Source of the DNA: Zygnema cylindricum
Taxonomy: Eukaryota; Streptophyta; Zygnematophyceae; Zygnematales; Zygnemataceae
Assembly: GCA_037447655.1 (NCBI GenBank)
Contig: JBBHKE010001623.1
Coordinates: forward strand, 67,949-131,948
Direction: 5' to 3'
Length of the DNA: 64,000 bases
In this document: piece by piece, positions 1-64,000 of the stretch
How positions within the stretch are numbered: position 1 is the stretch's first letter
Layout of the letters: every line of letters begins with the position of its first letter
Program-made: the position numbers and the translations under genes
Notes under the pieces: generated by a model
The model's input: only the letters and a program-made list of their open reading frames with translations
Told to the model about the DNA's origin: nothing
The model's database searches: none

Positions 1-292
1 ACAATTTAGACTATCTGGATAAGACTACCGGTTATTGCGGGTGTGACAAATGGCAGGTACCAGGATCAAATCTTGGACCTGGCAAAACTATCTTTTAGAG
101 AAAACCCCCTATAAAACAACTGTCTGTCTCCCTCTAGACAGCACAAGCAGCCATGGCTAACTCCTCCTCCAGTCTTCAGTGACTGCGACAAGTGTGGGGA
201 CTTGAGGAGGAGTTAGAGGCAGGCTGTCAATATCTACTATTTTGCTTTTTATTTTGCAATCTCTATACCTAGAAAATACTTGAATTCCAACA
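1..292 (-). mobile_element. copia-type LTR remnant, cut by window edge
   Basis: The right end reads as an LTR terminus on the minus strand (TGTTGGAATTCA starting at 292), followed by the TATTTTCTAGGT stretch also found near the starts of the LTRs of elements A and C. It contains the tRNA-like/hairpin module described separately. No internal element sequence lies next to it, so it is a solo or truncated LTR. Confidence 0.6.
8..243 (+). ncRNA. candidate LTR-antisense Pol III unit 1 (tRNA-like head + hairpin)
   Basis: An A-box-like TGGATAAGACT (16-26) and B-box-like AGGATCAAATC (62-72) lie 46 bp apart, which is tRNA spacing. An 18-bp hairpin stem follows at 157-216: CTAACTCCTCCTCCAGTC pairs with GACTTGAGGAGGAGTTAG around the loop TTCAGTGACTGCGACAAGTG. 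A TTTT run follows at about 240. The parts are seen in the sequence; transcription by RNA polymerase III is inference. Confidence 0.4.
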
Positions 293-300
293 CATCATTC

Positions 301-655
301 TGTGTTGACCGTTGAAATTCCGTTTTTCTTCGCGAACAGCCGATTGCAAAACGACATTTAATTTTGTCCGTTGAAATCAAATGTTGTTTCATTCATTTCG
401 TGCGGTACCACACGTTTTCATGTTTTGTTTCATCCCGCTAGGCGCTAAATGGAAAATGTCGTCGCGTAATTATTTAAATACTTATCAAATACAATATAGA
501 TATTGTTTCATCAAGATCTATCGGATAAGGTGGACTGCTACTCCGTACGGCTGTTGTTCGGAGGTCACATCAGTTGTCGGTGACTACGACAAGTATGAGA
601 ACTGTACGATGCTCATAGGCTGACTAAGAAGATAAAATATAAAATAACATTTTTC
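301..655 (-). mobile_element. truncated LTR of element-D family
   Basis: Extended similarity to the element D LTR (about 50260-50710), including the shared GTTGAAATCAAATGTT and TTTCGTGCGGTACCACA blocks. The A-box/hairpin module is present but the part between the B box and the hairpin is shortened. The hairpin is at 571-604 (CAGTTGTC against GAGAACTG). The right end is near TTTTTCAAC at about 650. Confidence 0.6.
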
Positions 656-2360
656 AACTATTTAACATTTAATTGGTATGTTTGTAAAATCTTTGACGAT
701 TTTACTCATATTATTTTACACCTTTGTACCTCTCAAATCGGAACACGTATGTGAAAGCCTATTTATAGAAGCTACCCGCTAGCACCAAGTCCTAAATACT
801 ACAAAGGAATGAAGACTCCATGGTCAAACTGCGATGGTTAAACCATCTAAGTACAACTAATAATGCTGTCCATACAATTATAGATTCGTCTTGACGGAAC
901 CCCGGATCCAGGGTACGTTCCGGTGTAAAAGAAACTTAGTCTTGTTACTGTTGTTTTTAGTGAATATTCTACGTTGTACTTTTCAAAGTGGTGCGATGTT
1001 AGAAAAAAATTGTTGCTTTATTTTTGATTACGTCAAATCTGTGAGGGTTGTGGTTTAAAGTTCATCAACTTGGAGTATGGTTGCCGGAAGGTATAACCGA
1101 TTTGAAGTTTCCAATATTGCTTATTTGAAAACTATATATTTTGAATCATGTGGTTCATGCTGTTTTTTAACATTTTTCGTTAGCAGTTTTTAGCAAAAAC
1201 ATCGTTGAAATGTTAGCAAAGACATTGAAGCACTATATGGAGGTGTCGTATTTAAATTCTAAGTGCTAATTCTGGTGAACCGCATGACGTTTTCAACCTT
1301 TTTTCCTTTTCCATACATCAAGAGTCGAAAACCATGGTTAGGATTTAGGGCACCACAATGAACATGGCTGTAAAATTTGCAACAAATTTTGATTTCTGAA
1401 GCTACATGCATCAAAATTCTGAATAACGGAGGATTGTGCCTGAACTGTAACATTTTAGTAAGTGTTTAGACGTTTTTTGAGACCTTGCCGTAAGTTAACA
1501 ATTTACGCACTTTACAAACGTGACCTGCCAAAATCCTGAATTCTGAAAGGGTAAGCCGTACTGTAAGGCTGAGATATTTTTCCCAGGATATTATAAGGAG
1601 GCCCCACAGTTTCGTACGGCTGCCGTCAGCCTCCGGACAAAGGTGCCGCAAAATCGACACGATTATGCTTCTGGGGCAGAAAACATTTCGAAAAAAAAAG
1701 TTTGCCGTTCGCACATGCTAATGAGTAATGACTAATGACATACCAGTTGTATGACATGTACCTGGTCATGACTCGATGAAGAACCAAGAAATCTTTTAAA
1801 TTTGTCCGTGACTCCGTGCAACTAAAATGGATTTTGATTTGATACGGAACTTCGATCGTACACTTTAATAGGAAAACCGAGTAGACGTGACGGCTAGAAC
1901 GTGACAACCGCCAACGGATATCGCTACCCAAAGTGTACGACACTGGCTTTAACACGTAGCTCAGGCTATATGTACCACCTTATTTGATTACTTGAGCGTT
2001 ATTAACTTATTATTGTGTTTCCATGTTTACATGTTCCTTTCCACCTTTAGGGCGAGTGGCCCTAACATTGGCGACGTCGCCTAGGCTCGCCTTATCTGCG
2101 AACCGGACTGTAGGTGGAAACTGAATTCAGTACCGACGGTAACTGAACCTAGGTTTTGCAATATACGTATTTTGAACGCATGCATAATCCTTGGCACATC
2201 CCTCCTTGCGGAGACTGTAAAGCAAAATCAGTACTATGACGCTTAGTTGAGTGGGTTTTTATGTCGGGCCATCTGGGTACTGATTCAGAAGTTTTATAAT
2301 TATTGTTTAAGCTTTCGTTCGCCTTGAAAGGAAGTCCTTTCCTGGCCTTGTTCAGCGGCC
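656..2360. other. intergenic, upstream of the sigma factor gene
   Basis: No convincing gene. One small palindrome, GATGGTTAAACCATC (833-847), resembles the 3'-terminal hairpin of the LINE fragments at 7955 and 40347 and may be a LINE-tail scrap. The sigma gene promoter and 5' UTR should lie in the right half, but I see no decisive TATA element. Confidence 0.5.
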
Positions 2361-5300
2361 ATGGCGGTTCCTTCAAGTGCGGTGTTCTCTGCTGCCTCTG
2401 GAGCTCCAGCCGTTCTTGCGGGTGGCTCTATTGGCGAAGCTGGCAATGGATTTTCTGGTAAGTCTGGGATGCTTATTTCGTTCTTGTTTCCAGTTTTTGC
2501 TCTTTCCACGTAATTGGACCAGGAATTGAATTAACTAGCAATTGATGCACATTTTTTGTGTTACTACTATGTTTTATAGCCTAGACGTTGCAGTATTGTT
2601 ATTTGAAAACCTAAAGCTATAATATGTAATCAATCATTTCCTCCTATGACCTTGTAATTGTTTCCAGAACAAACTGGAACCAAACTTTCTCTCCTCGTTT
2701 CTTCCGTGAAAAACATAGAGCTGTATTCTGTTCTGTACTTTCTTCAATTATTTGACCTCCGTATATGAGCTTGACCTTCTGATTGTATCCGGAAGGAACT
2801 GGAACATAACTCTTCTGCTACCTTTTTTTTTTTTCAACATAACGCCATTCTGCTGTACGAATTCCCAGCAATAACTTAAATAACAAATAGTACCATCCGT
2901 CACAATTTTTCTCCAGTCGTAGAAAAAACAGCTGACAGATTTCAAACGAAAGGTTTGGTGCTAGATCTCTGAGTCTGAGAGCATCATGTTGCTTCATCTT
3001 CCTGTTTCTTCTCATTAAATTATGGCAAGAGTTTAACCCTGCCTGTTTCACATACACCTCTGATTTCTTCCTCCTGGGTTTACTTTCAGCAAGTTTCTCC
3101 TTTATGTATTCCTCCACATGTCTAAGACACTCTGACCGTGAACTTTCAGCCAGAAATGGCATTGCGTCAGCATCTTCATCGCAGAACCCCGGAAAGCCTA
3201 AATTTTCTACCACAAGGTGATTTCCCTTTTTGTTAACCCAAACTTGGAGACAATTTCTCTGAAATTCCGTACTCTTTCAGCTGATTTCGTGTTTCTCTCC
3301 ATTCAACATCAAATCTAAGCATGCAGAATGCTCCAATTTAAGAATGGCTGATGAATTGCTCAGGACCAGCCTGGAATCATATCCTAGATTTATTATGAAC
3401 ATGAATTATTCAAACTTTATCTGGGATTTTCTGGTTCAGTTGCCAAATTTTGCAACAGGCTCATCCGAACATACTTATATTCCTCTTTCGCATTTAGCTT
3501 ATTCTCAACCACGGTGTCTTGCAGGCGGGCTGTTTCCTTGAGTGATTGTTCCCCCACCACCAGAGTCATGGCAAGCCATAGCATGGCGGCTGTGTTAGTC
3601 AACAGCTTTGACCGTCTGAGCCTCGCTACAACGGACAGCGCTACAGCCCAGGCTGCTGCAGCAGAAGCAGTAGCGCTTGCAAGAGCTGCGGCTAAGGCTG
3701 CCAGGGAAGCAGCTGATTTTGCACGCTTGCAACTGGTGCCAGCTGGCAGTTACATGACATCACCAGAGGAAACTCACCATGAGACTTTATCCAGCCGGCG
3801 GGCAGGCTCAATTCAAGCAGTCCCTGTGAATTCAGTGAGGTATTCCAGTCAGTTGAAGGAGTCTCAGGGATCCTTGAGGAAAACGGATGTGGAGGAGATT
3901 GGTAGTAGACGTGATACGAAGAGTGAATTGAAAGGCAGGAGTTCGCTGGATGCAGCATCATTGATGGAGGAGGCATTTGAAATGAATCAAGTGGAGGCAG
4001 AATCAAAAGCCGATAATGATGCTCCTGTTGTGTCATTCTCGGGGTTATTGTCTTCGTCCAATCAACATCAGGTCGTTGTTAGGTCAAAAAAGCGAGCAGA
4101 ACGTCTTCAACGGAGAGAGAGGGCGTCTGATAAGGTTGGTAGAGTCGCAAAGAGTCGAGAAGCAGTTGTTACAGCAAAACGACCGCCAGGGCCTCAGGGG
4201 ACAGACCAGTATCTGTACAACCACATTGGAAAGTCCAAATTGCTGACAGCTGTTGAAGAGGTGGAGCTCTCCAAATGCATTCAAGTGAGTGGTTCCTCAC
4301 CTTTGTTTTTAGGTGCAGTTGTAAGGTCCGAATGAATTTGCAACTTTGGTTGGTGCGAGTTTATTTGAGGCGCTGACCGATTTTGACCAATTGTGATTGT
4401 GCATTTTAATTGTAAGTTAATGTTGGAGGTTGTTGGTGAGATTGTTATTTGGAGTCTTTGACTATTGGGCCGATACTGTCAAACGATTCAGTGTGTGATC
4501 TATAGTTAGGAAGATCTACAACTAGTTAAGATGTTTTTCCTCTGCGACATTGAACTTAAGGAGGGAAGGACCAATCATCAGAAAAGCTGTGCAATTAGCG
4601 ATAGTTTAGACTGATTTTTTTTTTATTTGTTTTTTTTCTTCCAGGATCTGATGAAGCTAGAGAGGTTGAAAGCCACGTTAGAGGAACAAATTGGGCGTGA
4701 GCCTAATCCACAGGAATGGGCTCAGGCAGTTGGAATTACTACCAGTGAATTAAGACGTAGAGTGAGTAAGGGGAGAGAGAGTAAGAACACCATGGTGATG
4801 AGCAATCTGAGGCTTGTTTATTCCATTGCGAAAAAGTATAGTGGTCGAGGTGTCGCTTTGGAGGATCTTGTTTCGGTAAGTCTTTTATTGGACCTATCTG
4901 GACATGAAAAGCTTCATTGCAACTTGTAATGAGTATTTATGGTTTTGCTTGATCGTAAGTCAGATATAGATATAAACGAGTCAGGCAGGTATAAAGTTGA
5001 GACATGGAATGTGAAGTCATCTATTCTTTTACTGATCGTCGTTGTTCTAGGTCTCCAAGCCCTATAATGGAATTCTTCTACTATTTTTGCCGCTTAGTGT
5101 TTTTTAGAGTGGGGCTTTTCTATATTTAACAGTTGTTTTTAAATACAACAAGCCTGTGGTTGTTTGATTTGGCCTTGCAATTTTTTTGATGATGTATAAC
5201 ACTTTTGTAAAGTAGTTGTTTCTATATGTTTCCACTTCCAATCACATTGTGAAGAGGGTTTATGCAACTTCATGTATGATGTCTTCTTAATGACTTAATT

Positions 5301-6789
5301 ACAGTTGGCAGTCTTGTTCTGTTCTTGTCTGAGGTTGATTATTGACTCACTTCGAACATTTTACAAATTGGATTTTCAGGATGGTTGCAAGGGTCTGATC
5401 CGTGGTACGGAAAAGTTTGACCATTCGAAAGGATTTAAATTTTCCACATATGCACATTGGTGGATCAGACAGGCTATTACTCGTTCAATCACAGACCAAG
5501 CTCGTACAATCAGACTCCCAGTAAGTAATCCTCATGTATTCAACATTATATCGCTAATCATGAAATGTATTAGTCACTGAATTATAACACGAGATAGAAT
5601 CTTTCAGTTTGTTGAGAGGACTGGTTAAGGTTTTGGTCAAGATCCTAGGTCCTGGACCAGATGGAGCCGAAAAGTAATATGTTGCTGTCACGGATGGATA
5701 TTCTCATTTCTCTTTCTTCCCGGTTATCTTGGCTCTCAAGCAGTGAAAGATGTGTACAGAGGGGAAACTGTGGGAAATTGAGGCTGACTTTTTTTGAGGC
5801 TGGATGCTTTCCTTTCTTGATGTATAGGGTCACTTATATGAGACATTATCTCGTATTACAAAGGCGAGAGAGATGTTGTATGAGGAATACGGGCGGGCTC
5901 CCACAAGTGAGGAGGTTGCAGAACTGGTGGGAATCAGCCAACATAAGTATATGACAACCATGAGAAGTATCCGACAGCCAGTTTCAATGGAGACAACTGT
6001 TGGACAGGAAGGAGAGGAAACTCTCGGGGTAAGAAGTTGCCTCAACCTACAGGGAACTGGCTGAAATGGAGCTATGATTTTTTTTTTCTTTTTTTTCGTG
6101 GTCTCACTGTTTTTGAACAGTAGGTTGCGTAATTTTCTGTCTGATAACTGCTGTTTTGAAAATAGTAACCAGCTTGCTTCAAGCCACCTAAATTATTTGG
6201 TTTGCATTCTCTCTCTCTCTCTCTCTCCCTCTCTCTCTCTCTCTCTCCCTCTCTCTCTCTCGCTCTCTCTCTCTCACACACACACTGCGCATGTGTGCTC
6301 ACTACCTTTTGTTTTTAACCTTTTGCCTAGGTGGAGAAGATTTCATTTGAAAAGTTGTTAAATTGTTGAAGCAGTCACTGTCACCTTTTATAGGAGTTTC
6401 CAGTTTTGATTCATGTTCTCAACTTTTATTAATGTTTCTGGATGTTTGACCTAAATTAACTCTTGTTTTAAGCCGTCTTTTTTGGAGCACTGCAGGAGAT
6501 TCTTGTTGACCCAAGTCATGAAGAGGATGCTCGAACAGATTTCATAACCAATCAGCTTCTCCGGGCAGACATAGAAAATGTTCTTCACACTCTAAACCCT
6601 CGAGAACAAGATGTTTTACGACTTCGTTATGGCCTCGATGATGGTTACCAACGTACATTGGAGGAGGTCGGAAACTTATTCAGAGTTACCAGAGAGAGGA
6701 TTCGACAGATAGAAACCAATGCATTACGTAAGTTACGACAGCCTTCGAGAAGTAAAGTCCTTCGCGAGTATTCTGTTTCAAATTCATGA
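2361..6789 (+). CDS. SIG: plastid RNA polymerase sigma factor (sigma-70/RpoD family), six exons
   Basis: Directs the plastid-encoded, bacterial-type RNA polymerase to promoters. Proposed exons: 2361-2457, 3440-4284, 4645-4875, 5380-5520, 5828-6028, 6496-6789. All introns are GT-AG and in phase, giving about 602 residues. Exon 1 ([16 protein letters not shown]...) plus the start of exon 2 looks like a plastid transit peptide. Exon 2 also has an Ala-rich helix (about residues 105-135) and the start of the conserved core, [15 protein letters not shown]. Exons 3-4 hold region 2 ([16 protein letters not shown], then [17 protein letters not shown]). Exon 5 holds region 3. Exon 6 holds region 4 with the promoter -35 helix-turn-helix ([20 protein letters not shown]). 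The core most resembles SIG2-type factors, but I do not fix the subtype. The exon 1 to 2 join is the least certain: without it, the ATG at 3568 would be the start. No disabling change is seen. Confidence 0.92.
2818..3213 (-). other. unidentified open frame antisense in sigma intron 1
   Basis: The 131-codon frame has gene-like composition in its first ~95 residues ([19 protein letters not shown], then a Lys/Arg-rich part with [13 protein letters not shown]) and low complexity at the end. I recognise no family. It could be a captured gene fragment or retrocopy in the 982-bp intron, or chance. Confidence 0.25.
6210..6287. repeat. CT/CA microsatellite in sigma intron 5
   Basis: Nearly pure (CT)n with short interruptions, ending in CACACACACA. 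It lies wholly in the intron between exons 5 and 6. Confidence 0.9.
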
Positions 6790-7530
6790 TCTCTTTGTCG
6801 CGAAGGCGTTTCTTTCTGTTTGTCTTTTTCGGTTTTACAGGTAACCAACACTAGTGAAAGAATAGTGAAACTTCGTTTGATGGCTTATACCGACTCAAGA
6901 AAATCAACTTTAGGTTTCTGTGGCAAAATCATTTAATTTGTATAGAGCGATTACTAAGTAGGATTGTTGTATCAAATGGGAAAAAAATATCGTTTTTAGG
7001 TTTTGTGATGATGGCAAAGATGTTTATTTGCAATCATGTGAAGGGCAGCTTCCTTTATTCTTTGTCATTCCTTTGGGTTATTCAAAATCGTCTTTTCTTT
7101 TTTAGACACAAAAGGACTGTTTTTGCTATTTATGTCCTGTGGCTGTAGAATGCGTGATACTTGTATTGTAAATGAGTTGTTTTATTTTATACATTTTTGA
7201 ATAATTGACGTTCACCTTCATTAGTTTCAAAATTTTCTGAGGTACATGCGCAATTTTGTGGTTCTGACACGGTTTGCCCGTGAGGATATATGAACTAGTA
7301 ATAAAATCTTACAATAAGAAAGTGGGAAGCGGAAAACGCAGACAGAGGAAAGCCATACAAAACCACTCAACCAAATAGGATCATAACAGAAACAGGTGAT
7401 AAACATTATGGAAAAAAAATGAAAACAAAACGATAAATACTTTTTAATTGCATTAATGTTCGCAAGTTGATGACACCTGTCCAGACCAAATCCGAAACCC
7501 CCAATAATCAGAATAGCTTGATGTGCATAT
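6790..7530. other. sigma factor 3' UTR and following spacer
   Basis: AT-rich sequence after the TGA at 6787. T-rich stretches at about 7090-7200 would suit poly(A) signals, but no single site is decisive. No other gene is seen. Confidence 0.5.
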
Positions 7531-7534
7531 TCTG

Positions 7535-7925
7535 TGTATGAGGGAGGATAGGGATAGGGGAGAGGGAGAGGTGAGGGAGAGAGGAAAGGGAGATGGAGAG
7601 GGAGAGAGGAGAGGAAAGAGTGAAAGGAGGGAGAGAGGAGAGGAAAGAGGGGAGGGAGAGGAGAAAGAGTTGAAGGAGAGGAAGAGAGGAGAGGGGGAGC
7701 AAAGAAAAGAGAAAGAGAAAAAGCGTGAGAGAAGAGAGGGGAGAGGCGAGGGAGAGAACAGAGGGAGAGGAGAGGGAGAGGGAGAGGAAGAAAAAAAGAG
7801 GAGAGAGAGAAAGGAGAAAGAAAAGAGGGAGTGAGGAGAGGGAAAGAGGAGAGGGAGAAAGGAGAGGGAGGGGAGAGAAAGAAAGAGAGAGAAGAGAGGA
7901 GAGGAGGAAAGGGAGAAAGGAAAGA
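7535..7925. repeat. GGGAGA/GAGAGA purine tract
   Basis: About 390 bp of almost uninterrupted purines on the plus strand. The long open frames reported on either strand here are composition artefacts. Confidence 0.9.
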
Positions 7926-7947
7926 GTACACACACAGGATATATTAA

Positions 7948-8530
7948 AATGCACGATGGTAAACCATCTGAGTTCGGGGGTACAAAAGGGGTGGCATGGC
8001 CGAAACTGAAAAATTACCAGCAAGGGAATAAAATAACAGCACAACAAGAATAAAAACAAAAAGAAAACAACAACCAAGAAAATAAAAGCACCCAAACTCA
8101 AAATGAAAAGCACGACAATTGACAAAGCCAGAACTACAACTCCAACCCCAACCTAATTAAATTACTACGAAAAGCAACCCCGTAAGTCCCCCCATCCCGG
8201 GGGAGCACGTTGAGGGAGTTCCGGAACCCGGCTACGATCGATAGCTGCAACAGCCGATCGGAGGAGAATAAAAGCTTGCACTCGTTGTAAAGCCATAGAT
8301 AAGCGTTGACGATAAAAAGAAGTAAGGACTGAAGGAGGAGGGCTCCCTGGTCCTCGGCGCTCGAATGCACGTCGAGCGTAAGTACGGAGAAACTCGTCCA
8401 TTGCAACACCTAGACAACCAAAGATCTCGACCGCCATCGGAATAAAGTCATCCATAGGGTCCCGGTGGGCATAATCACGCTCCTTCGCCTTAGCGGCATC
8501 ACGAGCCGCTACCCCAACATGTCGAGCCGC
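7948..8530 (-). pseudogene. non-LTR retrotransposon 3' fragment (C-terminal domain)
   Basis: The minus strand from the N gap leftward encodes ARHVGVAARDAAKAKERDYA, then FIPMAVEIFGCLGVAMDEFL. The same block ends the copy at 40.3-40.9 kb, and its start matches the end of the LINE at 46.0 kb. The K-E-R-D-Y plus FIP(M)AVEIFG arrangement sits where site-specific LINEs carry a PD-(D/E)XK-like endonuclease (inference). The 3' end carries the palindrome GATGGTAAACCATC at 7955-7968. The fragment is cut at the N gap. Confidence 0.7.
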
Positions 8531-8540
8531 NNNNNNNNNN
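8531..8540. other. assembly gap (10 N)
   Basis: Ten Ns separate the LINE fragment from an LTR remnant. The join and true distance are unknown. Confidence 0.99.
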
Positions 8541-8843
8541 CAACTTAGCATTGGTCCTAGTCTATTAGGATAAAGCTGACCGCTACCGGTCAACTTGACG
8601 AACCGCAGGTACCGGTATCAAATCTCTGGTCCGTCAAGTATGTTTTTAGTAACCTACTAAAAATAGCTGTTTGTTGAACTAAGGCAGCCATGGATCAACC
8701 TCTCTCTCTTACCTTCAGTGACTACAACAAGTATGGGAGTTAGAGAGCGGAGGTGGAGGCAGGCTGTCCGTCCTTTTTCTTTTTCCTTTTATAAAAACAT
8801 ATTTAAACCTAGAAAATACTCCAGAAATCGATAAATTTCAACA
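8541..8843 (-). mobile_element. copia-type LTR remnant
   Basis: Ends on the minus strand in TGTTGAAATTTATCG at 8843, preceded by the same TATTTTCTAGG block as the other LTRs. Contains the A/B-box and hairpin module. Confidence 0.6.
8558..8778 (+). ncRNA. candidate LTR-antisense Pol III unit 2
   Basis: A-like box TAGGATAAAGC (8566-8576), B-like box GGTATCAAATC (8614-8624), hairpin 8699-8753 with loop core CAGTGACTACAACAAGTATG and stem CTCTCTCTTA against TTAGAGAG, then T runs at about 8770. Spacing and order match unit 1 although most bases differ. Confidence 0.4.
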
Positions 8844-9480
8844 CATACATCACTTAATTCCCAATCTGTTTTTCTCGCGTCAATCTCCGCCGTTTACTAT
8901 TCAAACTCCATCTGTGTCTTAACCACGATCTGTATTTTTTGCGTCAATTCCTGCCGTTAAGTATTTTTTTTTCCTTAAATATTCTTTTTCTCTTTCGATC
9001 TTTAGCCGATTTCACCCCATCAATCTCCGTCGTCCATTGCTATTATTAATGATTATTATTGTTAATCATCGGTGTTTTCATTATTTTTTTGAGTAATAGT
9101 GATTGTAATAATGATTTTTGTTATTATTAAAATGGGCACCAATTTTTTTTGTACCAAAAAAGAAAAGCAATTCAGAAAAACTTAGTTTCCATATGGGCAA
9201 GTGTATTGTTGAATAACTAAAAATATGAGAAACACTTTTTATGATTTTTCAAATACTGTATTAAAACAACTTAAGTTACAATTGATTATAACTAATGTGG
9301 AGAAGATAAAACATTTATCACTATTGATATGAAAAATTAAGCGGTTTCTATTTCCTTGTATTAAACTAGTGTAAAATCAATCTGGTCAAAAAACTAAAAT
9401 TTATTGATTTACTTTGACCGAAAAAATGATAATCTATATTCCTTTTAAGGTAGTGGGAGGATAAGAGTAACATTTGTATT
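8844..9480. other. AT-rich spacer
   Basis: No gene or clear repeat seen. There are many short T/A runs, including an ATTATTATTG-type stretch at about 9040-9130. Confidence 0.5.
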
Positions 9481-9485
9481 GTAAC

Positions 9486-10483
9486 TGCTGAAATCCCTAG
9501 ATTTAGGGGAGGTATTTACTAGGTCTTAATTAAAATAAGAAAGAAAATAAAAGAAGAGGCAACTTGCCTCCACCTTCTCTCCCAGACCCACATACTTGTT
9601 GTAGTCACTGAACGAAAGAGAGGGCGGTGGAGCCATGGGTGCCTTAGCTCCATAGGCAGGGCTTAAGAGTGACCTAAGTCACTCTCAACCAAAAAGGTTG
9701 AGTCCGGCAAGACTCAAACCTCTGACCGGTAGGGCGAGGCGTAGCCGTCAACCCTTACTAGTCTGCCGTAATAGTCCGTTAGGATACATAGGTTTCGATA
9801 GCTATTTAAACAATAGATAGACGACTAATCCGATTAACGAAATTACAAATAGGATACATAGAAACTAGTTGGGAAATTAAGTGCGCACGAAACAAATGTA
9901 TCGGACATTTGTTTTGAACGGCTAGGAACTAAAGCCGACTTAGATCCGACAGCTCACATCATCGCCGAGATCATGGAATGACCGCTTTGGCGGTTTGCGG
10001 ATGTTACATATCCTAGCAACACGTGGCAATATATCATTGGGAAGCCGTAATCCTAGGGAGCGTGAGGACAAGTCCGAAGAAGACAAGCGTCCATTCCATG
10101 GCCTTGTCGTACACAGGCCGTACAGAAAGTATATCGGCCATGGTACTTTTCAGTACTATAAAGTCTTCTGATTGGTCTCGTATTTTAGTAGATAGGGGTT
10201 GTGAGAGGGTTTGGGACTTAGTGGATTGAGGAGGTAGCCACCTCTCTCCTAAGAAGCTTGTATAAATATTGGCATCTTTGCCGCTTGATAATTAATCCCC
10301 TGGTAAGGCGATTTCAGTGATTCTTTTTGCTGTTGACTCAGGGGAGTCTAGACTGCACAGGGGTGCAGTCAAGTTATCTATTTATCTGCTAGGATCGCAG
10401 TTGCTTTCGTTGAAAGTGAGCTAGTCAAAAAACTACCTAGAGGCTTCCTCATTCTTCGTCCAAATGGAGGACACTGGATTGCA
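9486..10483 (+). repeat. 5' LTR of element A
   Basis: Starts TGCTGAAATC and ends GGATTGCA. Likely promoter TATAAATATT at 10261-10270. An in-frame-looking ATG (10463) sits 21 bp before the LTR end, mirroring element D where gag starts inside the LTR. Carries the antisense tRNA-like/hairpin module. Confidence 0.93.
9544..9768 (-). ncRNA. candidate LTR-antisense Pol III unit 3 (element A 5' LTR)
   Basis: On the minus strand: A-like box at about 9751-9761, B-like box GGTTTGAGTC (9711-9720), hairpin 9565-9634 with stems CTCCACC/GGTGGAG and CTCTC/GAGAG around loop core CAGTGACTACAACAAGTATG, then an A/T run at 9544-9552 that would be the terminator. Transcription is inference. Confidence 0.4.
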
Positions 10484-10498
10484 TGTTATGGGCCCACC
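10484..10498 (+). promoter_or_regulatory. primer-binding site, half-tRNA type
   Basis: TGTTATGGGCCCACC follows the LTR end with no gap. GTTATGGGCCCACC is the reverse complement of the anticodon stem-loop of plant initiator tRNA-Met (GGTGGGCCCATAAC), rather than of a tRNA 3' end. Internal initiator-tRNA priming is known from Drosophila copia and yeast Ty5. Confidence 0.85.
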
Positions 10499-11535
10499 CT
10501 CTACCCATATTCAACGAATCTGGATTCATTTACTGGGAAGCTTTGATGACAAGGGCATTATGTGAGAAACGATACTGGGGTATTACTAGTGGACAAGTGA
10601 AACGTCCATCTCAAGGAACTCCACCAGGGTTTGGAGGAGTGAGGTTTTTTGCAGTAGGATCTGCTCCAACGGAGGAGACAGATGAGGGGGACAGCAGTAT
10701 GTCAGAAAAAGGGAAAGGAAAGGAGACACCTCTCCCTCCTATTGCCATGACACCTGGAGCGGTAGTCGTGAAGACCGAGGAAAACGACATTAAGATGTGG
10801 GAGTACACCAACATGAATGCAAGGCACTTCATTTTGAGGCACCTCACCCAAGCGTTGGCAACTTCTCACCTTGAAATCTTCAAGGCTGAGGAGTTGTGGA
10901 TGACCTTAGTGGAGATCTATAGAGCTAGCACCATTCAAGAGCTTTAGCTGGCTGAGCAAAGGCTGATCCGTTACACTTTCAAAGGAGAAAGATGTTAGAC
11001 TATTGCACCGATCTCTCTTGTCTATACATGGAGATGGAGAGTGCCAGATGGACAGGCACTATGAAGATGAAAGTTAACACTCTCATCATGAAGTTGCAGA
11101 GGAGTATGAAAATATAGTATACCGAGTGCAACAAATGGATGATAGTGCTTGGAAGTGGAGCACCGTGGTTCTAATGATACTTGTACAGGAAAACATTATT
11201 GAGATCCGAAGAGGAGGAAAGAGCGTGCAAGCTCTGGCTGCCGGAAGTGACCGGTCGAGGAAGGATTCGAAGTAGCCGTACCACTGTTTCAAAGGGGAAA
11301 AAGATCAATCTGGAGAACCGAGGACTCCAAAGGGTCCTTATCATTTTTGCAAAAAGCTAGGGCATTTCAAAGCTGATTGCATCAAGCTATCGCAGTTGAG
11401 GCTCCAAGAAAATTGTGGAAATGGTTCTTCCGGAGGGAAGAAGAAAGCACTTGTGGTCACACGAGTGAAAGGAGAGACCGAGGAGGACGAGTCCTCCGAG
11501 GAGGAGGATGGTGAGCTCATTTTTGACAGAATCTA
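10484..11535 (+). pseudogene. element A gag, broken
   Basis: Structural nucleocapsid protein. An open stretch to 10945 includes GFIYWEALM and WGITSGQVK, which match the gag of elements C and D, and ends at a TAG. Downstream frames continue the gag (QRLYENIV-like region about 11090). The zinc knuckle at about 11336-11390 reads YHFCKKLGHFKADC: the first cysteine of CX2C is lost. An acidic tail (EEDESSEEEDGE) follows. Compared with element D, the N-terminus is also out of frame with the ATG in the LTR. Confidence 0.8.
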
Positions 11536-12665
11536 GAGGAGAAGGAGATCCCTCGAAAACAAAAGTGTGCCCTAGGAGCCATTCGGGAAGCACCAGAGGA
11601 GAGTTGGATCATCGACTGAGGAGCATCCATGCATATGTGTCGTGACAGGCACCTCTTCACTAAGCTAAGAAAGATCCCTACTGTGGAAATACAGTATGGG
11701 GATGGGAGAGTAGTTACCACAGATCTAGTGGGATCTGTAGATCTGAAAGTCTTAGTGGGGGGTAAGACCTCTATTCTCACCTTCTCAGATGTGCTCTACA
11801 TTCCTCAGTTGAGTAAGAATCTTGTGTCTACTTCTGCATTAGATGACAAGGATTTTGATACCTTCACTAGAAAAGGAGTCTTTACAGCTAAGTATGGAGA
11901 TGAAGTCTACTTCACAGCTGATAAGGGTAGCGAAGGAATGTTTAGGCTTAATCTGAGTAATGAAAAGAAGAGTGCTTACTATGGTGGTGTTCCGAGCATG
12001 ATGATCTGGCATAAGCGTTTGGGACATGTGCATTTTGATAGACTGAGGGAAATGAAGATGCTGGGTGTAGTAGAGGGCATTCAGTTTGGGGATAATGAGA
12101 TGATGGATGACTGTAGTGGTTGTGCCCAAGGTAAGGCTCACAAACTTCCCTTTCCCAAAACTGCCACGTATAGAGGTGAAAAAGTACTAGATCTGGTCCA
12201 CACAGATATCTGGGGACCAGGAAGGGTGCCTTCGGATGGAGGAAAGAGGTATATGTTGACAATTACCGATGATTGGTCCAGATATTCCAGAGTCTACTTC
12301 TTGAAAACAAAGTTCTGAAACACCAAAATACTTTAAAGATTACAAAGCTTGGAGTGAGAAGTTCCACGGAACTACCATTAAGAGAATAAGGAGTGATAAT
12401 GGGGGAGAGTACACCTCTAACCAATTTGAGGATTATTTGAGAGATGAGGGAGTTCAGCATCAGAAAACTGTACCGAATAATCCAGAACAAAATGGGGTAG
12501 CTGAGAGGTTAAACCGGACTTTGGGAGATAGTGTGTGCTGCATGTTGGCAGATAAGAAAATAGGAAGAAGATTTTGGGCAGAGGCCATGAACTGTGCTAA
12601 CTACATTAAAAATAGAGTCCTAACCACAGCTATTAAAGGAATGACCCCTTATGAGAGGTGGGTTG
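11536..12665 (+). pseudogene. element A protease and integrase, broken
   Basis: The protease active site Asp-Ser-Gly is damaged: at about 11612-11625 the frame reads I-I-D-stop-G-A. Integrase follows, with WHKRLGHVHFDRL and CSGC of the HHCC zinc domain (11.99-12.13 kb) and catalytic core motifs DLVHTDIWGP and SDNGGEY with PNNPEQNGVAERLN. A frameshift at about 12316 splits the core. The frame stops where the nested element starts at 12666. Confidence 0.88.
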
Positions 12666-13941
12666 TGTTGTTTTTGAAAAGTTAGTTTCGTGCGAATACG
12701 GCGTTTTGTGCGTACGCGATGTTTCGTGCGTACGCATTTACGTGATATACTGTGTAGGTTCGAAAGGATTTGCGGATTGGGGGAGTAAGTGTACGAGCAA
12801 AATTAAAGTGACGTGTGAGTGGCGCGAACAAACATTTGAAAATGTACGGCGGATCGCGAAGCGATCCGATATGAAATATGAATTGTTTGAAACGTACGAC
12901 GTACAAATGAAGTGACGCGAAGAAGCGTACGAAAAACAGAATGCGACAAGCTAAAATATTACGTCGCACGTACAAAACAGTTTGCGACAGGCGCATTTAT
13001 TGCAAACGACGTATATTCAGTACGGAAAAGATTTAGAAGGTACGGATTAATTTTCGGCAGTAGTTCGAGGTACACGTGGAGGGCGGACGGCGTCCGCCGA
13101 TATTTTCAAGAGATCGTATTGTTTGATGACGTGTTATTAAGTGGACGGTACATATGCGATGTCGGTTCACTACGTGGACTTATCGACAAGTGACTAAGCA
13201 AGTTGTCACTTATGACGCGGATATGTGGATGCGTCGGTGTAGATATTTGAATAAACATTTTCTTGTCGTATATGTATTAATAAATTAGAGTTGATTATAA
13301 TGTTTATATTTAAGTGATCAATTAGGGTTTTTGACAATTTATTTTGTGAGTGTACGATGTCGTACTTGCAGACAAGTGTACGGTTACGATTGCTTGACTC
13401 TCAGGTGTACGCTTACGATTAGTTTGATTTAGTGACAGTTACGTAATTTACTTTGGTTATTTTGACACTTAGTGATTCATTGACAGCTCACAAGTGTATA
13501 TATAGGAATGAGCTTTGTTAGAAATTAATAATCAATGCTGGTTAGTAAAGTGGGGACCGAAGATGTAGACTTTTAGGGTTGCCGATTAGGTCATGCATTT
13601 GAGTAATATGTTTATTGATATACTTTTGTTTATCTAATGTTTATGTGAGATTGCACTCTTTTTGTTATTATTTTTTTATGTTATTTTATGTTTGTTTGAT
13701 ATGCATTATTTATGCATTTGTCCTAGGGTTTGCTTATGTTGATTATTCCATCAAACCTTAGATGTTGTCATAGGGTTTATTTATGTTGATTATTCCATGA
13801 AACCCTAAATGTTGTTTGTTGCGTCTATGTACGCATATGGAGGATGCATTTCATATGATTGTTTGTCGACCTATTTTTGATTAGCTTTTTGCATGATAGT
13901 TTGGGTCGCTTCTGCGGTCTATTTTAGACCAAAGAACAACA
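12666..13941. mobile_element. solo-LTR-like insertion nested in element A integrase
   Basis: The 1276-bp insert starts TGTTGTT and ends AACAACA, so it has TG...CA ends with 7-bp inverted termini. It is flanked by an exact 5-bp duplication, GGTTG (12661-12665, 13942-13946). Removing it and one GGTTG rejoins the pol reading frame between TPYERW and KKPNVSHL. No coding domain is seen inside. An internal tandem repeat lies at 13723-13818 (AGGGTTT...AAACCCT units of about 50 bp). A short non-autonomous TIR transposon is the alternative. Confidence 0.8.
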
Positions 13942-13946
13942 GGTTG

Positions 13947-16087
13947 GAAAGAAACCGAATGTTTCCCACTTGAAAGTATTCGGTAGTCAAGTTTACAGTC
14001 TTGACACAGAAAAGAAAAATTGGAAACTAGATGCTAAAGGGAAACCGGAATATTTTGTGGGATATGATGAGGATGTCAAGGGTTATAGAGTCTATGACTT
14101 AGCTAAACAAGATATCATTTTGGTAAAGCATCAAGTTGTCATGGATGAATGGAAGTCTTTTGATCCCTTCAAATACACTTGGAAAATCAGAATCAGCTTT
14201 GAGTCCGAGAGTGAAGAGGACTTAGATCTTCCCAAAAGGGACACTAGTGAAAACATTATTGTAGATCCATGGGAGATAAAAGATGGGGGAGATATACCAG
14301 AATCTCCTCATATTCCTACACCCTTTGAGGAAGAGGAGTCAGAACCGGTTCCCATGGATAGGGGAGCTGATGAGACATTTCGGAGGAATCCAAGACTTCC
14401 CTCCATTCCAGCTTCGGACTTTGAGGGAGGACGGAGGAGAAGCAAAAGGCTTCAAGAAAAACAGGCTGATTGCAAGGTAACAAAGCTTTCTCATCCAGAT
14501 GAGCTTGAGTCATACTCGGAGGCAATGGACAGTCTGCAGAAAGAAAGGTGGGTCAGAGCCATAAATGATGAGATGGCTTCAATCATGGAGGCAAATACTT
14601 GGGAGCTGGTGGACTATGTTCTAGATAGAAAACCCATTGGGTGTAAATGGGTATTTAAACTGAAACTGAATCCAGATAACACCATTCAGAGATTTAAGGC
14701 TCGGCTGGTGGCAAAAGGGTTCACTAAAAAACAAGGGAAAGATTATGAGGAGACCTTTGCTCCGGTAGTTCGATTCCCATCTGTAAGGATTCTCATTAGT
14801 CTAGCAGCAGCGCAAGACATGGAAATTCACCAGATGCATATCAAAACCGCCTTCCTCAATGGTGAACTAGAGAAAGAAATCTTCATGCAGCATCTAGAGG
14901 GCTTTGTAGAAGAAGGAGAGGAAAGCAAAGTCTGCAAACTTATAGAGTCCTTATATGGACTAAAGCAGGCCCCCAAACAGTGGAATAAGAAACTAGATGA
15001 ATTTCTTACCAGTCTAGGGTAAATTCGGATCATTTCTGACCATTCGATTAATATGATTGAGGATGAGAATGGTGTGATTTTTATTGCAATTTATGTGGAT
15101 GATTTGCTGGTATTGAGTAAGTCTATGGAGAAAAAAAAAAGGTTAAAGAAAGATCTTGGAAGTAGATTTGACATGAAGGATTTAGGAGAGGCTAAATATA
15201 TTCTGGGAATTCAAATGGAAAGAAATACGAAGAAGAGGATCATCAGACTTACACAGAAAGAGGCTATAGGAAATATGCTGGAGAAATTCCAGATGGAGAA
15301 TGCAAACAGTTGTACCACTCCCATGGACTTGAAGAAAGTAAGTGATGGAAGTATAAAACGGGGAGTGATAATGTTAGATGATCAGATGAGTTCTAAAGAG
15401 AGGCAGTATATAAAGTCTATTTGCTACAGACAGGTTGTAGGAAGTTTGATTTACTTTATTAATTGTACTAGGCCTGACTTAGCTGCAGCAGTTGGAGTCA
15501 TCAATAGGAGTCTTAATGATCCTAAAAAGAGAGACTGGGAGGCAGCCAAGAGAGTAATGAGATACCTAGTGGGAACTAGGGATCTATGGTTGCATTTGGG
15601 AGGGGAGCACACTGACATCACTACTTGGAGTGATGTTAGTGATGGTGATGCACCTATGAGAAGATGTACTTCTGGGTATGTATTGTATGTGGGGGAAGGT
15701 GCTTGTTGTTGGAGCATCAAGCAACAAAAGGTTGCTGCTCAGTCCACTATGGAGGCTGAGTACATAACCTCTTGTTCTACAATGAAAGAGCTGATGTGGG
15801 TGAAGTCATTGTTGCAAGAATTGGGGTACATGAAGAAGGGAGTAAATGAAGTGTTTTGTGACAATCAGGCTGCAATTGCAATTGCAGCCAATCCAAAACA
15901 CCATTTCAAAGCTAAGCATATGGATATAAGATTGAGCTTTGTGAGGGAAAAAGTGGAAAATAAAATTGTGAATTTGGTATATAGAAGTGATGGGGAAATG
16001 GTGGCTGATATTATGACAAAGCCTGTGCCGTCTCCTAAGCTAAAGTATTGTAGAGAAAAATGTGGATTAAAACAGAAATTAAATTAG
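13947..16087 (+). pseudogene. element A reverse transcriptase and RNase H, broken
   Basis: Copia RT: PIGCKWVFKLKLNPDNTIQR, then FAPVVRFPSVRIL, LYGLKQAPKQW and the catalytic YVDDLLVLSK. A stop at 15020-15022 and a short shift before 15053 split RT ahead of YVDD. RNase H follows, with TMEAEYI and FCDNQAAIAIA, and the end motif DIMTKPVPSPKLK. Only one main break interrupts this part, so it is the best-preserved pol segment in the window. Confidence 0.9.
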
Positions 16088-16105
16088 ACTAGAAAATAAG
16101 GGGAG

Positions 16106-17100
16106 TGTTGAAATCACTAGATTTAGGGGAGGTATTTTCTAGGTCTTAATTAAAATAAGAAAGAAAAGAAAAGCAGAGGCAGCTTGCCTCCACCTTCTCT
16201 CTCTGACCCACATACTTGTTGTAGTCACTAAAAAAAAGAGAGGGCGGTGGAGCCATGGGTGCCTTAGCTCCATAGGCAGGGCTTAAGAGTGACCTAAGTC
16301 ACTCTCAACCAAAAAGGTTGAGTCCGCTAGGACTCGAACCTCCAACCGGTAGGGCGAGGCGTAGCTGTCAACCCTTACCAGTCTGTCGTAGTAGTCCGTT
16401 AGGATACATAGGGTTTGATAGCTATTTAAACAATAGATAGACAACTAATCCGATTAACAGAATTACAAATAGGATACATAGAAACTAGTTGGGAAATTAA
16501 GTGCGCACGAAACAAATGTACCGGACATTTGTTTTGAACGGCTGGGAACTAAAGCCTACTTAGATCAGATGGCTCACATCATCGCTGAGATCATGGAATC
16601 ACCGCTTTGGCAGTTTGCGGATGTAACATAACCTAGCAACACGTGGCAATATGTCATTGGGAAGCCGGAATCCTGGGGAGCGTGAGGACAAGTCGGAGAA
16701 GACAGGCGTCCATTCCATGGCATGTCGTACACATGCCGTATAGAAAGTACATCGGCCATGGTACTTTTCTGTACTTTACAGTCTTTTGATTGGTCCCGTA
16801 TTTCAGTATATAGGGGTTGTGAGAGGGTTTGGGGCTTAGTGGATTGAGGAGGTAGCCGTCTCTCTCCCAAGAAGCTTGTATAAATATTGGCATCTTTGCC
16901 GCTTGATAATTAATCGCCTGGTAAGGCGTTTTCAGTGATTATTTTTGCTCTGGACTCAAGGGAGTCTAGACTGCACAAGGGAGCAGTAAAGTTATCTATT
17001 TATCTGCTAGGATAGCAGTTGCTTTCGTTGAAAGTGGGTTACTCAAAAAACTACCTTGAGGCTTCCTCATTCTTGGTCCAAATGGAGGAACAGGATTGTA
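16106..17100 (+). repeat. 3' LTR of element A
   Basis: Starts TGTTGAAATC right after a purine tract and ends GGATTGTA. Same layout as the 5' LTR, with TATAAATATT at about 16879-16888. Terminal CA has mutated to TA. Confidence 0.93.
16164..16388 (-). ncRNA. candidate LTR-antisense Pol III unit 4 (element A 3' LTR)
   Basis: The minus strand has the B box GGTTCGAGTCC (16340-16330), a perfect match to the tRNA consensus, with an A-like box TGGTAAGGG about 40 bp upstream. The hairpin is at 16186-16254 with its conserved loop, then T runs. This is the most tRNA-like copy of the module. Confidence 0.45.
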
Positions 17101-17105
17101 GTAAC

Positions 17106-18180
17106 AATGAAAAATCAACGAAAAAAAGAAGTCTTTTTCCACTCAGAAGCCCGATGTTGGAATAAATAGACGTTAATATGTTGCAAAAATATCAAACTTT
17201 ACGTTTGTTTATCGTATTTCGTAAAAAGTACCTAATAACTATGGGGGTGAGGATATTACAAAGTTTTATCTGGCAACCGGTTGATTGGAAGCATTCCGTC
17301 GTCCATCGATCAACTGATATTTCTCTCCACATTGTAAGTCGCATTTCATTTGAATAAATGTATTTTCTTGATATATAGAACCTAATTATTTAATGAGTAA
17401 AGTTTCAATCAAAGTGGCGAGGGTCAGAAAAGATAAGGGCTGGTGTCTGGGGTGATAGCTTTTTAAGCAATCAAAAAATGAATTATGAAGAGTTAAGTGA
17501 TTTAAATTTGCGTTACCCAAGTCCTTGATGAAGTTATTTTGTTCGATTGATGCATATTTACCTTTTTTTTCATTACCGTAGCACTCACTCCATCGAACCC
17601 AAAGCCCGTTCAATATTGGTATCTTGCAATCTGCGATTGATTTATTTTATAAAATTAACAGGATCCAAACTTGTGCCCATATAATAAATTTAGTGATACC
17701 CACCTGTTGATCTTCATTTTAGACTGCCTCGGCTTCTTTCTATATTTCTATTTAGACCTAGAAAATACTAATAAATCCATTAGTTTCTACATTTTCTTTC
17801 ACAACTTAGAATAAAAAACGAGAAAATCCGCAATCACACCAAAAAATAGAAATTACCACCGTACAAGTTGCGTTACTTTAAAACTTTATACGTACAGTAG
17901 TTTGTCGTCTAGCGCGATGCAATATGTCGTGTAGTGCATTTCGACCCACTTTCGCGTCCTTTCAACACATTTTCAAACTTTACATCAAATCACCTTGCGA
18001 GGTGATTTGAAATAAAGTCGAAGAAGGTGAGTGAATAGGAAGACGCTGTCGCACGTGTCTGAAGTTTTTTACAATTTTTGTGCATAGAGGACCAAAAAAG
18101 AAAACACACTTCACGTTTCCAGTCTGTGCGTACTGTTTTCCGTGGGCTGATATCTGTACACGCCGTCTTTCTCAAACACA
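17106..18180. other. spacer, no gene seen
   Basis: AT-rich. A short AGACCTAGAAAATAC match at about 17755 resembles the start region of the LTRs, so an LTR scrap may lie here. Confidence 0.4.
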
Positions 18181-18182
18181 CG

Positions 18183-18375
18183 TGTCTTCACACATACGAC
18201 GTAGGAAAAGTATTGGCCACCGTCGGCAATATTGGAAGACGAAAAACGAAACCGCATTTCTGTGCGACAACGAAAGGTGTCTTCACACATACGGCGTAGG
18301 AAAAATATTGGCCACTTGTCGGCAAGTTGGAAGACGAAAAACGAAACCGCATTTCTGTGAGAGAGCGAAAGGTAT
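18183..18375. repeat. two-copy tandem repeat, about 97 bp
   Basis: GTCTTCACACATACG... with TTGGAAGACGAAAAACGAAA occurs twice in a row (18184-18280, 18281-18375) at about 90% identity. Confidence 0.85.
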
Positions 18376-18915
18376 TTTAGGGTTACGACACGTCGACAAT
18401 GTGGCGAACGGATATTACGTAGTCACAAAAATTGTACAGCTTGCGGAGAGACGCCTCAAATTGAAGCCGAGTGGATGTTTCGCCTCATTTTATGTACCCT
18501 TTCATCTGTCACATTGTTTTGTACTCGTCTACGTAAGTCGCTTTTTTAAGTAACATGTTATTTGCGTTTTTATCCGAATGCACTGAAAGTTGTACGGAGA
18601 ATCTTCACTAAAAAACAAAGTAACAAGACTAAGTTTCGCTTACATGCGAAAGTACTCTAAGTTATTCTAACTTCCCACGTCCACCTAATTTGATATGTGC
18701 GGGTCATCTGATGACCTACACTATTTCTGTAGTTCGCTGATATTTTCGCAAGTGTTTTTGTTCGCAATGTTGTACAGTAAATCATTATCGCGAATAGTCC
18801 GTTGTAATACTTGCCGATTGTCCTCACGCCACATAACTAAAGTTGGTACCGCCATCGGCCGTAAAGAATCTTTTATATCAGATTGCTTCGACAAATCAAT
18901 CCGCTGCGTACTTCT

Positions 18916-19520
18916 CAAAGTTTCGTACCGTCGCATTAAATGTCGCGACACTCTTTGCGTAAGATTGAGTCGTATGTCTACATCCAAATCGCTTCGCGAT
19001 CCTCCACATAATGGTACGGCCCCATGTAGTTGTAACTTAGCATACTCTTTGGATTTTAGCGCGCATCCGGCGGACCTGTATTTCAAGTGTCTCTATATAT
19101 TCTCTCGAGATTATTACTTAAGTTTGTGACGACTGTATACATCAACAATACCTGTGACGGCTGTCACAGTATACAATCTGTCTTTACCGCACCGTATTTT
19201 TTTGAAATTTTTTGAAGAGTCGCAAGACACATCGTTATTTTTGAAACGATTTGGTATGTCGCATGTCAGTGGGTGACATCGTAGACGTACAACCTTGCAG
19301 CCCGTGGGTGTACGACATGCCTTTGCGTAAACCTCGCTTGTCCCGCCGCCATGACTTGGCAGATCTTTCACCTTCGCATATTTTTCAACTTTGCGTGAAA
19401 TGACACTGTAGCAATACGCTACGTACCTCTCAAAGCTTCGTACTGTTGCATTACATGTCGCGACCCTCTTCGTACAAGATTGCGTGGTATCTCTACATTC
19501 GGATCGCTTCGCGATTCTCC
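18916..19520. repeat. pair of ~95-bp direct repeats 515 bp apart
   Basis: 18916-19010 and 19431-19520 share CTCAAAG(T/C)TTCGTAC and ATCGCTTCGCGAT blocks. The palindrome GATCGCGAAGCGATC also occurs at about 12853 inside the nested insert. Function unknown. Confidence 0.65.
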
Positions 19521-19526
19521 TAGTAA

Positions 19527-20938
19527 GGGTCGAGTTCCATCAGTCAAAGTGGGGTAGTTTACAAAATTCCGCAACTATCCGTACCAAACCGTACCGCTTA
19601 TTTTGTTTTTATACGCGAAACAACATTACAGAGAATCTTGCCAATACTCTCCGAAGGTCTCGGAGGTAATGCTGACCGTTGGATGTTCATCCATGAGGCG
19701 TTGACTTCATTTTTCGCTGTAGCTGCCAACGTACCTGTAGGAGGTGGGTTGGCAAATACAGAAAAAAAATAATCGTGACAAGCTGGACAAATAAGCTACG
19801 TGTCACGATGGAAAACTAACGAAAATTGACGAAATTTGCACATGGTATGTACTTTTCAAAATGCAACTGAAAATTAAAAAAATAATCTCGAAACGGTCCT
19901 TTGTCGTGCAATTTATTTTGTCACACTATTTCTGACAAAGGACTTTCATCATGTTCAAAAATAGGAACCCTAAAAAATGAGCTGGCGTAAAACACTTGCG
20001 TTTGGAGAAAGTACAAAAGTTCTGTCGTATTATGGGCAAGTGAAGATTTGAAGGGAAATTTGTCGGTGTGAAGATTCTTAAAATACTTTTAATATCCAGT
20101 CAAAACCCACGTGGCGCCACTCAATGTATAACACGTGGATTACAAACTCTTCGTGATGGGACATCGACTCAGAGCGTTGTTCTATTTAGCGGTCTCATTA
20201 AACGTAAAAAAATCGTTTACATAAGCCATCGTTCCATTGTGTCGGGTTAGTAACCGACATTTAATTTCCGAGGCAAAATTTGATTGGCCACGTAATAGAT
20301 GAAAACGATTTTGGAAATCTTCAAAGAATCTCTGACAACAAATTGTGACCACATATTTGTATCAGCGGAGGTAAAAAGTGACTCTTACAACGTATTGAAT
20401 AAAATCTGTACGGTGGACGAACCTTAAGATTTATAAAACCGTACAAAAATGTCTGAATGGTTAGTGGATGGCAACAGATGCGTAAAACAATATCCTGCGT
20501 TCAAAGATTTTCTTACGATTTTCGGTGGCCTCGAATTCTCCCTGGCGGAAGGCACATGTCATATGCGATGTGTACCCACCTGTTCGCGCGGTCATCGTGG
20601 ATATTTGTTCACTTTTCCATGAGGCACGATGCTATTAATTCAGGCGCTAAGAATTGACCTACTCCGGGTCACTTATTGCGAACTGAATATGTCAGATGAT
20701 GGCGTATCCGATTATGCATCCGATAATTCACGTTTTCGCCCATAAACGTAGAGAATCAAATCCCTCATTCAATAATTTTTTTTTTCTGAGATTTTATTTT
20801 TTCTGGTACAACACTATACAAAACAGTACAACTTTCAGTAAACAACGACATTTTTTCCCTAATGGAACCTTACCCTCAATTAACACGGCCCGTAGAGTTT
20901 GCCGTACGATTACAAAAATGCCTGATGGAACTTGACCC
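19527..20938. mobile_element. DNA transposon-like element, same family as 51475-52192
   Basis: Terminal inverted repeats GGGTCGAGTTCCATCAG (19527) and CTGATGGAACTTGACCC (ending 20938). Both ends align with the element at 51475-52192 read in reverse complement. Flanks are TAA and TTA, so the 3-bp duplication is not exact. It is twice as long as its relative; the extra middle has no recognisable gene. Confidence 0.6.
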
Positions 20939-21264
20939 TTACTCCGTACCAAACCACATGAGCCATCGTTGACCACATACTCCCTTAATATGTCTACATC
21001 CTGTAATGTTTTTATGGCTACACTAAAATCTGTGTGTACAAAACTAAGTCTTCAAAAACAACACTCCCTAAGAGTTGGTTTCATTCACCCATGAGATACC
21101 GCTTTCTCATGCAACTAATTGTCCGTCGTACATTTACTCCAGTTCCAACTGTCACTTACTATTGCACTTCCCAGTCCGGTAGTGCATTCTAAAATCATTG
21201 TTTTTCCACAGTGCCGTCCAATTACACACTAAAATAGAACATAAGGCAATTTTCAAAACAATAT

Positions 21265-21405
21265 CTCTCTCTCTCTCTCCCCCTCCCTCTCTCCCTCCCT
21301 CTCTCTCTCCTTCTCTCCCTCCCTCCCTCCCTCCCTCCCTCCTTCCCTCCCTCCTTCCCTCCCTTCCTCCTTCCCCCTCCATCCCTCCTTCCCTCCTCCT
21401 CCGCG
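21265..21405. repeat. CT then CCCT microsatellite
   Basis: (CT)n grading into (CCCT)n and (CCTT)n. Open frames on both strands here are artefacts of the repeat. Confidence 0.9.
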
Positions 21406-21419
21406 TGTGCGAACATAAA

Positions 21420-23175
21420 GCCGGAATATTAGGCATTGGGGTCATGATAATTCCCAAAACCCGATGCTTCCCGATAATATTAATTGCCATTTCGCCCAAA
21501 TCCTCACGTGGGTATGCTAAATAGGTGAGACCCCCGAACCTGGAATAAGGATGAGTTTATGGGAAGGCGAAAGTAATCCCCTCTCCATTCTTTTCACCAC
21601 CTGGTCGAGATAAGGGATTGGGGTCTAAGTAGTAGGCTGAGGCTTTCTCCACTGGAAATCTTAAACACTTGTCCCCTCAAAACCCATTGTTCTCATAAAG
21701 GGGGTTGTAGTTTGCTTTGGAAAGGTCACGCCAAAGCAAAAACGGAACTACAAATGAAGACACAAATGCATTACCATGTAGAAATATAGAAATAATATGA
21801 TTGGTTGTTTTAGATTTAACAATATCACCTTGCCCCAAAAAAGAGAATAAATGATGAAATATGTGAAATATAGTGAAGCAAGCTAAACATACCCCGGAAG
21901 TTAACGATGAAAATGAGAAAAAGGCGACCCCTCTCCAGATGGTATCGCAATCAAGTATAGTACTCCTTCACCCCTCGGTGTCTGCAGCCCCGAACCGACC
22001 AAACTCTTCTCGGTTTCAAACATCAAAAAGTCCAAAAATCACCCAAAAGGGAAGATAGTGCCAGCTACCCACCCGGACTATGATTTCCCACACAAGACAA
22101 ATCCCAAAACCAAGATGGCAATATAGTAAAAAACAAACAAAGATTCTCCGAAGAAGGTTTGTTGGAATTTTTGAGGGTTTTCACGAAGACACTACCGAAA
22201 AACAACCTGTCTCCTTTGGCCCCAAGTGCCTTATACATCAAAAGTTTGTCCAAGCTCGGGTCCAAAAGTCAAATCTTTGCCACGAGCCAATAAGCTCCAA
22301 GCAAGAGTAAGGGAACAAACATAAGACAAATTAATCTGTACTACCCTTGAGCAAAATGTTATGCACTAGAGTGCCACTAAATCCGAGGCCGAAAGTTATT
22401 ATTTGTTCCACTATTCCATGACAAAGTACTAAAAATGACACAAAAGTGCCACACTTTGACCTAAGGTAATTAATGGACCAAAAGTTAGCTGAACCTGAAC
22501 GGATTTCCTACTGACAGCTAACAACATAATCTAGACAACAATTTGAAAAGCTACGTGGCGCTCCACAAAGTACCCCCCAAGAGGGCTGGTGGAAACTGGT
22601 CCCGTGTAACGACATTGTAATATATGAGACGTAATAACGGTGTGGAAGCCTCGTTAAGCGAAACAAGTGTCGTTCCCTCAGTTTATCTGAGAATCTTGTT
22701 CGGTTCTGTGCACTTCTTCCTCCGTACTCTGATGACCGTACAAGGGAGAGGGGTGAGGAAATCCTTGGTGATATAAAGGCGAGCCTGTAAAACACACAAG
22801 CTTGACAACTGTCGAGCGTGCCTGAAAACATAAGAGAAGGGCACATAGCCCGGAATATTTGGCATTGGGGTCCTGCAAATAATTACCAAATGCAAATGTT
22901 GTCGAGCGTGCTTGAGAAACAGAAGAGAAAGGCACACAACCCGGAATATTCGGCATTGGGGTCCTGCAAATAATTCCCAAATGCAAATGCTTCTTATAAT
23001 AATGGTCATGCCCACTACTGCCCAAATCCCTCCCATAGATATGCATGCTAAATAGGTGAGACCCCCGAACAGGGAATAGGGATGAGTGCATGGGAAGGCG
23101 AAAGTAATCCCCTCCCCATTCCTTTCCCCACCTGGGCGGGGAAAGGGATTGGGGTCTAGGTAGTAGGCTGATATC
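21420..23175. repeat. long direct repeat and tandem repeat, probably gypsy-derived
   Basis: 21420-21645 and 22935-23173 match over most of their length (CGGAATATT.GGCATTGGGGTC, TAAATAGGTGAGACCCCCGA, GGAAGGCGAAAGTAATCCCC). The second copy overlaps a two-unit tandem repeat of about 92 bp (22805-22990, each unit starting TTGTCGAGCGTGC). The 1.3 kb between them has no clear gene. It lies 3' of the gypsy integrase on the minus strand and may be its 3' untranslated or LTR sequence. Confidence 0.55.
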
Positions 23176-23404
23176 CCTAAGACATAACAAAAATAATAAG
23201 TTATCCGCTCCATTCGCAGTTCCCACAAAATCAAGTGCTGGAGGGTAGAGCGTGTGGCTCCCAAGAGGAGGGGAGACACGCTGAATGCCAACACTGACCA
23301 CACTGATTGCAGACCAAGATGTCGCGCGGCTGGGAGGATTGGTTGCAAGCTGATGAAACAGGAAGCAGGATTGGCAAAGTAAGTTAAGTGAAAAGTGGCT
23401 TCGT

Positions 23405-24921
23405 CCTCCAATCCCCAAAGATGGCGAGGGGGCACATTGATCTGATTCTCTTTAATTCTTCGACCATCCATTCCCTTCAATATAAAAACCCCTTTGTTGG
23501 AAACTTCGACCACTTTTAAAATAACTTGCCCGGCAAAAATATACAGCGTGTCTTTCTTCTGTTGCATCAATATACAAAGTCCCCGAGAATAAATCGTCGC
23601 TACCGTGGCACATAATTCCCGCTCCCACGTTGAGAATACCACAACTGATCTCGGTGTTGAGCGGCTTGCAAATTCCCCATGGCGAGAGGCATCTCTTGAT
23701 GGAATATCTTGGTTCTGTCGGCGATCAGTTTTTTGACTGTTCCCTTGTCACCCATCTCCGAAAGGACCACCGCTTGGGCCGATACAGCCGCGGGCAGGAT
23801 GGGATGCCGTCCAAATAAAATGAAGTAATGACTATAGGAGTGGAGAGAAGCTGGGATGCCGTCCAAATAAAATGAAGTAATGACTATAGGAGTGGAGAGA
23901 AGCCTGCCTGTTGAATCTGTAACCCATAGCAATCCAAGGCACCCTTCTGTCCCACTCTTCTAAATCTTCTTCAACTGCATATTTTCGTAGTGATCGCTAC
24001 ACTGTTTGTACGCACCTTTCGGCCAAACATCCGGCTTTTGTGTGGTCACGGCTGGTCAGCCGATGGTGAACAAGTGATTTTTCCAAGAGGTTGGAAAATT
24101 CTTCAGCAAATTTGGAGCCTTAATCATTTAGAACTTCTGCAGGCGCCTCGAATTGGGCTAAAATCCTTTGCTAAAAGGCAGCTGTAACTGGCTTGGACTC
24201 CTTCCGGGGCAAAACCACCAACTTGATCCACTTGGAAAAATGTTTGATCATGACCAACACGAACCGGTTCCCCCGCCTATTGGTCATAAGAGGTCCCAAA
24301 AGATCCAAAGACCACCGATAAAACATCCCCTGGATAGGCAGCGAATGAAGCTCAGTCCAACCCTTTTTGTTAAAAACTGCTTTGACTCGATCGCATGAGG
24401 TGGAAGTCTGCACAATTCAGTTGACTTGGGTCCGTAACCCGTGCCACCAATAAGAGCGCGTAATTAGGGAAGTGGTCCTTTTTTGCCCGAAGTGTTCACA
24501 TTGCTGATGGAGATTGGAAATCAAAGTTTCTCGGTCTGAGTAGGGAGGAACCACTTTCCTCGTGCCGTCTGACCATTTCCGGAGGAGAATGCCTCGGTCC
24601 CAATTATACGCAGCCATTGGGGTTTGTACTTGGGAGTGTTGACTTCCACTCAAGTGGGGAAGCGACGACCCTTGTTGGATAGATTGGAGAGCCTCGGGGT
24701 TGTTCCAGATATCCTTACGTCCAGCCCTTATGGGCGCCTGTCCCTCCACGTCCGCCGAGAAAGTTAACGATTCCTCCCCACATTCGGGAAGCCAGATGAA
24801 GGCAGAGGATGCTTGAATGAGCCCTAAACTGATTTCCGGGTCCTTATCATGCTGAGCCTCGGTAAAATATACGGTGGAGGGATCGGGATTCCGCCTAAGT
24901 CCGTCGTATTTCCATGGATTT
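23405..24921 (-). pseudogene. gypsy (Ty3) integrase remnant
   Basis: The minus strand encodes RETLISNLHQQCEHFGQKRT (HHCC zinc region), CDRVKA, then SLDLLGPLMTNRRGNRFVLV and DHFSKW-like core, and a C-terminal tail (GVFILKGMDGRR). Several stops and shifts break it, including a stop just before IVQTSTSCDRVKA. The 5' side is cut by an LTR of another element at 24922. No gypsy RT remains. Confidence 0.82.
23804..23905. repeat. 51-bp tandem duplication inside the gypsy remnant
   Basis: GGGATGCCGTCCAAATAAAA...GTGGAGAGAAGC is present twice back to back without change, so the duplication is recent. Confidence 0.9.
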
Positions 24922-25885
24922 TGTAATTCTGTGACCTCCATTGGTACGCAGAATGTCCAGCTTATGTGAAGCCTCTAGGATAGTATATGCACTTTTGACT
25001 TTGACAATGAATAAGTCCCACCGTTTGACGCAAAATCTCTGACCAACTACACCCCTGTGTAGCTTGGACTCCCCTGGGTCCGCAACAAAAAGAATCACTG
25101 AATTTGCTCACTTGACCATTAAGTTATGGCTGACCAAAGTTGGTCCATAAATACAGGTGCTCTCTGGGAGAGAGGCTGAAAAACCGAAAAATATTCTAAG
25201 TCCTAAGCTACCTCTCTAAACTTATCTCTAAGGTACTAGACCAATCATATTACTGTAAAGTACAAGAAGGTACAGGTACCGCTGTACTTCTTGTACGACC
25301 ATAGTACGGCATGGCCGGTCCGCTGACGCGTGTCAGTTTCGGAGCCGTAGTTGCTCCTCCCGTAATGTCCGCTGTCCAACCATATGTTGCCACGTGTCAT
25401 CCGCCGACATCTGCTCCGCAAACCGCCAATTTTCTATTCCGGTATTCCGACCCCACTGTGAGTCGTTCGATGTAGACATTTTAATTTCGTCCGTCGAAAT
25501 TAAATGTTAATTCGTAATTTTCGTGCGGTCTCGATTTCGTGCGACGCGGTATGTTTCCATGCATAAATCGTTTTGTAACTTGTTAAATGAAATGTCCGGC
25601 GTTGTACGACTTTAAATTATTCTCGCGCCATATACATGTATTGAATCTTCAAGGCTTACTGGATAAGGTGTACAGCTGTTCCGTACGGTGATCATTCAGA
25701 GGTCACTGGGTCAATTCTCACAAGGTGCAGTAATATATTTTGCAAAGAAAAACTGCCCTGACTGATTTGCCTGTCTCCTTTAGTTGGAGCAGGCAGCCAT
25801 GGCTTTATACAGGTCCTCAGTGACTACGACAAGTATGAGGGCTGCAGTAAGTCCATAAGAAAAGACTACAAATTACCTCTATTTT
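24922..25885 (-). mobile_element. solo LTR of element-D family
   Basis: TGTAATTCTGTGACCTCCATTGG at the left end is the same LTR terminus as element D (46028, 49622), and similarity continues through the tRNA-like/hairpin module. No internal sequence follows. The right end is not sharply defined and no target duplication was found. It interrupts the gypsy remnant. Confidence 0.75.
25652..25885 (+). ncRNA. candidate LTR-antisense Pol III unit 5
   Basis: A-like TGGATAAGGTG (25660-25670), T-arm-like GGTCACTGGGTCAATTCT with B box GGGTCAATTCT (25708-25718), hairpin 25810-25844 (loop AGTGACTACGACAAGTATG), TTTT at about 25882. The clearest tRNA-like head among the D-family copies. Confidence 0.42.
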
Positions 25886-26823
25886 GGTACCACGTAGGAT
25901 CCTGTTCAGCTAGCCGGGATAATGAAAGTTTGGAAAAGTACGATATCTCAACTGCGTATCTGTACGGGCGGACGCCGATTAAAATATCTAGCATCGTCAT
26001 GATAATGTACAATCTAAAGTTGTACCAACGGCCACGAAAACCGTTCCAATATGAATTTTTTTACAAATGTCCATCAATGTACCATTTGATGTCCATGTAT
26101 TATCGTTGTACCAGCGGAGGCGTGATAGAAAGCCTACAACCAAGATTTTGTCGTCGAACAGGGTGGCTTTGATGTTAGAAGGAACACGCCATTTACCACA
26201 TGTAAGTTTTTAACTTCACGTCCTTATGGATCGACTATGACTTTTACAAGTGGACGAATACACGCGTCTAGTAAAAGTAAAGTGTCCTTCTGAGGACATT
26301 CGGAGGAGACTCGCCAGGTGTTAGCTAGAAGGGGCGTTTGAGTGTAAAAGTCAAAATCAGACGGTGGAAGTTTTCGCTAAAAAGTGTGAAGAATCTTAAC
26401 GAATTTCTGGTAATCATCTTTTGTAAAAAAAAAAAAAAACAGTACGGCTTAGTACGAAAAGGTACATTCTCTTGTTAACAACCCCACTTTTTGCCTGATG
26501 GAAGGTTACCCTAAAACAACTGTAAAATAAAGCATTCTCAAATGAAATTGTTTTTCCTGATTTTATCTCTCTTTGTTGGTTTACTTGACGCGTCAAGCTG
26601 TAAATGGTCAAAATTTGACTAGTTCATTCCATTGGGGCCGCTATTAACGGTTCATTGTACTTACGAACCAAATTTGGACTCAAAAGTGTCTTAACGGATT
26701 CGAGCCCTTATTTTGTACATGTCCCGAAAAGCTTCCTTACTCTGATAATTTTCGGTCAAAGCATTGTTTTTCAATTCCATGACACTTCATTTGACAAACA
26801 TCTCGAGTACCGCAAATACCCTC
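25886..26823. other. spacer with a TIR-element end
   Basis: No gene seen. GCCTGATGGAAGGTTACCC at about 26497-26515 looks like the end of the GGGTNRNKT-type TIR family found at 19.5 and 51 kb, but its partner end was not found. Confidence 0.4.
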
Positions 26824-28052
26824 TGTTGAAATTTATGTATTTTCTAGGTCTGTATTGGAAAAATAAATAGAGTAAGTCAGCAAAGGCAACCTGCTTCTCG
26901 CTCAACTAACTCCGGTCCCCATACTTGTTGCAGTCACTGAAGACCAAAGAGAGAGCTAGAGCCATGGCTGTCTAAAGAGGATAGGCTAATTCGTAGTTTG
27001 TACCAAAATGGTTGTGACGGTTCTAAGATTTGATCCTAGTACCTACATCCTATAATAGACGTTAGCTTTAGCGTATAGCTTAGAGTAAACAGTGGCATAT
27101 GTAGGGTACAATAGGTATTTATAAGTGGACAAAAAGAGAATTCTAACTAACTAACAAATAACCAAAAACTACCCTACACCAAATTTGAACCATGGTTTAT
27201 GGTTATATTTGTAAAGGTATGCCTTATCCAGTAAGGCGTTGACGAAACGATACACGTTACGGGTTTCAAAGAAATATAAACGTTAACGCAACAGCTAATT
27301 AACGGCAGACTAGGAGCAATTCATGCATGTACGCGAATCTGAACCGTGTAAAATATGTTTTGATCGGACGGCCGCCATTGTAGCCGCCACGCGAAGTGAG
27401 CTTTTGGCGGCATTTGGAGATAGCGTCACGCGGTGCCACGTGGCGCCACATTATTTGATACCGGAGAAGATAGGAGGAGGAACCATGGCTCGCGATTTCA
27501 CAAGTGTCACCTTGAAGACCATGTCGTACAATGGTCGTACAATAAGTACATCTCCTATTGTACCTTCTTGTACTATATAGTGTTCCTATTGGACTAGGGT
27601 TTAGTAGTAGGTAGTCGTGAGTAGGCAGGCCAAGACTTAGTGATATCTAGGTACCTCTCTCTAAGAGAGCTTGTAACTATAAATGTCATCTTTGAACAGC
27701 AGTAACTTACTGCTCGGGTGAGAAAATTCAGTGATTCTTTTTGCTACGGACTCAAGGGAGTCCAAGCTACACAGGGGTGTAGCTGGTCAAAGTCTTTGCG
27801 TGCCAGGGTGGCACTTATTCAGTGGGAAAGTCAAAGTGGGGAATATTGTCCAAAACACATATTCAAACTTTGCATTCTGTGGTGGAACTGAGCACACAAA
27901 AGGTCTTCTCTTCACAGGGGTGAAGGTGTATTGGGGTTCTAATTATCAAGGGATCATTCATTTGGGTTTATATCAACTTGGAGTGGGCACTATCTAGATT
28001 AGCTTTTTTTGGATCTGCGAATTCTGTGGGCAATGTAGCCCATAGAATTTCA
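26824..28052 (+). repeat. 5' LTR of element C
   Basis: TGTTGAAATT...AGAATTTCA. Likely TATA box CTATAAATG at about 27675. Differs from the 3' LTR by scattered substitutions and a ~10-bp indel in the GGTGCCACGTGGCGCC region. Confidence 0.93.
26859..27090 (-). ncRNA. candidate LTR-antisense Pol III unit 6 (element C 5' LTR)
   Basis: Minus strand: B-like box AGGATCAAATC at about 27033-27043 with an A-like box about 38-43 bp upstream, hairpin closing GGTC/GACC (26914-26945) around CAGTGACTGCAACAAGTATG, then a T run. Repeated in the 3' LTR. Confidence 0.4.
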
Positions 28053-28056
28053 GGTT

Positions 28057-29716
28057 ATGGGCCCACCATCTAGGGTGCCTATGTTCGATGGAACAGACTT
28101 CACTTATTGGGAGTTCACAATGGAGGGATTACTTTTTGAGAAGCACTTATGGGGAATTGTTTCGGGACAAGTGAGATGTCCGCCACCTGGCTTTGGAGGA
28201 GGTTACTATGGAGAATCATCTGAGGCTGCCCAGAATATCAAACGGAGTTCAGATGAATCAAAAGGTGAAGGGAAAAACTTTTCAGTGGATGGGGAAATAG
28301 GGGAGAAGGATTAAAGGACACTTATGGTGAGGGGAGCTATGCTCTCTGCCACATCTTCATTTAGGGGGGTTATAAGTAAAACTGAAGAATATGATAGTAA
28401 AATTTGGGAGTATAAAAACAATAGCAAAACATCTTATACTTAGATATGTGTCTAAGTCCATAGCTATCACTCTTTTAAGTCTTACTAAGTCTTCGGAAAT
28501 ATGGGAAACACTAAGGCTGATTTATAAGAGTGAGACTATTCAGAGGCAGCAGTTAGTAAAACAGAAAATAGAGGCCTATGTTTATAAAGGCGGTAACAAG
28601 ATAGAGTTTTGCAATGATATTGCTGCGTTATATGTTGAGCTTGCTAGTGCGGGGTATGTAGAATTTGAGGAGAGATTGATCAATACACTACTCATGAAAC
28701 TCCCAGATGAGTACGAAAACATCATTTATCGGATGCAGGCAATGGATGGCTCCTCATGGACTTGGAGCTTCACCATGGGGATAATTCTTGTGAGGGAAAG
28801 CACTTTGGAGGTTCGTATGGGAAGTGAGAAGGTAACTGTATTTACAGCTGGTGGTGATTGGCGGAAGCGTGATGAGAGGAACGGCGGTGACGAGCGGAAG
28901 CGTGATGAGGGGAAGAAAGACGAAGGTAAACCTTATCAGAACTTTGGTGGAAAGAGAGGGAGAGGAAAAAAAAAGGGAGCTTTGAAAAAGGGTGTTTGCT
29001 TCTTTTGTAGAGAACCGGGTCACTATATAGAGGAGTGTCCTTGTTTGGAAGAACTTAGAAGTTGGAATGTGAAAGAGGAGGAAGAAGGGGAAGAGGAGAA
29101 AGAGGATGAAGAAATATTGGAGCTTCTTCACATTGGTAGAATGGAGAAGAGAGAGAAGTACGCGGAAATTACACGAAAGCAACGATGTGCTTTTGGAGGT
29201 ATAAGGGAAGTAAAGGGAAGGGAGGTACTTGAGGGAGTTAGAAATGATGAGGATGTCAAGGAGTGTAGAAAGTATGAGTTAGAAATGAGAAAGTCAGATC
29301 TAGGATACATAAATGAAAAAGGGAAAAATAAAAATAATAAGGATAATTCTATAAATATTTGGGAAACAGAAAACTGGTTGGAAAAGGAGACTTCAACGGA
29401 TTTGGAGGAAAGGGGAGAAGTAAAACTAGAGGGGGTTTTAAATGATAGTGGAGAAAAGAAATATTTAATGAAAAGCTTAGGGGAGGAGAAATACTCTTTG
29501 GGAATCATTATAGAAAGTGATAGTGGAAAGAATTCCATGGGAGAGAGTGAGGAAAGTTCAGAAAATGGGGTGAGTATCATGGATAAAAATATGAGCTTGG
29601 AAGATGTAGATTTTATGAGGAACTTAGTGGGGACTCTTGATATAACGATAAATATGGGGGGTAATGGTTTTGACATCACTAATGGAGTGATGGCATTTAT
29701 AGTGGTGTGCCTGTAA
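28057..29716 (+). pseudogene. element C gag with unusual long C-terminal region
   Basis: Starts at the ATG inside the primer site (MGPPSRVPMFDGTDFTYWEF). A TAA at 28312 and a shift near 28430 break the N-terminal half. The frame 28391-29716 then runs 441 codons: gag helices (TIQRQQLVKQKIEAYVYKGG), a basic linker, a zinc knuckle CFFCREPGHYIEEC (about 28996-29040), an acidic stretch, and RKQRCAFGGIRE, which aligns with element A just before its protease site. Beyond this point similarity to pol ends and ~180 residues of Glu/Lys/Ser-rich sequence follow, with no family I recognise. Confidence 0.82.
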
Positions 29717-30053
29717 AAGAGTTAGCATCTGGGTGTGTGTCGCAGATTGGGGATGGGGCTGGTTTTTTGAATTGCAAGAGGGAAATCGGATTCTGTGTGG
29801 ATGGAAAAGAGATGAGTGGGATAAAATCTTTGCTTGGATTTATGGAAAAATTTTGCTTAATAAAATATGTGATCAACAAGATGGAATGTTTATTTCAGCT
29901 CATCTAATGGACCTTTTAACATACGAGAGTATTCACTAAAAGTTTTATGAGGAGAAAAGAAAGAGGAAAAAGAAAAGAAGAAAAAAAAAATATTATATAT
30001 ATATATTTTTTTAGTGGGAGTTGAAAAGAAAGTAGACTAGAAAATAAAGGGAG

Positions 30054-31270
30054 TGTTGAAATTTATGTATTTTCTAGGTCTGTATTGGAAAAATAAATAG
30101 AGTAAGTCAGCAAAGGCAACCTGCTTCCCGCTCAACTAACTCCGGTCCCCATACTTGTTGCAGTCACTGAAGACCAAAGAGAGAGCTAGAGCCATGGCTG
30201 TCTAAAGAGGATAGGCTAATTCGTAGTTTGTACCAAAATGGTTGTGACGGTTCCAAGATTTGATCCTAGTACCTACATCCTATAATAGACGTTAGCTTTA
30301 GCGTATAGCTTAGAGTAAACAGTGGCATATGTAGGGTACAATAGGTATTTATAAGTGGACAAAAAGAGAATTCTAACTAACTAACAAATAACCAAAAACT
30401 GCCCTACACCAAATTTGAACCATGGTTTATGGTTATATTTGTAAAGGTATGCCTTATCCAGTAAGGCGTTGACGAAACGATACACGTTACGGGTTTCAAA
30501 GAAATATAAACGTTAACGCAACAGCTAATTAACGGCAGACTAGGAGCAATTCATGCATGTACGCGAATCTGAACCGTGTAAAATATGTTTTGATCGGACG
30601 GCCGCCATTGTAGCCGCCACGCGAAGTGAGCTTTTGGCGGCATTTGGAGATAGCGTCACGCGGTGCCACATTATTTGATACCGGAGAAGATGGGAGGAGG
30701 AACCATGGCTCCCGATTTCACGGTGTCACCTTGAAGACCATGTCGTACAATGGCCGTACAATAAGTATATCTCCTATTGTACCTTTTGTACTATATAGTG
30801 TTCCTATTGGACTAGGGTTTAGTAGTAGGTAGTCGTGAGTAGGCAGGCCAAGACTTAGTGATATTTAGGTACCTCTCTCTAAGAGAGCTTGTAACTATAA
30901 AGGTCATCTTTGACCAGCCATAACTTACTGCTCGGGTGAGCAAATTCAGTGATTCTTTTTGCTACGGACTCAAGGGAGTCCAAGCTACACAGGGGTGTAG
31001 TTGGTCAAAGTCTTTGCGTGCCAAGGTGGCACTTATTCAGTGGGAAAGTCAAAGTGGGGAATATTGTCCAAAACACATATTCAAACTTTGCATTCTGTGG
31101 TGGAACTGAGCACACAAAAGGTCTTCTCTTCACAGGGGTGAAGTTGTATTGGGGTTCTAATTGTCAAAGGATCATTCATTTGGGTTTATATCAACTTGGA
31201 GTGGGCACTATCTAGATTAGCTTCTTTTGGATCTGCGAATTCTGTGGGCAATGTAGCCCATAGAATTTCA
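30054..31270 (+). repeat. 3' LTR of element C
   Basis: Near-identical to the 5' LTR; the hairpin is at 30144-30175 and the antisense module spans about 30089-30320. Confidence 0.93.
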
Positions 31271-31275
31271 CCCTC

Positions 31276-32410
31276 AAACCGCGTACAACCTTTGTTTCAA
31301 AGGAATTTGTACATATGAGTGCACTAAAACCCACAAAAATAGGATAAACCTAGATTATTAAAGTGTTTGGTAGTCTCAAGAGTCTAGTGGGAGCATGGAT
31401 AGTACCATGTCTTTGTTGACTTCACCACTTAAAACTATTTTATGACATACATACACGTTGAATAAACCCCTTTTAAAGGTAGGTGTTTGCAAAGGTATGG
31501 GAACTAAAGAATAAATGTCGACCGTTATTAATCCGACAATCAGTGATTAGACAAAAAGACTAACAAGGTGTTGGAAAATTATCTAAGAACTTTTGTGAGC
31601 CCCTATCATGACAATAGGTTCGATGAGTATGCCGTCAACCATACATAGTAGGAAAGTACAAAATCTACACGGTTAAGCTTTGTCTCAATTAACATCAACA
31701 GACCGTTTGGAACAGGCGTGGGAAGAAAGAACTAGTTGAGGGTGGTTTATGTTGCCCACTATTGCTTTCACGAATAACTACAAGATTTTCCATGAAACGA
31801 ATATTTGTTTAACGAAGGTTCACATTTGACAGAAAATGTATATTAAGGATAGTAGGCAATAACATGTGAACTGAAGTAGGTCACTATTATTAAATACCAA
31901 ACATCTGGCCTTTCAACTAACCTACATTAAGATAATTAATAGCAGTAGACTGCTCAATATTTTATATTGTCAACTTATGGTATGGTTTGTTACAAATATA
32001 CCTTCCCAAAAAATAATTATTACATTCGGTGCCACGCGAGTTTACTTTAACCACAAAACACCAACGGTTGGTTATAACCACCACCACAGCTTTTGTGAAA
32101 TAGAGGGGCTTACTAGAACAAGTCACTATAACTCGTCTAGTGAAAGTCCTTTACATTTTAGACAGTTCCAAATATTTGTTGAGTGTCTTGCAAATTTGAC
32201 GGGGGGGCGGTAGTGTATATGTGCGCAAGGATTCCACATTCACATTGCAAATGCAAAAGGAGTTGTCGTCAATGAGTTGAAATCACCGAAAACATGAACA
32301 ACCGGCTAATTTGGCGGCAACCTACAATTGATCTAAAACCGGACTATTCTCAACAATATTTATATGTTTGTTGTAAAATTATACTGATTAAGGGTGATTG
32401 TCCCAATTCC
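31276..32410. other. spacer, probably 5' part of a decayed copia element
   Basis: No readable domain. Its position upstream of the RT remnant makes a degenerate gag/integrase region possible, but I cannot show it. Confidence 0.3.
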
Positions 32411-32419
32411 CGAGTTTGG

Positions 32420-33570
32420 ACTGGAACATATTCACCCAATGGACGTGTAGACAACTTTTTTAAACGGTGATCTAGAGGAGGAAATGTATACGAAGATTTT
32501 AGATGGAGTTGGGTCAAAAGAAGGGAAGGTAGAGCGTTTGCGAAGGTCTTTGTACGGGCTAAAAGAGGCACCACATACCTGGTATATGCGTTTGTGTATT
32601 GTTCAACCGACTTTAGGTTTATAGTAGTAGTTTATGATTCGCGCATTTACATTAAGGGGGAAGGAGAAGATCAAATTATCCTCTTAAGAAACGTGGATGA
32701 TTTTGTGATGACTTTCGAGAGTTTGCAGAAAATCAATAAACTGAAGACTTATGTTTGCCTTCGTTTGAAGGTAACGGACTTGTTGGGCATTGAAATCATT
32801 CGTTTTTCTAAGAGCGGCATTAAACTCAGTTAAGCTCAATATTGTAAGAAATTGATAATGCACTTTAAGATAACCGATGCGAAACCGTTTTTTACGCCTA
32901 CGGAAACTAAGCGTCATCTGAGGAAACCGGAGAAAGAATTGCCTGTCGACGTTCCATATCGAAAGGCTATCGAGAGCTTAATGAACTTAAGTGTTGATAC
33001 TCGCTCGTATATTGAGGCATCAGTTTCCAACGTTAGCCGATATTATCAAATACGAAAAAACTACGTTGGGAGGTTGTCAGACACATATTTCTATACTTCG
33101 TCCGTACAATCGAAGTCGGTTTAACATACAAATTAGAATGAACCTTATAGTGCATCAAGTATTCTAATTCAGATTAAGGAGGCAATGTTGGCCTTGGAAA
33201 GTTGACGTTCGTACATGCATTTGTATTTCGTGGAGATACCGTTTGATAGAGTTCGCGTCCCCAACTGTGTTTCATTAAGTCTGTCGGAGGTTGATTATAT
33301 AATACCTTGTCATGAAACATCAATTTGGCTAAAAGAGATGTTCGTTGAATTGATGATTCCAATTAGTTGCGGGATTCTTTTTACAGTTAGTATCAGATAT
33401 ATGACACTTGTTAAGAATCATGTCATTCACAAACGTACCGAGCATTATCTGTATTCAGCGACACGTTGTGCGTGATTTAGTTAGATCTAAGAAAATTGAA
33501 TTTATATATGTGTCAACTTTAGAAGAAGCTGCACAGTTTCCAATTAAGACGACTTCTTGTCATGTGCTTG
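32420..33570 (+). pseudogene. degenerate copia RT/RNase H, second lineage
   Basis: Split frames read FLNGDLEEEMYTKILDGV and SLYGLKEAPHTWY, then NVDDFVM (the YVDD site altered to NVDD), LRLKVTDLLGIEIIRF, and RNase H pieces NCVSLSLSEVDYI and HKRTEHY. Motif order matches copia pol, but the sequence is far from elements A, C and D. A possible LTR start, TGTTAGGATTAATG, lies at about 33640 after a purine patch. Confidence 0.8.
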
Positions 33571-33679
33571 TACGTGGTAGTTCAAAGTTTGGACTAGTGA
33601 TTTATATATTGTGCAAATTTCCACATCAAATACGGGGATTGTTAGGATTAATGTGGAAATTATAGGTTTTTATTACGCC

Positions 33680-35000
33680 TCAGTTACGAGTTTGTTACGA
33701 GTTTGTAAGATTTTGTTTCAGTTTCAGTTTTGTTGATGCTTCAATTCGTGTTTCGTTTGTTTAGTTTGGTTGTTATCGTTATTTAGTGTGAGGCCCGTAT
33801 TATGTTCGTTTTAATTTGCTTCGTTGCGACGCACAACTGCTTGTTTTCTCCAACGTCCTCATGTCAGTTCTTTCTTTGTGAGTTAGTGGTCGTTTTTAGT
33901 AGGTCGTTTGAATTTGTTTAGAAGGTCGTAGGATCAATCTTTAGCATGAGGAAAGGCAAGAAGACATAAATTTTGTAAAAAAGACTCTAGTTAAGTACAT
34001 GGTGTCGATTGGAGAAATATTAGTGTATTTGTTTTCAGTCCGTTCGCTTCTGCACATTGTGATGAATTGAAATGCTTCTTTGCTGTGCTTCCCTTGTTTC
34101 AGATTCCACTGATTCTCGCCCTACGTGAGATATTTTACAACCGAGCTTGACCACCTTCGAGCCTCGGGGCCCATTCTTTGGCGACCTTGTGAATCGTGAA
34201 CGCGAACCGGAATATCGCACGCGCCAAATTATCTCAGTGAATCGTAACACTGTCCACGCTCTTTGTCTATTTGCGGGGTTTTGATGCCAGTACGGAAACC
34301 ATATCGCGTCCTCCAAAAGACAGAACCGTCGGTAGCTTTTTAACCGTCCGTCGAAATGTGCGCCTCCGACTAGAGTGCCAATCGTTGTATGATCGAGGCC
34401 GCCATTGGTCGTTGACGGTTTACATGATTTCTTGTGGTCCTCGCGCTAATGCCCTGAGCCTAAAGCTAAATCCCTAAAGCTAGGTGTACGGTAGGGCCGC
34501 GAGTCAGATCCGTACTTCGAAAAGTTGCAATACGCGCCATCAAAGTTCTTGATTGGTATGTATCCACGTGTACCCTTGCGGGCGCATCCTACGGTCGTCG
34601 ATGAGCGCGGCCCGGTGCTTCTAGTTAGAAAAGTACAAACCACAAATAGGATGCCACACGTCATTTCGGGTAGACAAGATTGAGATACAAACTGGATAAA
34701 TCCAACGGACCACGCTTGCTGTACTTACATTTGATCGTACGGTAAAATTCCTTGTGTCTGAGCAGTTAATGCATAATCAACGGTTCAGAATACGATTCGG
34801 CTACGAGTTTTTCATTCGGTTGGTCATCCTCTGTCGTTGTCGGATGAGTTGAAACTGCTTGTAGTTTTGGACACATACATAAGTGATGTGGCCATCTGAG
34901 CTGACTGTATGGTACGGAGTCGCGAATCAATTGTCAGAGAAACCCGCATTTTCTCGTCTGCGTTGACGCCTTTGACAGTTGACGGTATTCACACTATTCT
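33680..35000. other. spacer, no gene seen
   Basis: Mixed composition. Open frames of 60-90 codons on both strands are not recognisable. Confidence 0.4.
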
Positions 35001-35009
35001 CCACACAGG

Positions 35010-35700
35010 CGGCAATTTATCGAACTGAACGCCCTTTCACACTGAAAGCCTTTTCGTCGCCGTCGCCGTCACTGTCAGAACTTTTCTAACCCGGGCGGAC
35101 AAGCGAGCGCGGCCAATAGAAACAGCGGAAAATGGCAGTCGCATTCACACAAACTGCCGGCGTTTATGCCGTGATGGTGTTAACCAAATAACCTTTCCAT
35201 CGACGGCCGAAAGCGTTCGACATGGACGGTCGAGATGAAAATGGATTTCTGGCCTCGTACCGGATTTGTCAAAGCAATTTGAAAAGTACAATTGTACAAA
35301 CGCAAGAAGTTTGACGGTCGAGGAAATTGGGATACATTCCTCGTGTCGCAGTTTGTCTTCTTCCGTCCTTTGGTCGTTGCCCGTCACTCTCACGAAATCA
35401 ATTTAAGAGTTACACCTTGAATCGTTATTAGCGTATAGAATTATTAGTGTAAAGAAAAAATTAGCGTCATTCATTCTAATTTAAGGCCAGGAGACGTGGC
35501 AGATTATGGTCCACTTCCTTAAATAGTATAATTTATTATATTTAAGGTATCAATGTCAAAATTTTGGGGTGCCGATATAGCCTACATAAGGCTAATAACG
35601 ATTCACGGTGTAGTGTTCGGAAAAAGCGCAGTTGCCGGCGACAGCGACGGAAAACGTCAGTGTGAAAGGCATTGAGCGATCAGTTTTTCGGTGAACCAAC
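35010..35700. repeat. foldback sequence with ~55-bp inverted arms
   Basis: The left arm (about 35023-35080: CCTTTCACACTGAAAGCCTT, CGTCGCCGTCGCC) and right arm (about 35630-35690) are imperfect inverted copies (TTCGTCGCCGTC against GACAGCGACGGAAAA). The interval holds a 198-bp MITE, so the foldback is older than the MITE. No target duplication was identified. Confidence 0.6.
35413..35610. mobile_element. TA-type MITE 1
   Basis: 198 bp, inverted ends CACCTTGAATCGTTATTAGC and GCTAATAACGATTCACGGTG, flanked by TA on both sides (35411-35412, 35611-35612). Same family as the elements at 56196, 56418, 58231 and 61427. A TA target fits Tc1/mariner-derived MITEs. Confidence 0.85.
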
Positions 35701-36900
35701 CGGCCGTTAACCGTCTGATGGACTTGACCGCTTTAGGCAAGGAGGGAATTTGATGTGACAAGTTGACGACGCGGACGGCCACGGCAGGAGTACGGATTAC
35801 AGAAAATTAGAAACGCGGTTGGAAACTTCAAACTCTAACCAGACAAATCTGGATAGAAAATCTAAAATGAACGGTCAGGATGCTGCGCGTGTGGCCCCTC
35901 TCCGCGCGAACTGTTTCTTTCCCAACTCAAAACAGTAAAAGTTCATTCTAACCAGCAAACGAGACGATTGTCATGAGATATCTTGCGCCTCATTGGTCAA
36001 TCAGCAGGCTATCATCACTATTTACTTCCTGTGTAATTTTCCGCCAACGGGGTTCAGCAAAAACTGCAACAGTTCCGTACAAACATGTACGGTTTTTTAC
36101 TTTTCTACTGTACAGCAACGTACAGCAGTACGAAGTCACGTCACATTATTGCACTGCAGGTCACGTACCATGGTAACATTCCGTCACGTCACACCACAAG
36201 TTGCTGAATTGCCACGTGGCATCCTGTGTTACCGTTAATTCATTCGATTTAAGCAATTAGTTTGAGCCTGATTTAGTCGATTTATACCCCTATTTGCTCG
36301 AATTTTGCAGCTGTTTAGATTTGACAAGAGAATGAGGAAACCAGTTACACTAAAAATAATAATAATTATGAACAAAAAAAACAAAGATGGTTAAAATCGA
36401 GAAAGCGACCGAAACTAAATAAGACAAACCCTAAGTGGACGAAATATATATACTAAACAAAATGTCAAAATCCAAAAGCAAACCCTAAAAATAAACAAGA
36501 AACAAACCTAAAACCATTACGCCATAAAACCATAAAAACGTAAAAACGTAAAAATGTAAAAGCATAAAACCAAACCAAAATAAACCATTTTACGCAAATA
36601 CACGTAATAAAGTAAAGGACAATAAGTTATTCTTCTTAAACCTTGTTTTTCTCTTTCTGGCTTACCTTTTTTTTTTTGCTGCCCGTCGCCGCTTATTTTC
36701 CTTTTTGTAACTTATTTTCCTACTTGAAACATTGTAACCAACGCTTTTTTTTTTTTTCCTTTTCTGTAATTACTCTAAAAAATATAGGAAAGTATACAGG
36801 AGAGAACCTTTCTAGATATAAATACACAAAAAAAAACAACAAAAACTAGTTTTTCAACATTTTAGGTCAAGTTTTGCGGAGAGGTTTAGGTCATTTTTTT
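35700..36900. other. upstream region of the fucosyltransferase
   Basis: AT-rich toward the gene. Two AAACCCTAA telo-box-like motifs (about 36427 and 36482) lie here, a motif common in plant promoters; their role here is not shown. Confidence 0.4.
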
Positions 36901-37040
36901 TTTTTGTAAATTGTGTTCCTGCCTCTATACCATTCACAAGCTCTGTCAGTTACTTCCTCTCCCTCTCCCCCTCTTTTTTTTCTCTCCTCTCTTTTGCCTC
37001 CCTTCCTCCCTTTCTCTCGATCCGCACATTTACTACCTAT

Positions 37041-37042
<2 letters not shown>

Positions 37043-37083
<41 letters not shown>

Positions 37084-37138
37084 TCTCGCTCCCTTTCTCT
37101 CTCCCTCTCTCTTTCTCTCTCTCTCTCACACACACACA
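37043..37138. repeat. CT/CA microsatellite in the fucosyltransferase 5' UTR
   Basis: (CT)n ending in ACACACACAC, stopping about 20 bp before the ATG at 37158. Pyrimidine-rich leaders are frequent in plant genes. Confidence 0.88.
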
Positions 37139-37157
37139 TTCCCTTCAAGTAGTGAAA

Positions 37158-39152
37158 ATGAAAAATTATTTTTCAGCAAGTTTTCGACAATTTGTTGTCT
37201 TTGTTGGACTATTATTTTTCTTTTCTCAAGTTATCAGTACATTGGAGGAGGAAAAACCAAAAACCTATTACAATACTTTCAGTCTCTTGAAGAAAGATGA
37301 ATCGATCATTTCGCAACAGAATTTTCACAAAAAAAATCCTTTTTCTCAGCCAAAAAAAATATTTCGTCGATTATTTCAAGAGGTCGACCTCGACGAAATC
37401 GAAAAGTTTCAAGATTCTGAAATTTCAACAAATTCGGATAATGTAAGAAATAAAAGAGAAGGCGAAGGAGGTGGTGAAGGAGGAGAGGGAGGAGGAGGGG
37501 GAGGGGGAGGAGGAGGAGGAGGAGGAGGAGGACAAAATGGTGTTGAGGAAGTTATTTCTTCCAAAAGAGATTCTCCTTCAAATTTTGAGGGGAGATTAAG
37601 GGTACCGAGAAAAGTTACTGAACTTTCTCAATTATGGCATTTACGGCGACACAAACGAATCGCAAAACGATCTCGTTCGAATGAATGCTGGTCACGATCT
37701 GAACGAAATCATTACCCTTATTTTTCGAAACATTCAAGTTCTCGTCCTTTACTAGACAGACTTGAAAAATATTCCGAACACCATCGAGTTTGTACATCTT
37801 TTGTAAAAAATTGGACGGCTCTTGTGCTAGGGGACGAAGAATATGTGAACCCCGATGCGAATTTTGAGGCAAAAAACCAATTTTTGGCGAGTAATTGTAA
37901 GTTTCTGATTCACGATCAAAGTTCTCCAGGACTCGGAAATCGAATGCAAGCTTTAGTTGCCGCTTTTACTTATTCCTTGTTAACGAATAGGGTTTTTTTA
38001 ACAACAGACTGGCCCTTGAGTATAATGTTATGTCAACCTTTTGAGGGCTCCGATTGGTACGTGGAAACTTTTCGTCACGACGCGTGGCCCGAAAATGATA
38101 GAATGAGAATTGAAAACATTGTCGGGGATGATTTAAAATGGTCAAAAACGTTGAAAAAAATCGAAGATCGAAGAATTTCGCCTTCAGCGTGGTTTGACCT
38201 TTCTTACCGATGGAAATCAAAAGATCACAATTTTTTTTGTTCGAAAGTACAAGAAAGGCTCCAAAATGTGAGAACTCTAGTAATTAGTACGGAACAATAT
38301 TTTGTGGTAGGGTTATTTGGGGTACGGATTTTTCGAGAAGAGCTGGAAAATTTGTTTCCGGACTTGACTCCTTTTACCCATATAGCTCGATATATTCTAC
38401 ATCCCACAAATTTTCTATGGGAAAGAATTACGAGGCTTTACAATATGCATTTTCAACATTCGACGCGACGAATCGGTTTGCAAATTCGATCTTTTCAAGA
38501 AAACGACACTTATGCTCACGAAAAAGTTTTAGATTGTTTAGTAAACATAAGTAAAGTCGTAGCTCCTCCAATTTGGCCGTCCGCATGGACAGATATGATG
38601 CTTTGGAAAAAGGGATGGTGGGAAAAAAATGGAGAAACTGTCCAAAAAATTGTCGAAAACGGAGCCTCGGAACATATTCTTATTTTTGTTACATCATTGC
38701 ATCAACATCATTCGGATTTTCTACGGGAAGCTTATACGGAAGGCGTTTCTATGGACGGCAGTTACGTTAACGTACATTCTTATACGAGTCAAGGATCCGA
38801 GGATCACGACTTAGAAAAGGATTATCGTGCTTTTACGGAAATATTTTTGCTCAGTTTTTGCGAAACTTTACTCACGAGCCATTTTTCAACGTTCGGATAT
38901 GTGGCCGCGGGATTGTCGGGGAACCAACCGTACCTTTTAAATATTATAAAAAAAGGGGCGTGGACTTTTGCCGTACCTTTTGAAGAGAATGGTAGACCAG
39001 TTTGTGAACTTTCGGTTTCTTCGGAGCCTTGTTCTCATTTTCCTCCGAAAGATAGAAATTGTGGGGAAAGTTTGGAGGAGAGAGAGGTTTTTCCCGAGTA
39101 TTCGCAACCATGTCAGGATGCCTTTTTTGGGTTAAGGAATCTGGCTCGGTAG
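37158..39152 (+). CDS. FUT: GT37 alpha-fucosyltransferase (xyloglucan/cell-wall fucosyltransferase family), intronless
   Basis: Transfers fucose from GDP-fucose to cell-wall glycans in the Golgi lumen. 664 residues from the ATG at 37158; an upstream GTG in the same frame is unlikely to be used. Residues ~10-26 (VVFVGLLFFFSQVI) form a signal anchor, as in type II Golgi enzymes. Family motifs in order: RSERNHYPYFSKHSSSRP region, PGLGNRMQALVAAFTYSLLT (about 254-273, GDP-fucose site), IGLQIRSF (about 438-445), LTSHFSTFGYVAAGLSG (about 572-588) and SSEPCSHFPP near the C-terminus. A Gly/Glu run coded by GGA/GGG repeats (about 103-127) sits in the stem and makes the protein longer than the ~500-560 usual for the family. 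Exact acceptor (xyloglucan, arabinogalactan or other) cannot be told. No stops or shifts. Its last codons are repeated downstream. Confidence 0.93.
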   Translation: MKNYFSASFRQFVVFVGLLFFFSQVISTLEEEKPKTYYNTFSLLKKDESIISQQNFHKKNPFSQPKKIFRRLFQEVDLDEIEKFQDSEISTNSDNVRNKREGEGGGEGGEGGGGGGGGGGGGGGGQNGVEEVISSKRDSPSNFEGRLRVPRKVTELSQLWHLRRHKRIAKRSRSNECWSRSERNHYPYFSKHSSSRPLLDRLEKYSEHHRVCTSFVKNWTALVLGDEEYVNPDANFEAKNQFLASNCKFLIHDQSSPGLGNRMQALVAAFTYSLLTNRVFLTTDWPLSIMLCQPFEGSDWYVETFRHDAWPENDRMRIENIVGDDLKWSKTLKKIEDRRISPSAWFDLSYRWKSKDHNFFCSKVQERLQNVRTLVISTEQYFVVGLFGVRIFREELENLFPDLTPFTHIARYILHPTNFLWERITRLYNMHFQHSTRRIGLQIRSFQENDTYAHEKVLDCLVNISKVVAPPIWPSAWTDMMLWKKGWWEKNGETVQKIVENGASEHILIFVTSLHQHHSDFLREAYTEGVSMDGSYVNVHSYTSQGSEDHDLEKDYRAFTEIFLLSFCETLLTSHFSTFGYVAAGLSGNQPYLLNIIKKGAWTFAVPFEENGRPVCELSVSSEPCSHFPPKDRNCGESLEEREVFPEYSQPCQDAFFGLRNLAR

Positions 39153-39681
39153 GGAGAGGGAGAGGGAGAGGAGAGGGAGTGGGAAAAGGAATGGGAGAGG
39201 GAAAGGTTTAGGGAGAAAGAGAGGGAGTGGGAGTGGGAAAGGTTTAGGGAGAGGGAGAGGGTGAGGGAGAGATATTTCTAGTATTCGCAGCCATGTTAAG
39301 GTGCCGTTTTTGCATTAAGGAATGTTGTTCTCTAGGGAGAGGGAGGAGGAGAAGGAGAGGGAGGGGGAGAGGAAATGGGAGAGGGAAAGATTTAGGGAGA
39401 GGGAGAGGGTGAGGGAGACGGGAGGGAGAGGAAGAGGGAGAGATATTCCGGAGTATTCTTAGTCATGTCAAGGTGCCATTTTTGCGATAAGGAATGTGGT
39501 TCTGTAGGGAGTAGTTGAGGGAGGAGAAGAGAGATAGGGGTAGGATAAGGGGGAGAGAGAGATGGAGTGGGAGAGGGAGAGGTTTTCCTGGAGAATTCGC
39601 AGCCATGATAGAATGCCACTTTTGAATTAATGTGGTTCCTTAGGAAAAGGGAGGGGGAGGAGGGGGAGAGGGAGAGGGAGA
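39087..39681 (+). repeat. four-copy array of the fucosyltransferase 3' end in a GGGAGA tract
   Basis: The last ~65 bp of the coding region plus stop (39087-39155; GAGTATTCGCAACCATGTCA) recurs at 39271-39339, 39441-39509 and 39579-39645, each about 70-80% alike and each followed by GGGAGAGGG-rich spacer. Spacing is about 140-180 bp. Later copies do not stay open in frame. The array runs into the N gap at 39682. Confidence 0.88.
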
Positions 39682-39691
39682 NNNNNNNNNN
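39682..39691. other. assembly gap (10 N)
   Basis: Ten Ns at the end of the GGGAGA tract, so the repeat array may be longer than shown. Confidence 0.99.
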
Positions 39692-40320
39692 GGGTGTTCA
39701 TCCAGAAGTCAAAAACGTTACGATGAAAGAAAACAAGGGTTCCTGAGTCTACCAAATGGTAGTGCGAACAATTATTTCAGGCGTGTAAAAAACAAAAAAA
39801 TTATCTAGAATAGTAAGTCAGGTATAATACAAAAATCAAGTATTGTAGTTAAGCATGTTTAGTGTGCTCTTTTAATATAAAAGAAAGATATAAATGTTAA
39901 TATTGTTGTTCTCTAAAACTGACCTTTGGGGTTTATTCCAGGTTTATTTGGCCTTTCTGAGTGTTTAAATGTGTTAAAGAGTTTGCGCTTATATTTACAA
40001 AAAAAAAACGTTATAGCCAAAAGTCAGTAAAGTTTATTATAAACAGAACAGGATTAGGACAAGACAAATATTATTTGAAATGACTGAAAACCGATATTGC
40101 AAAAAAAAAACATTTATATTCGCGTTTGAGAAATTGTGTAAATTTGTGAGTCTTTCCGGTTTATTTGGACCTTATTTGGGGTTTCCAGTCAAAATCTCTT
40201 GTTGTTATAATTGTAAATATAGAAAGAAAATATAATTTTCTCGTGTGATTTGTACGAATTGATGTTATGAACTAAAAACATAATATGGACTGAATGATAA
40301 GATCTATTAAAAAAACAAAA
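39692..40320. other. AT-rich spacer
   Basis: No gene or strong repeat seen. Confidence 0.5.
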
Positions 40321-40321
40321 A

Positions 40322-40905
40322 ATGTGCGGACTTTATTAACAAGCGTGATGGTAAACCATCTGAGTCCTTGGGAACAAAAGAAAGTAGCATTGCAAAAACT
40401 GAAGACCTACTTGTGGGGGGAAGAAACATAAAGGATAAGCAAGCCAAAAGCAACGAAAATACGAAAAGGTGGCAGGTAAACTGAAAACACCCAAAGAAGC
40501 AAAAAGCAACAAACGAAAAATCGAAGGAAAGATCCAACATCTATCAACAAACCCTAAAATTCTACGAAAAGAACCACGCACGAATCTCGGAGGAGCACGA
40601 GGAGGAAGTTCCGTGACACGTCGACAAGCACGGAGGAACTCGTCCAAAGCCACACCCAAACAACCAAATATCTCAACTGCCATCAGAATGAAGCCATCCA
40701 TAGCATCGCGATGGGCATAATCACGCTCCTTCCTCCTAGGCTCGTCACGGGCGGCCACACCCACATGTCGAGCTTGGCCAACAACTGTATCCAAGGTAGG
40801 GTTCGCCAAAACAACGTCACCAAATGTACAACGCGCACCATCGAGTAATACAATGTCAATCCAACTCAAAGGAATAAAGTCTACACATTCTTTTTTCTAA
40901 TGCTT
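40322..40905 (-). pseudogene. non-LTR retrotransposon 3' fragment, second copy
   Basis: The minus strand encodes IDIVLLDGARCTFGDVVLAN, ARHVGVAARDEPRRKERDYA and FILMAVEIFGCLGVALDEFL, so it overlaps both the end of the 46 kb LINE and the 8 kb fragment. The 3' untranslated end has GATGGTTTACCATC (40360-40347 on minus) and an AATAAA. Truncated at its 5' end, as is usual for LINE copies. Confidence 0.78.
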
Positions 40906-42177
40906 AGGTTCGCGTAAATTTTTTGGCAAATGCAAAACCTTATTTGTCTCGTATTTGACAATAAATCAAAAGCTGGTTTTTTTTCCTTTTATGATGATTG
41001 AATAATAAAACATCGAGTGCGTTGCATTTGTAGAGAAATAGTTTGATTTTAAACAGTGGATTAAACGAAAACCCCAAGTCACATTGAAAGGAAGGCAATT
41101 AGGATCAAAAAATACATTATACATAAAGATAAAGAAACTTCAAAATGCCTAAAACATCAATATACTAAAAACATCAAAAATATACCCACATTGATAACAA
41201 AACGTAGTTGTCTAGTTTTCATTTGAAATTTTTGCCTAATGGTAAAAAAAGTAGCTCAACTGTGCATAAATTCTTAATTGTAGGAAAAGGTACAGCAGAG
41301 TGTGGTTTAATTTGGTCTCGCATGATGTCGCGCATTTTGTTTCATTTAGTTCCATCATTACCATGTGAATCACTAATAGTGTTAATACTTTCAATTTGGC
41401 GCCCCTAACTTTGACCCTTGCACCTACTTAAAAAACATTTTTTTTTCCTTTACGATAATATCGGTACGGTTTAATCAGTGACAATTAATCACTTCACGTG
41501 AGTTTTATATAGTGTGATGTACGAAATGAATTATTCCATACTAAAACTGCTCGTTAAAAGTGTAATATTAAAGCGACGACATGAGAAAGCTCACCCATAT
41601 ACAATTCCTAGTACGAAGATGGGGGAAATTGTGAGCCCTATTTTCACATGTTCAAATGTGGACTCCATGGACATAGGCTATAGAGGTTACACTATGGGAA
41701 TGTCTATCCGAATTAGTGTAAAATGTGTATATTAGATGGTGTCCTCCTGCCTCGTCATTGGCAGACTTTCCAGTCTGTCCCAATCCAAACAATGGCAGAC
41801 TTTCCAGTCTGTCCCAATCCAAACAATAGCTTTTAACCTGTACTTTGTTGTTCCACCCTTCCCCATACTAGTTTGTCTTGCCCTTTTTACGCCGTTTTCT
41901 CCTCATTTCCTTTTTTTTTTACTAGTAACTAGCTCCTTGCCCGATTGTTGCTGCTTTATTTCGTTATGCCGGTCTCATAATGTAGTCTTATAATTCTTCG
42001 GCTGTCACGTGTCTCTCTTCGAGTCTCCTTAAACGCTCCGATTCTCTACAATGGTCCGTGATTCGTCAATCCGTTCTTCGCGTACTCCACACTAACTAAA
42101 AGAGTGGTAAGGAGGACCTTTGTGGCTTCTAGGAGGTTTGAGTAAAAATAGTATAATTATTAATTAAACCTCACGGG
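40906..42177. other. spacer with a short tandem repeat
   Basis: No gene seen. A 37-bp unit (GGCAGACTTTCCAGTCTGTC...) is duplicated in tandem at 41759-41830; the unit itself contains the small palindrome GACTTTCCAGTC. Confidence 0.55.
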
Positions 42178-42179
42178 GA

Positions 42180-42360
42180 GATGTGGCACCTCCTCCCCGT
42201 CACCATGTACCTCCAAATCTGAAATTTGTCTTCTTCTTCCCCACTACGCGACAGCACCTCCTCCCCGTCACCATGTACCTCCGGATCTGAAGTTTGTCTT
42301 CTTCTTCCCCACTACGCGACAGCACCTCCTCCCCGTCACCATGTACCTCCGGATCTAGCC
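42180..42360. repeat. 70-bp tandem repeat, about 2.5 copies
   Basis: CACCTCCTCCCCGTCACCAT...CCCCACTACGCGACAG repeats at 42186, 42251 and 42322 at about 95% identity. It lies at the start of the LINE region and may be its 5' untranslated promoter repeat. Confidence 0.85.
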
Positions 42361-42507
42361 TGCGGCCGCTGCCAACAGCACGCCCACGGGCGAAATCATA
42401 GGTGCGGCCCCCTTCCGAAATCTTTAAACTCCTTCCCCCCTTTTATTCAACGCCAAACACCCCATTTCCTCTCACTAAAATTACACACACCTCAAACCCT
42501 AACGCCA

Positions 42508-42547
<40 letters not shown>

Positions 42548-42562
42548 CACACACACACACCA
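42508..42562. repeat. CA microsatellite
   Basis: (CA)n with one CGCT interruption inside the duplicated LINE 5' region. Confidence 0.9.
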
Positions 42563-43582
42563 CCGAGAAAAAAAAGAAGGTTCCGTCCCACTACCATTTT
42601 TACCATCTATTTCCTATGGTTTCCTTTCCTCCTTCCCATTTCCCCCTTCCTCTCCCTATATCACGTCCCATGCTTCTCCCTCTCATTCAATAACCATGGC
42701 AAGCCGTGCACCCTCATCTCTTCTCCCTCGTTCACCTCCAACTAAACCTCGCACACAAGCCACAACACCGATAGAATGTAGTGGGTGTCATAACCATTTC
42801 GCAAACGGTGCCGGTATTGCCCCCCACCCCCTCCCTACTTTCCTTTCTACTATCAACTTCTTTACCCCCCCCCCCCCCCCCCCACCTCCCCCCATTTTTT
42901 CGATTTCCTCCGCCACTTCCCCTTTACCAAACCTTAACACGTCAACCCTCCCCCCACCCTCCCCCCCCAACTTTCCTAAGGAATCAACTTCTTTACCCTC
43001 TCCCCTTTTCTTCCCCATTGGCCTTTTACCCCCCCCCCATGCCCCCATTTCACTATTCCGATCATCTTCTTTTTCCCACGCCCCCCCTTTTTGGTCCCTT
43101 CTTCAATATCCCCCCCTTTTTTCTCTCCGTTCCATCCTTTATCCCAACCTACCCACGGTTCCGTCCCACTACCATCTCCACCCTCTATTTCCCATGGTCT
43201 CCTTCACTCCTTCCCATTTCCCCCTTCCTCTCCCTCTATCACTTCCCATGCTTCTCCCTCTCATTCAATGACCATGTCCAACTGTGCATACTCGCCCCTT
43301 CTCCCTCGTTCATCTCCTCCACCTAAACCTCGCACGCAAGCCTAAACACGGATAGAATGTAGCGGGTGTCATAACCATTTCTCGAACGAGGCCGGTATTG
43401 CCCGACATACAAAGAGTTGTCAACAATTTTTGGCCCAGAGCGGCCCTTCCTCTTGTACCCTTTCTTCCACCATACTCCCCCCCGGACCTATGAGCGAAGA
43501 TTGGGCATTTGTACGCGATTTAGACGTGCTCGGAGCTTATGATTAAGGGCCCCCCCGTCCGCGATTATACACGCGGATTCCC

Positions 43583-44170
43583 ATGGCTGTGCGTATTATC
43601 GTACAAGACGCCCTCCACCTTCCGTTGTCCCGTATTTATTTGGATCCCGCAGATGTTGGACCTTGGCACCTCCATTTCATATTTTCACTTTGGGTTCTAG
43701 TCTTACCTGGCCGTGGAGGTGGTAGCGGGGCCCGAGAAACTATGGCCCGATGTCGACGTTTCCTTCGAGGTGATTGGCGGGCACTTCATGCCGAGCACGA
43801 GGATCGAGTTGCGAGTGCTTCCTTCACACCACGTCGTACATCTCGGACCTTAGATGTGCCATCTTCCTATCTTCGTGGGGTTCATTTGGGTCGAGTCGGT
43901 GAGCTCTCTCGAGCGGTTCGGGCCCTCCAGCCATTTAATCCTGCTCCTCGGTCTGCTGCGAATGTTGAGATTCTCCAGGCTCTTCATCCACCAGCTCCTA
44001 CCCCTCAGTCCCCCTCTATTCACACCTTCGAGCCGCCAGAGTGTTTTATCTTGGTTCGAGTCTCATTTATTAAAGCCCTTACGACTTCTCCACATCTTTC
44101 AGCGGAGGGTCCTTTGGGCACTATTTATGAGCTATTTCGCGACGTTTTGCCTCCGGCATTTGGTGCATGA
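43583..44170 (+). pseudogene. LINE ORF, N-terminal part before RT
   Basis: 195-codon open stretch between the zinc finger and RT, containing RDWRALHAEH-like basic sequence and SPSIHTFEPPECFILVRVSF. A stop at about 43540 separates it from the zinc finger, and a frameshift at about 44170 separates it from RT. Confidence 0.65.
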
Positions 44171-46027
44171 GGTTTTGATATGTTTTTTCGAGTTTGTTCC
44201 CTTATTGCGGTTGGCATTGTCCCTTCCCGTATTTGTGACCTCCCGCCTCGTAGCTGTCACCAAACCCAATGGGGGAATACGTCCTATTGCAGTGGGCGAG
44301 GTATTGTACTGATTGGTGTCCCGCGCATCTGCATCCAGCTCCAGCCCGCTTTCCATGATTATTTCTCTCCTCATCAGTTCGTAGTGGCAACCCCGGGGTG
44401 TTGTGAGGTCGTTGTCCACGGGATCCGGGCTTTGTCAGATGCCCATCCGGATTGGTTAGTCCTCCAGGTGGATGTTTCTAATGACTTTAATACAGTGGAT
44501 CGGAATGCAATTTTTTTGGAGCTTATGGCTGCACCTTCCCCGATTGTCCAGACATTTCCTTTTGTGAGAGCTTTTTAATCACTGAGCAGTAGCCTCTCTT
44601 TCTCCAATGATGATGATTTGGTCCCACTTTCCTCCACGACTGGCACGCGTGAGGGTGATCCTCTTAGGGACCCCTTGTTTGCCCTAGCCCATTACTGCGC
44701 CCTCCAAGCTTCCGCAGCTGCTTACCCTTTTTCCCCTTTCCATTCAGTTGCGGATGACACGGATCAAGTTATACAGGCCTATGACTTTATTAAGGCTCGC
44801 TTGGCCGAACTCAATCTTTTGGTCCAACCCTCTAAGTGTGTTGTTTGGTCCCCATGTCCTATTCCTCCTATTTTCACTCCCCCTCCTGGTTTTTAGACTC
44901 CTCCTCCTTCTAAAGGCATTCGTTTGTTGGGTTGCCCGCTTGGTTCCGATCCATACGTCACGACATTCATTGATTCCGCTCTTCATACAAATTTATCCCA
45001 TGTGGACGACCTTCCTCACCTTTCTGATCCCAAAGTGGCCTTTGCTCTTCTCACACGGTGTTTCCCTCAACCCCCCCTCCTACCTTACTCGGAATTCCCC
45101 TCCCACCCCATCCTTCCCCTCCCACCCCATCCTTTGTGTCCTCCCTTTATGCATTCGATGATCGGCTTATGGATGTCCTCGACACTTTGATGGGCCGTGG
45201 AGCATTTGATCGCGAGTCTGGGCCTGCAGCACGCATCCAAGCCTCTCTTCCTGTCTCGGGCCGCGGTTTGGGTTTACTCTCGACGGGGCGTGTTGCTCCA
45301 GCCGCTTATTTGGGGAGTTGGTGCCATGTTGCTTCCACTATTGTCTCTGGTTTTCTGGCCGGGGACACTCCTATTCTTGCGGCCGTGGTTCCTCGTGTTT
45401 TGGATGGTGAACTCGCCTTCCAGCGGACCCTTTTGGATGCATCTCGTTCTCTTAATCCGGCTGCTATTGAGGACATGCCGATTTTTTCCACTCTCGTTAC
45501 GACATTAGTTGCGCGTGTTCAGGAATCCATTTTTGATCAGTTGTCGCCGCTATTAAATCCGAGCTTCTTCAGGCGTTTCCTTCCAATTCTTCGCGTGCAC
45601 GTTTTCTATCTTGTGCCGGACCTGGCTTTGGATCTTGGCTATTGGCCGTCCCTATCTTATCCACTCTTCGTTTCACCCATGCTCAATTCACCACGGCCCT
45701 TAGGTTCCGGCTTGGCCTCCCTCACCCACCTTTGCTTGGCTCACTTGTTTACTCCTGCGGCCACGTTATCGAGCCTGACGGGGTCCATTTGATTCGTTGC
45801 TCCCACGGGGGCGAGTTGATTCATGCTTACGACACGATTCGAGACACCGTCGCTACTATCGTTTCTGAGGGGGGATTTTCTGTTCGTCGCGAGGTCTCTC
45901 ACATTATTCCTTCGCGTCGGATCGACCTTGTATTACTTGATGGTGCGCGTCGTACATTTGGTGACATTGTTTTGTCGAATCCTACCTCAAGTACAGTCGT
46001 CAACCAAACTGCTTGGCATATGCGAGT

Positions 46028-47107
46028 TGTAATTCTGTGACCTCCATTGCTACACAGAATGTCCAGCTTACGTGAAGCCTCTAGGATAGTATATGCACTT
46101 TTGACTTTGACAATGAATAAGTCCCACCTTGGGAAGCAAAAAATCTGACTGACTACACCCCTGTGTAGCCTGGACTCCACTGAGTACGCTGCAAAAAGAA
46201 TCATTGAATTTGCTCACCTGAGCATTAAGTTATGGCTGTTCAAGACAGCATATTTGTATTGATGGCCTCCAGGAGAGAGAGGAATTTTCAATATTTTTCT
46301 AAGTCCCGAAAAACACCTAATAGCTATTCTAAACCAATCAAAATAGAGTACCCTAATTATCGTACATATAAAGTACGGAAGCCGCCGTACTTTATGTACG
46401 GATATATTCGGCACCACTTCCGGTTTGCCACGTGGCTAATAAGTCAACGTCATTCTGTCCCTTTCTCTTCCGGTCATCAAATAGGATGACGCCACGTGTC
46501 ATTTCCTCCCATTTCGCTGAGCTGCTCCCAGATAGTTGTTCCGGCATAACGGCACTCATGCGTGTCGTCCGTTCTTTTTACAACGATCGATTTCATCTGT
46601 TGGATCTGACGTCGCCGAATAAATGTTGACCGTTGAATTTCGACGGTCAATATTCCGTGTTGATCGCGTGAAATTTATTCTTGTTTTGCGAACCGTCGAT
46701 CGCGACATTTAATTTCGTCCGTTGATATTAAATGTTTGTTTCATTTATTTTGTGCGGTACTGCATTTCGTGCCGTACCATACGTTCCATGTTGCGTTTCG
46801 TTTCGTAAGATGTTAAATGAAATATGTCGTGTATGTTTCTTTAAATATCTATCAAGTACACAAGTATGAATTGGAACTTTAATACCTAACAGTTAAGACG
46901 AGCGCCTGTTTCGTACGGCCTTCATCTGGAGGTCACGGGATCAAAGCCTGTCTGTGGCAGTTATGTTTATGTTTTGCAGGAGTTTTGTCTTCTGTCTATC
47001 CTCTCATCTGTCTAAGAGAGCCATGTCATGTCAATTCTCAGTGACTACGACAAGTATGACAACTGTAGGACTAAAAAAGGTAGAATACAAAGTATCACTT
47101 TTCAACA
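46028..47107 (-). repeat. 3' LTR of element D
   Basis: Reads TGTTGAAAAGTG...GAATTACA on the minus strand. Joined on its outer side to the LINE end at 46027. Confidence 0.9.
46882..47102 (+). ncRNA. candidate LTR-antisense Pol III unit 7 (element D 3' LTR)
   Basis: A-like CAGTTAAGACG (46890-46900), B-like GGGATCAAAGC (46937-46947), hairpin region 47031-47067 with loop AGTGACTACGACAAGTATG and a weaker stem than its sister copy, TTTT at 47099-47102. Confidence 0.38.
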
Positions 47108-47319
47108 ATTCCCTTATTTTCTAGTCTATCTTTTCTTTTAGTCCACACTTCTCCCTACAAATTTTAATTTGGGAGAAGGAACCGGCTTAGTCATCATATC
47201 TGCTACCATATCTCCATCTTGTCTATATTCCAAACTAATTATTTTATTCTCAACCTTCTCTCTAACAAAGCTCAAACGAATATCCATATGCTTTGCTTTA
47301 AAGTGATGCTTAGGGTTTG

Positions 47320-49105
47320 CTGCAATTGCAATCGCAGCTTAATTGTCACAAAATACTTTTTGCACTCCGCTCTTCATATATCCTAATTCTTGAAGCAAAG
47401 ATTTTACCCACATCAATTCTTTTACAGCCGAACACGAGGCCATATACTCAGCCTCCGTGATGGACTGAGCAATCACCTTTTGTTGCTTACTGCTCCAACA
47501 GCAAGCCCCATTCCCAACATACAACACATACCCAGTGGTACACCTCCTCATCGGAGCATCCCTGTAACTACCATCACTCAAAGTGGTGATATCAGTATTA
47601 TCCCCTCCCAAATGCAACCATAGATCTCTTGTTCCTATCAAGTACCGCATGACCCTTTTAGCCGCTTCCCAATCTTTCTTCCTATGATCATTCATACTCC
47701 TACTTAATACTCCCACAGCTGCCGCTATATCAGGACGCGTACAGTTCATAAAGTATATCAAACTACCGAGAACGTGTCTGTACGGAATAGTTTGCATGAA
47801 CTTGCTTTCCTCAGGTCCTAGCTCATTATCCAAGATCAAGACTCCCTCTTCTGAGCTCCCCTCATTTCCCTTCTTTAAGTCCATTGGAGTTTTACAACAG
47901 TTTGCTTTTTCCATTTGAAATTTTTCAAGCATATTCCCAAATGCTTCCTTTTGAGTTAGCCTAATTGTTTTCTTTTCTCTATCTCTCTCCATCTGAATTC
48001 CCAAAATGTACTTTGCCTCTCCCAAATCTTTCAGATCAAATCTACCTTTTAGATCCTTTTTCAATCTATTAATTTTCTCCATTGATTTACTCAAAACAAC
48101 CAAATCATCAACATATATGGCAATGAAAATTATACCTTCCTCGTCCTGAAATAAATAGGTAGAATGATCCGAACTGATTCTAATATATCCCAAACTCGTC
48201 AAAAACTCCTCCAGCTTTTTGCTCCATTGGCGTGGAGCTTGCTTTAGTCCATAAAGGGACTTTATCAATCTGCACACCTTGCTTTCCTCTCCTTTCTCCA
48301 CAAATCCTTCCGGTTGTCGCATGAAGATCTCTTCTTCCTATTCTCCGTGTAAGAAGGCGGTTTTGATGTCCATCTGGTGCACTTCCATGTCTTCCGCTGC
48401 CGCGAGACTAAATAGAATGCGGACGGAGGGGAATCTAACAACCGGAGCAAAAGTCTCCTCATAATCTATCCCCTCCTTCTGTGTGAACCCCTCTGCCACT
48501 AATCTGGCTTTGTATCGCTCGATAGTGTTATCTGGATTGAGCTTTAACTTAAATACCCACTTGCATCCTATCGGCTTTCTATCTGGAGGACAATCCACCA
48601 ACTCCCATGTGTTTGCTTCCATAATAGAAGCCATCTCATCATTAATAGCTGTCACCCATCTATCACCTTCCGGACTATTAACTGCTTCCGAGTAAGTCTG
48701 GGGTTCGCTCAAATGTGACAGCTTAGTTACCTTGTTGTTAGCTTGTCTCTCTCGGAGTCTCTTACTGCTTCTCCTTCCTCCTTCAAACTCCGACGCTGCG
48801 ATACGGGGTAATCTTGGGTTTCTCCGAACAACTTCACCTTCTCCCCTATCCGTGGAGTCCATATCCGGACGTTTATCGTCCATTTCTAGTCTTTCCTCGT
48901 TTTCTTCCTCAGTTTGAACCGGATGTTTTGACTCCAAGAGAGAGTCACTCTCGGTTAGTTTTTCCTCCATCTCTGCAAGGTCAGGCTGAACCGGAGTTCG
49001 ATTAGAAGTATTTGAATCTAACTCATTTTCGGATTCAATTCTAATTCTCACCAATTTGGTGTACTTGAAGGGATCTATGGACTTTCCCTCATCTATAACT
49101 ACCAA
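47320..49105 (-). pseudogene. element D reverse transcriptase and RNase H, broken
   Basis: Two long frames (49105-48338, then 48322-47339) separated by a stop after DIKTAFLHGE. Motifs: PIGCKWVFKLKLNPDNTIER, FAPVVRFPSVRIL, LYGLKQAPRQW, IAIYVDDLVVLSKSM and RNase H TEAEYMASCSAVKE. The second frame stops inside FCDN-stop-AAIAIAAN, where element A keeps FCDNQAAIAIA, so a Gln codon became a stop. Confidence 0.88.
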
Positions 49106-49641
49106 GTGTTTTACTAAAATTATGTCTTCTCTTCCGAGATCATAAACTCTATATCCTTTTACATTTTCATCATACCCAAGTAAGTATCTCGGCTTTCCTC
49201 TAGCATCTTTGCCCTCTCCACATGAAGATGAGGTGTAGCCACTCCCTGAGTGAGACGCCCAAGAATAAAATGAGTCGCCACGGTATTGTTGAAATCCTAG
49301 ATTTCAGTATCATTTGCCTCTGTTTTCTGTACAAGTACTACTGGAGCCGATACACTAGCCATCGGTGTGATTTTCTCCTTTCTTTTGTCCGACATGGTGC
49401 TTTTTGCAACATCCTCTACCCCCGCTGCCATTGCAGATCCTCCAGTGAACCGAGATCCTCTAAACCCTGGTGGAACTCCCAATTTAGCGGATGTCCGACG
49501 CACACGGCCACTCACAATGCCCCATAGCCATTTTTCAAACAATGAACCACTCATCATGGTTTCCCAATAAATGAACCTTGTTCCATTAAAAATGGGCACC
49601 CTATAGGGTGGGCCCATAACGTGTAATTCTGTGACCTCCAT
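49106..49641 (-). pseudogene. element D gag 5' part joined to pol by deletion
   Basis: Starts at an ATG 20 bp inside the 5' LTR: MEVTELHVMGPPYRVPIF, so the initiation codon and first residues are LTR-encoded and VMGPP is written by the primer-binding site. Continues through GTRFIYWETMM and VQKTEANDTEI to a stop. Shifted frames then read HFILGRLTQGVATPHLHVER and, directly after, DARGKPRYLLGYDE, which in element A lies ~2.5 kb of coding later. Confidence 0.8.
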
Positions 49642-50713
49642 TGGTACACAGAATGTCTTGCTTATGTGAAGCCTCTAGGATAGTATATGCACTTTTGACT
49701 TTGACAATGAATAAGTCCCACCCTGGGACACAAAAACATTAATTAATAACACCCCTGTGTAGATTGGACTCCTCGAGTCCGTTGCAAAAAGAATCACTGA
49801 AATTGCTAACCTGAGCATTAAGTTATGGTTGTTCAAAGACAACATATTTGTACAAATGGCCTCAGGGGAGAGGACTTTTCCAAATTTTGTCTAAGTCCTG
49901 AAAACTCCTAATAGCTACTCTAAACCAATCTACAAGAAGTACCTTAATAATTGTACATACAAAGTATAGCAGCCGTCGTACTTTATGTACGGATATATTT
50001 GGCACCATTCCGATCTGCCAAGTGGCAAAATAGGTCAATGGCATTCTGTCCGTTTTCTCTTCCGGCATCCTATAAGATGATGCCACGTGTCATTTCCTCC
50101 CATTTCGCCGAACATCTCCTAGATTGTCGTTATGACATACCGACACTCACGCGTGCCGTCCGTTCTTTTCACGGTGATCAATTTCAGCCGTGCGATCTGA
50201 CGGCGCGCCGAATAAATGTTGACCGTTGAATTTCACCGGTCAAATTTTTGTGTTGAACTTTGAATTGCGACGGTCAACATTCCGTGTTGACCGCTTAAAT
50301 ATTCTTCTTGCTTGGCGAGCCGTCGATCACGACATTTAATTTCGTCCGTTGAAATCAAATGTTCGTTTCATTTATTTCGTGCGGTACCACATTCCATGTT
50401 TCATTTCATTCCGTAAGTCGCTAAATGGAATATGTCGCTATGCCATTTTTAAATAGTTATCAATTATAATGTATGTATCGATTTATCAAGACGTAACGTA
50501 TAAGGCGGACGTCAAATCAATACGACCCTCGTTCAAAGGTTACAGGATCAAATTCTGTTTGTGTCAACATATATTTTGTAGGAGTTTTGTCTTATGTATA
50601 TCTTCTCATCTGTCTAAGGCAGCCATGGCTACCTGTCAATTCTCAGTGACTACGACAAGTATGAGAACTGCAAGACTCAAAAAAGGTAGAATATAAAACA
50701 TCACTTTTCAACA
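49622..50713 (-). repeat. 5' LTR of element D
   Basis: Pairs with the 3' LTR at 46028-47107 over its whole length with substitutions and small indels. Confidence 0.9.
50489..50708 (+). ncRNA. candidate LTR-antisense Pol III unit 8 (element D 5' LTR)
   Basis: A-like CGTATAAGGCG (50497-50507), B-like AGGATCAAATT (50544-50554), hairpin 50637-50670 (CAATTCTC against GAGAACTG around AGTGACTACGACAAGTAT), TTTT at 50705-50708. Confidence 0.4.
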
Positions 50714-50799
50714 ATAGGTACGTATGAATCGCATAAATTTAACGCAAGATGCCACCGTACCACGTCATAGTTTACCTGCCTTCACTGGGGAGGAAGTAA

Positions 50800-51471
50800 G
50801 GGTATGGTTACATCAGACGAAAAGTGAGGTTTAATACAAAATTTTTTACTTATCCGTACATGCAGTACTATATTTTTTGTGAGTTTTCTTGAAAACAACA
50901 ATACAGAAAATAAGATTACGATTCTCCAAGTATCCGAGAGCAAACATTTACCGTCCTATTACATTCTGGTCTTCATATGCGTAGCAATCGCTCCATCCGC
51001 TCCTGTATTCGAGAACCCACTTCGCGGAGGTATGTTCAACAATACAGAACCAGTCATTGCGCTACACCTGGATGATAGACACGTGCGTGGATGAAAAATG
51101 ACAATTTTCACACGTCCTCAATGTCATGTGTCTTGGGACAAGGTGACAGCAAAATCTTTGCCGAAAAAAATTACGGTTTTTTCTTGAAAATCAAAAGAAG
51201 AGTGAAGGAGATCTTTGAGGTACATTGACGTGGTACACTTGCGAAGTACACGTACGTAATACGCAAGTGCAGATTTCCATACGAAAATGGTCGGTTTCCA
51301 AATCTTTGACGATTTTAGAGATTTGATCGTCAACTTACGTGAAACCACTAAAATCAAAACACGTATGTAAAAACTTTTTTACAGACGATGCATGATGTAA
51401 CCGAGGCCTGTGTAATACGAAAATTTTGTTGTCCGTACTATTACAAAGACCTCTTGATGTAACCATACCCT
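50800..51471. mobile_element. TIR element with TAA duplication, first of a pair
   Basis: 672 bp. Inverted ends GGGTATGGTTACATCA and TGATGTAACCATACCC match perfectly. Flanked by TAA at 50797-50799 and 51472-51474. A 3-bp TAA target with GGG-starting ends fits PIF/Harbinger-type MITEs. No transposase. Confidence 0.85.
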
Positions 51472-51474
51472 AAG

Positions 51475-52192
51475 GGTCAATTACCATCAGTCGTTACTGT
51501 AAAGGTACGACCAACTCTACGGGTCGGGTTAATCGAGTCGATGTTCCACCACGAAGAATATGCAATACACGTGTTAAAAATTGAGTGGAACCACAAGGAT
51601 TTTGACAGAATATGTAAAATCTTCTATAAAAATTCACAACGACAAATTTCACTTCAAGTTTTCACTTGCGTACCATGTACTTGAGTACCATGTCATAATA
51701 CGACATAACTTTTGTACTTTCAGCAAATGCCATTCTTTTACGCCAGCTCATTTATGTTTTCCAACACGACAAAAATCCTTTGCCGGAAATAGTGTGACAA
51801 AAGAAATTGCTCGACGAAGGACCGTTTCGAAAATATTTTCTTAATTTTCAATTGCATTTTGAAAAGCACTTACCATGTGCAAATTCATCAACTTTCGTTG
51901 GCTTTCCATCATGACACGTAGCTTATTCATCCAGTGTGTCACTATTGATCTTTTTCTGTATCAGCCAACCCACCTCCTACAGGTACGTTGGCAACTACAT
52001 AAAAAAATGAAGCGAACTCCTCGCGGATGAACATCCGACGATCAGTATTACCTCCAAGACCTTCGGAGAGTTTTGGCAAGATTCTCTGTAATGTTGTTTT
52101 GCGTATATAAAGAAAATAAGAGGTACGGTCTAGTACGGATAGTCGCAGATTTCTGTAAACTATCCCACTTTTCAACTGATGGAACTCGACCC
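51475..52192. mobile_element. TIR element with TAA duplication, second of a pair
   Basis: 718 bp. Inverted ends GGGTCAATTACCATCAG and CTGATGGAACTCGACCC (14 of 17 pair). Flanked by the shared TAA (51472-51474) and TAA at 52193-52195. Related in end sequence to its neighbour and, along its length, to 19527-20938 in inverse orientation. Confidence 0.82.
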
Positions 52193-52378
52193 TAAGTCAA
52201 ATTTTCTTTGTCGTTCATGCAGCGTGGCAAAAATTGACTTTTGTAGCCACTAGGCCTATTGTGACAGTTCATGACAAATATCTTCAGTTCTGTAGTCATA
52301 TGGGCTACAGTACCGGGCCTACAAAATCGAATCATTTCGATTATTTGTTTTGCATATTTCATACCTGTAAGAGTGTAG

Positions 52379-52853
52379 CAGAGGTCGCAAACAGTCAACC
52401 GAAATCCTGACCAACCGTTAACCGACCGCCCGCGTCGTATCCGGAACGGATGCTGTTGCCAAATTTGGGGGGCCGGGCGGATTTGGGCTATTAATTCACA
52501 AAAAAAAAAAAAAAGAATCGGTTATGGTCTGGTAAGCAAAAAACGAAAAAAAATGAAATTTTTATACTGTCCATACAATCCAACATTATTGTAATTTGTA
52601 CTCTTGGTATCGTGAAAGTACGTGACATCATGATTATTTTTTTTCTTTATCATTTGTACTTTTTCAGGTACAGGCGGGAACGGGTAGTCGCAAGAAATCG
52701 AGTTTTGGTTAACTTTTATTTTTGTAAACTCGTTTCGGTTAACGGGTAACAATTTTGGAGCGTGATATAACCCGGTCGGGCGTCGGGTACTCAGATTTTG
52801 AAAAAAAAACGGTGGGTTTCGGTTATCTAAAATTTTGACTTTTGCGACCTTTG
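52379..52853. mobile_element. hAT-like non-autonomous element in copy A
   Basis: Ends CAGAGGTCGCAAA and TTTTGCGACCTTTG, the same family as 57356-58215 but inserted in the opposite sense and at a different place. Copy B has no insert at the matching site. The target duplication is not clear here. Confidence 0.65.
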
Positions 52854-53219
52854 CTGTAGGGATGCACAATTGCACATTGTACAATCTACACGTCGGCATG
52901 AAACTCGATCCGTTAGTCGATACGAAAAATACAAAATACATATTTTATCGCCGATAACCACCCGATGGTCATCTACCAATAATATCGGGAAACCAGACCG
53001 ATGGCCTTGACATGAACCGTACAGTACCGTACTATTCCACCAGATTTTCTCAAAACTATAAAGTACAAACCATGAAACCAAGTACAGTACTCCATAGATA
53101 TAGCTACTTGCACTTTTACGCGTTCAGTTATCCGTACGAACTGGATATCTCTCTCCATGAATTTTCAAATGTGACTTCCGTCCCACTGTCCTGAATCTCT
53201 CCAACTCCTCTCATTTCCT

Positions 53220-53280
53220 TCTTTGTGAAGCTAAACCCTAAAATACCTCAGAAACCCTAATTTTTTGGAAACCCTAAACA
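53220..53280 (+). promoter_or_regulatory. cluster of telo-box motifs before PsbP-gene exon 1, copy A
   Basis: Three AAACCCTA(A) motifs within about 50 bp directly upstream of the ATG at 53306; the same cluster precedes copy B (58690-58745). Telo-boxes near plant transcription starts are known; function here is inferred. Confidence 0.55.
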
Positions 53281-54149
53281 AATTAACACCTTTTCAACTG
53301 TTTCTATGGCTACTGTTAGTTCCTGCTCAGTTTTGTCTTTAGTCTCTCCCGGTTATGGAATAGAGAGTAAAAGTGTTAAGGAAGGAGTATTAATTTCTGA
53401 CTTCGTGTCAAAACCTGTATCCATGTTTTTGTCTTCTAGTGGTTCTTCTGTCTTATCCAGAAGAAAATTTGAAGTTTTTTCCATGTCCTCAGACAACCAA
53501 AATCGAAGGTGAGATATTTTTTCACTGTTTGACTCTGTTCGACTCTGTTGGACTCTCCTTGACTTTAATGGCATTCATTTAAAATATATTTGGTACTTTT
53601 TTCGAAATAGCATAAAATGCCTTTTAAAACCCTAAAAACTGACAACCTTGGGAGAAGCCCTAATTTCTGCAGTTTTAGGGTTTAGCATGAAAAGAGGCAC
53701 CAAAATTACTTAAGTAATAAATTAATTTCTTAAAAGGTAGATAGTTGAACTTTTCGTGTAGTTGAACTTCTCATTTAGTTGAACTTTCTGTATAGTTGAA
53801 CTTTTCATGTAGTTAAATTTTTCGTACAGTTGAACTTTTTGTATCGTTGTTATATTGTTTTTTTGTATTGTTGTTTTGTTTTGTGTATAGTTGAGCTTTT
53901 CGTATAGCTGAGCTTTTTGTGTAGAATTAAAAAATATAATTGGACTTTTTTTTGTTTCTATTTCCCGGATTTGAACGTTTTCCCGGAAAATATTAAATTT
54001 GTACTAGACCACGAATAATAGTGGCTAGACCACTATTATTTTCAGCCCGAGGGAGTGAAGATTATGGTATTGACATTTTTTTTGCATAATTTTTTTTAAT
54101 TGATATGATACGAAAGACTTTGGCCCCTAAAGGACATTGACATAGAATC

Positions 54150-54405
54150 TGTGACAACCTCAACACCACTCCCTTCCCCCTCAAAAACCTTCCCTCTTCC
54201 CTCTCATTTTCTTCCCCTTCTTCCTTCCCTTTTCCTCTTCTTTCAATTCCCTTTCCTTCCCTTCCCTTCCCTTACTTTCTCTTCCTTTCCCTTCCCTTCC
54301 CTTACCTTCTCTTCCCTTCCCTTCCCTTACCTTACCTTCTCTTCCCTTCCCTTACCTTACCTTCTCTTCCCTTCCCTTCCCTTCCCTCCCCGTCTTTTCC
54401 CCTTC
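54150..54405. repeat. CCCTT-rich minisatellite in intron 1, copy A
   Basis: CTTCCCTTCCCTTAC-type units, pyrimidine only. A shorter version is in copy B (59560-59770). Confidence 0.85.
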
Positions 54406-54783
54406 CCTTTGCTTACCTTGAATTTATTGCTCTGGTAAGTATATAAAATGTTAAATACTATGAAGCTGTTCGGGTTCGTCTTTGCATGAAATACTGGTCC
54501 TTATATTTATAGTGGTATGGTTTAGGATATTTGGACAGTGCACTTATCAACAAGAGAAAGAACTTAGAAAGAGAAAGGAAAGAGAGAGAAAGAAAGAGAG
54601 AGAGAGAGAAAAGAAAGAGAGAGAGAGAGATGTGAAAGTCAAATGTTGCTCAAGTAGATATTTTCTAAATGGAGATTGACTTGTTTAAGTCTACCTCGTT
54701 GTGAATCATTCTCAATGGCTTATGAATCCTGTTAAGCTAATTGAACAACAATATATGTTTCTTATTATGTCATATTGTACCTT

Positions 54784-55000
54784 AAGCCGTCGATCGCTAT
54801 TAAAAGAGTTATTAGTGTAAATGCGAAATTAGAATGTATAACACTAATTTAGTATAAGGAGACGTGACGGATTGCAGGCCACTTCCTTAAATAGTGTTAT
54901 TAACACTATTTTATGATTTCTACCAAAAAAAGTTGCGTCTGAATTAGTGTTATAGCGTTGTTAAATCTAATAGCGTTGAGAGGAAAATTTGGCTTTTCTA
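54784..55000. mobile_element. decayed TA-type MITE in intron 1, copy A
   Basis: GCCGTCGATCGCTATTA start and internal GGAGACGTG...GCCACTTCCTTAAATAG block match MITE 1 at 35486-35525. Present in both duplicates (B: about 60150-60340), so it predates the duplication. The right end is lost. Confidence 0.6.
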
Positions 55001-55584
55001 ATGCTTGGAAATATGGAGTTGTCATACCCTCTCTGTGTACTTATAAACAAAAATTCCAAAACAGTTGATGATGTGAACTCTTAATACAGTTAAATTTGAC
55101 TTTTCTACAGTTGAGGTTGACTCTCAATATAGGCGAGGTTGACTTTTGAAACAGTTAAAGGTCGACTCTTCCGACAGTTGAGGTTTTTTTTTCATATTAA
55201 TTTTAGGTTTTTCTTTCATATTTATTCTAGGTTTTTTTTTCATATTTATTCTAGGTTTTTCTTTCATATTTATTCTCATGTCTACATTAGGGTTTGGATG
55301 GGCCAGGAACGACCACGATAAACAATCGCGACGTGACATTTTGAAGCTTGCCACATTTAGTTTTGTCTCATTAGGTGCTTCCGTGGGTGAAAAAAATGGA
55401 AATGCGAAAGCCGGAACCTTTTTGTTTCCTCCTCAAGGATATCGTGCATATGTTGACCGTTTGGATGGATATTCATTCTTCTATCCTGATGATTGGGTCC
55501 AGGTATACATTGTCTTTTTGTACTTTCTCAGTTTCCTAAAGGTTGTCATAGGACCGTAAGAGAAGGTGTTGCTAAATTTTTTGC

Positions 55585-55792
55585 CAATTTGTTCGGTCCA
55601 GGTGTACATTGTTGTACTTTAGGTGTACATTGTTGTACTTCAGGTGTACATTGTTGTACTTCAGGTGTACATTGTTGTACTTCAGGTGTACATTGTTGTA
55701 CTTCAGGTGTACGTCGTTGTACTTCAGGTGTATATTGTTCTACTTCAGGTGTACATTGTTGTACTTCAGGTGTATATTGTCTACTTCCATCA
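55585..55792. repeat. 21-bp minisatellite next to the exon 2 donor, copy A
   Basis: About nine copies of GGTGTACATTGTTGTACTTCA. The unit resembles the exon 2/intron 2 border (GGTCCAGGTATACATTG) and starts with AGGT like a donor site. Copy B has only about 3.5 units (60911-60990), so the array has changed length since duplication. Confidence 0.9.
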
Positions 55793-56195
55793 GTTTTACA
55801 AAGGTGTTGTTAGAGTTTCTGTTTGTTTTGTTTTGGGAATCTGCAACGTTTGGATTTGTTGTGTTTAATTTAGGACTTAAAAAATTAGACATACTGAGTT
55901 GATGGATGCCATAGTAAGAAAAGTACATTACCCATTACCCACCGTAATTAATTTGGACCCGACCACTAATTTTGAGCTGTCTATTTGATGGTTTCTCCTG
56001 TGGGACTGACAATTTATATGAAGTGTAGGGAGAGGGAGAGAGAGAGGGAGAAAGAGGTAGAGGGAGAGGAGAGGAGAGAGACAAGGAGAGGGAGTGGGAG
56101 AGGTCACATTATCTGAAAACACCATACCTGAAATTTTGTGGTCTTGGACCAAAATCATGCAAATAAAAATAGCCAATAAAATCACTAGGCCAATA

Positions 56196-56410
56196 CACTA
56201 CTAGCCTTAACAACACTAATTTGGTGCTGGTTTTTTTCTGGTCCAACATAAAATAGTATTAATAATAGTGATTGTTTTTTCTTAACGTTAATTAGAGTAA
56301 ACTTCATAGTTGAAAAAGCTCTATCACATAAATTAGCGTCAATTACTCTAATTGTTTTTTTTTGTTTTTTTACTCTAATTTTTTCATTACTCTAATTACG
56401 ATTCGCGGTG
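56196..56410. mobile_element. TA-type MITE 2
   Basis: 215 bp from CACTACTAGCC to CGATTCGCGGTG, flanked by TA at 56194-56195 and 56411-56412. The matching position in copy B carries a relative (61427-61633). Confidence 0.7.
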
Positions 56411-56417
56411 TACAGTA

Positions 56418-56967
56418 CACCGTCAATCGCTATTAGAGTATATAACGCCAATTCGGTGCCCTTTTTTCACAAAAAAAAACCTTAAATACAATCCATAATT
56501 CTATTTTTCCATTATTCTAATTAGGGTTTTATTTCAATTAGCGTTAATAATGGAAGTACACCTCGATGGAAATAGTGTGGCGTACGGAAAGGATATCTCT
56601 GTACGAAATGGTATTTTTTGAATTACAAAGGCATAAAAAGACACTTAACATTATTGCGCACACATGTGAATCTGCAATGGAAGAAAGAGACGCAAACTCG
56701 TCGAAAAAAATCACGTTATCATATGTTCGTCTGTCGACCGTGTGAACAACGCGACGGCGTACGAATTATCAGAATTTGTACGGATACACATATTACTGTA
56801 GACATTTTAAGGGCGGGTATTTATTTTTCTGGACAACCCAAATTATAGTTAGTGATTAATTAGTATATATATATTTTTTCAAAAAAATAAAATTCCCGAT
56901 TAGTGTTAATAACACTAATTCTTTTTTTACGCTATTTATTCCTTTACTCTAATAGCGATTGACGGTG
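56418..56967. mobile_element. TA-type MITE 3
   Basis: 550 bp. Inverted ends CACCGTCAATCGCTATTAGA and TCTAATAGCGATTGACGGTG, perfect over 20 bp, with TA at both sides. Holds a 76-codon frame (56618-56848, CRPCEQRDGVRIIRIC) that I do not recognise. Confidence 0.85.
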
Positions 56968-57355
56968 TACTAAACTGTACTGCATTTTATATGTACGAAT
57001 CAATTGCGTCGGTCTACGGCAGGATACCACATCACAGTGTACTTACTTCCCACTGGCAAGGACGTGAGTCAAATTTTCTTTGTCGTTCATGCAGCGTGGC
57101 AAAAATTGACTTTTGGAGCCACTAGGCCTATCTTGACAGGTCATGACATATATAGACATAATGTCATATGGGGCTTTGGGCTACGAGGCCCACAAAATCG
57201 AATAAGAATCTTAGCCCATGTTTGTTTTACATATTTCATATCTGTACGATACACAATCGACGCGTCGATATATAAACCAGTTCGATCTATTAGCCGATAC
57301 GAAACGATTTAAAATAGTGAAAATACATACTTTATCGCCAATAAACACCCGATGG

Positions 57356-58215
57356 CAGAGGTCGCAAAAGTCAAAAATTTTCATACCCGAAACCGACTGT
57401 TTTTTTTTTTTTTAATTTCTGAGTAACCGACGCCCTACCGAGTTTTGTCACGCTCCAAAATTGTTAACCGTTAACCGACCGTCGTTTACGATTTTTTTTT
57501 TTAACCGAATCTTGATTTTTCGCGACTAACCGTGCCCGCCCGTAACCGAAAAAGTACAAAATTAAATCAATGTACGACGGAATAAGCCAATAATTACGAA
57601 TTGTCGCGTTCCCTAAGATTTGCGAAATGAATAGTGTTACTACTGTGTTAGATTTGCGACGCTTTGTCGCGTTGCCTAAGATTTGCGAAATGAATACTGT
57701 ACTACCGTGTCAGATTTGCGACGCTTTGTCGCGTTCCCTAAGATTTTCGAAATGAATAGTGTACTACCGTGTCAAATCTGCGACGCCTTGTCGCGTTCCC
57801 TTTGATTTGCGAAATAAATAGTTTACTACAGTACCGTGTCAGATTTGCGACGCTAATCATGATGTCACGTACTTCCACGATGCCAAAGAGTACAAATTAC
57901 ACGAATGTTGGATTATCTTTTTGTAAGATTCGCGAAATGAATAGTGTTAGTACCGTGTCAGATTTGCGACAGTAATCATGATGCCACGTACCAAAAGTAC
58001 AAAGAACAATAATGTTGGGAAAAAAAAGTACAAAATTTTCATTTTTTCTGGTTTTTTGTTTGACCGACCGTAACTGACCGTTTATATTTTCTTGGTGAGT
58101 CAACCGACCGTAACCGCCCGACCCCCAAAATTTGGCAACCGAATCCGTTCCGGATCCGGCGCGAGCAGTCGGTTAACTGTCGGTCACGGTTTCGGTTGAC
58201 CGTTTGCGACCTCTG
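57356..58215. mobile_element. hAT-like non-autonomous element in copy B
   Basis: 860 bp. Ends CAGAGGTCGCAAA and TTTGCGACCTCTG, with an exact 8-bp target duplication CCCGATGG (57348-57355, 58216-58223). The 8-bp duplication and CAGAGG end are hAT traits. Copy A has one CCCGATGG at about 52962, which is the unfilled site. No transposase. Confidence 0.9.
57600..57990. repeat. ~61-bp minisatellite inside the hAT-like element
   Basis: Four full copies of a unit with TGTCGCGTTCCCTAAGATTT and ACCGTGTCAGATTTGCGACG at 57601-57853, plus a partial copy at 57921-57975. Confidence 0.88.
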
Positions 58216-58230
58216 CCCGATGGTCAGCTA

Positions 58231-58447
58231 CACCGTCGATCGTATTTAGCGTATATGTTTTTTTGGCCACTTAAAACATCTTTTCTTCGTACACACTTAT
58301 TCGATTTTCAATTTGAGACCGCCAATGGGAAGCCGCCAATGTTGCCTTTCAATTGAAACCGTCAGATTTGCATCCCGACAATTGTGTACGGAGAAAAGAT
58401 GTTTTAAGTGGCGAAAAAAACATATACGCTTAATACGATCGACGGTG
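58231..58447. mobile_element. TA-type MITE 4
   Basis: 217 bp foldback: CACCGTCGATCGTATT...AATACGATCGACGGTG, arms pairing over about 60 bp, flanked by TA (58229-58230, 58448-58449). Copy A lacks it and has a single TA there (ATCTACCAATAATATCGGG). Confidence 0.92.
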
Positions 58448-58769
58448 TACCGATAATATCGGGAAACCAGACCGATCTACTTTACAAGTACCGTACTATT
58501 CAACAGATTACCTTAAAACTATAAAGTACAAACCACGAAACCAACCCCTCCATAGAAACAGCTACAGTACTTGTAGTTTTCCGCGTTCAGTTTTACGTAC
58601 GAACTGGATATCTCCCTCTATGAATTTTCAAATGTGACTTCCGTCCCGCTGTCCTGACTCTCTCAAACGCCTCTCCTTTCCTTCTTTGTGAAGCTAAACC
58701 CTAAAGTATCTCAGAAACCCTAAATTTTCTGGAAACCCTAAACAAATTAGCTCCTTTTTAATTGTTTCT

Positions 58770-61700
58770 ATGGCTACTGTTAGTTCCTGCTCAGTTTTGT
58801 CTTTAGTTTCTCCCGGTTATGGAATAGAGAGTAGATGTGTTAAGGAAGGAATGTTAATTTCTGACTTCGTGTCAAAACCTGTATCTATGTTTTTGTCTTC
58901 TAGTGGTTTTTCTGTCTTATCCAGAAGAAAACTTGAAGTTTTTTCTATGTCCTCAGACAACCAAAATCGAAGGTGAGATACTTTTTCAATGTTTGACTCT
59001 GTTGGACTCTCCTTGACTTTAATGACATTCATTTAAATTATCTTCGGTACTTTTTTCGAAATAGCATAAAGTGCTTTTTACAAGTTAAACCCTAAAAATT
59101 GAAAACCCTGGGAGAATCCCTAATTTCTGCAGTTTTAGGGTTTGGGGTCGGTTAAGCATGAAAAAAAGCACCAACATTACTTAAGTAATAAATTAATTTG
59201 TTAAAAGGTAGATAGTTGAACTTTTCGTGTAGTTGAACCTTGAACTTTTTGTATCGTTGTTGTATCGTTTTTTTGTATTGTTGTTTTATTTTTTGTATAG
59301 TTGAGATTTTCGTATAGCTGAGCTTTTTGTGTAGAATTAAAAAATATAATTGAACCTTTTTTTGTTTCTATTTCCCGGATTGGAACGTTTTCCCGGTAAA
59401 TATTAAATTTGTACTAGACCACGAATAATAGTGGCTAGACCACTATTATTTTCAGCCCGAGGGAGTGAAGATTATGGTATTGACATTTTTTTTGCATAAT
59501 TTTTTTTAATTGATATGATACGAAAGACTTTGGTCCCTAAAGGACATTGACATAGAACCTGTGACAACCTCAACACCACTCCCTTCCCCCTCAAAAAACT
59601 TCCCTCTTCCCTCTTATTTTCTTCTCCTTCTTCCTTCCCTCTTCCTCTTCTTTCAATTCCCTTTCCTTCCCTTCATTCCCTTCCCTTCTCTTCCCTTCCC
59701 TTCTCTTCCCTTCCCTTCCCTTACCTTCTCTTCCCTTCCCTTCCCTTCCCTCCCCGCCTTTTCCCCTTCCCATTGCTTACCTTGAATTTATTGCTCTGGT
59801 AAGTATATAAAATGTTAAATACTATGAAGCGGTTCGGGTTCGTCTTTGCATGAAATACTGGTCCTTATATTTATAGTGGTATGGTTTAGGATAATTGGAC
59901 AGTGCACTTATCAACAAGAGAAAGAACTTAGAAAGAGAAAGGAAAGAGAGAGAAAGAAAGGGAGAGAGAAAATAAAGAGAGAGAGAGAGAGGTGAAAGTC
60001 AAATGTTGCTCAAGTAGATATTTTCTAAATGGAGATTGACTTGTTTAAGTCTACCTCGTTGCGAATCATTCTCAATGGCTTATGAATCCTGTTAAGCTAA
60101 TTGAACAACAATATATGATTCTTATTATGTCATATTGTACCTTAAGCCGTCGATCGCTATTAAAAGAGTTATTAGTGTAAATGCGAAATTAGAATGCATA
60201 ACACTAATTTAGTACAAGGAGATGTGACGGATTGTAGGCCACTTAAATAGTGTTATTAACACTATTTTACGATTTCTACCAAAAAAAGTTGCGTCTGAAT
60301 TAGTGTTATAGCGTTGTTAACTCTAATAGCGCTGAGAGGAAAATTTGGCTTTTCTAATGCTTGGAAATATGGAGTTGTCATATCCTCTCTGTGAAGTGTA
60401 CTTATAAACAAAGATTCCAAAACATTTGATGATGTGAACTCTTAATACAGTTAAATTTGACTTTTCTACAGTTGAGGTTGACTCTCAATATAGGCGAGGT
60501 TGACTTTTGAAGCAATTAGAGGTCATTTTCCGACAGTTGAGGTTTTTTTTTCATATTAATTTTAGGTTTTTCTTTCATATTTATTCTCATGTCTACATTA
60601 GGGTTTGGATGGGCCAGGAACGACCACGATAAACAATCGCGACGTGACATTTTGAAGCTCGCCACATTTAGTTTTGTCTCATTAGGTGCTTCCGTGGGTG
60701 AAAAAAATGGAAATGCGAAAGCCGGAACCTTTTTGTTTCCTCCTCAAGGATATCGTGCATATGTTGACCGTTTGGATGGATATTCATTCTTCTATCCTGA
60801 TGATTGGGTCCAGGTATACATTGTCTTTTTGTACTTTCGTCAGTTTTCTAACGGTTGTCATAGGACCGTAAGAGAAGGTGATGCTAAAATTTTTGCCAAT
60901 TTTTTCGGTCCAGGTGTACATTGTTGTACTTTAGGTGTATGTTGTTGTACTTCAGGTGTACATTGTTGTACTTCAGGTGAATATTGCTGTACTTCCATTA
61001 GTTTTACAAAGGTGTTGTTAGAGTTTTTGTTTGTTTTGTTTTGGGAATCTGCAACGTTTGGATTTGTTGTGTTTAATTTAGGACTTAAAAAGTTTAGACA
61101 TACTGAGTTGATGGATGCCATAGTAAGAAAAGTAAATTACCCATTACCCACCGTATGTAATTTGGACCCGACCACTAATTTTGAGCTGTCTATATGATGG
61201 TTTCTCCTGTGGGACTGACAATTTATATGAAGTGTAGGGAGAGGGAGAGAGAGAGGGAGGAGGAGAGGGATTGGGAGTGGGAGAGAAGAGGTAGAGAAGG
61301 AGAGGAGAGAGACAAGGAGAGGGAGTGGGAGAGGTCACATTATCTGAAAACACCATACCTGAAATTTTGTAGTCTTGGATTGAAATCATGCAAATAAAAA
61401 TAGCCAATAAAATCACTAGGCCGAATCACTATTAGCGTTAACAACACTAATTTGGTGCTGGTTTTTTTTCTGGTCCAACATAAAATAGTATTAATAATAG
61501 TGATTGTTTTTTCTTAACGTTAATTTGGTAAGCGGTTGAAAATTGTCAACGTCCCTCTTGCCTAAATTAAAGTCGATAGGACTAAAATAAAATCCAAACT
61601 ATTTATTTTTAACACTAATATCGATTCACGGTGTAAATTAGCCACCATAATTAGGGTGAAACTGGACCACTGAAATAGTCAACAAAATTCAAAATCCAAA

Positions 61701-62919
61701 ATCCAAACTCCAAACTAATGGTAGAGATAAGATTGCGAGTTTCTGTGGTGTTGAATTGAAATCATGCAAATAAAATATCCTTTAAAATCCAAATTAGTTT
61801 CAAGTGAGTGGTTTTTAAATGGTAGAGATAAGATTGAGAGTTAAAATTATCAATATGTTGCTGTGGGAATAGAGAATAACTTAAGCTTTTTACATGTGTA
61901 ATTAACACTTATTTTGCAGTTACAAAACTGCAAAGTTTATAGAAACCAAAAATGTAAAACAAAAACAGAAAATAGAAAATAGAAAACAAAAGTTATCATC
62001 TAATAAAGTAAAATAATAAAATATTGTGTATTTTAAACTGCAATATTATCATTTAGTTTGCAGTTATTGAGCAAATATTGGCATGGGGGCGTCACTGACT
62101 TCCTGTCACGAGCAGGTGAGAGGAGCTGGAGCCGATGTGTTTTTTAGAGATCCCTCGACACTCGATGAGAACTTAAGCGTAAATATCAGTTCCCCATCAT
62201 CATCACGATTTACGGTGAGTTGTTCACATATAGCTGTTTGTTTATGTTTCTTATAGAAGAATTATTTGCTCACTTTTTATGCTTTTTTTAGAGTTCCCTC
62301 GACCCTCGATCCTCGATGAAAACTTAAGCGTGAATATCAGTTCCCGATTTTCGTCGCGGTTTATGGTGAGCAATTGGATAGTTTTATGTTTCTTGTAAAA
62401 AAGTTATTTGCTCCAATATACATGCTTTTTTGAGAGTTTTTTTTTTTAGAGATCTCTCGACCTTTGATAAGATCTTAAGCGTGAATATCAGTTCCCCATC
62501 ATCATCACGATTTATGGTGAGCAATTGGATAGTTTTCAAAGTAGTAGTTTTTTCATGTTTCTTGTAAAAAGTGTTTTTTAGGGTTTTTTAGGGTTTCAAT
62601 TCAAGGGTTTCAAAAAATAAATGATATGCTCCAATTTATATGCTTTTGTTAGAGTACTTTTTTTAGAGTTCCCTCGACTCTTGATGAGAATCTAAGCGTG
62701 AACAAAAGTTGCCCATTATCATCTCAGTTTATGGTGAGCAATTGCATAATATATAAAAGCAGTTGTTTGTTTATGTACCGCTGGTAATTAACTAATGATT
62801 TTCTCCAATTTATGTCCGTGTAGAAGAATAATTTTCTCCAATTTCCTGTTGAGGATGCAAGGATAAAACTAATGATTGCCTTTTGTCAAGAACCTTCATT
62901 AAGCTTATTAATCATGTTC

Positions 62920-62962
<43 letters not shown>

Positions 62963-63424
62963 CCCCCCTCTCTCCTCTCTCTCTCCCTCTTTCCTCTTTC
63001 TCTCTCTATCCTCTCTCTCTCTCTCTCTCTCTCTCCTCTCTCTCCTCTCTCTCTCTCTCAAGAATCGTTGTGTCCATCAACTAACGATTTTGACTATTGT
63101 CTTATGTTGCGGGAATATTGACCAACTCTCTGTTTGACCTTGGCATTTCTGTTAAATGTTGACTTTTTACCCTAATGAGATGTTCTTTTATTTTTCCGTT
63201 TTCTCTTTTGTTCTTTTGTTTTTTGTTTTTCGCATTTTTTTTTGTTATGACATAATTTGCAGGCAGTGAGTGACTTGGGGTCTCCTTCAGAAGCTGGTGA
63301 GATTGTTTTGAAACAGTACCTTACGGAATTTATGTCCACAAGGATTGGAGTTATGAGGGAATCACAAATTATTAGTACAACCTCGAGGACTGCTCCAGAT
63401 GGACGTGAATACTATGAGATACAG
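58770..63424 (+). CDS. PPD4: PsbP-domain protein of the thylakoid lumen (PPD4-like), 3' end beyond window
   Basis: Exons 58770-58972, 60618-60813, 62116-62214, 63263-63424, all in phase (220 codons so far). Exon 1: plastid transit peptide. Exon 2: twin-arginine lumen signal SRRDILKLATFSFVSLGASV and the PsbP start. Exon 3: VRGAGADVFFRDPSTLDENL. Exon 4: VSDLGSPSEAGEIVLKQYLT and RTAPDGREYYEIQ. This run matches PPD4-type proteins, lumenal relatives of the photosystem II subunit PsbP whose exact role is not settled. At least the last ~70 residues lie past 64 kb. For exon 2 the acceptor at 60617 (GGGCCAG) is chosen because the nearer ATTAG 15 bp upstream breaks the frame. Introns are loaded with repeats, and exons 3 and 4 sit in arrays of their own copies. 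Confidence 0.88.
61427..61633. mobile_element. TA-type MITE 5, in intron 2
   Basis: From CACTATTAGCGTTAACAACA to TCGATTCACGGTG, same family as MITE 2 and at the matching place in copy B. Internal parts differ. Confidence 0.65.
61634..62115. other. intron 2 sequence before exon 3
   Basis: AT-rich. Contains small near-repeats (ATGGTAGAGATAAGATTG at 61720 and 61820). Confidence 0.5.
62141..62733 (+). repeat. four-copy tandem array of PPD4-like exon 3 with its donor site
   Basis: TTTTTAGAGATCCCTCGACA...ATGGTGAGCAATTG recurs at 62141-62214 (true exon), 62283-62365, 62441-62516 and 62658-62733, with intron spacer copied too. Each ends in GGTGAG and begins after a T run plus AG. Copies 2-4 have lost the 5' part of the exon (VRGAGADV) and carry shifts. 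Confidence 0.92.
62921..63060. repeat. CT microsatellite in intron 3
   Basis: (CT)n with C8 and TCC interruptions. Confidence 0.92.
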
Positions 63425-63952
63425 GTAGGTTTAAAGATCCTTACAATTATATCTCCTTTGAAAAATTGCCATTTTTTTTGTTCTTGGAGGACTGCTGGGA
63501 TGGACGTGAATACTATGAGACACAGGTAAAGAACTAGTCCTTAGTATAATTTCATCTCTAAAAGAACCGCTGTCTTTTATATTATTAGTACAACCTCGAG
63601 GACCGCTCCAGATGGACGAGATACAGGTAAGATTTAAGATCCTAAACTATTTTTTCTCCTTTGAAAAATCGCTAATTTTTGTCTCTTAAACTATTAGTAC
63701 AACTTAGAGGACTGCTGGACGTTAATACTATGAGATACAGGTATGGAAATAGGTCCTTACTGCTATTTTATCTTTAAAAAAATCGCTAGTTTTGTCTCTT
63801 AAATTATTAGTACAACTTCGAGGACCGTTGGGATGGATGTGAATACTATAGAGAAATAAGTCCTTACTACTATTTCATCTTTAAACAGTCTTAAAATATT
63901 AGTACAACATCGAGGACTGCTCCAGATGGGACGTGAATACTATGAGACACAG
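63368..63952 (+). repeat. six-copy array of the PPD4-like exon 4 tail with its donor site
   Basis: ATTAGTACAACCTCGAGGAC...TACTATGAGATACAG at 63368-63424 (true exon end) recurs at 63483-63525, 63583-63626, 63692-63740, 63804-63860 and 63897-63952, about every 100 bp. The first four are followed by GTA(G/A)G, GTAAA, GTAAG or GTATG; the last two lost the donor. Intron sequence (CTTAC.. TTTCTCCTTTGAAAAA) is repeated with them. Confidence 0.92.
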
Positions 63953-64000
63953 CTAGGTATATAGATTACTATTATTTCTCCTTTGAAAAGCTGCTAGTTT

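Follow-up and report, generated by a model that had tools for sequence, protein, structure and literature searches.

The nearest known kinds of element to the one analysed here are, as far as the cited descriptions go, Helenus, whose LTRs derive in part from tRNA, and the Sireviruses, in which non-coding motifs are conserved between copia elements. In Sireviruses, which belong to the Ty1/copia group, divergent elements keep motifs in their non-coding DNA, and an inverted repeat surrounds the junction of the polypurine tract and the 3′ LTR; according to the same source some classic copia elements have this repeat as well, and it is therefore not Sirevirus-specific (PMC2829016). A polypurine-tract stem-loop has been described in Sire elements, together with a call for a wider search (PMC3601003). 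Helenus, Ajax and Cassandra are TRIMs whose LTRs derive from small-RNA genes ('TRIMp3'), and Helenus is reported from the streptophyte Selaginella (PMC10886601).

In the U3 region of one copia lineage of Zygnema cylindricum there is a stem-loop, antisense to gag-pol, whose loop is conserved in sequence and whose stem covaries, and beside it on the same strand there is a covarying tRNA-like arm. As in Sireviruses, an inverted repeat is present at the polypurine-tract/3′ LTR junction (27 3′ LTRs), which makes another case beside the stem-loop described for Sire elements (PMC3601003). Whereas the Sirevirus LTR is described as carrying many palindromic boxes with a CGG-CCG core, read as regulatory DNA (PMC2829016), here one stem-loop per LTR is the rule (one locus, L021, has a tandem pair), with an invariant loop and a covarying stem. 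TRIMp3 LTRs are described as harbouring tRNA-like or 5S-like sequence and Pol III boxes (PMC10886601), and the present LTRs resemble them in having a tRNA-like part with a B box. However, TRIMp3 are described as short and without genes, whereas the LTRs studied here belong to gag-pol and gag-only copia elements, and here the tRNA-like part is antisense and has the loop-conserved hairpin downstream; the words 'antisense' and 'opposite' are absent from the main text of PMC10886601. The fungal GalEa copia elements also contain a conserved hairpin, the Conserved Hairpin Site (PMC5445492), and two aspects separate it from ours as described there. First, the GalEa hairpin stands directly after the 5′ LTR and replaces the primer binding site (PBS), whereas the present one is located in U3 and the PBS is found in 16 of 16 elements; second, the loop is the least conserved part of the GalEa hairpin and the most conserved part of this one. 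The arrangement of hairpin and T-arm was not found described in the literature searched, that is in titles and beginnings of abstracts among the matches listed.

The window, by which we mean the whole stretch of 64,000 nucleotides analysed, contains ten matches to the loop core AGTGACTACRACAAGTRTG with at most three mismatches, as compared with 0.03 expected by chance (100 shuffles). Their cores start at 178, 579, 8717, 9591 (−), 16211 (−), 25819, 26920 (−), 30150 (−), 47040 and 50645, and all ten copies of the original prediction are thus present where it had placed them. In the assembly of 352,776,454 bases (352.8 Mb) the 19-mer core has 6,464 exact matches against 17 for its reversed control, and the 17-mer core TGACTRCRACAAGTRTG has 10,404 against 22. 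Written as RNA, the near-invariant loop core (17-19 nt) is GUGACURCRACAAGURUG, which agrees with the earlier claim that the core is nearly unchanged among copies. Its conservation is partly built in, because every copy was found through the core; the CCATGG block, the stem letters outside the search pattern, the T-arm and the T-runs were not used in collecting copies. Conservation of the block GCAGCCATGGCTCTA comes close to that of the core (0.86 and 0.88, with an LTR mean of 0.594).

The genome sample comprised 110 copies, with 74 representatives. The viral loci and the loci L002, L003 and L006-L008 were left out; L002 and L006-L008 are repeats of stretches in other loci, whereas L003 is a separate copy, and its twin, at the L015 edge, likewise dropped out of the set. 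The alignment (A1) has 71 rows, namely the 74 representatives minus four (a false core in reverse transcriptase, one copy with Ns, and two with the left arm missing or unrelated) plus the copy with its core at 579. A covariance model of these 71 copies recovers the same ten in the window at 34.9-103.5 bits and has no further window match at E ≤ 1. This recovery is not independent, because two of the ten are among the 71 rows, which also include eight near or exact family members. No Rfam 15 covariance model matches at the hairpin in the window (gathering threshold) or in seven loci (E ≤ 5), and none of six spellings of the core was found in the literature searched, in agreement with the view that the motif has no name. 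In L021, four hairpin cores lie within 410 nt, at 8650, 8713, 8951 (+) and 9040 (−), two of them in tandem 63 nt apart and two facing each other.

The carriers are Ty1/copia LTR retrotransposons, with integrase before RT-RNase H, paired LTRs, a PBS and a polypurine tract; several encode gag and pol, others gag only. In the window, the hairpins at 9545..9655 (−, 96.0 bits) and 16165..16275 (−, 99.1 bits) lie antisense in the 5′ LTR (from near 9486) and the 3′ LTR (from near 16106) of one copia element with pol on the + strand. Those at 26872..26984 (−, antisense, 83.6 bits) and 30102..30214 (−, 81.7 bits) occupy the 5′ LTR (from ~26824) and the 3′ LTR (from ~30054) of a gag-only element. The short-stem hairpin at 47004..47102 (+, 54.2 bits) is antisense to a copia element with pol on the − strand, the other LTR of which contains a further short-stem copy at 50606..50708 (+, 68.1 bits). 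The other copies, all on the + strand, are found at 134..241 (long stem, core 178-196, 86.2 bits), 534..654 (short stem, core 579-597, the weakest copy, 34.9 bits), 8671..8781 (core 8717-8735, 103.5 bits) and 25780..25883 (short stem, core 25819-25837, 62.0 bits).

In the eight elements inspected the LTRs are ~0.97-1.3 kb long, mostly start with TGTTGA and mostly end in or beside CA. The LTRs of the sampled families can be aligned along their length (eight in one comparison, 32 in another), and therefore belong to one copia lineage. The families proposed originally are indeed diverged, but their membership in one homologous lineage had been missed, and the statement that every copia-type LTR has the motif is covered by the data as far as the sampled copies go, which represent this one lineage. 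More distant copia-like pol pieces, at 26-61% identity, are present in L022 (59-4018), L029 (3554-6243) and the window (32370-33040).

Downstream of the 5′ LTR, 16 of 16 elements (window and L015-L034) have a primer site like GGTTATGGGCCCACC, with at most three mismatches, which we take to pair with the anticodon arm of the initiator tRNA-Met of plants; half-tRNA priming by the anticodon arm of this tRNA is the mode used by Drosophila copia. The polypurine tract AGACTAGAAAATAAGGGGAG precedes the 3′ LTR. The inverted repeat at this place is formed by the upstream AGACTAGAAAATA, which pairs with the TATTTTCTAGGTCT-like start of U3 (window 16086-16134, 30034-30080 and 47109-47127 (−), and 24 other 3′ LTRs), and the pairing energy is −10.3 kcal/mol as compared with −4.5 kcal/mol for shuffled U3 (27 3′ LTRs). 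In these 27 3′ LTRs, which were chosen by a polypurine-tract match with a core within 260 nt and were not dereplicated, the core lies 50-109 nt past the end of the tract; this range replaces the 60-160 bp inside the LTR start given originally. Relative to gag/pol, 39 of 45 assignable copies are antisense and six are same-sense, with 25 more without assignment (70 in total); in the window all five assigned copies are antisense and four have no assignment, the copy at 579 not being in the count. The antisense orientation claimed for every copy therefore holds for most of them, with six same-sense cases. Of these, L033_6674 is a false core inside reverse transcriptase and L019_1686 is antisense relative to its own PBS; the other four lie near a gag match that may belong to a different element.

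Further features of these LTRs and loci were observed. Read on the hairpin strand, further strongly conserved blocks are located in R/U5, ~880-920 nt before the core. They include GACTC...GAGTC palindromes as well as TTCAGTGATTCTT, a partial repeat of the hairpin-strand core. Gag-only elements form head-to-tail arrays that share LTRs (LTR-internal-LTR-internal-LTR) in L027 and L030, with periods of about 3.07 and 3.19 kb. A tRNA-like gene is located between two LTR copies in L020 (8451-8522, −; Gln, ctg by ARAGORN; 42 bits with the Rfam tRNA model).

The tip of the hairpin hardly changes while the stem changes in matching pairs, and for this reason the folded shape seems to be selected. In the 71 rows, 77.8% of the cells in the named structure are paired; the structure tested was drawn by eye from copies within the same alignment. 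Changes on both sides of a pair number 163, as compared with 84.7 ± 8.2 in shuffles (0 of 500 as high), and the covariation score is 0.247 against 0.187 ± 0.006 in shuffles and 0.085-0.118 in slid versions of the structure. Two of the five measures are weaker, namely the number of pairs with a both-side change (21 against 18.6, with 59 of 500 shuffles as high) and the number of pair types (66 against 61.0, with 23 of 500 as high). RNAalifold, unaided, returns the closing stem together with an inner helix, ACU/AGU, that encloses a loop of six bases; the covariation term is only small.

When each cluster was reduced to one medoid (24 or 17 rows), the inner seven pairs kept their signal both in the long class (0 of 2000 at 24 rows; p = 0.004 at 17) and in the short class (p = 0.003 and 0.002). 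The middle and basal stems also kept theirs over all rows after thinning; taken by class, the signal of the middle stem is borderline for the long class at 17 rows (p = 0.05), and in the short class it is absent after thinning. The outer stem GGCAG/CTGCC, with p 0.04 on 71 rows, has no signal after thinning and was dropped from the covariation claim. In a prospective test on 20 new copies, picked for differing right arms from 100 listed of 222 places, the left arm followed the right at columns 60/86 in 19 of 20, and in the 16 that remained after dereplication 25 of 32 pairs at both free positions were Watson-Crick, against 17.5 in shuffles (p = 0.0003); the search pattern also fixes TC before the core, and the new copies are relatives of known ones. 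The pair-preserving changes that the original prediction had proposed are thus borne out by shuffles, by thinning and by new copies. In folds of 111 nt the long class is stable (mean z −2.65 for the motif strand and −2.36 for the other strand), and the families with short stems, which make up 14 of 71 rows, are not more stable than shuffled sequence (mean z −0.31 and −0.62); despite this, the closing stem of the short class covaries. The distance from CCATGG to the core, measured by eye, varies from about 20 to 32 nt.

Arms that match each other could also arise without any selection for pairing, if template switching during reverse transcription or repair copied one arm onto the other, as in quasi-palindrome correction, and the loop alone were selected. 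The near-perfect arms of some copies, such as the one at 134..241, and the lack of wobble bias among singletons would fit such copying. It nevertheless seems very unlikely, considering that covariation extends to the seven closing pairs of the short class, whose arms offer little to copy, and that a second covarying arm, the T-arm, lies nearby.

Several other readings of the conserved sequence were rejected or set aside. Peptide coding from the CCATGG start is contradicted by frames that differ between families; no constant reading frame runs through the core, the ATG-core distance being 27, 20, 31 nt and others, and in the S-D-Y-D/N-K-Y frame the core bases that vary occupy first and second codon positions (all by eye). 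A splice site (pyrimidine tract plus CAG, GTRTG) does not predict covarying arms. A spread of the motif to viruses or prokaryotes was suggested by six exact IMG/VR and three GTDB hits, which are poor model matches: eight of the nine match the model over 16-50 of 111 positions with E 0.01-0.9, and one (L076) has no covariance-model match. Three of the six IMG/VR hits share a single protein whose reading frame crosses the site, the letters there giving SDYNKY. Copies that match an LTR poorly, inspected as candidate SINE-like units outside LTRs, are affected by gaps and truncation.

About 110 nt upstream of the hairpin and on its strand there is a tRNA-like T-arm with a B box, followed by a T-run, a new feature that the original prediction had missed. 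The B box lies at −93 to −131 and matches at 10-11 of 11 positions in 35 of 50 dereplicated copies, whereas on the opposite strand a score of 10 is reached once in these 50; the W in the B-box pattern was fixed after the data were seen. Nine of the ten window copies have a B box at 9-11 of 11, and the first T-run is seen in nine of the ten. For the copy with its core at 178, the B box/T-arm loop region is at 63..73 (+), with T-runs at 93-96 and 240-243, and no B box was found upstream of the copy at 534..654. B-box-like elements with 9 of 11 matches are located at 8615..8625 (+; T-run 8643-8647), 9710..9720 (−; T-run 9691-9695) and 25708..25718 (+; T-run 25738-25741), belonging to the cores at 8717, 9591 and 25819, respectively. 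The core at 16211 has the full 11 of 11 match, GGTTCGAGTCC, at 16330..16340 (−; T-run 16311-16315). The element of the core at 30150 matches at 10 of 11 (30256..30266, −; T-run 30235-30238), and that of the core at 26920 is the same (27026-27036, −). The cores at 47040 and 50645 each have a match of 10 of 11, at 46938..46948 (+; T-run 46972-46975) and 50545..50555 (+; T-run 50574-50577).

The five-pair T stem covaries (25 thinned copies, p = 0.0015), and the T-loops include ATCAAAT, ATCAATT and TTCGAGT among others, the first of which is presumably that of plant initiator tRNA. On the antisense strand G-U pairs outnumber A-C in this stem by 27:10 in the 42 copies with a B-box score of 9 or more, to which the T-arm and T-run statistics refer, and by 12:6 in the 25 thinned copies. 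The first T-run (at least four T) follows the B box at a distance of 12-31 nt in 42 of 42 copies, against 8.9 expected, and consists of just four T in 28 of them. A second T-run starts 56-62 nt past the core start in 26 of 35 long-class copies, against 3.6 expected, and no run of four T occurs inside the hairpin in 38 of 42. Judged from the sequence, the layout is that of a Pol III gene, followed by the hairpin and a further terminator. On the other hand, the A box scores no better than its control, and neither the Rfam tRNA model nor ARAGORN detects the tRNA-like head. The stretch from −69 to −29, between the T-arm region and the hairpin, is poorly conserved (0.51), and since the first T-run precedes the hairpin, a Pol III transcript could end before it.

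Wobble pairs bear on the question of which strand forms the structure. Among families with at least two members, the inner eight pairs read on the hairpin strand have 27 G-U and 4 A-C majority states, or 7 and 4 when two neighbouring U-G positions are left out; an alternative grouping gives 22:9, and 11:9 without these positions. Over 51 clusters including singletons, the counts with the two U-G positions left out are 20 G-U and 21 A-C, and therefore decay looks symmetrical. Cis-over-trans duplex energies, calculated for 72 of the 74 representatives, give no clear preference, with at most a slight advantage of the element-sense strand. As a whole, the wobble pairs lean towards the antisense strand and fall short of proof. 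The original view of a selected RNA structure, read from the antisense strand or as its complement, is accordingly upheld by covariation as far as selection on a stem with an invariant loop is concerned, but not as to action as RNA or the strand.

If the sense strand were the functional one, the motif would be a cis-acting hairpin in the genomic RNA of the element, with a role in export, packaging or plus-strand priming; its complement would lie in the 3′ untranslated part, immediately downstream of the inverted repeat at the polypurine tract, and would be common to autonomous and gag-only relatives. The place of the core, 50-109 nt past the polypurine tract and adjoining its inverted repeat, suits this proposal, as does the certain existence of genomic RNA in a mobile element, and Watson-Crick covariation fits either strand. 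Export elements borne in retroviral U3 are known, such as RcRE, besides the CTE, and are described as structured RNA near the 3′ end of the RNA (PMC11379458); unlike in those, the hairpin strand here is opposite to the genomic RNA. A family-fixed A-C at columns 58/90 in several short-type copies would be a G-U on the sense strand, whereas columns 63/84 and 61/85 would become A-C there in 49 and 42 of 71 rows, respectively. By a rule of thumb, G-U is expected five times as often as A-C, and under this rule the sense strand is rejected by the families with two or more members, also when the two U-G positions are left out (p = 0.0006). Furthermore, in 16 elements the loop has no consistent complementarity to the 5′ leader: pairing of the loop with the leader was rejected as a candidate, exceeding z −2 in two of 16, L015 (−3.8) and L030 (−2.7), at different places. 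We therefore consider a genomic-RNA hairpin unlikely.

The symmetrical decay seen once singletons are included (20 G-U, 21 A-C) would also be expected of a site that works as DNA, where a protein of the host or of the element binds the loop and GCAGCCATGGC, and where the arms allow extrusion of a cruciform or folding within single-stranded cDNA. The CCATGG block, about as conserved as the core though unused in finding copies, could be part of such a site, but its spacing to the core varies, a plain protein site predicts no covarying arms, and the covarying T-arm with its excess of G-U on the antisense strand is not what a DNA site would lead to. This explanation, too, appears improbable.

The reading that we prefer, and hold tentatively as plausible though somewhat short of probable, is that the hairpin is the RNA domain of an antisense Pol III-type unit in U3. 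From the sequences we infer action as an RNA, an antisense Pol III origin and binding of a partner by the loop. The stem-loop would be under selection in the U3 of a large copia lineage, in its autonomous and gag-only members, with a loop recognised by its sequence and a stem that need only pair. The antisense strand would be transcribed as a Pol III-type unit from the tRNA-like head, and read-through of the first T-run, mostly only four T, would yield a transcript of roughly 250 nt, with the hairpin and the second T-run at its 3′ end. A partner, protein or RNA, could then dock on the loop and either aid or restrain the element. Foamy viruses and BLV make Pol III hairpin microRNAs, in foamy viruses from U3; unlike those, in which the stem arms are conserved, here the loop is conserved and the stem drifts.

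A more specific form of this reading, which we regard as rather doubtful, is that the antisense U3 sequence is a Pol III-type small-RNA gene, with a tRNA-like head and an invariant-loop hairpin, that gives the family a trans-acting RNA. If so, ~ten thousand copies would supply this RNA, perhaps as a copy-number or host-factor device, and autonomous and gag-only members alike would keep it. An antisense small RNA of this type would represent a transposon-borne Pol III gene of a kind not found in the literature searched. Non-coding LTR sequence usually drifts fast, whereas this loop is kept nearly letter for letter in ~ten thousand copies. A conserved loop within a compensated stem suggests a hitherto unrecognised step in the life cycle of this abundant group of retrotransposons, and the loop and stem provide a ready handle for finding it.

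Two features of the window apart from the hairpin copies can be added. A segment of ~3 kb, which contains 10-nt tandem arrays, is present as a direct repeat at 53105-56237 and 58568-61468, with the two units about 5.2-5.5 kb apart. At 36822-39152 (+) there is a 776-codon open reading frame with a plant-type fucosyltransferase domain (PF03254 relatives), which, in probable agreement with a streptophyte algal host, matches a Closterium protein at 35% and two other proteins at 45-48%.
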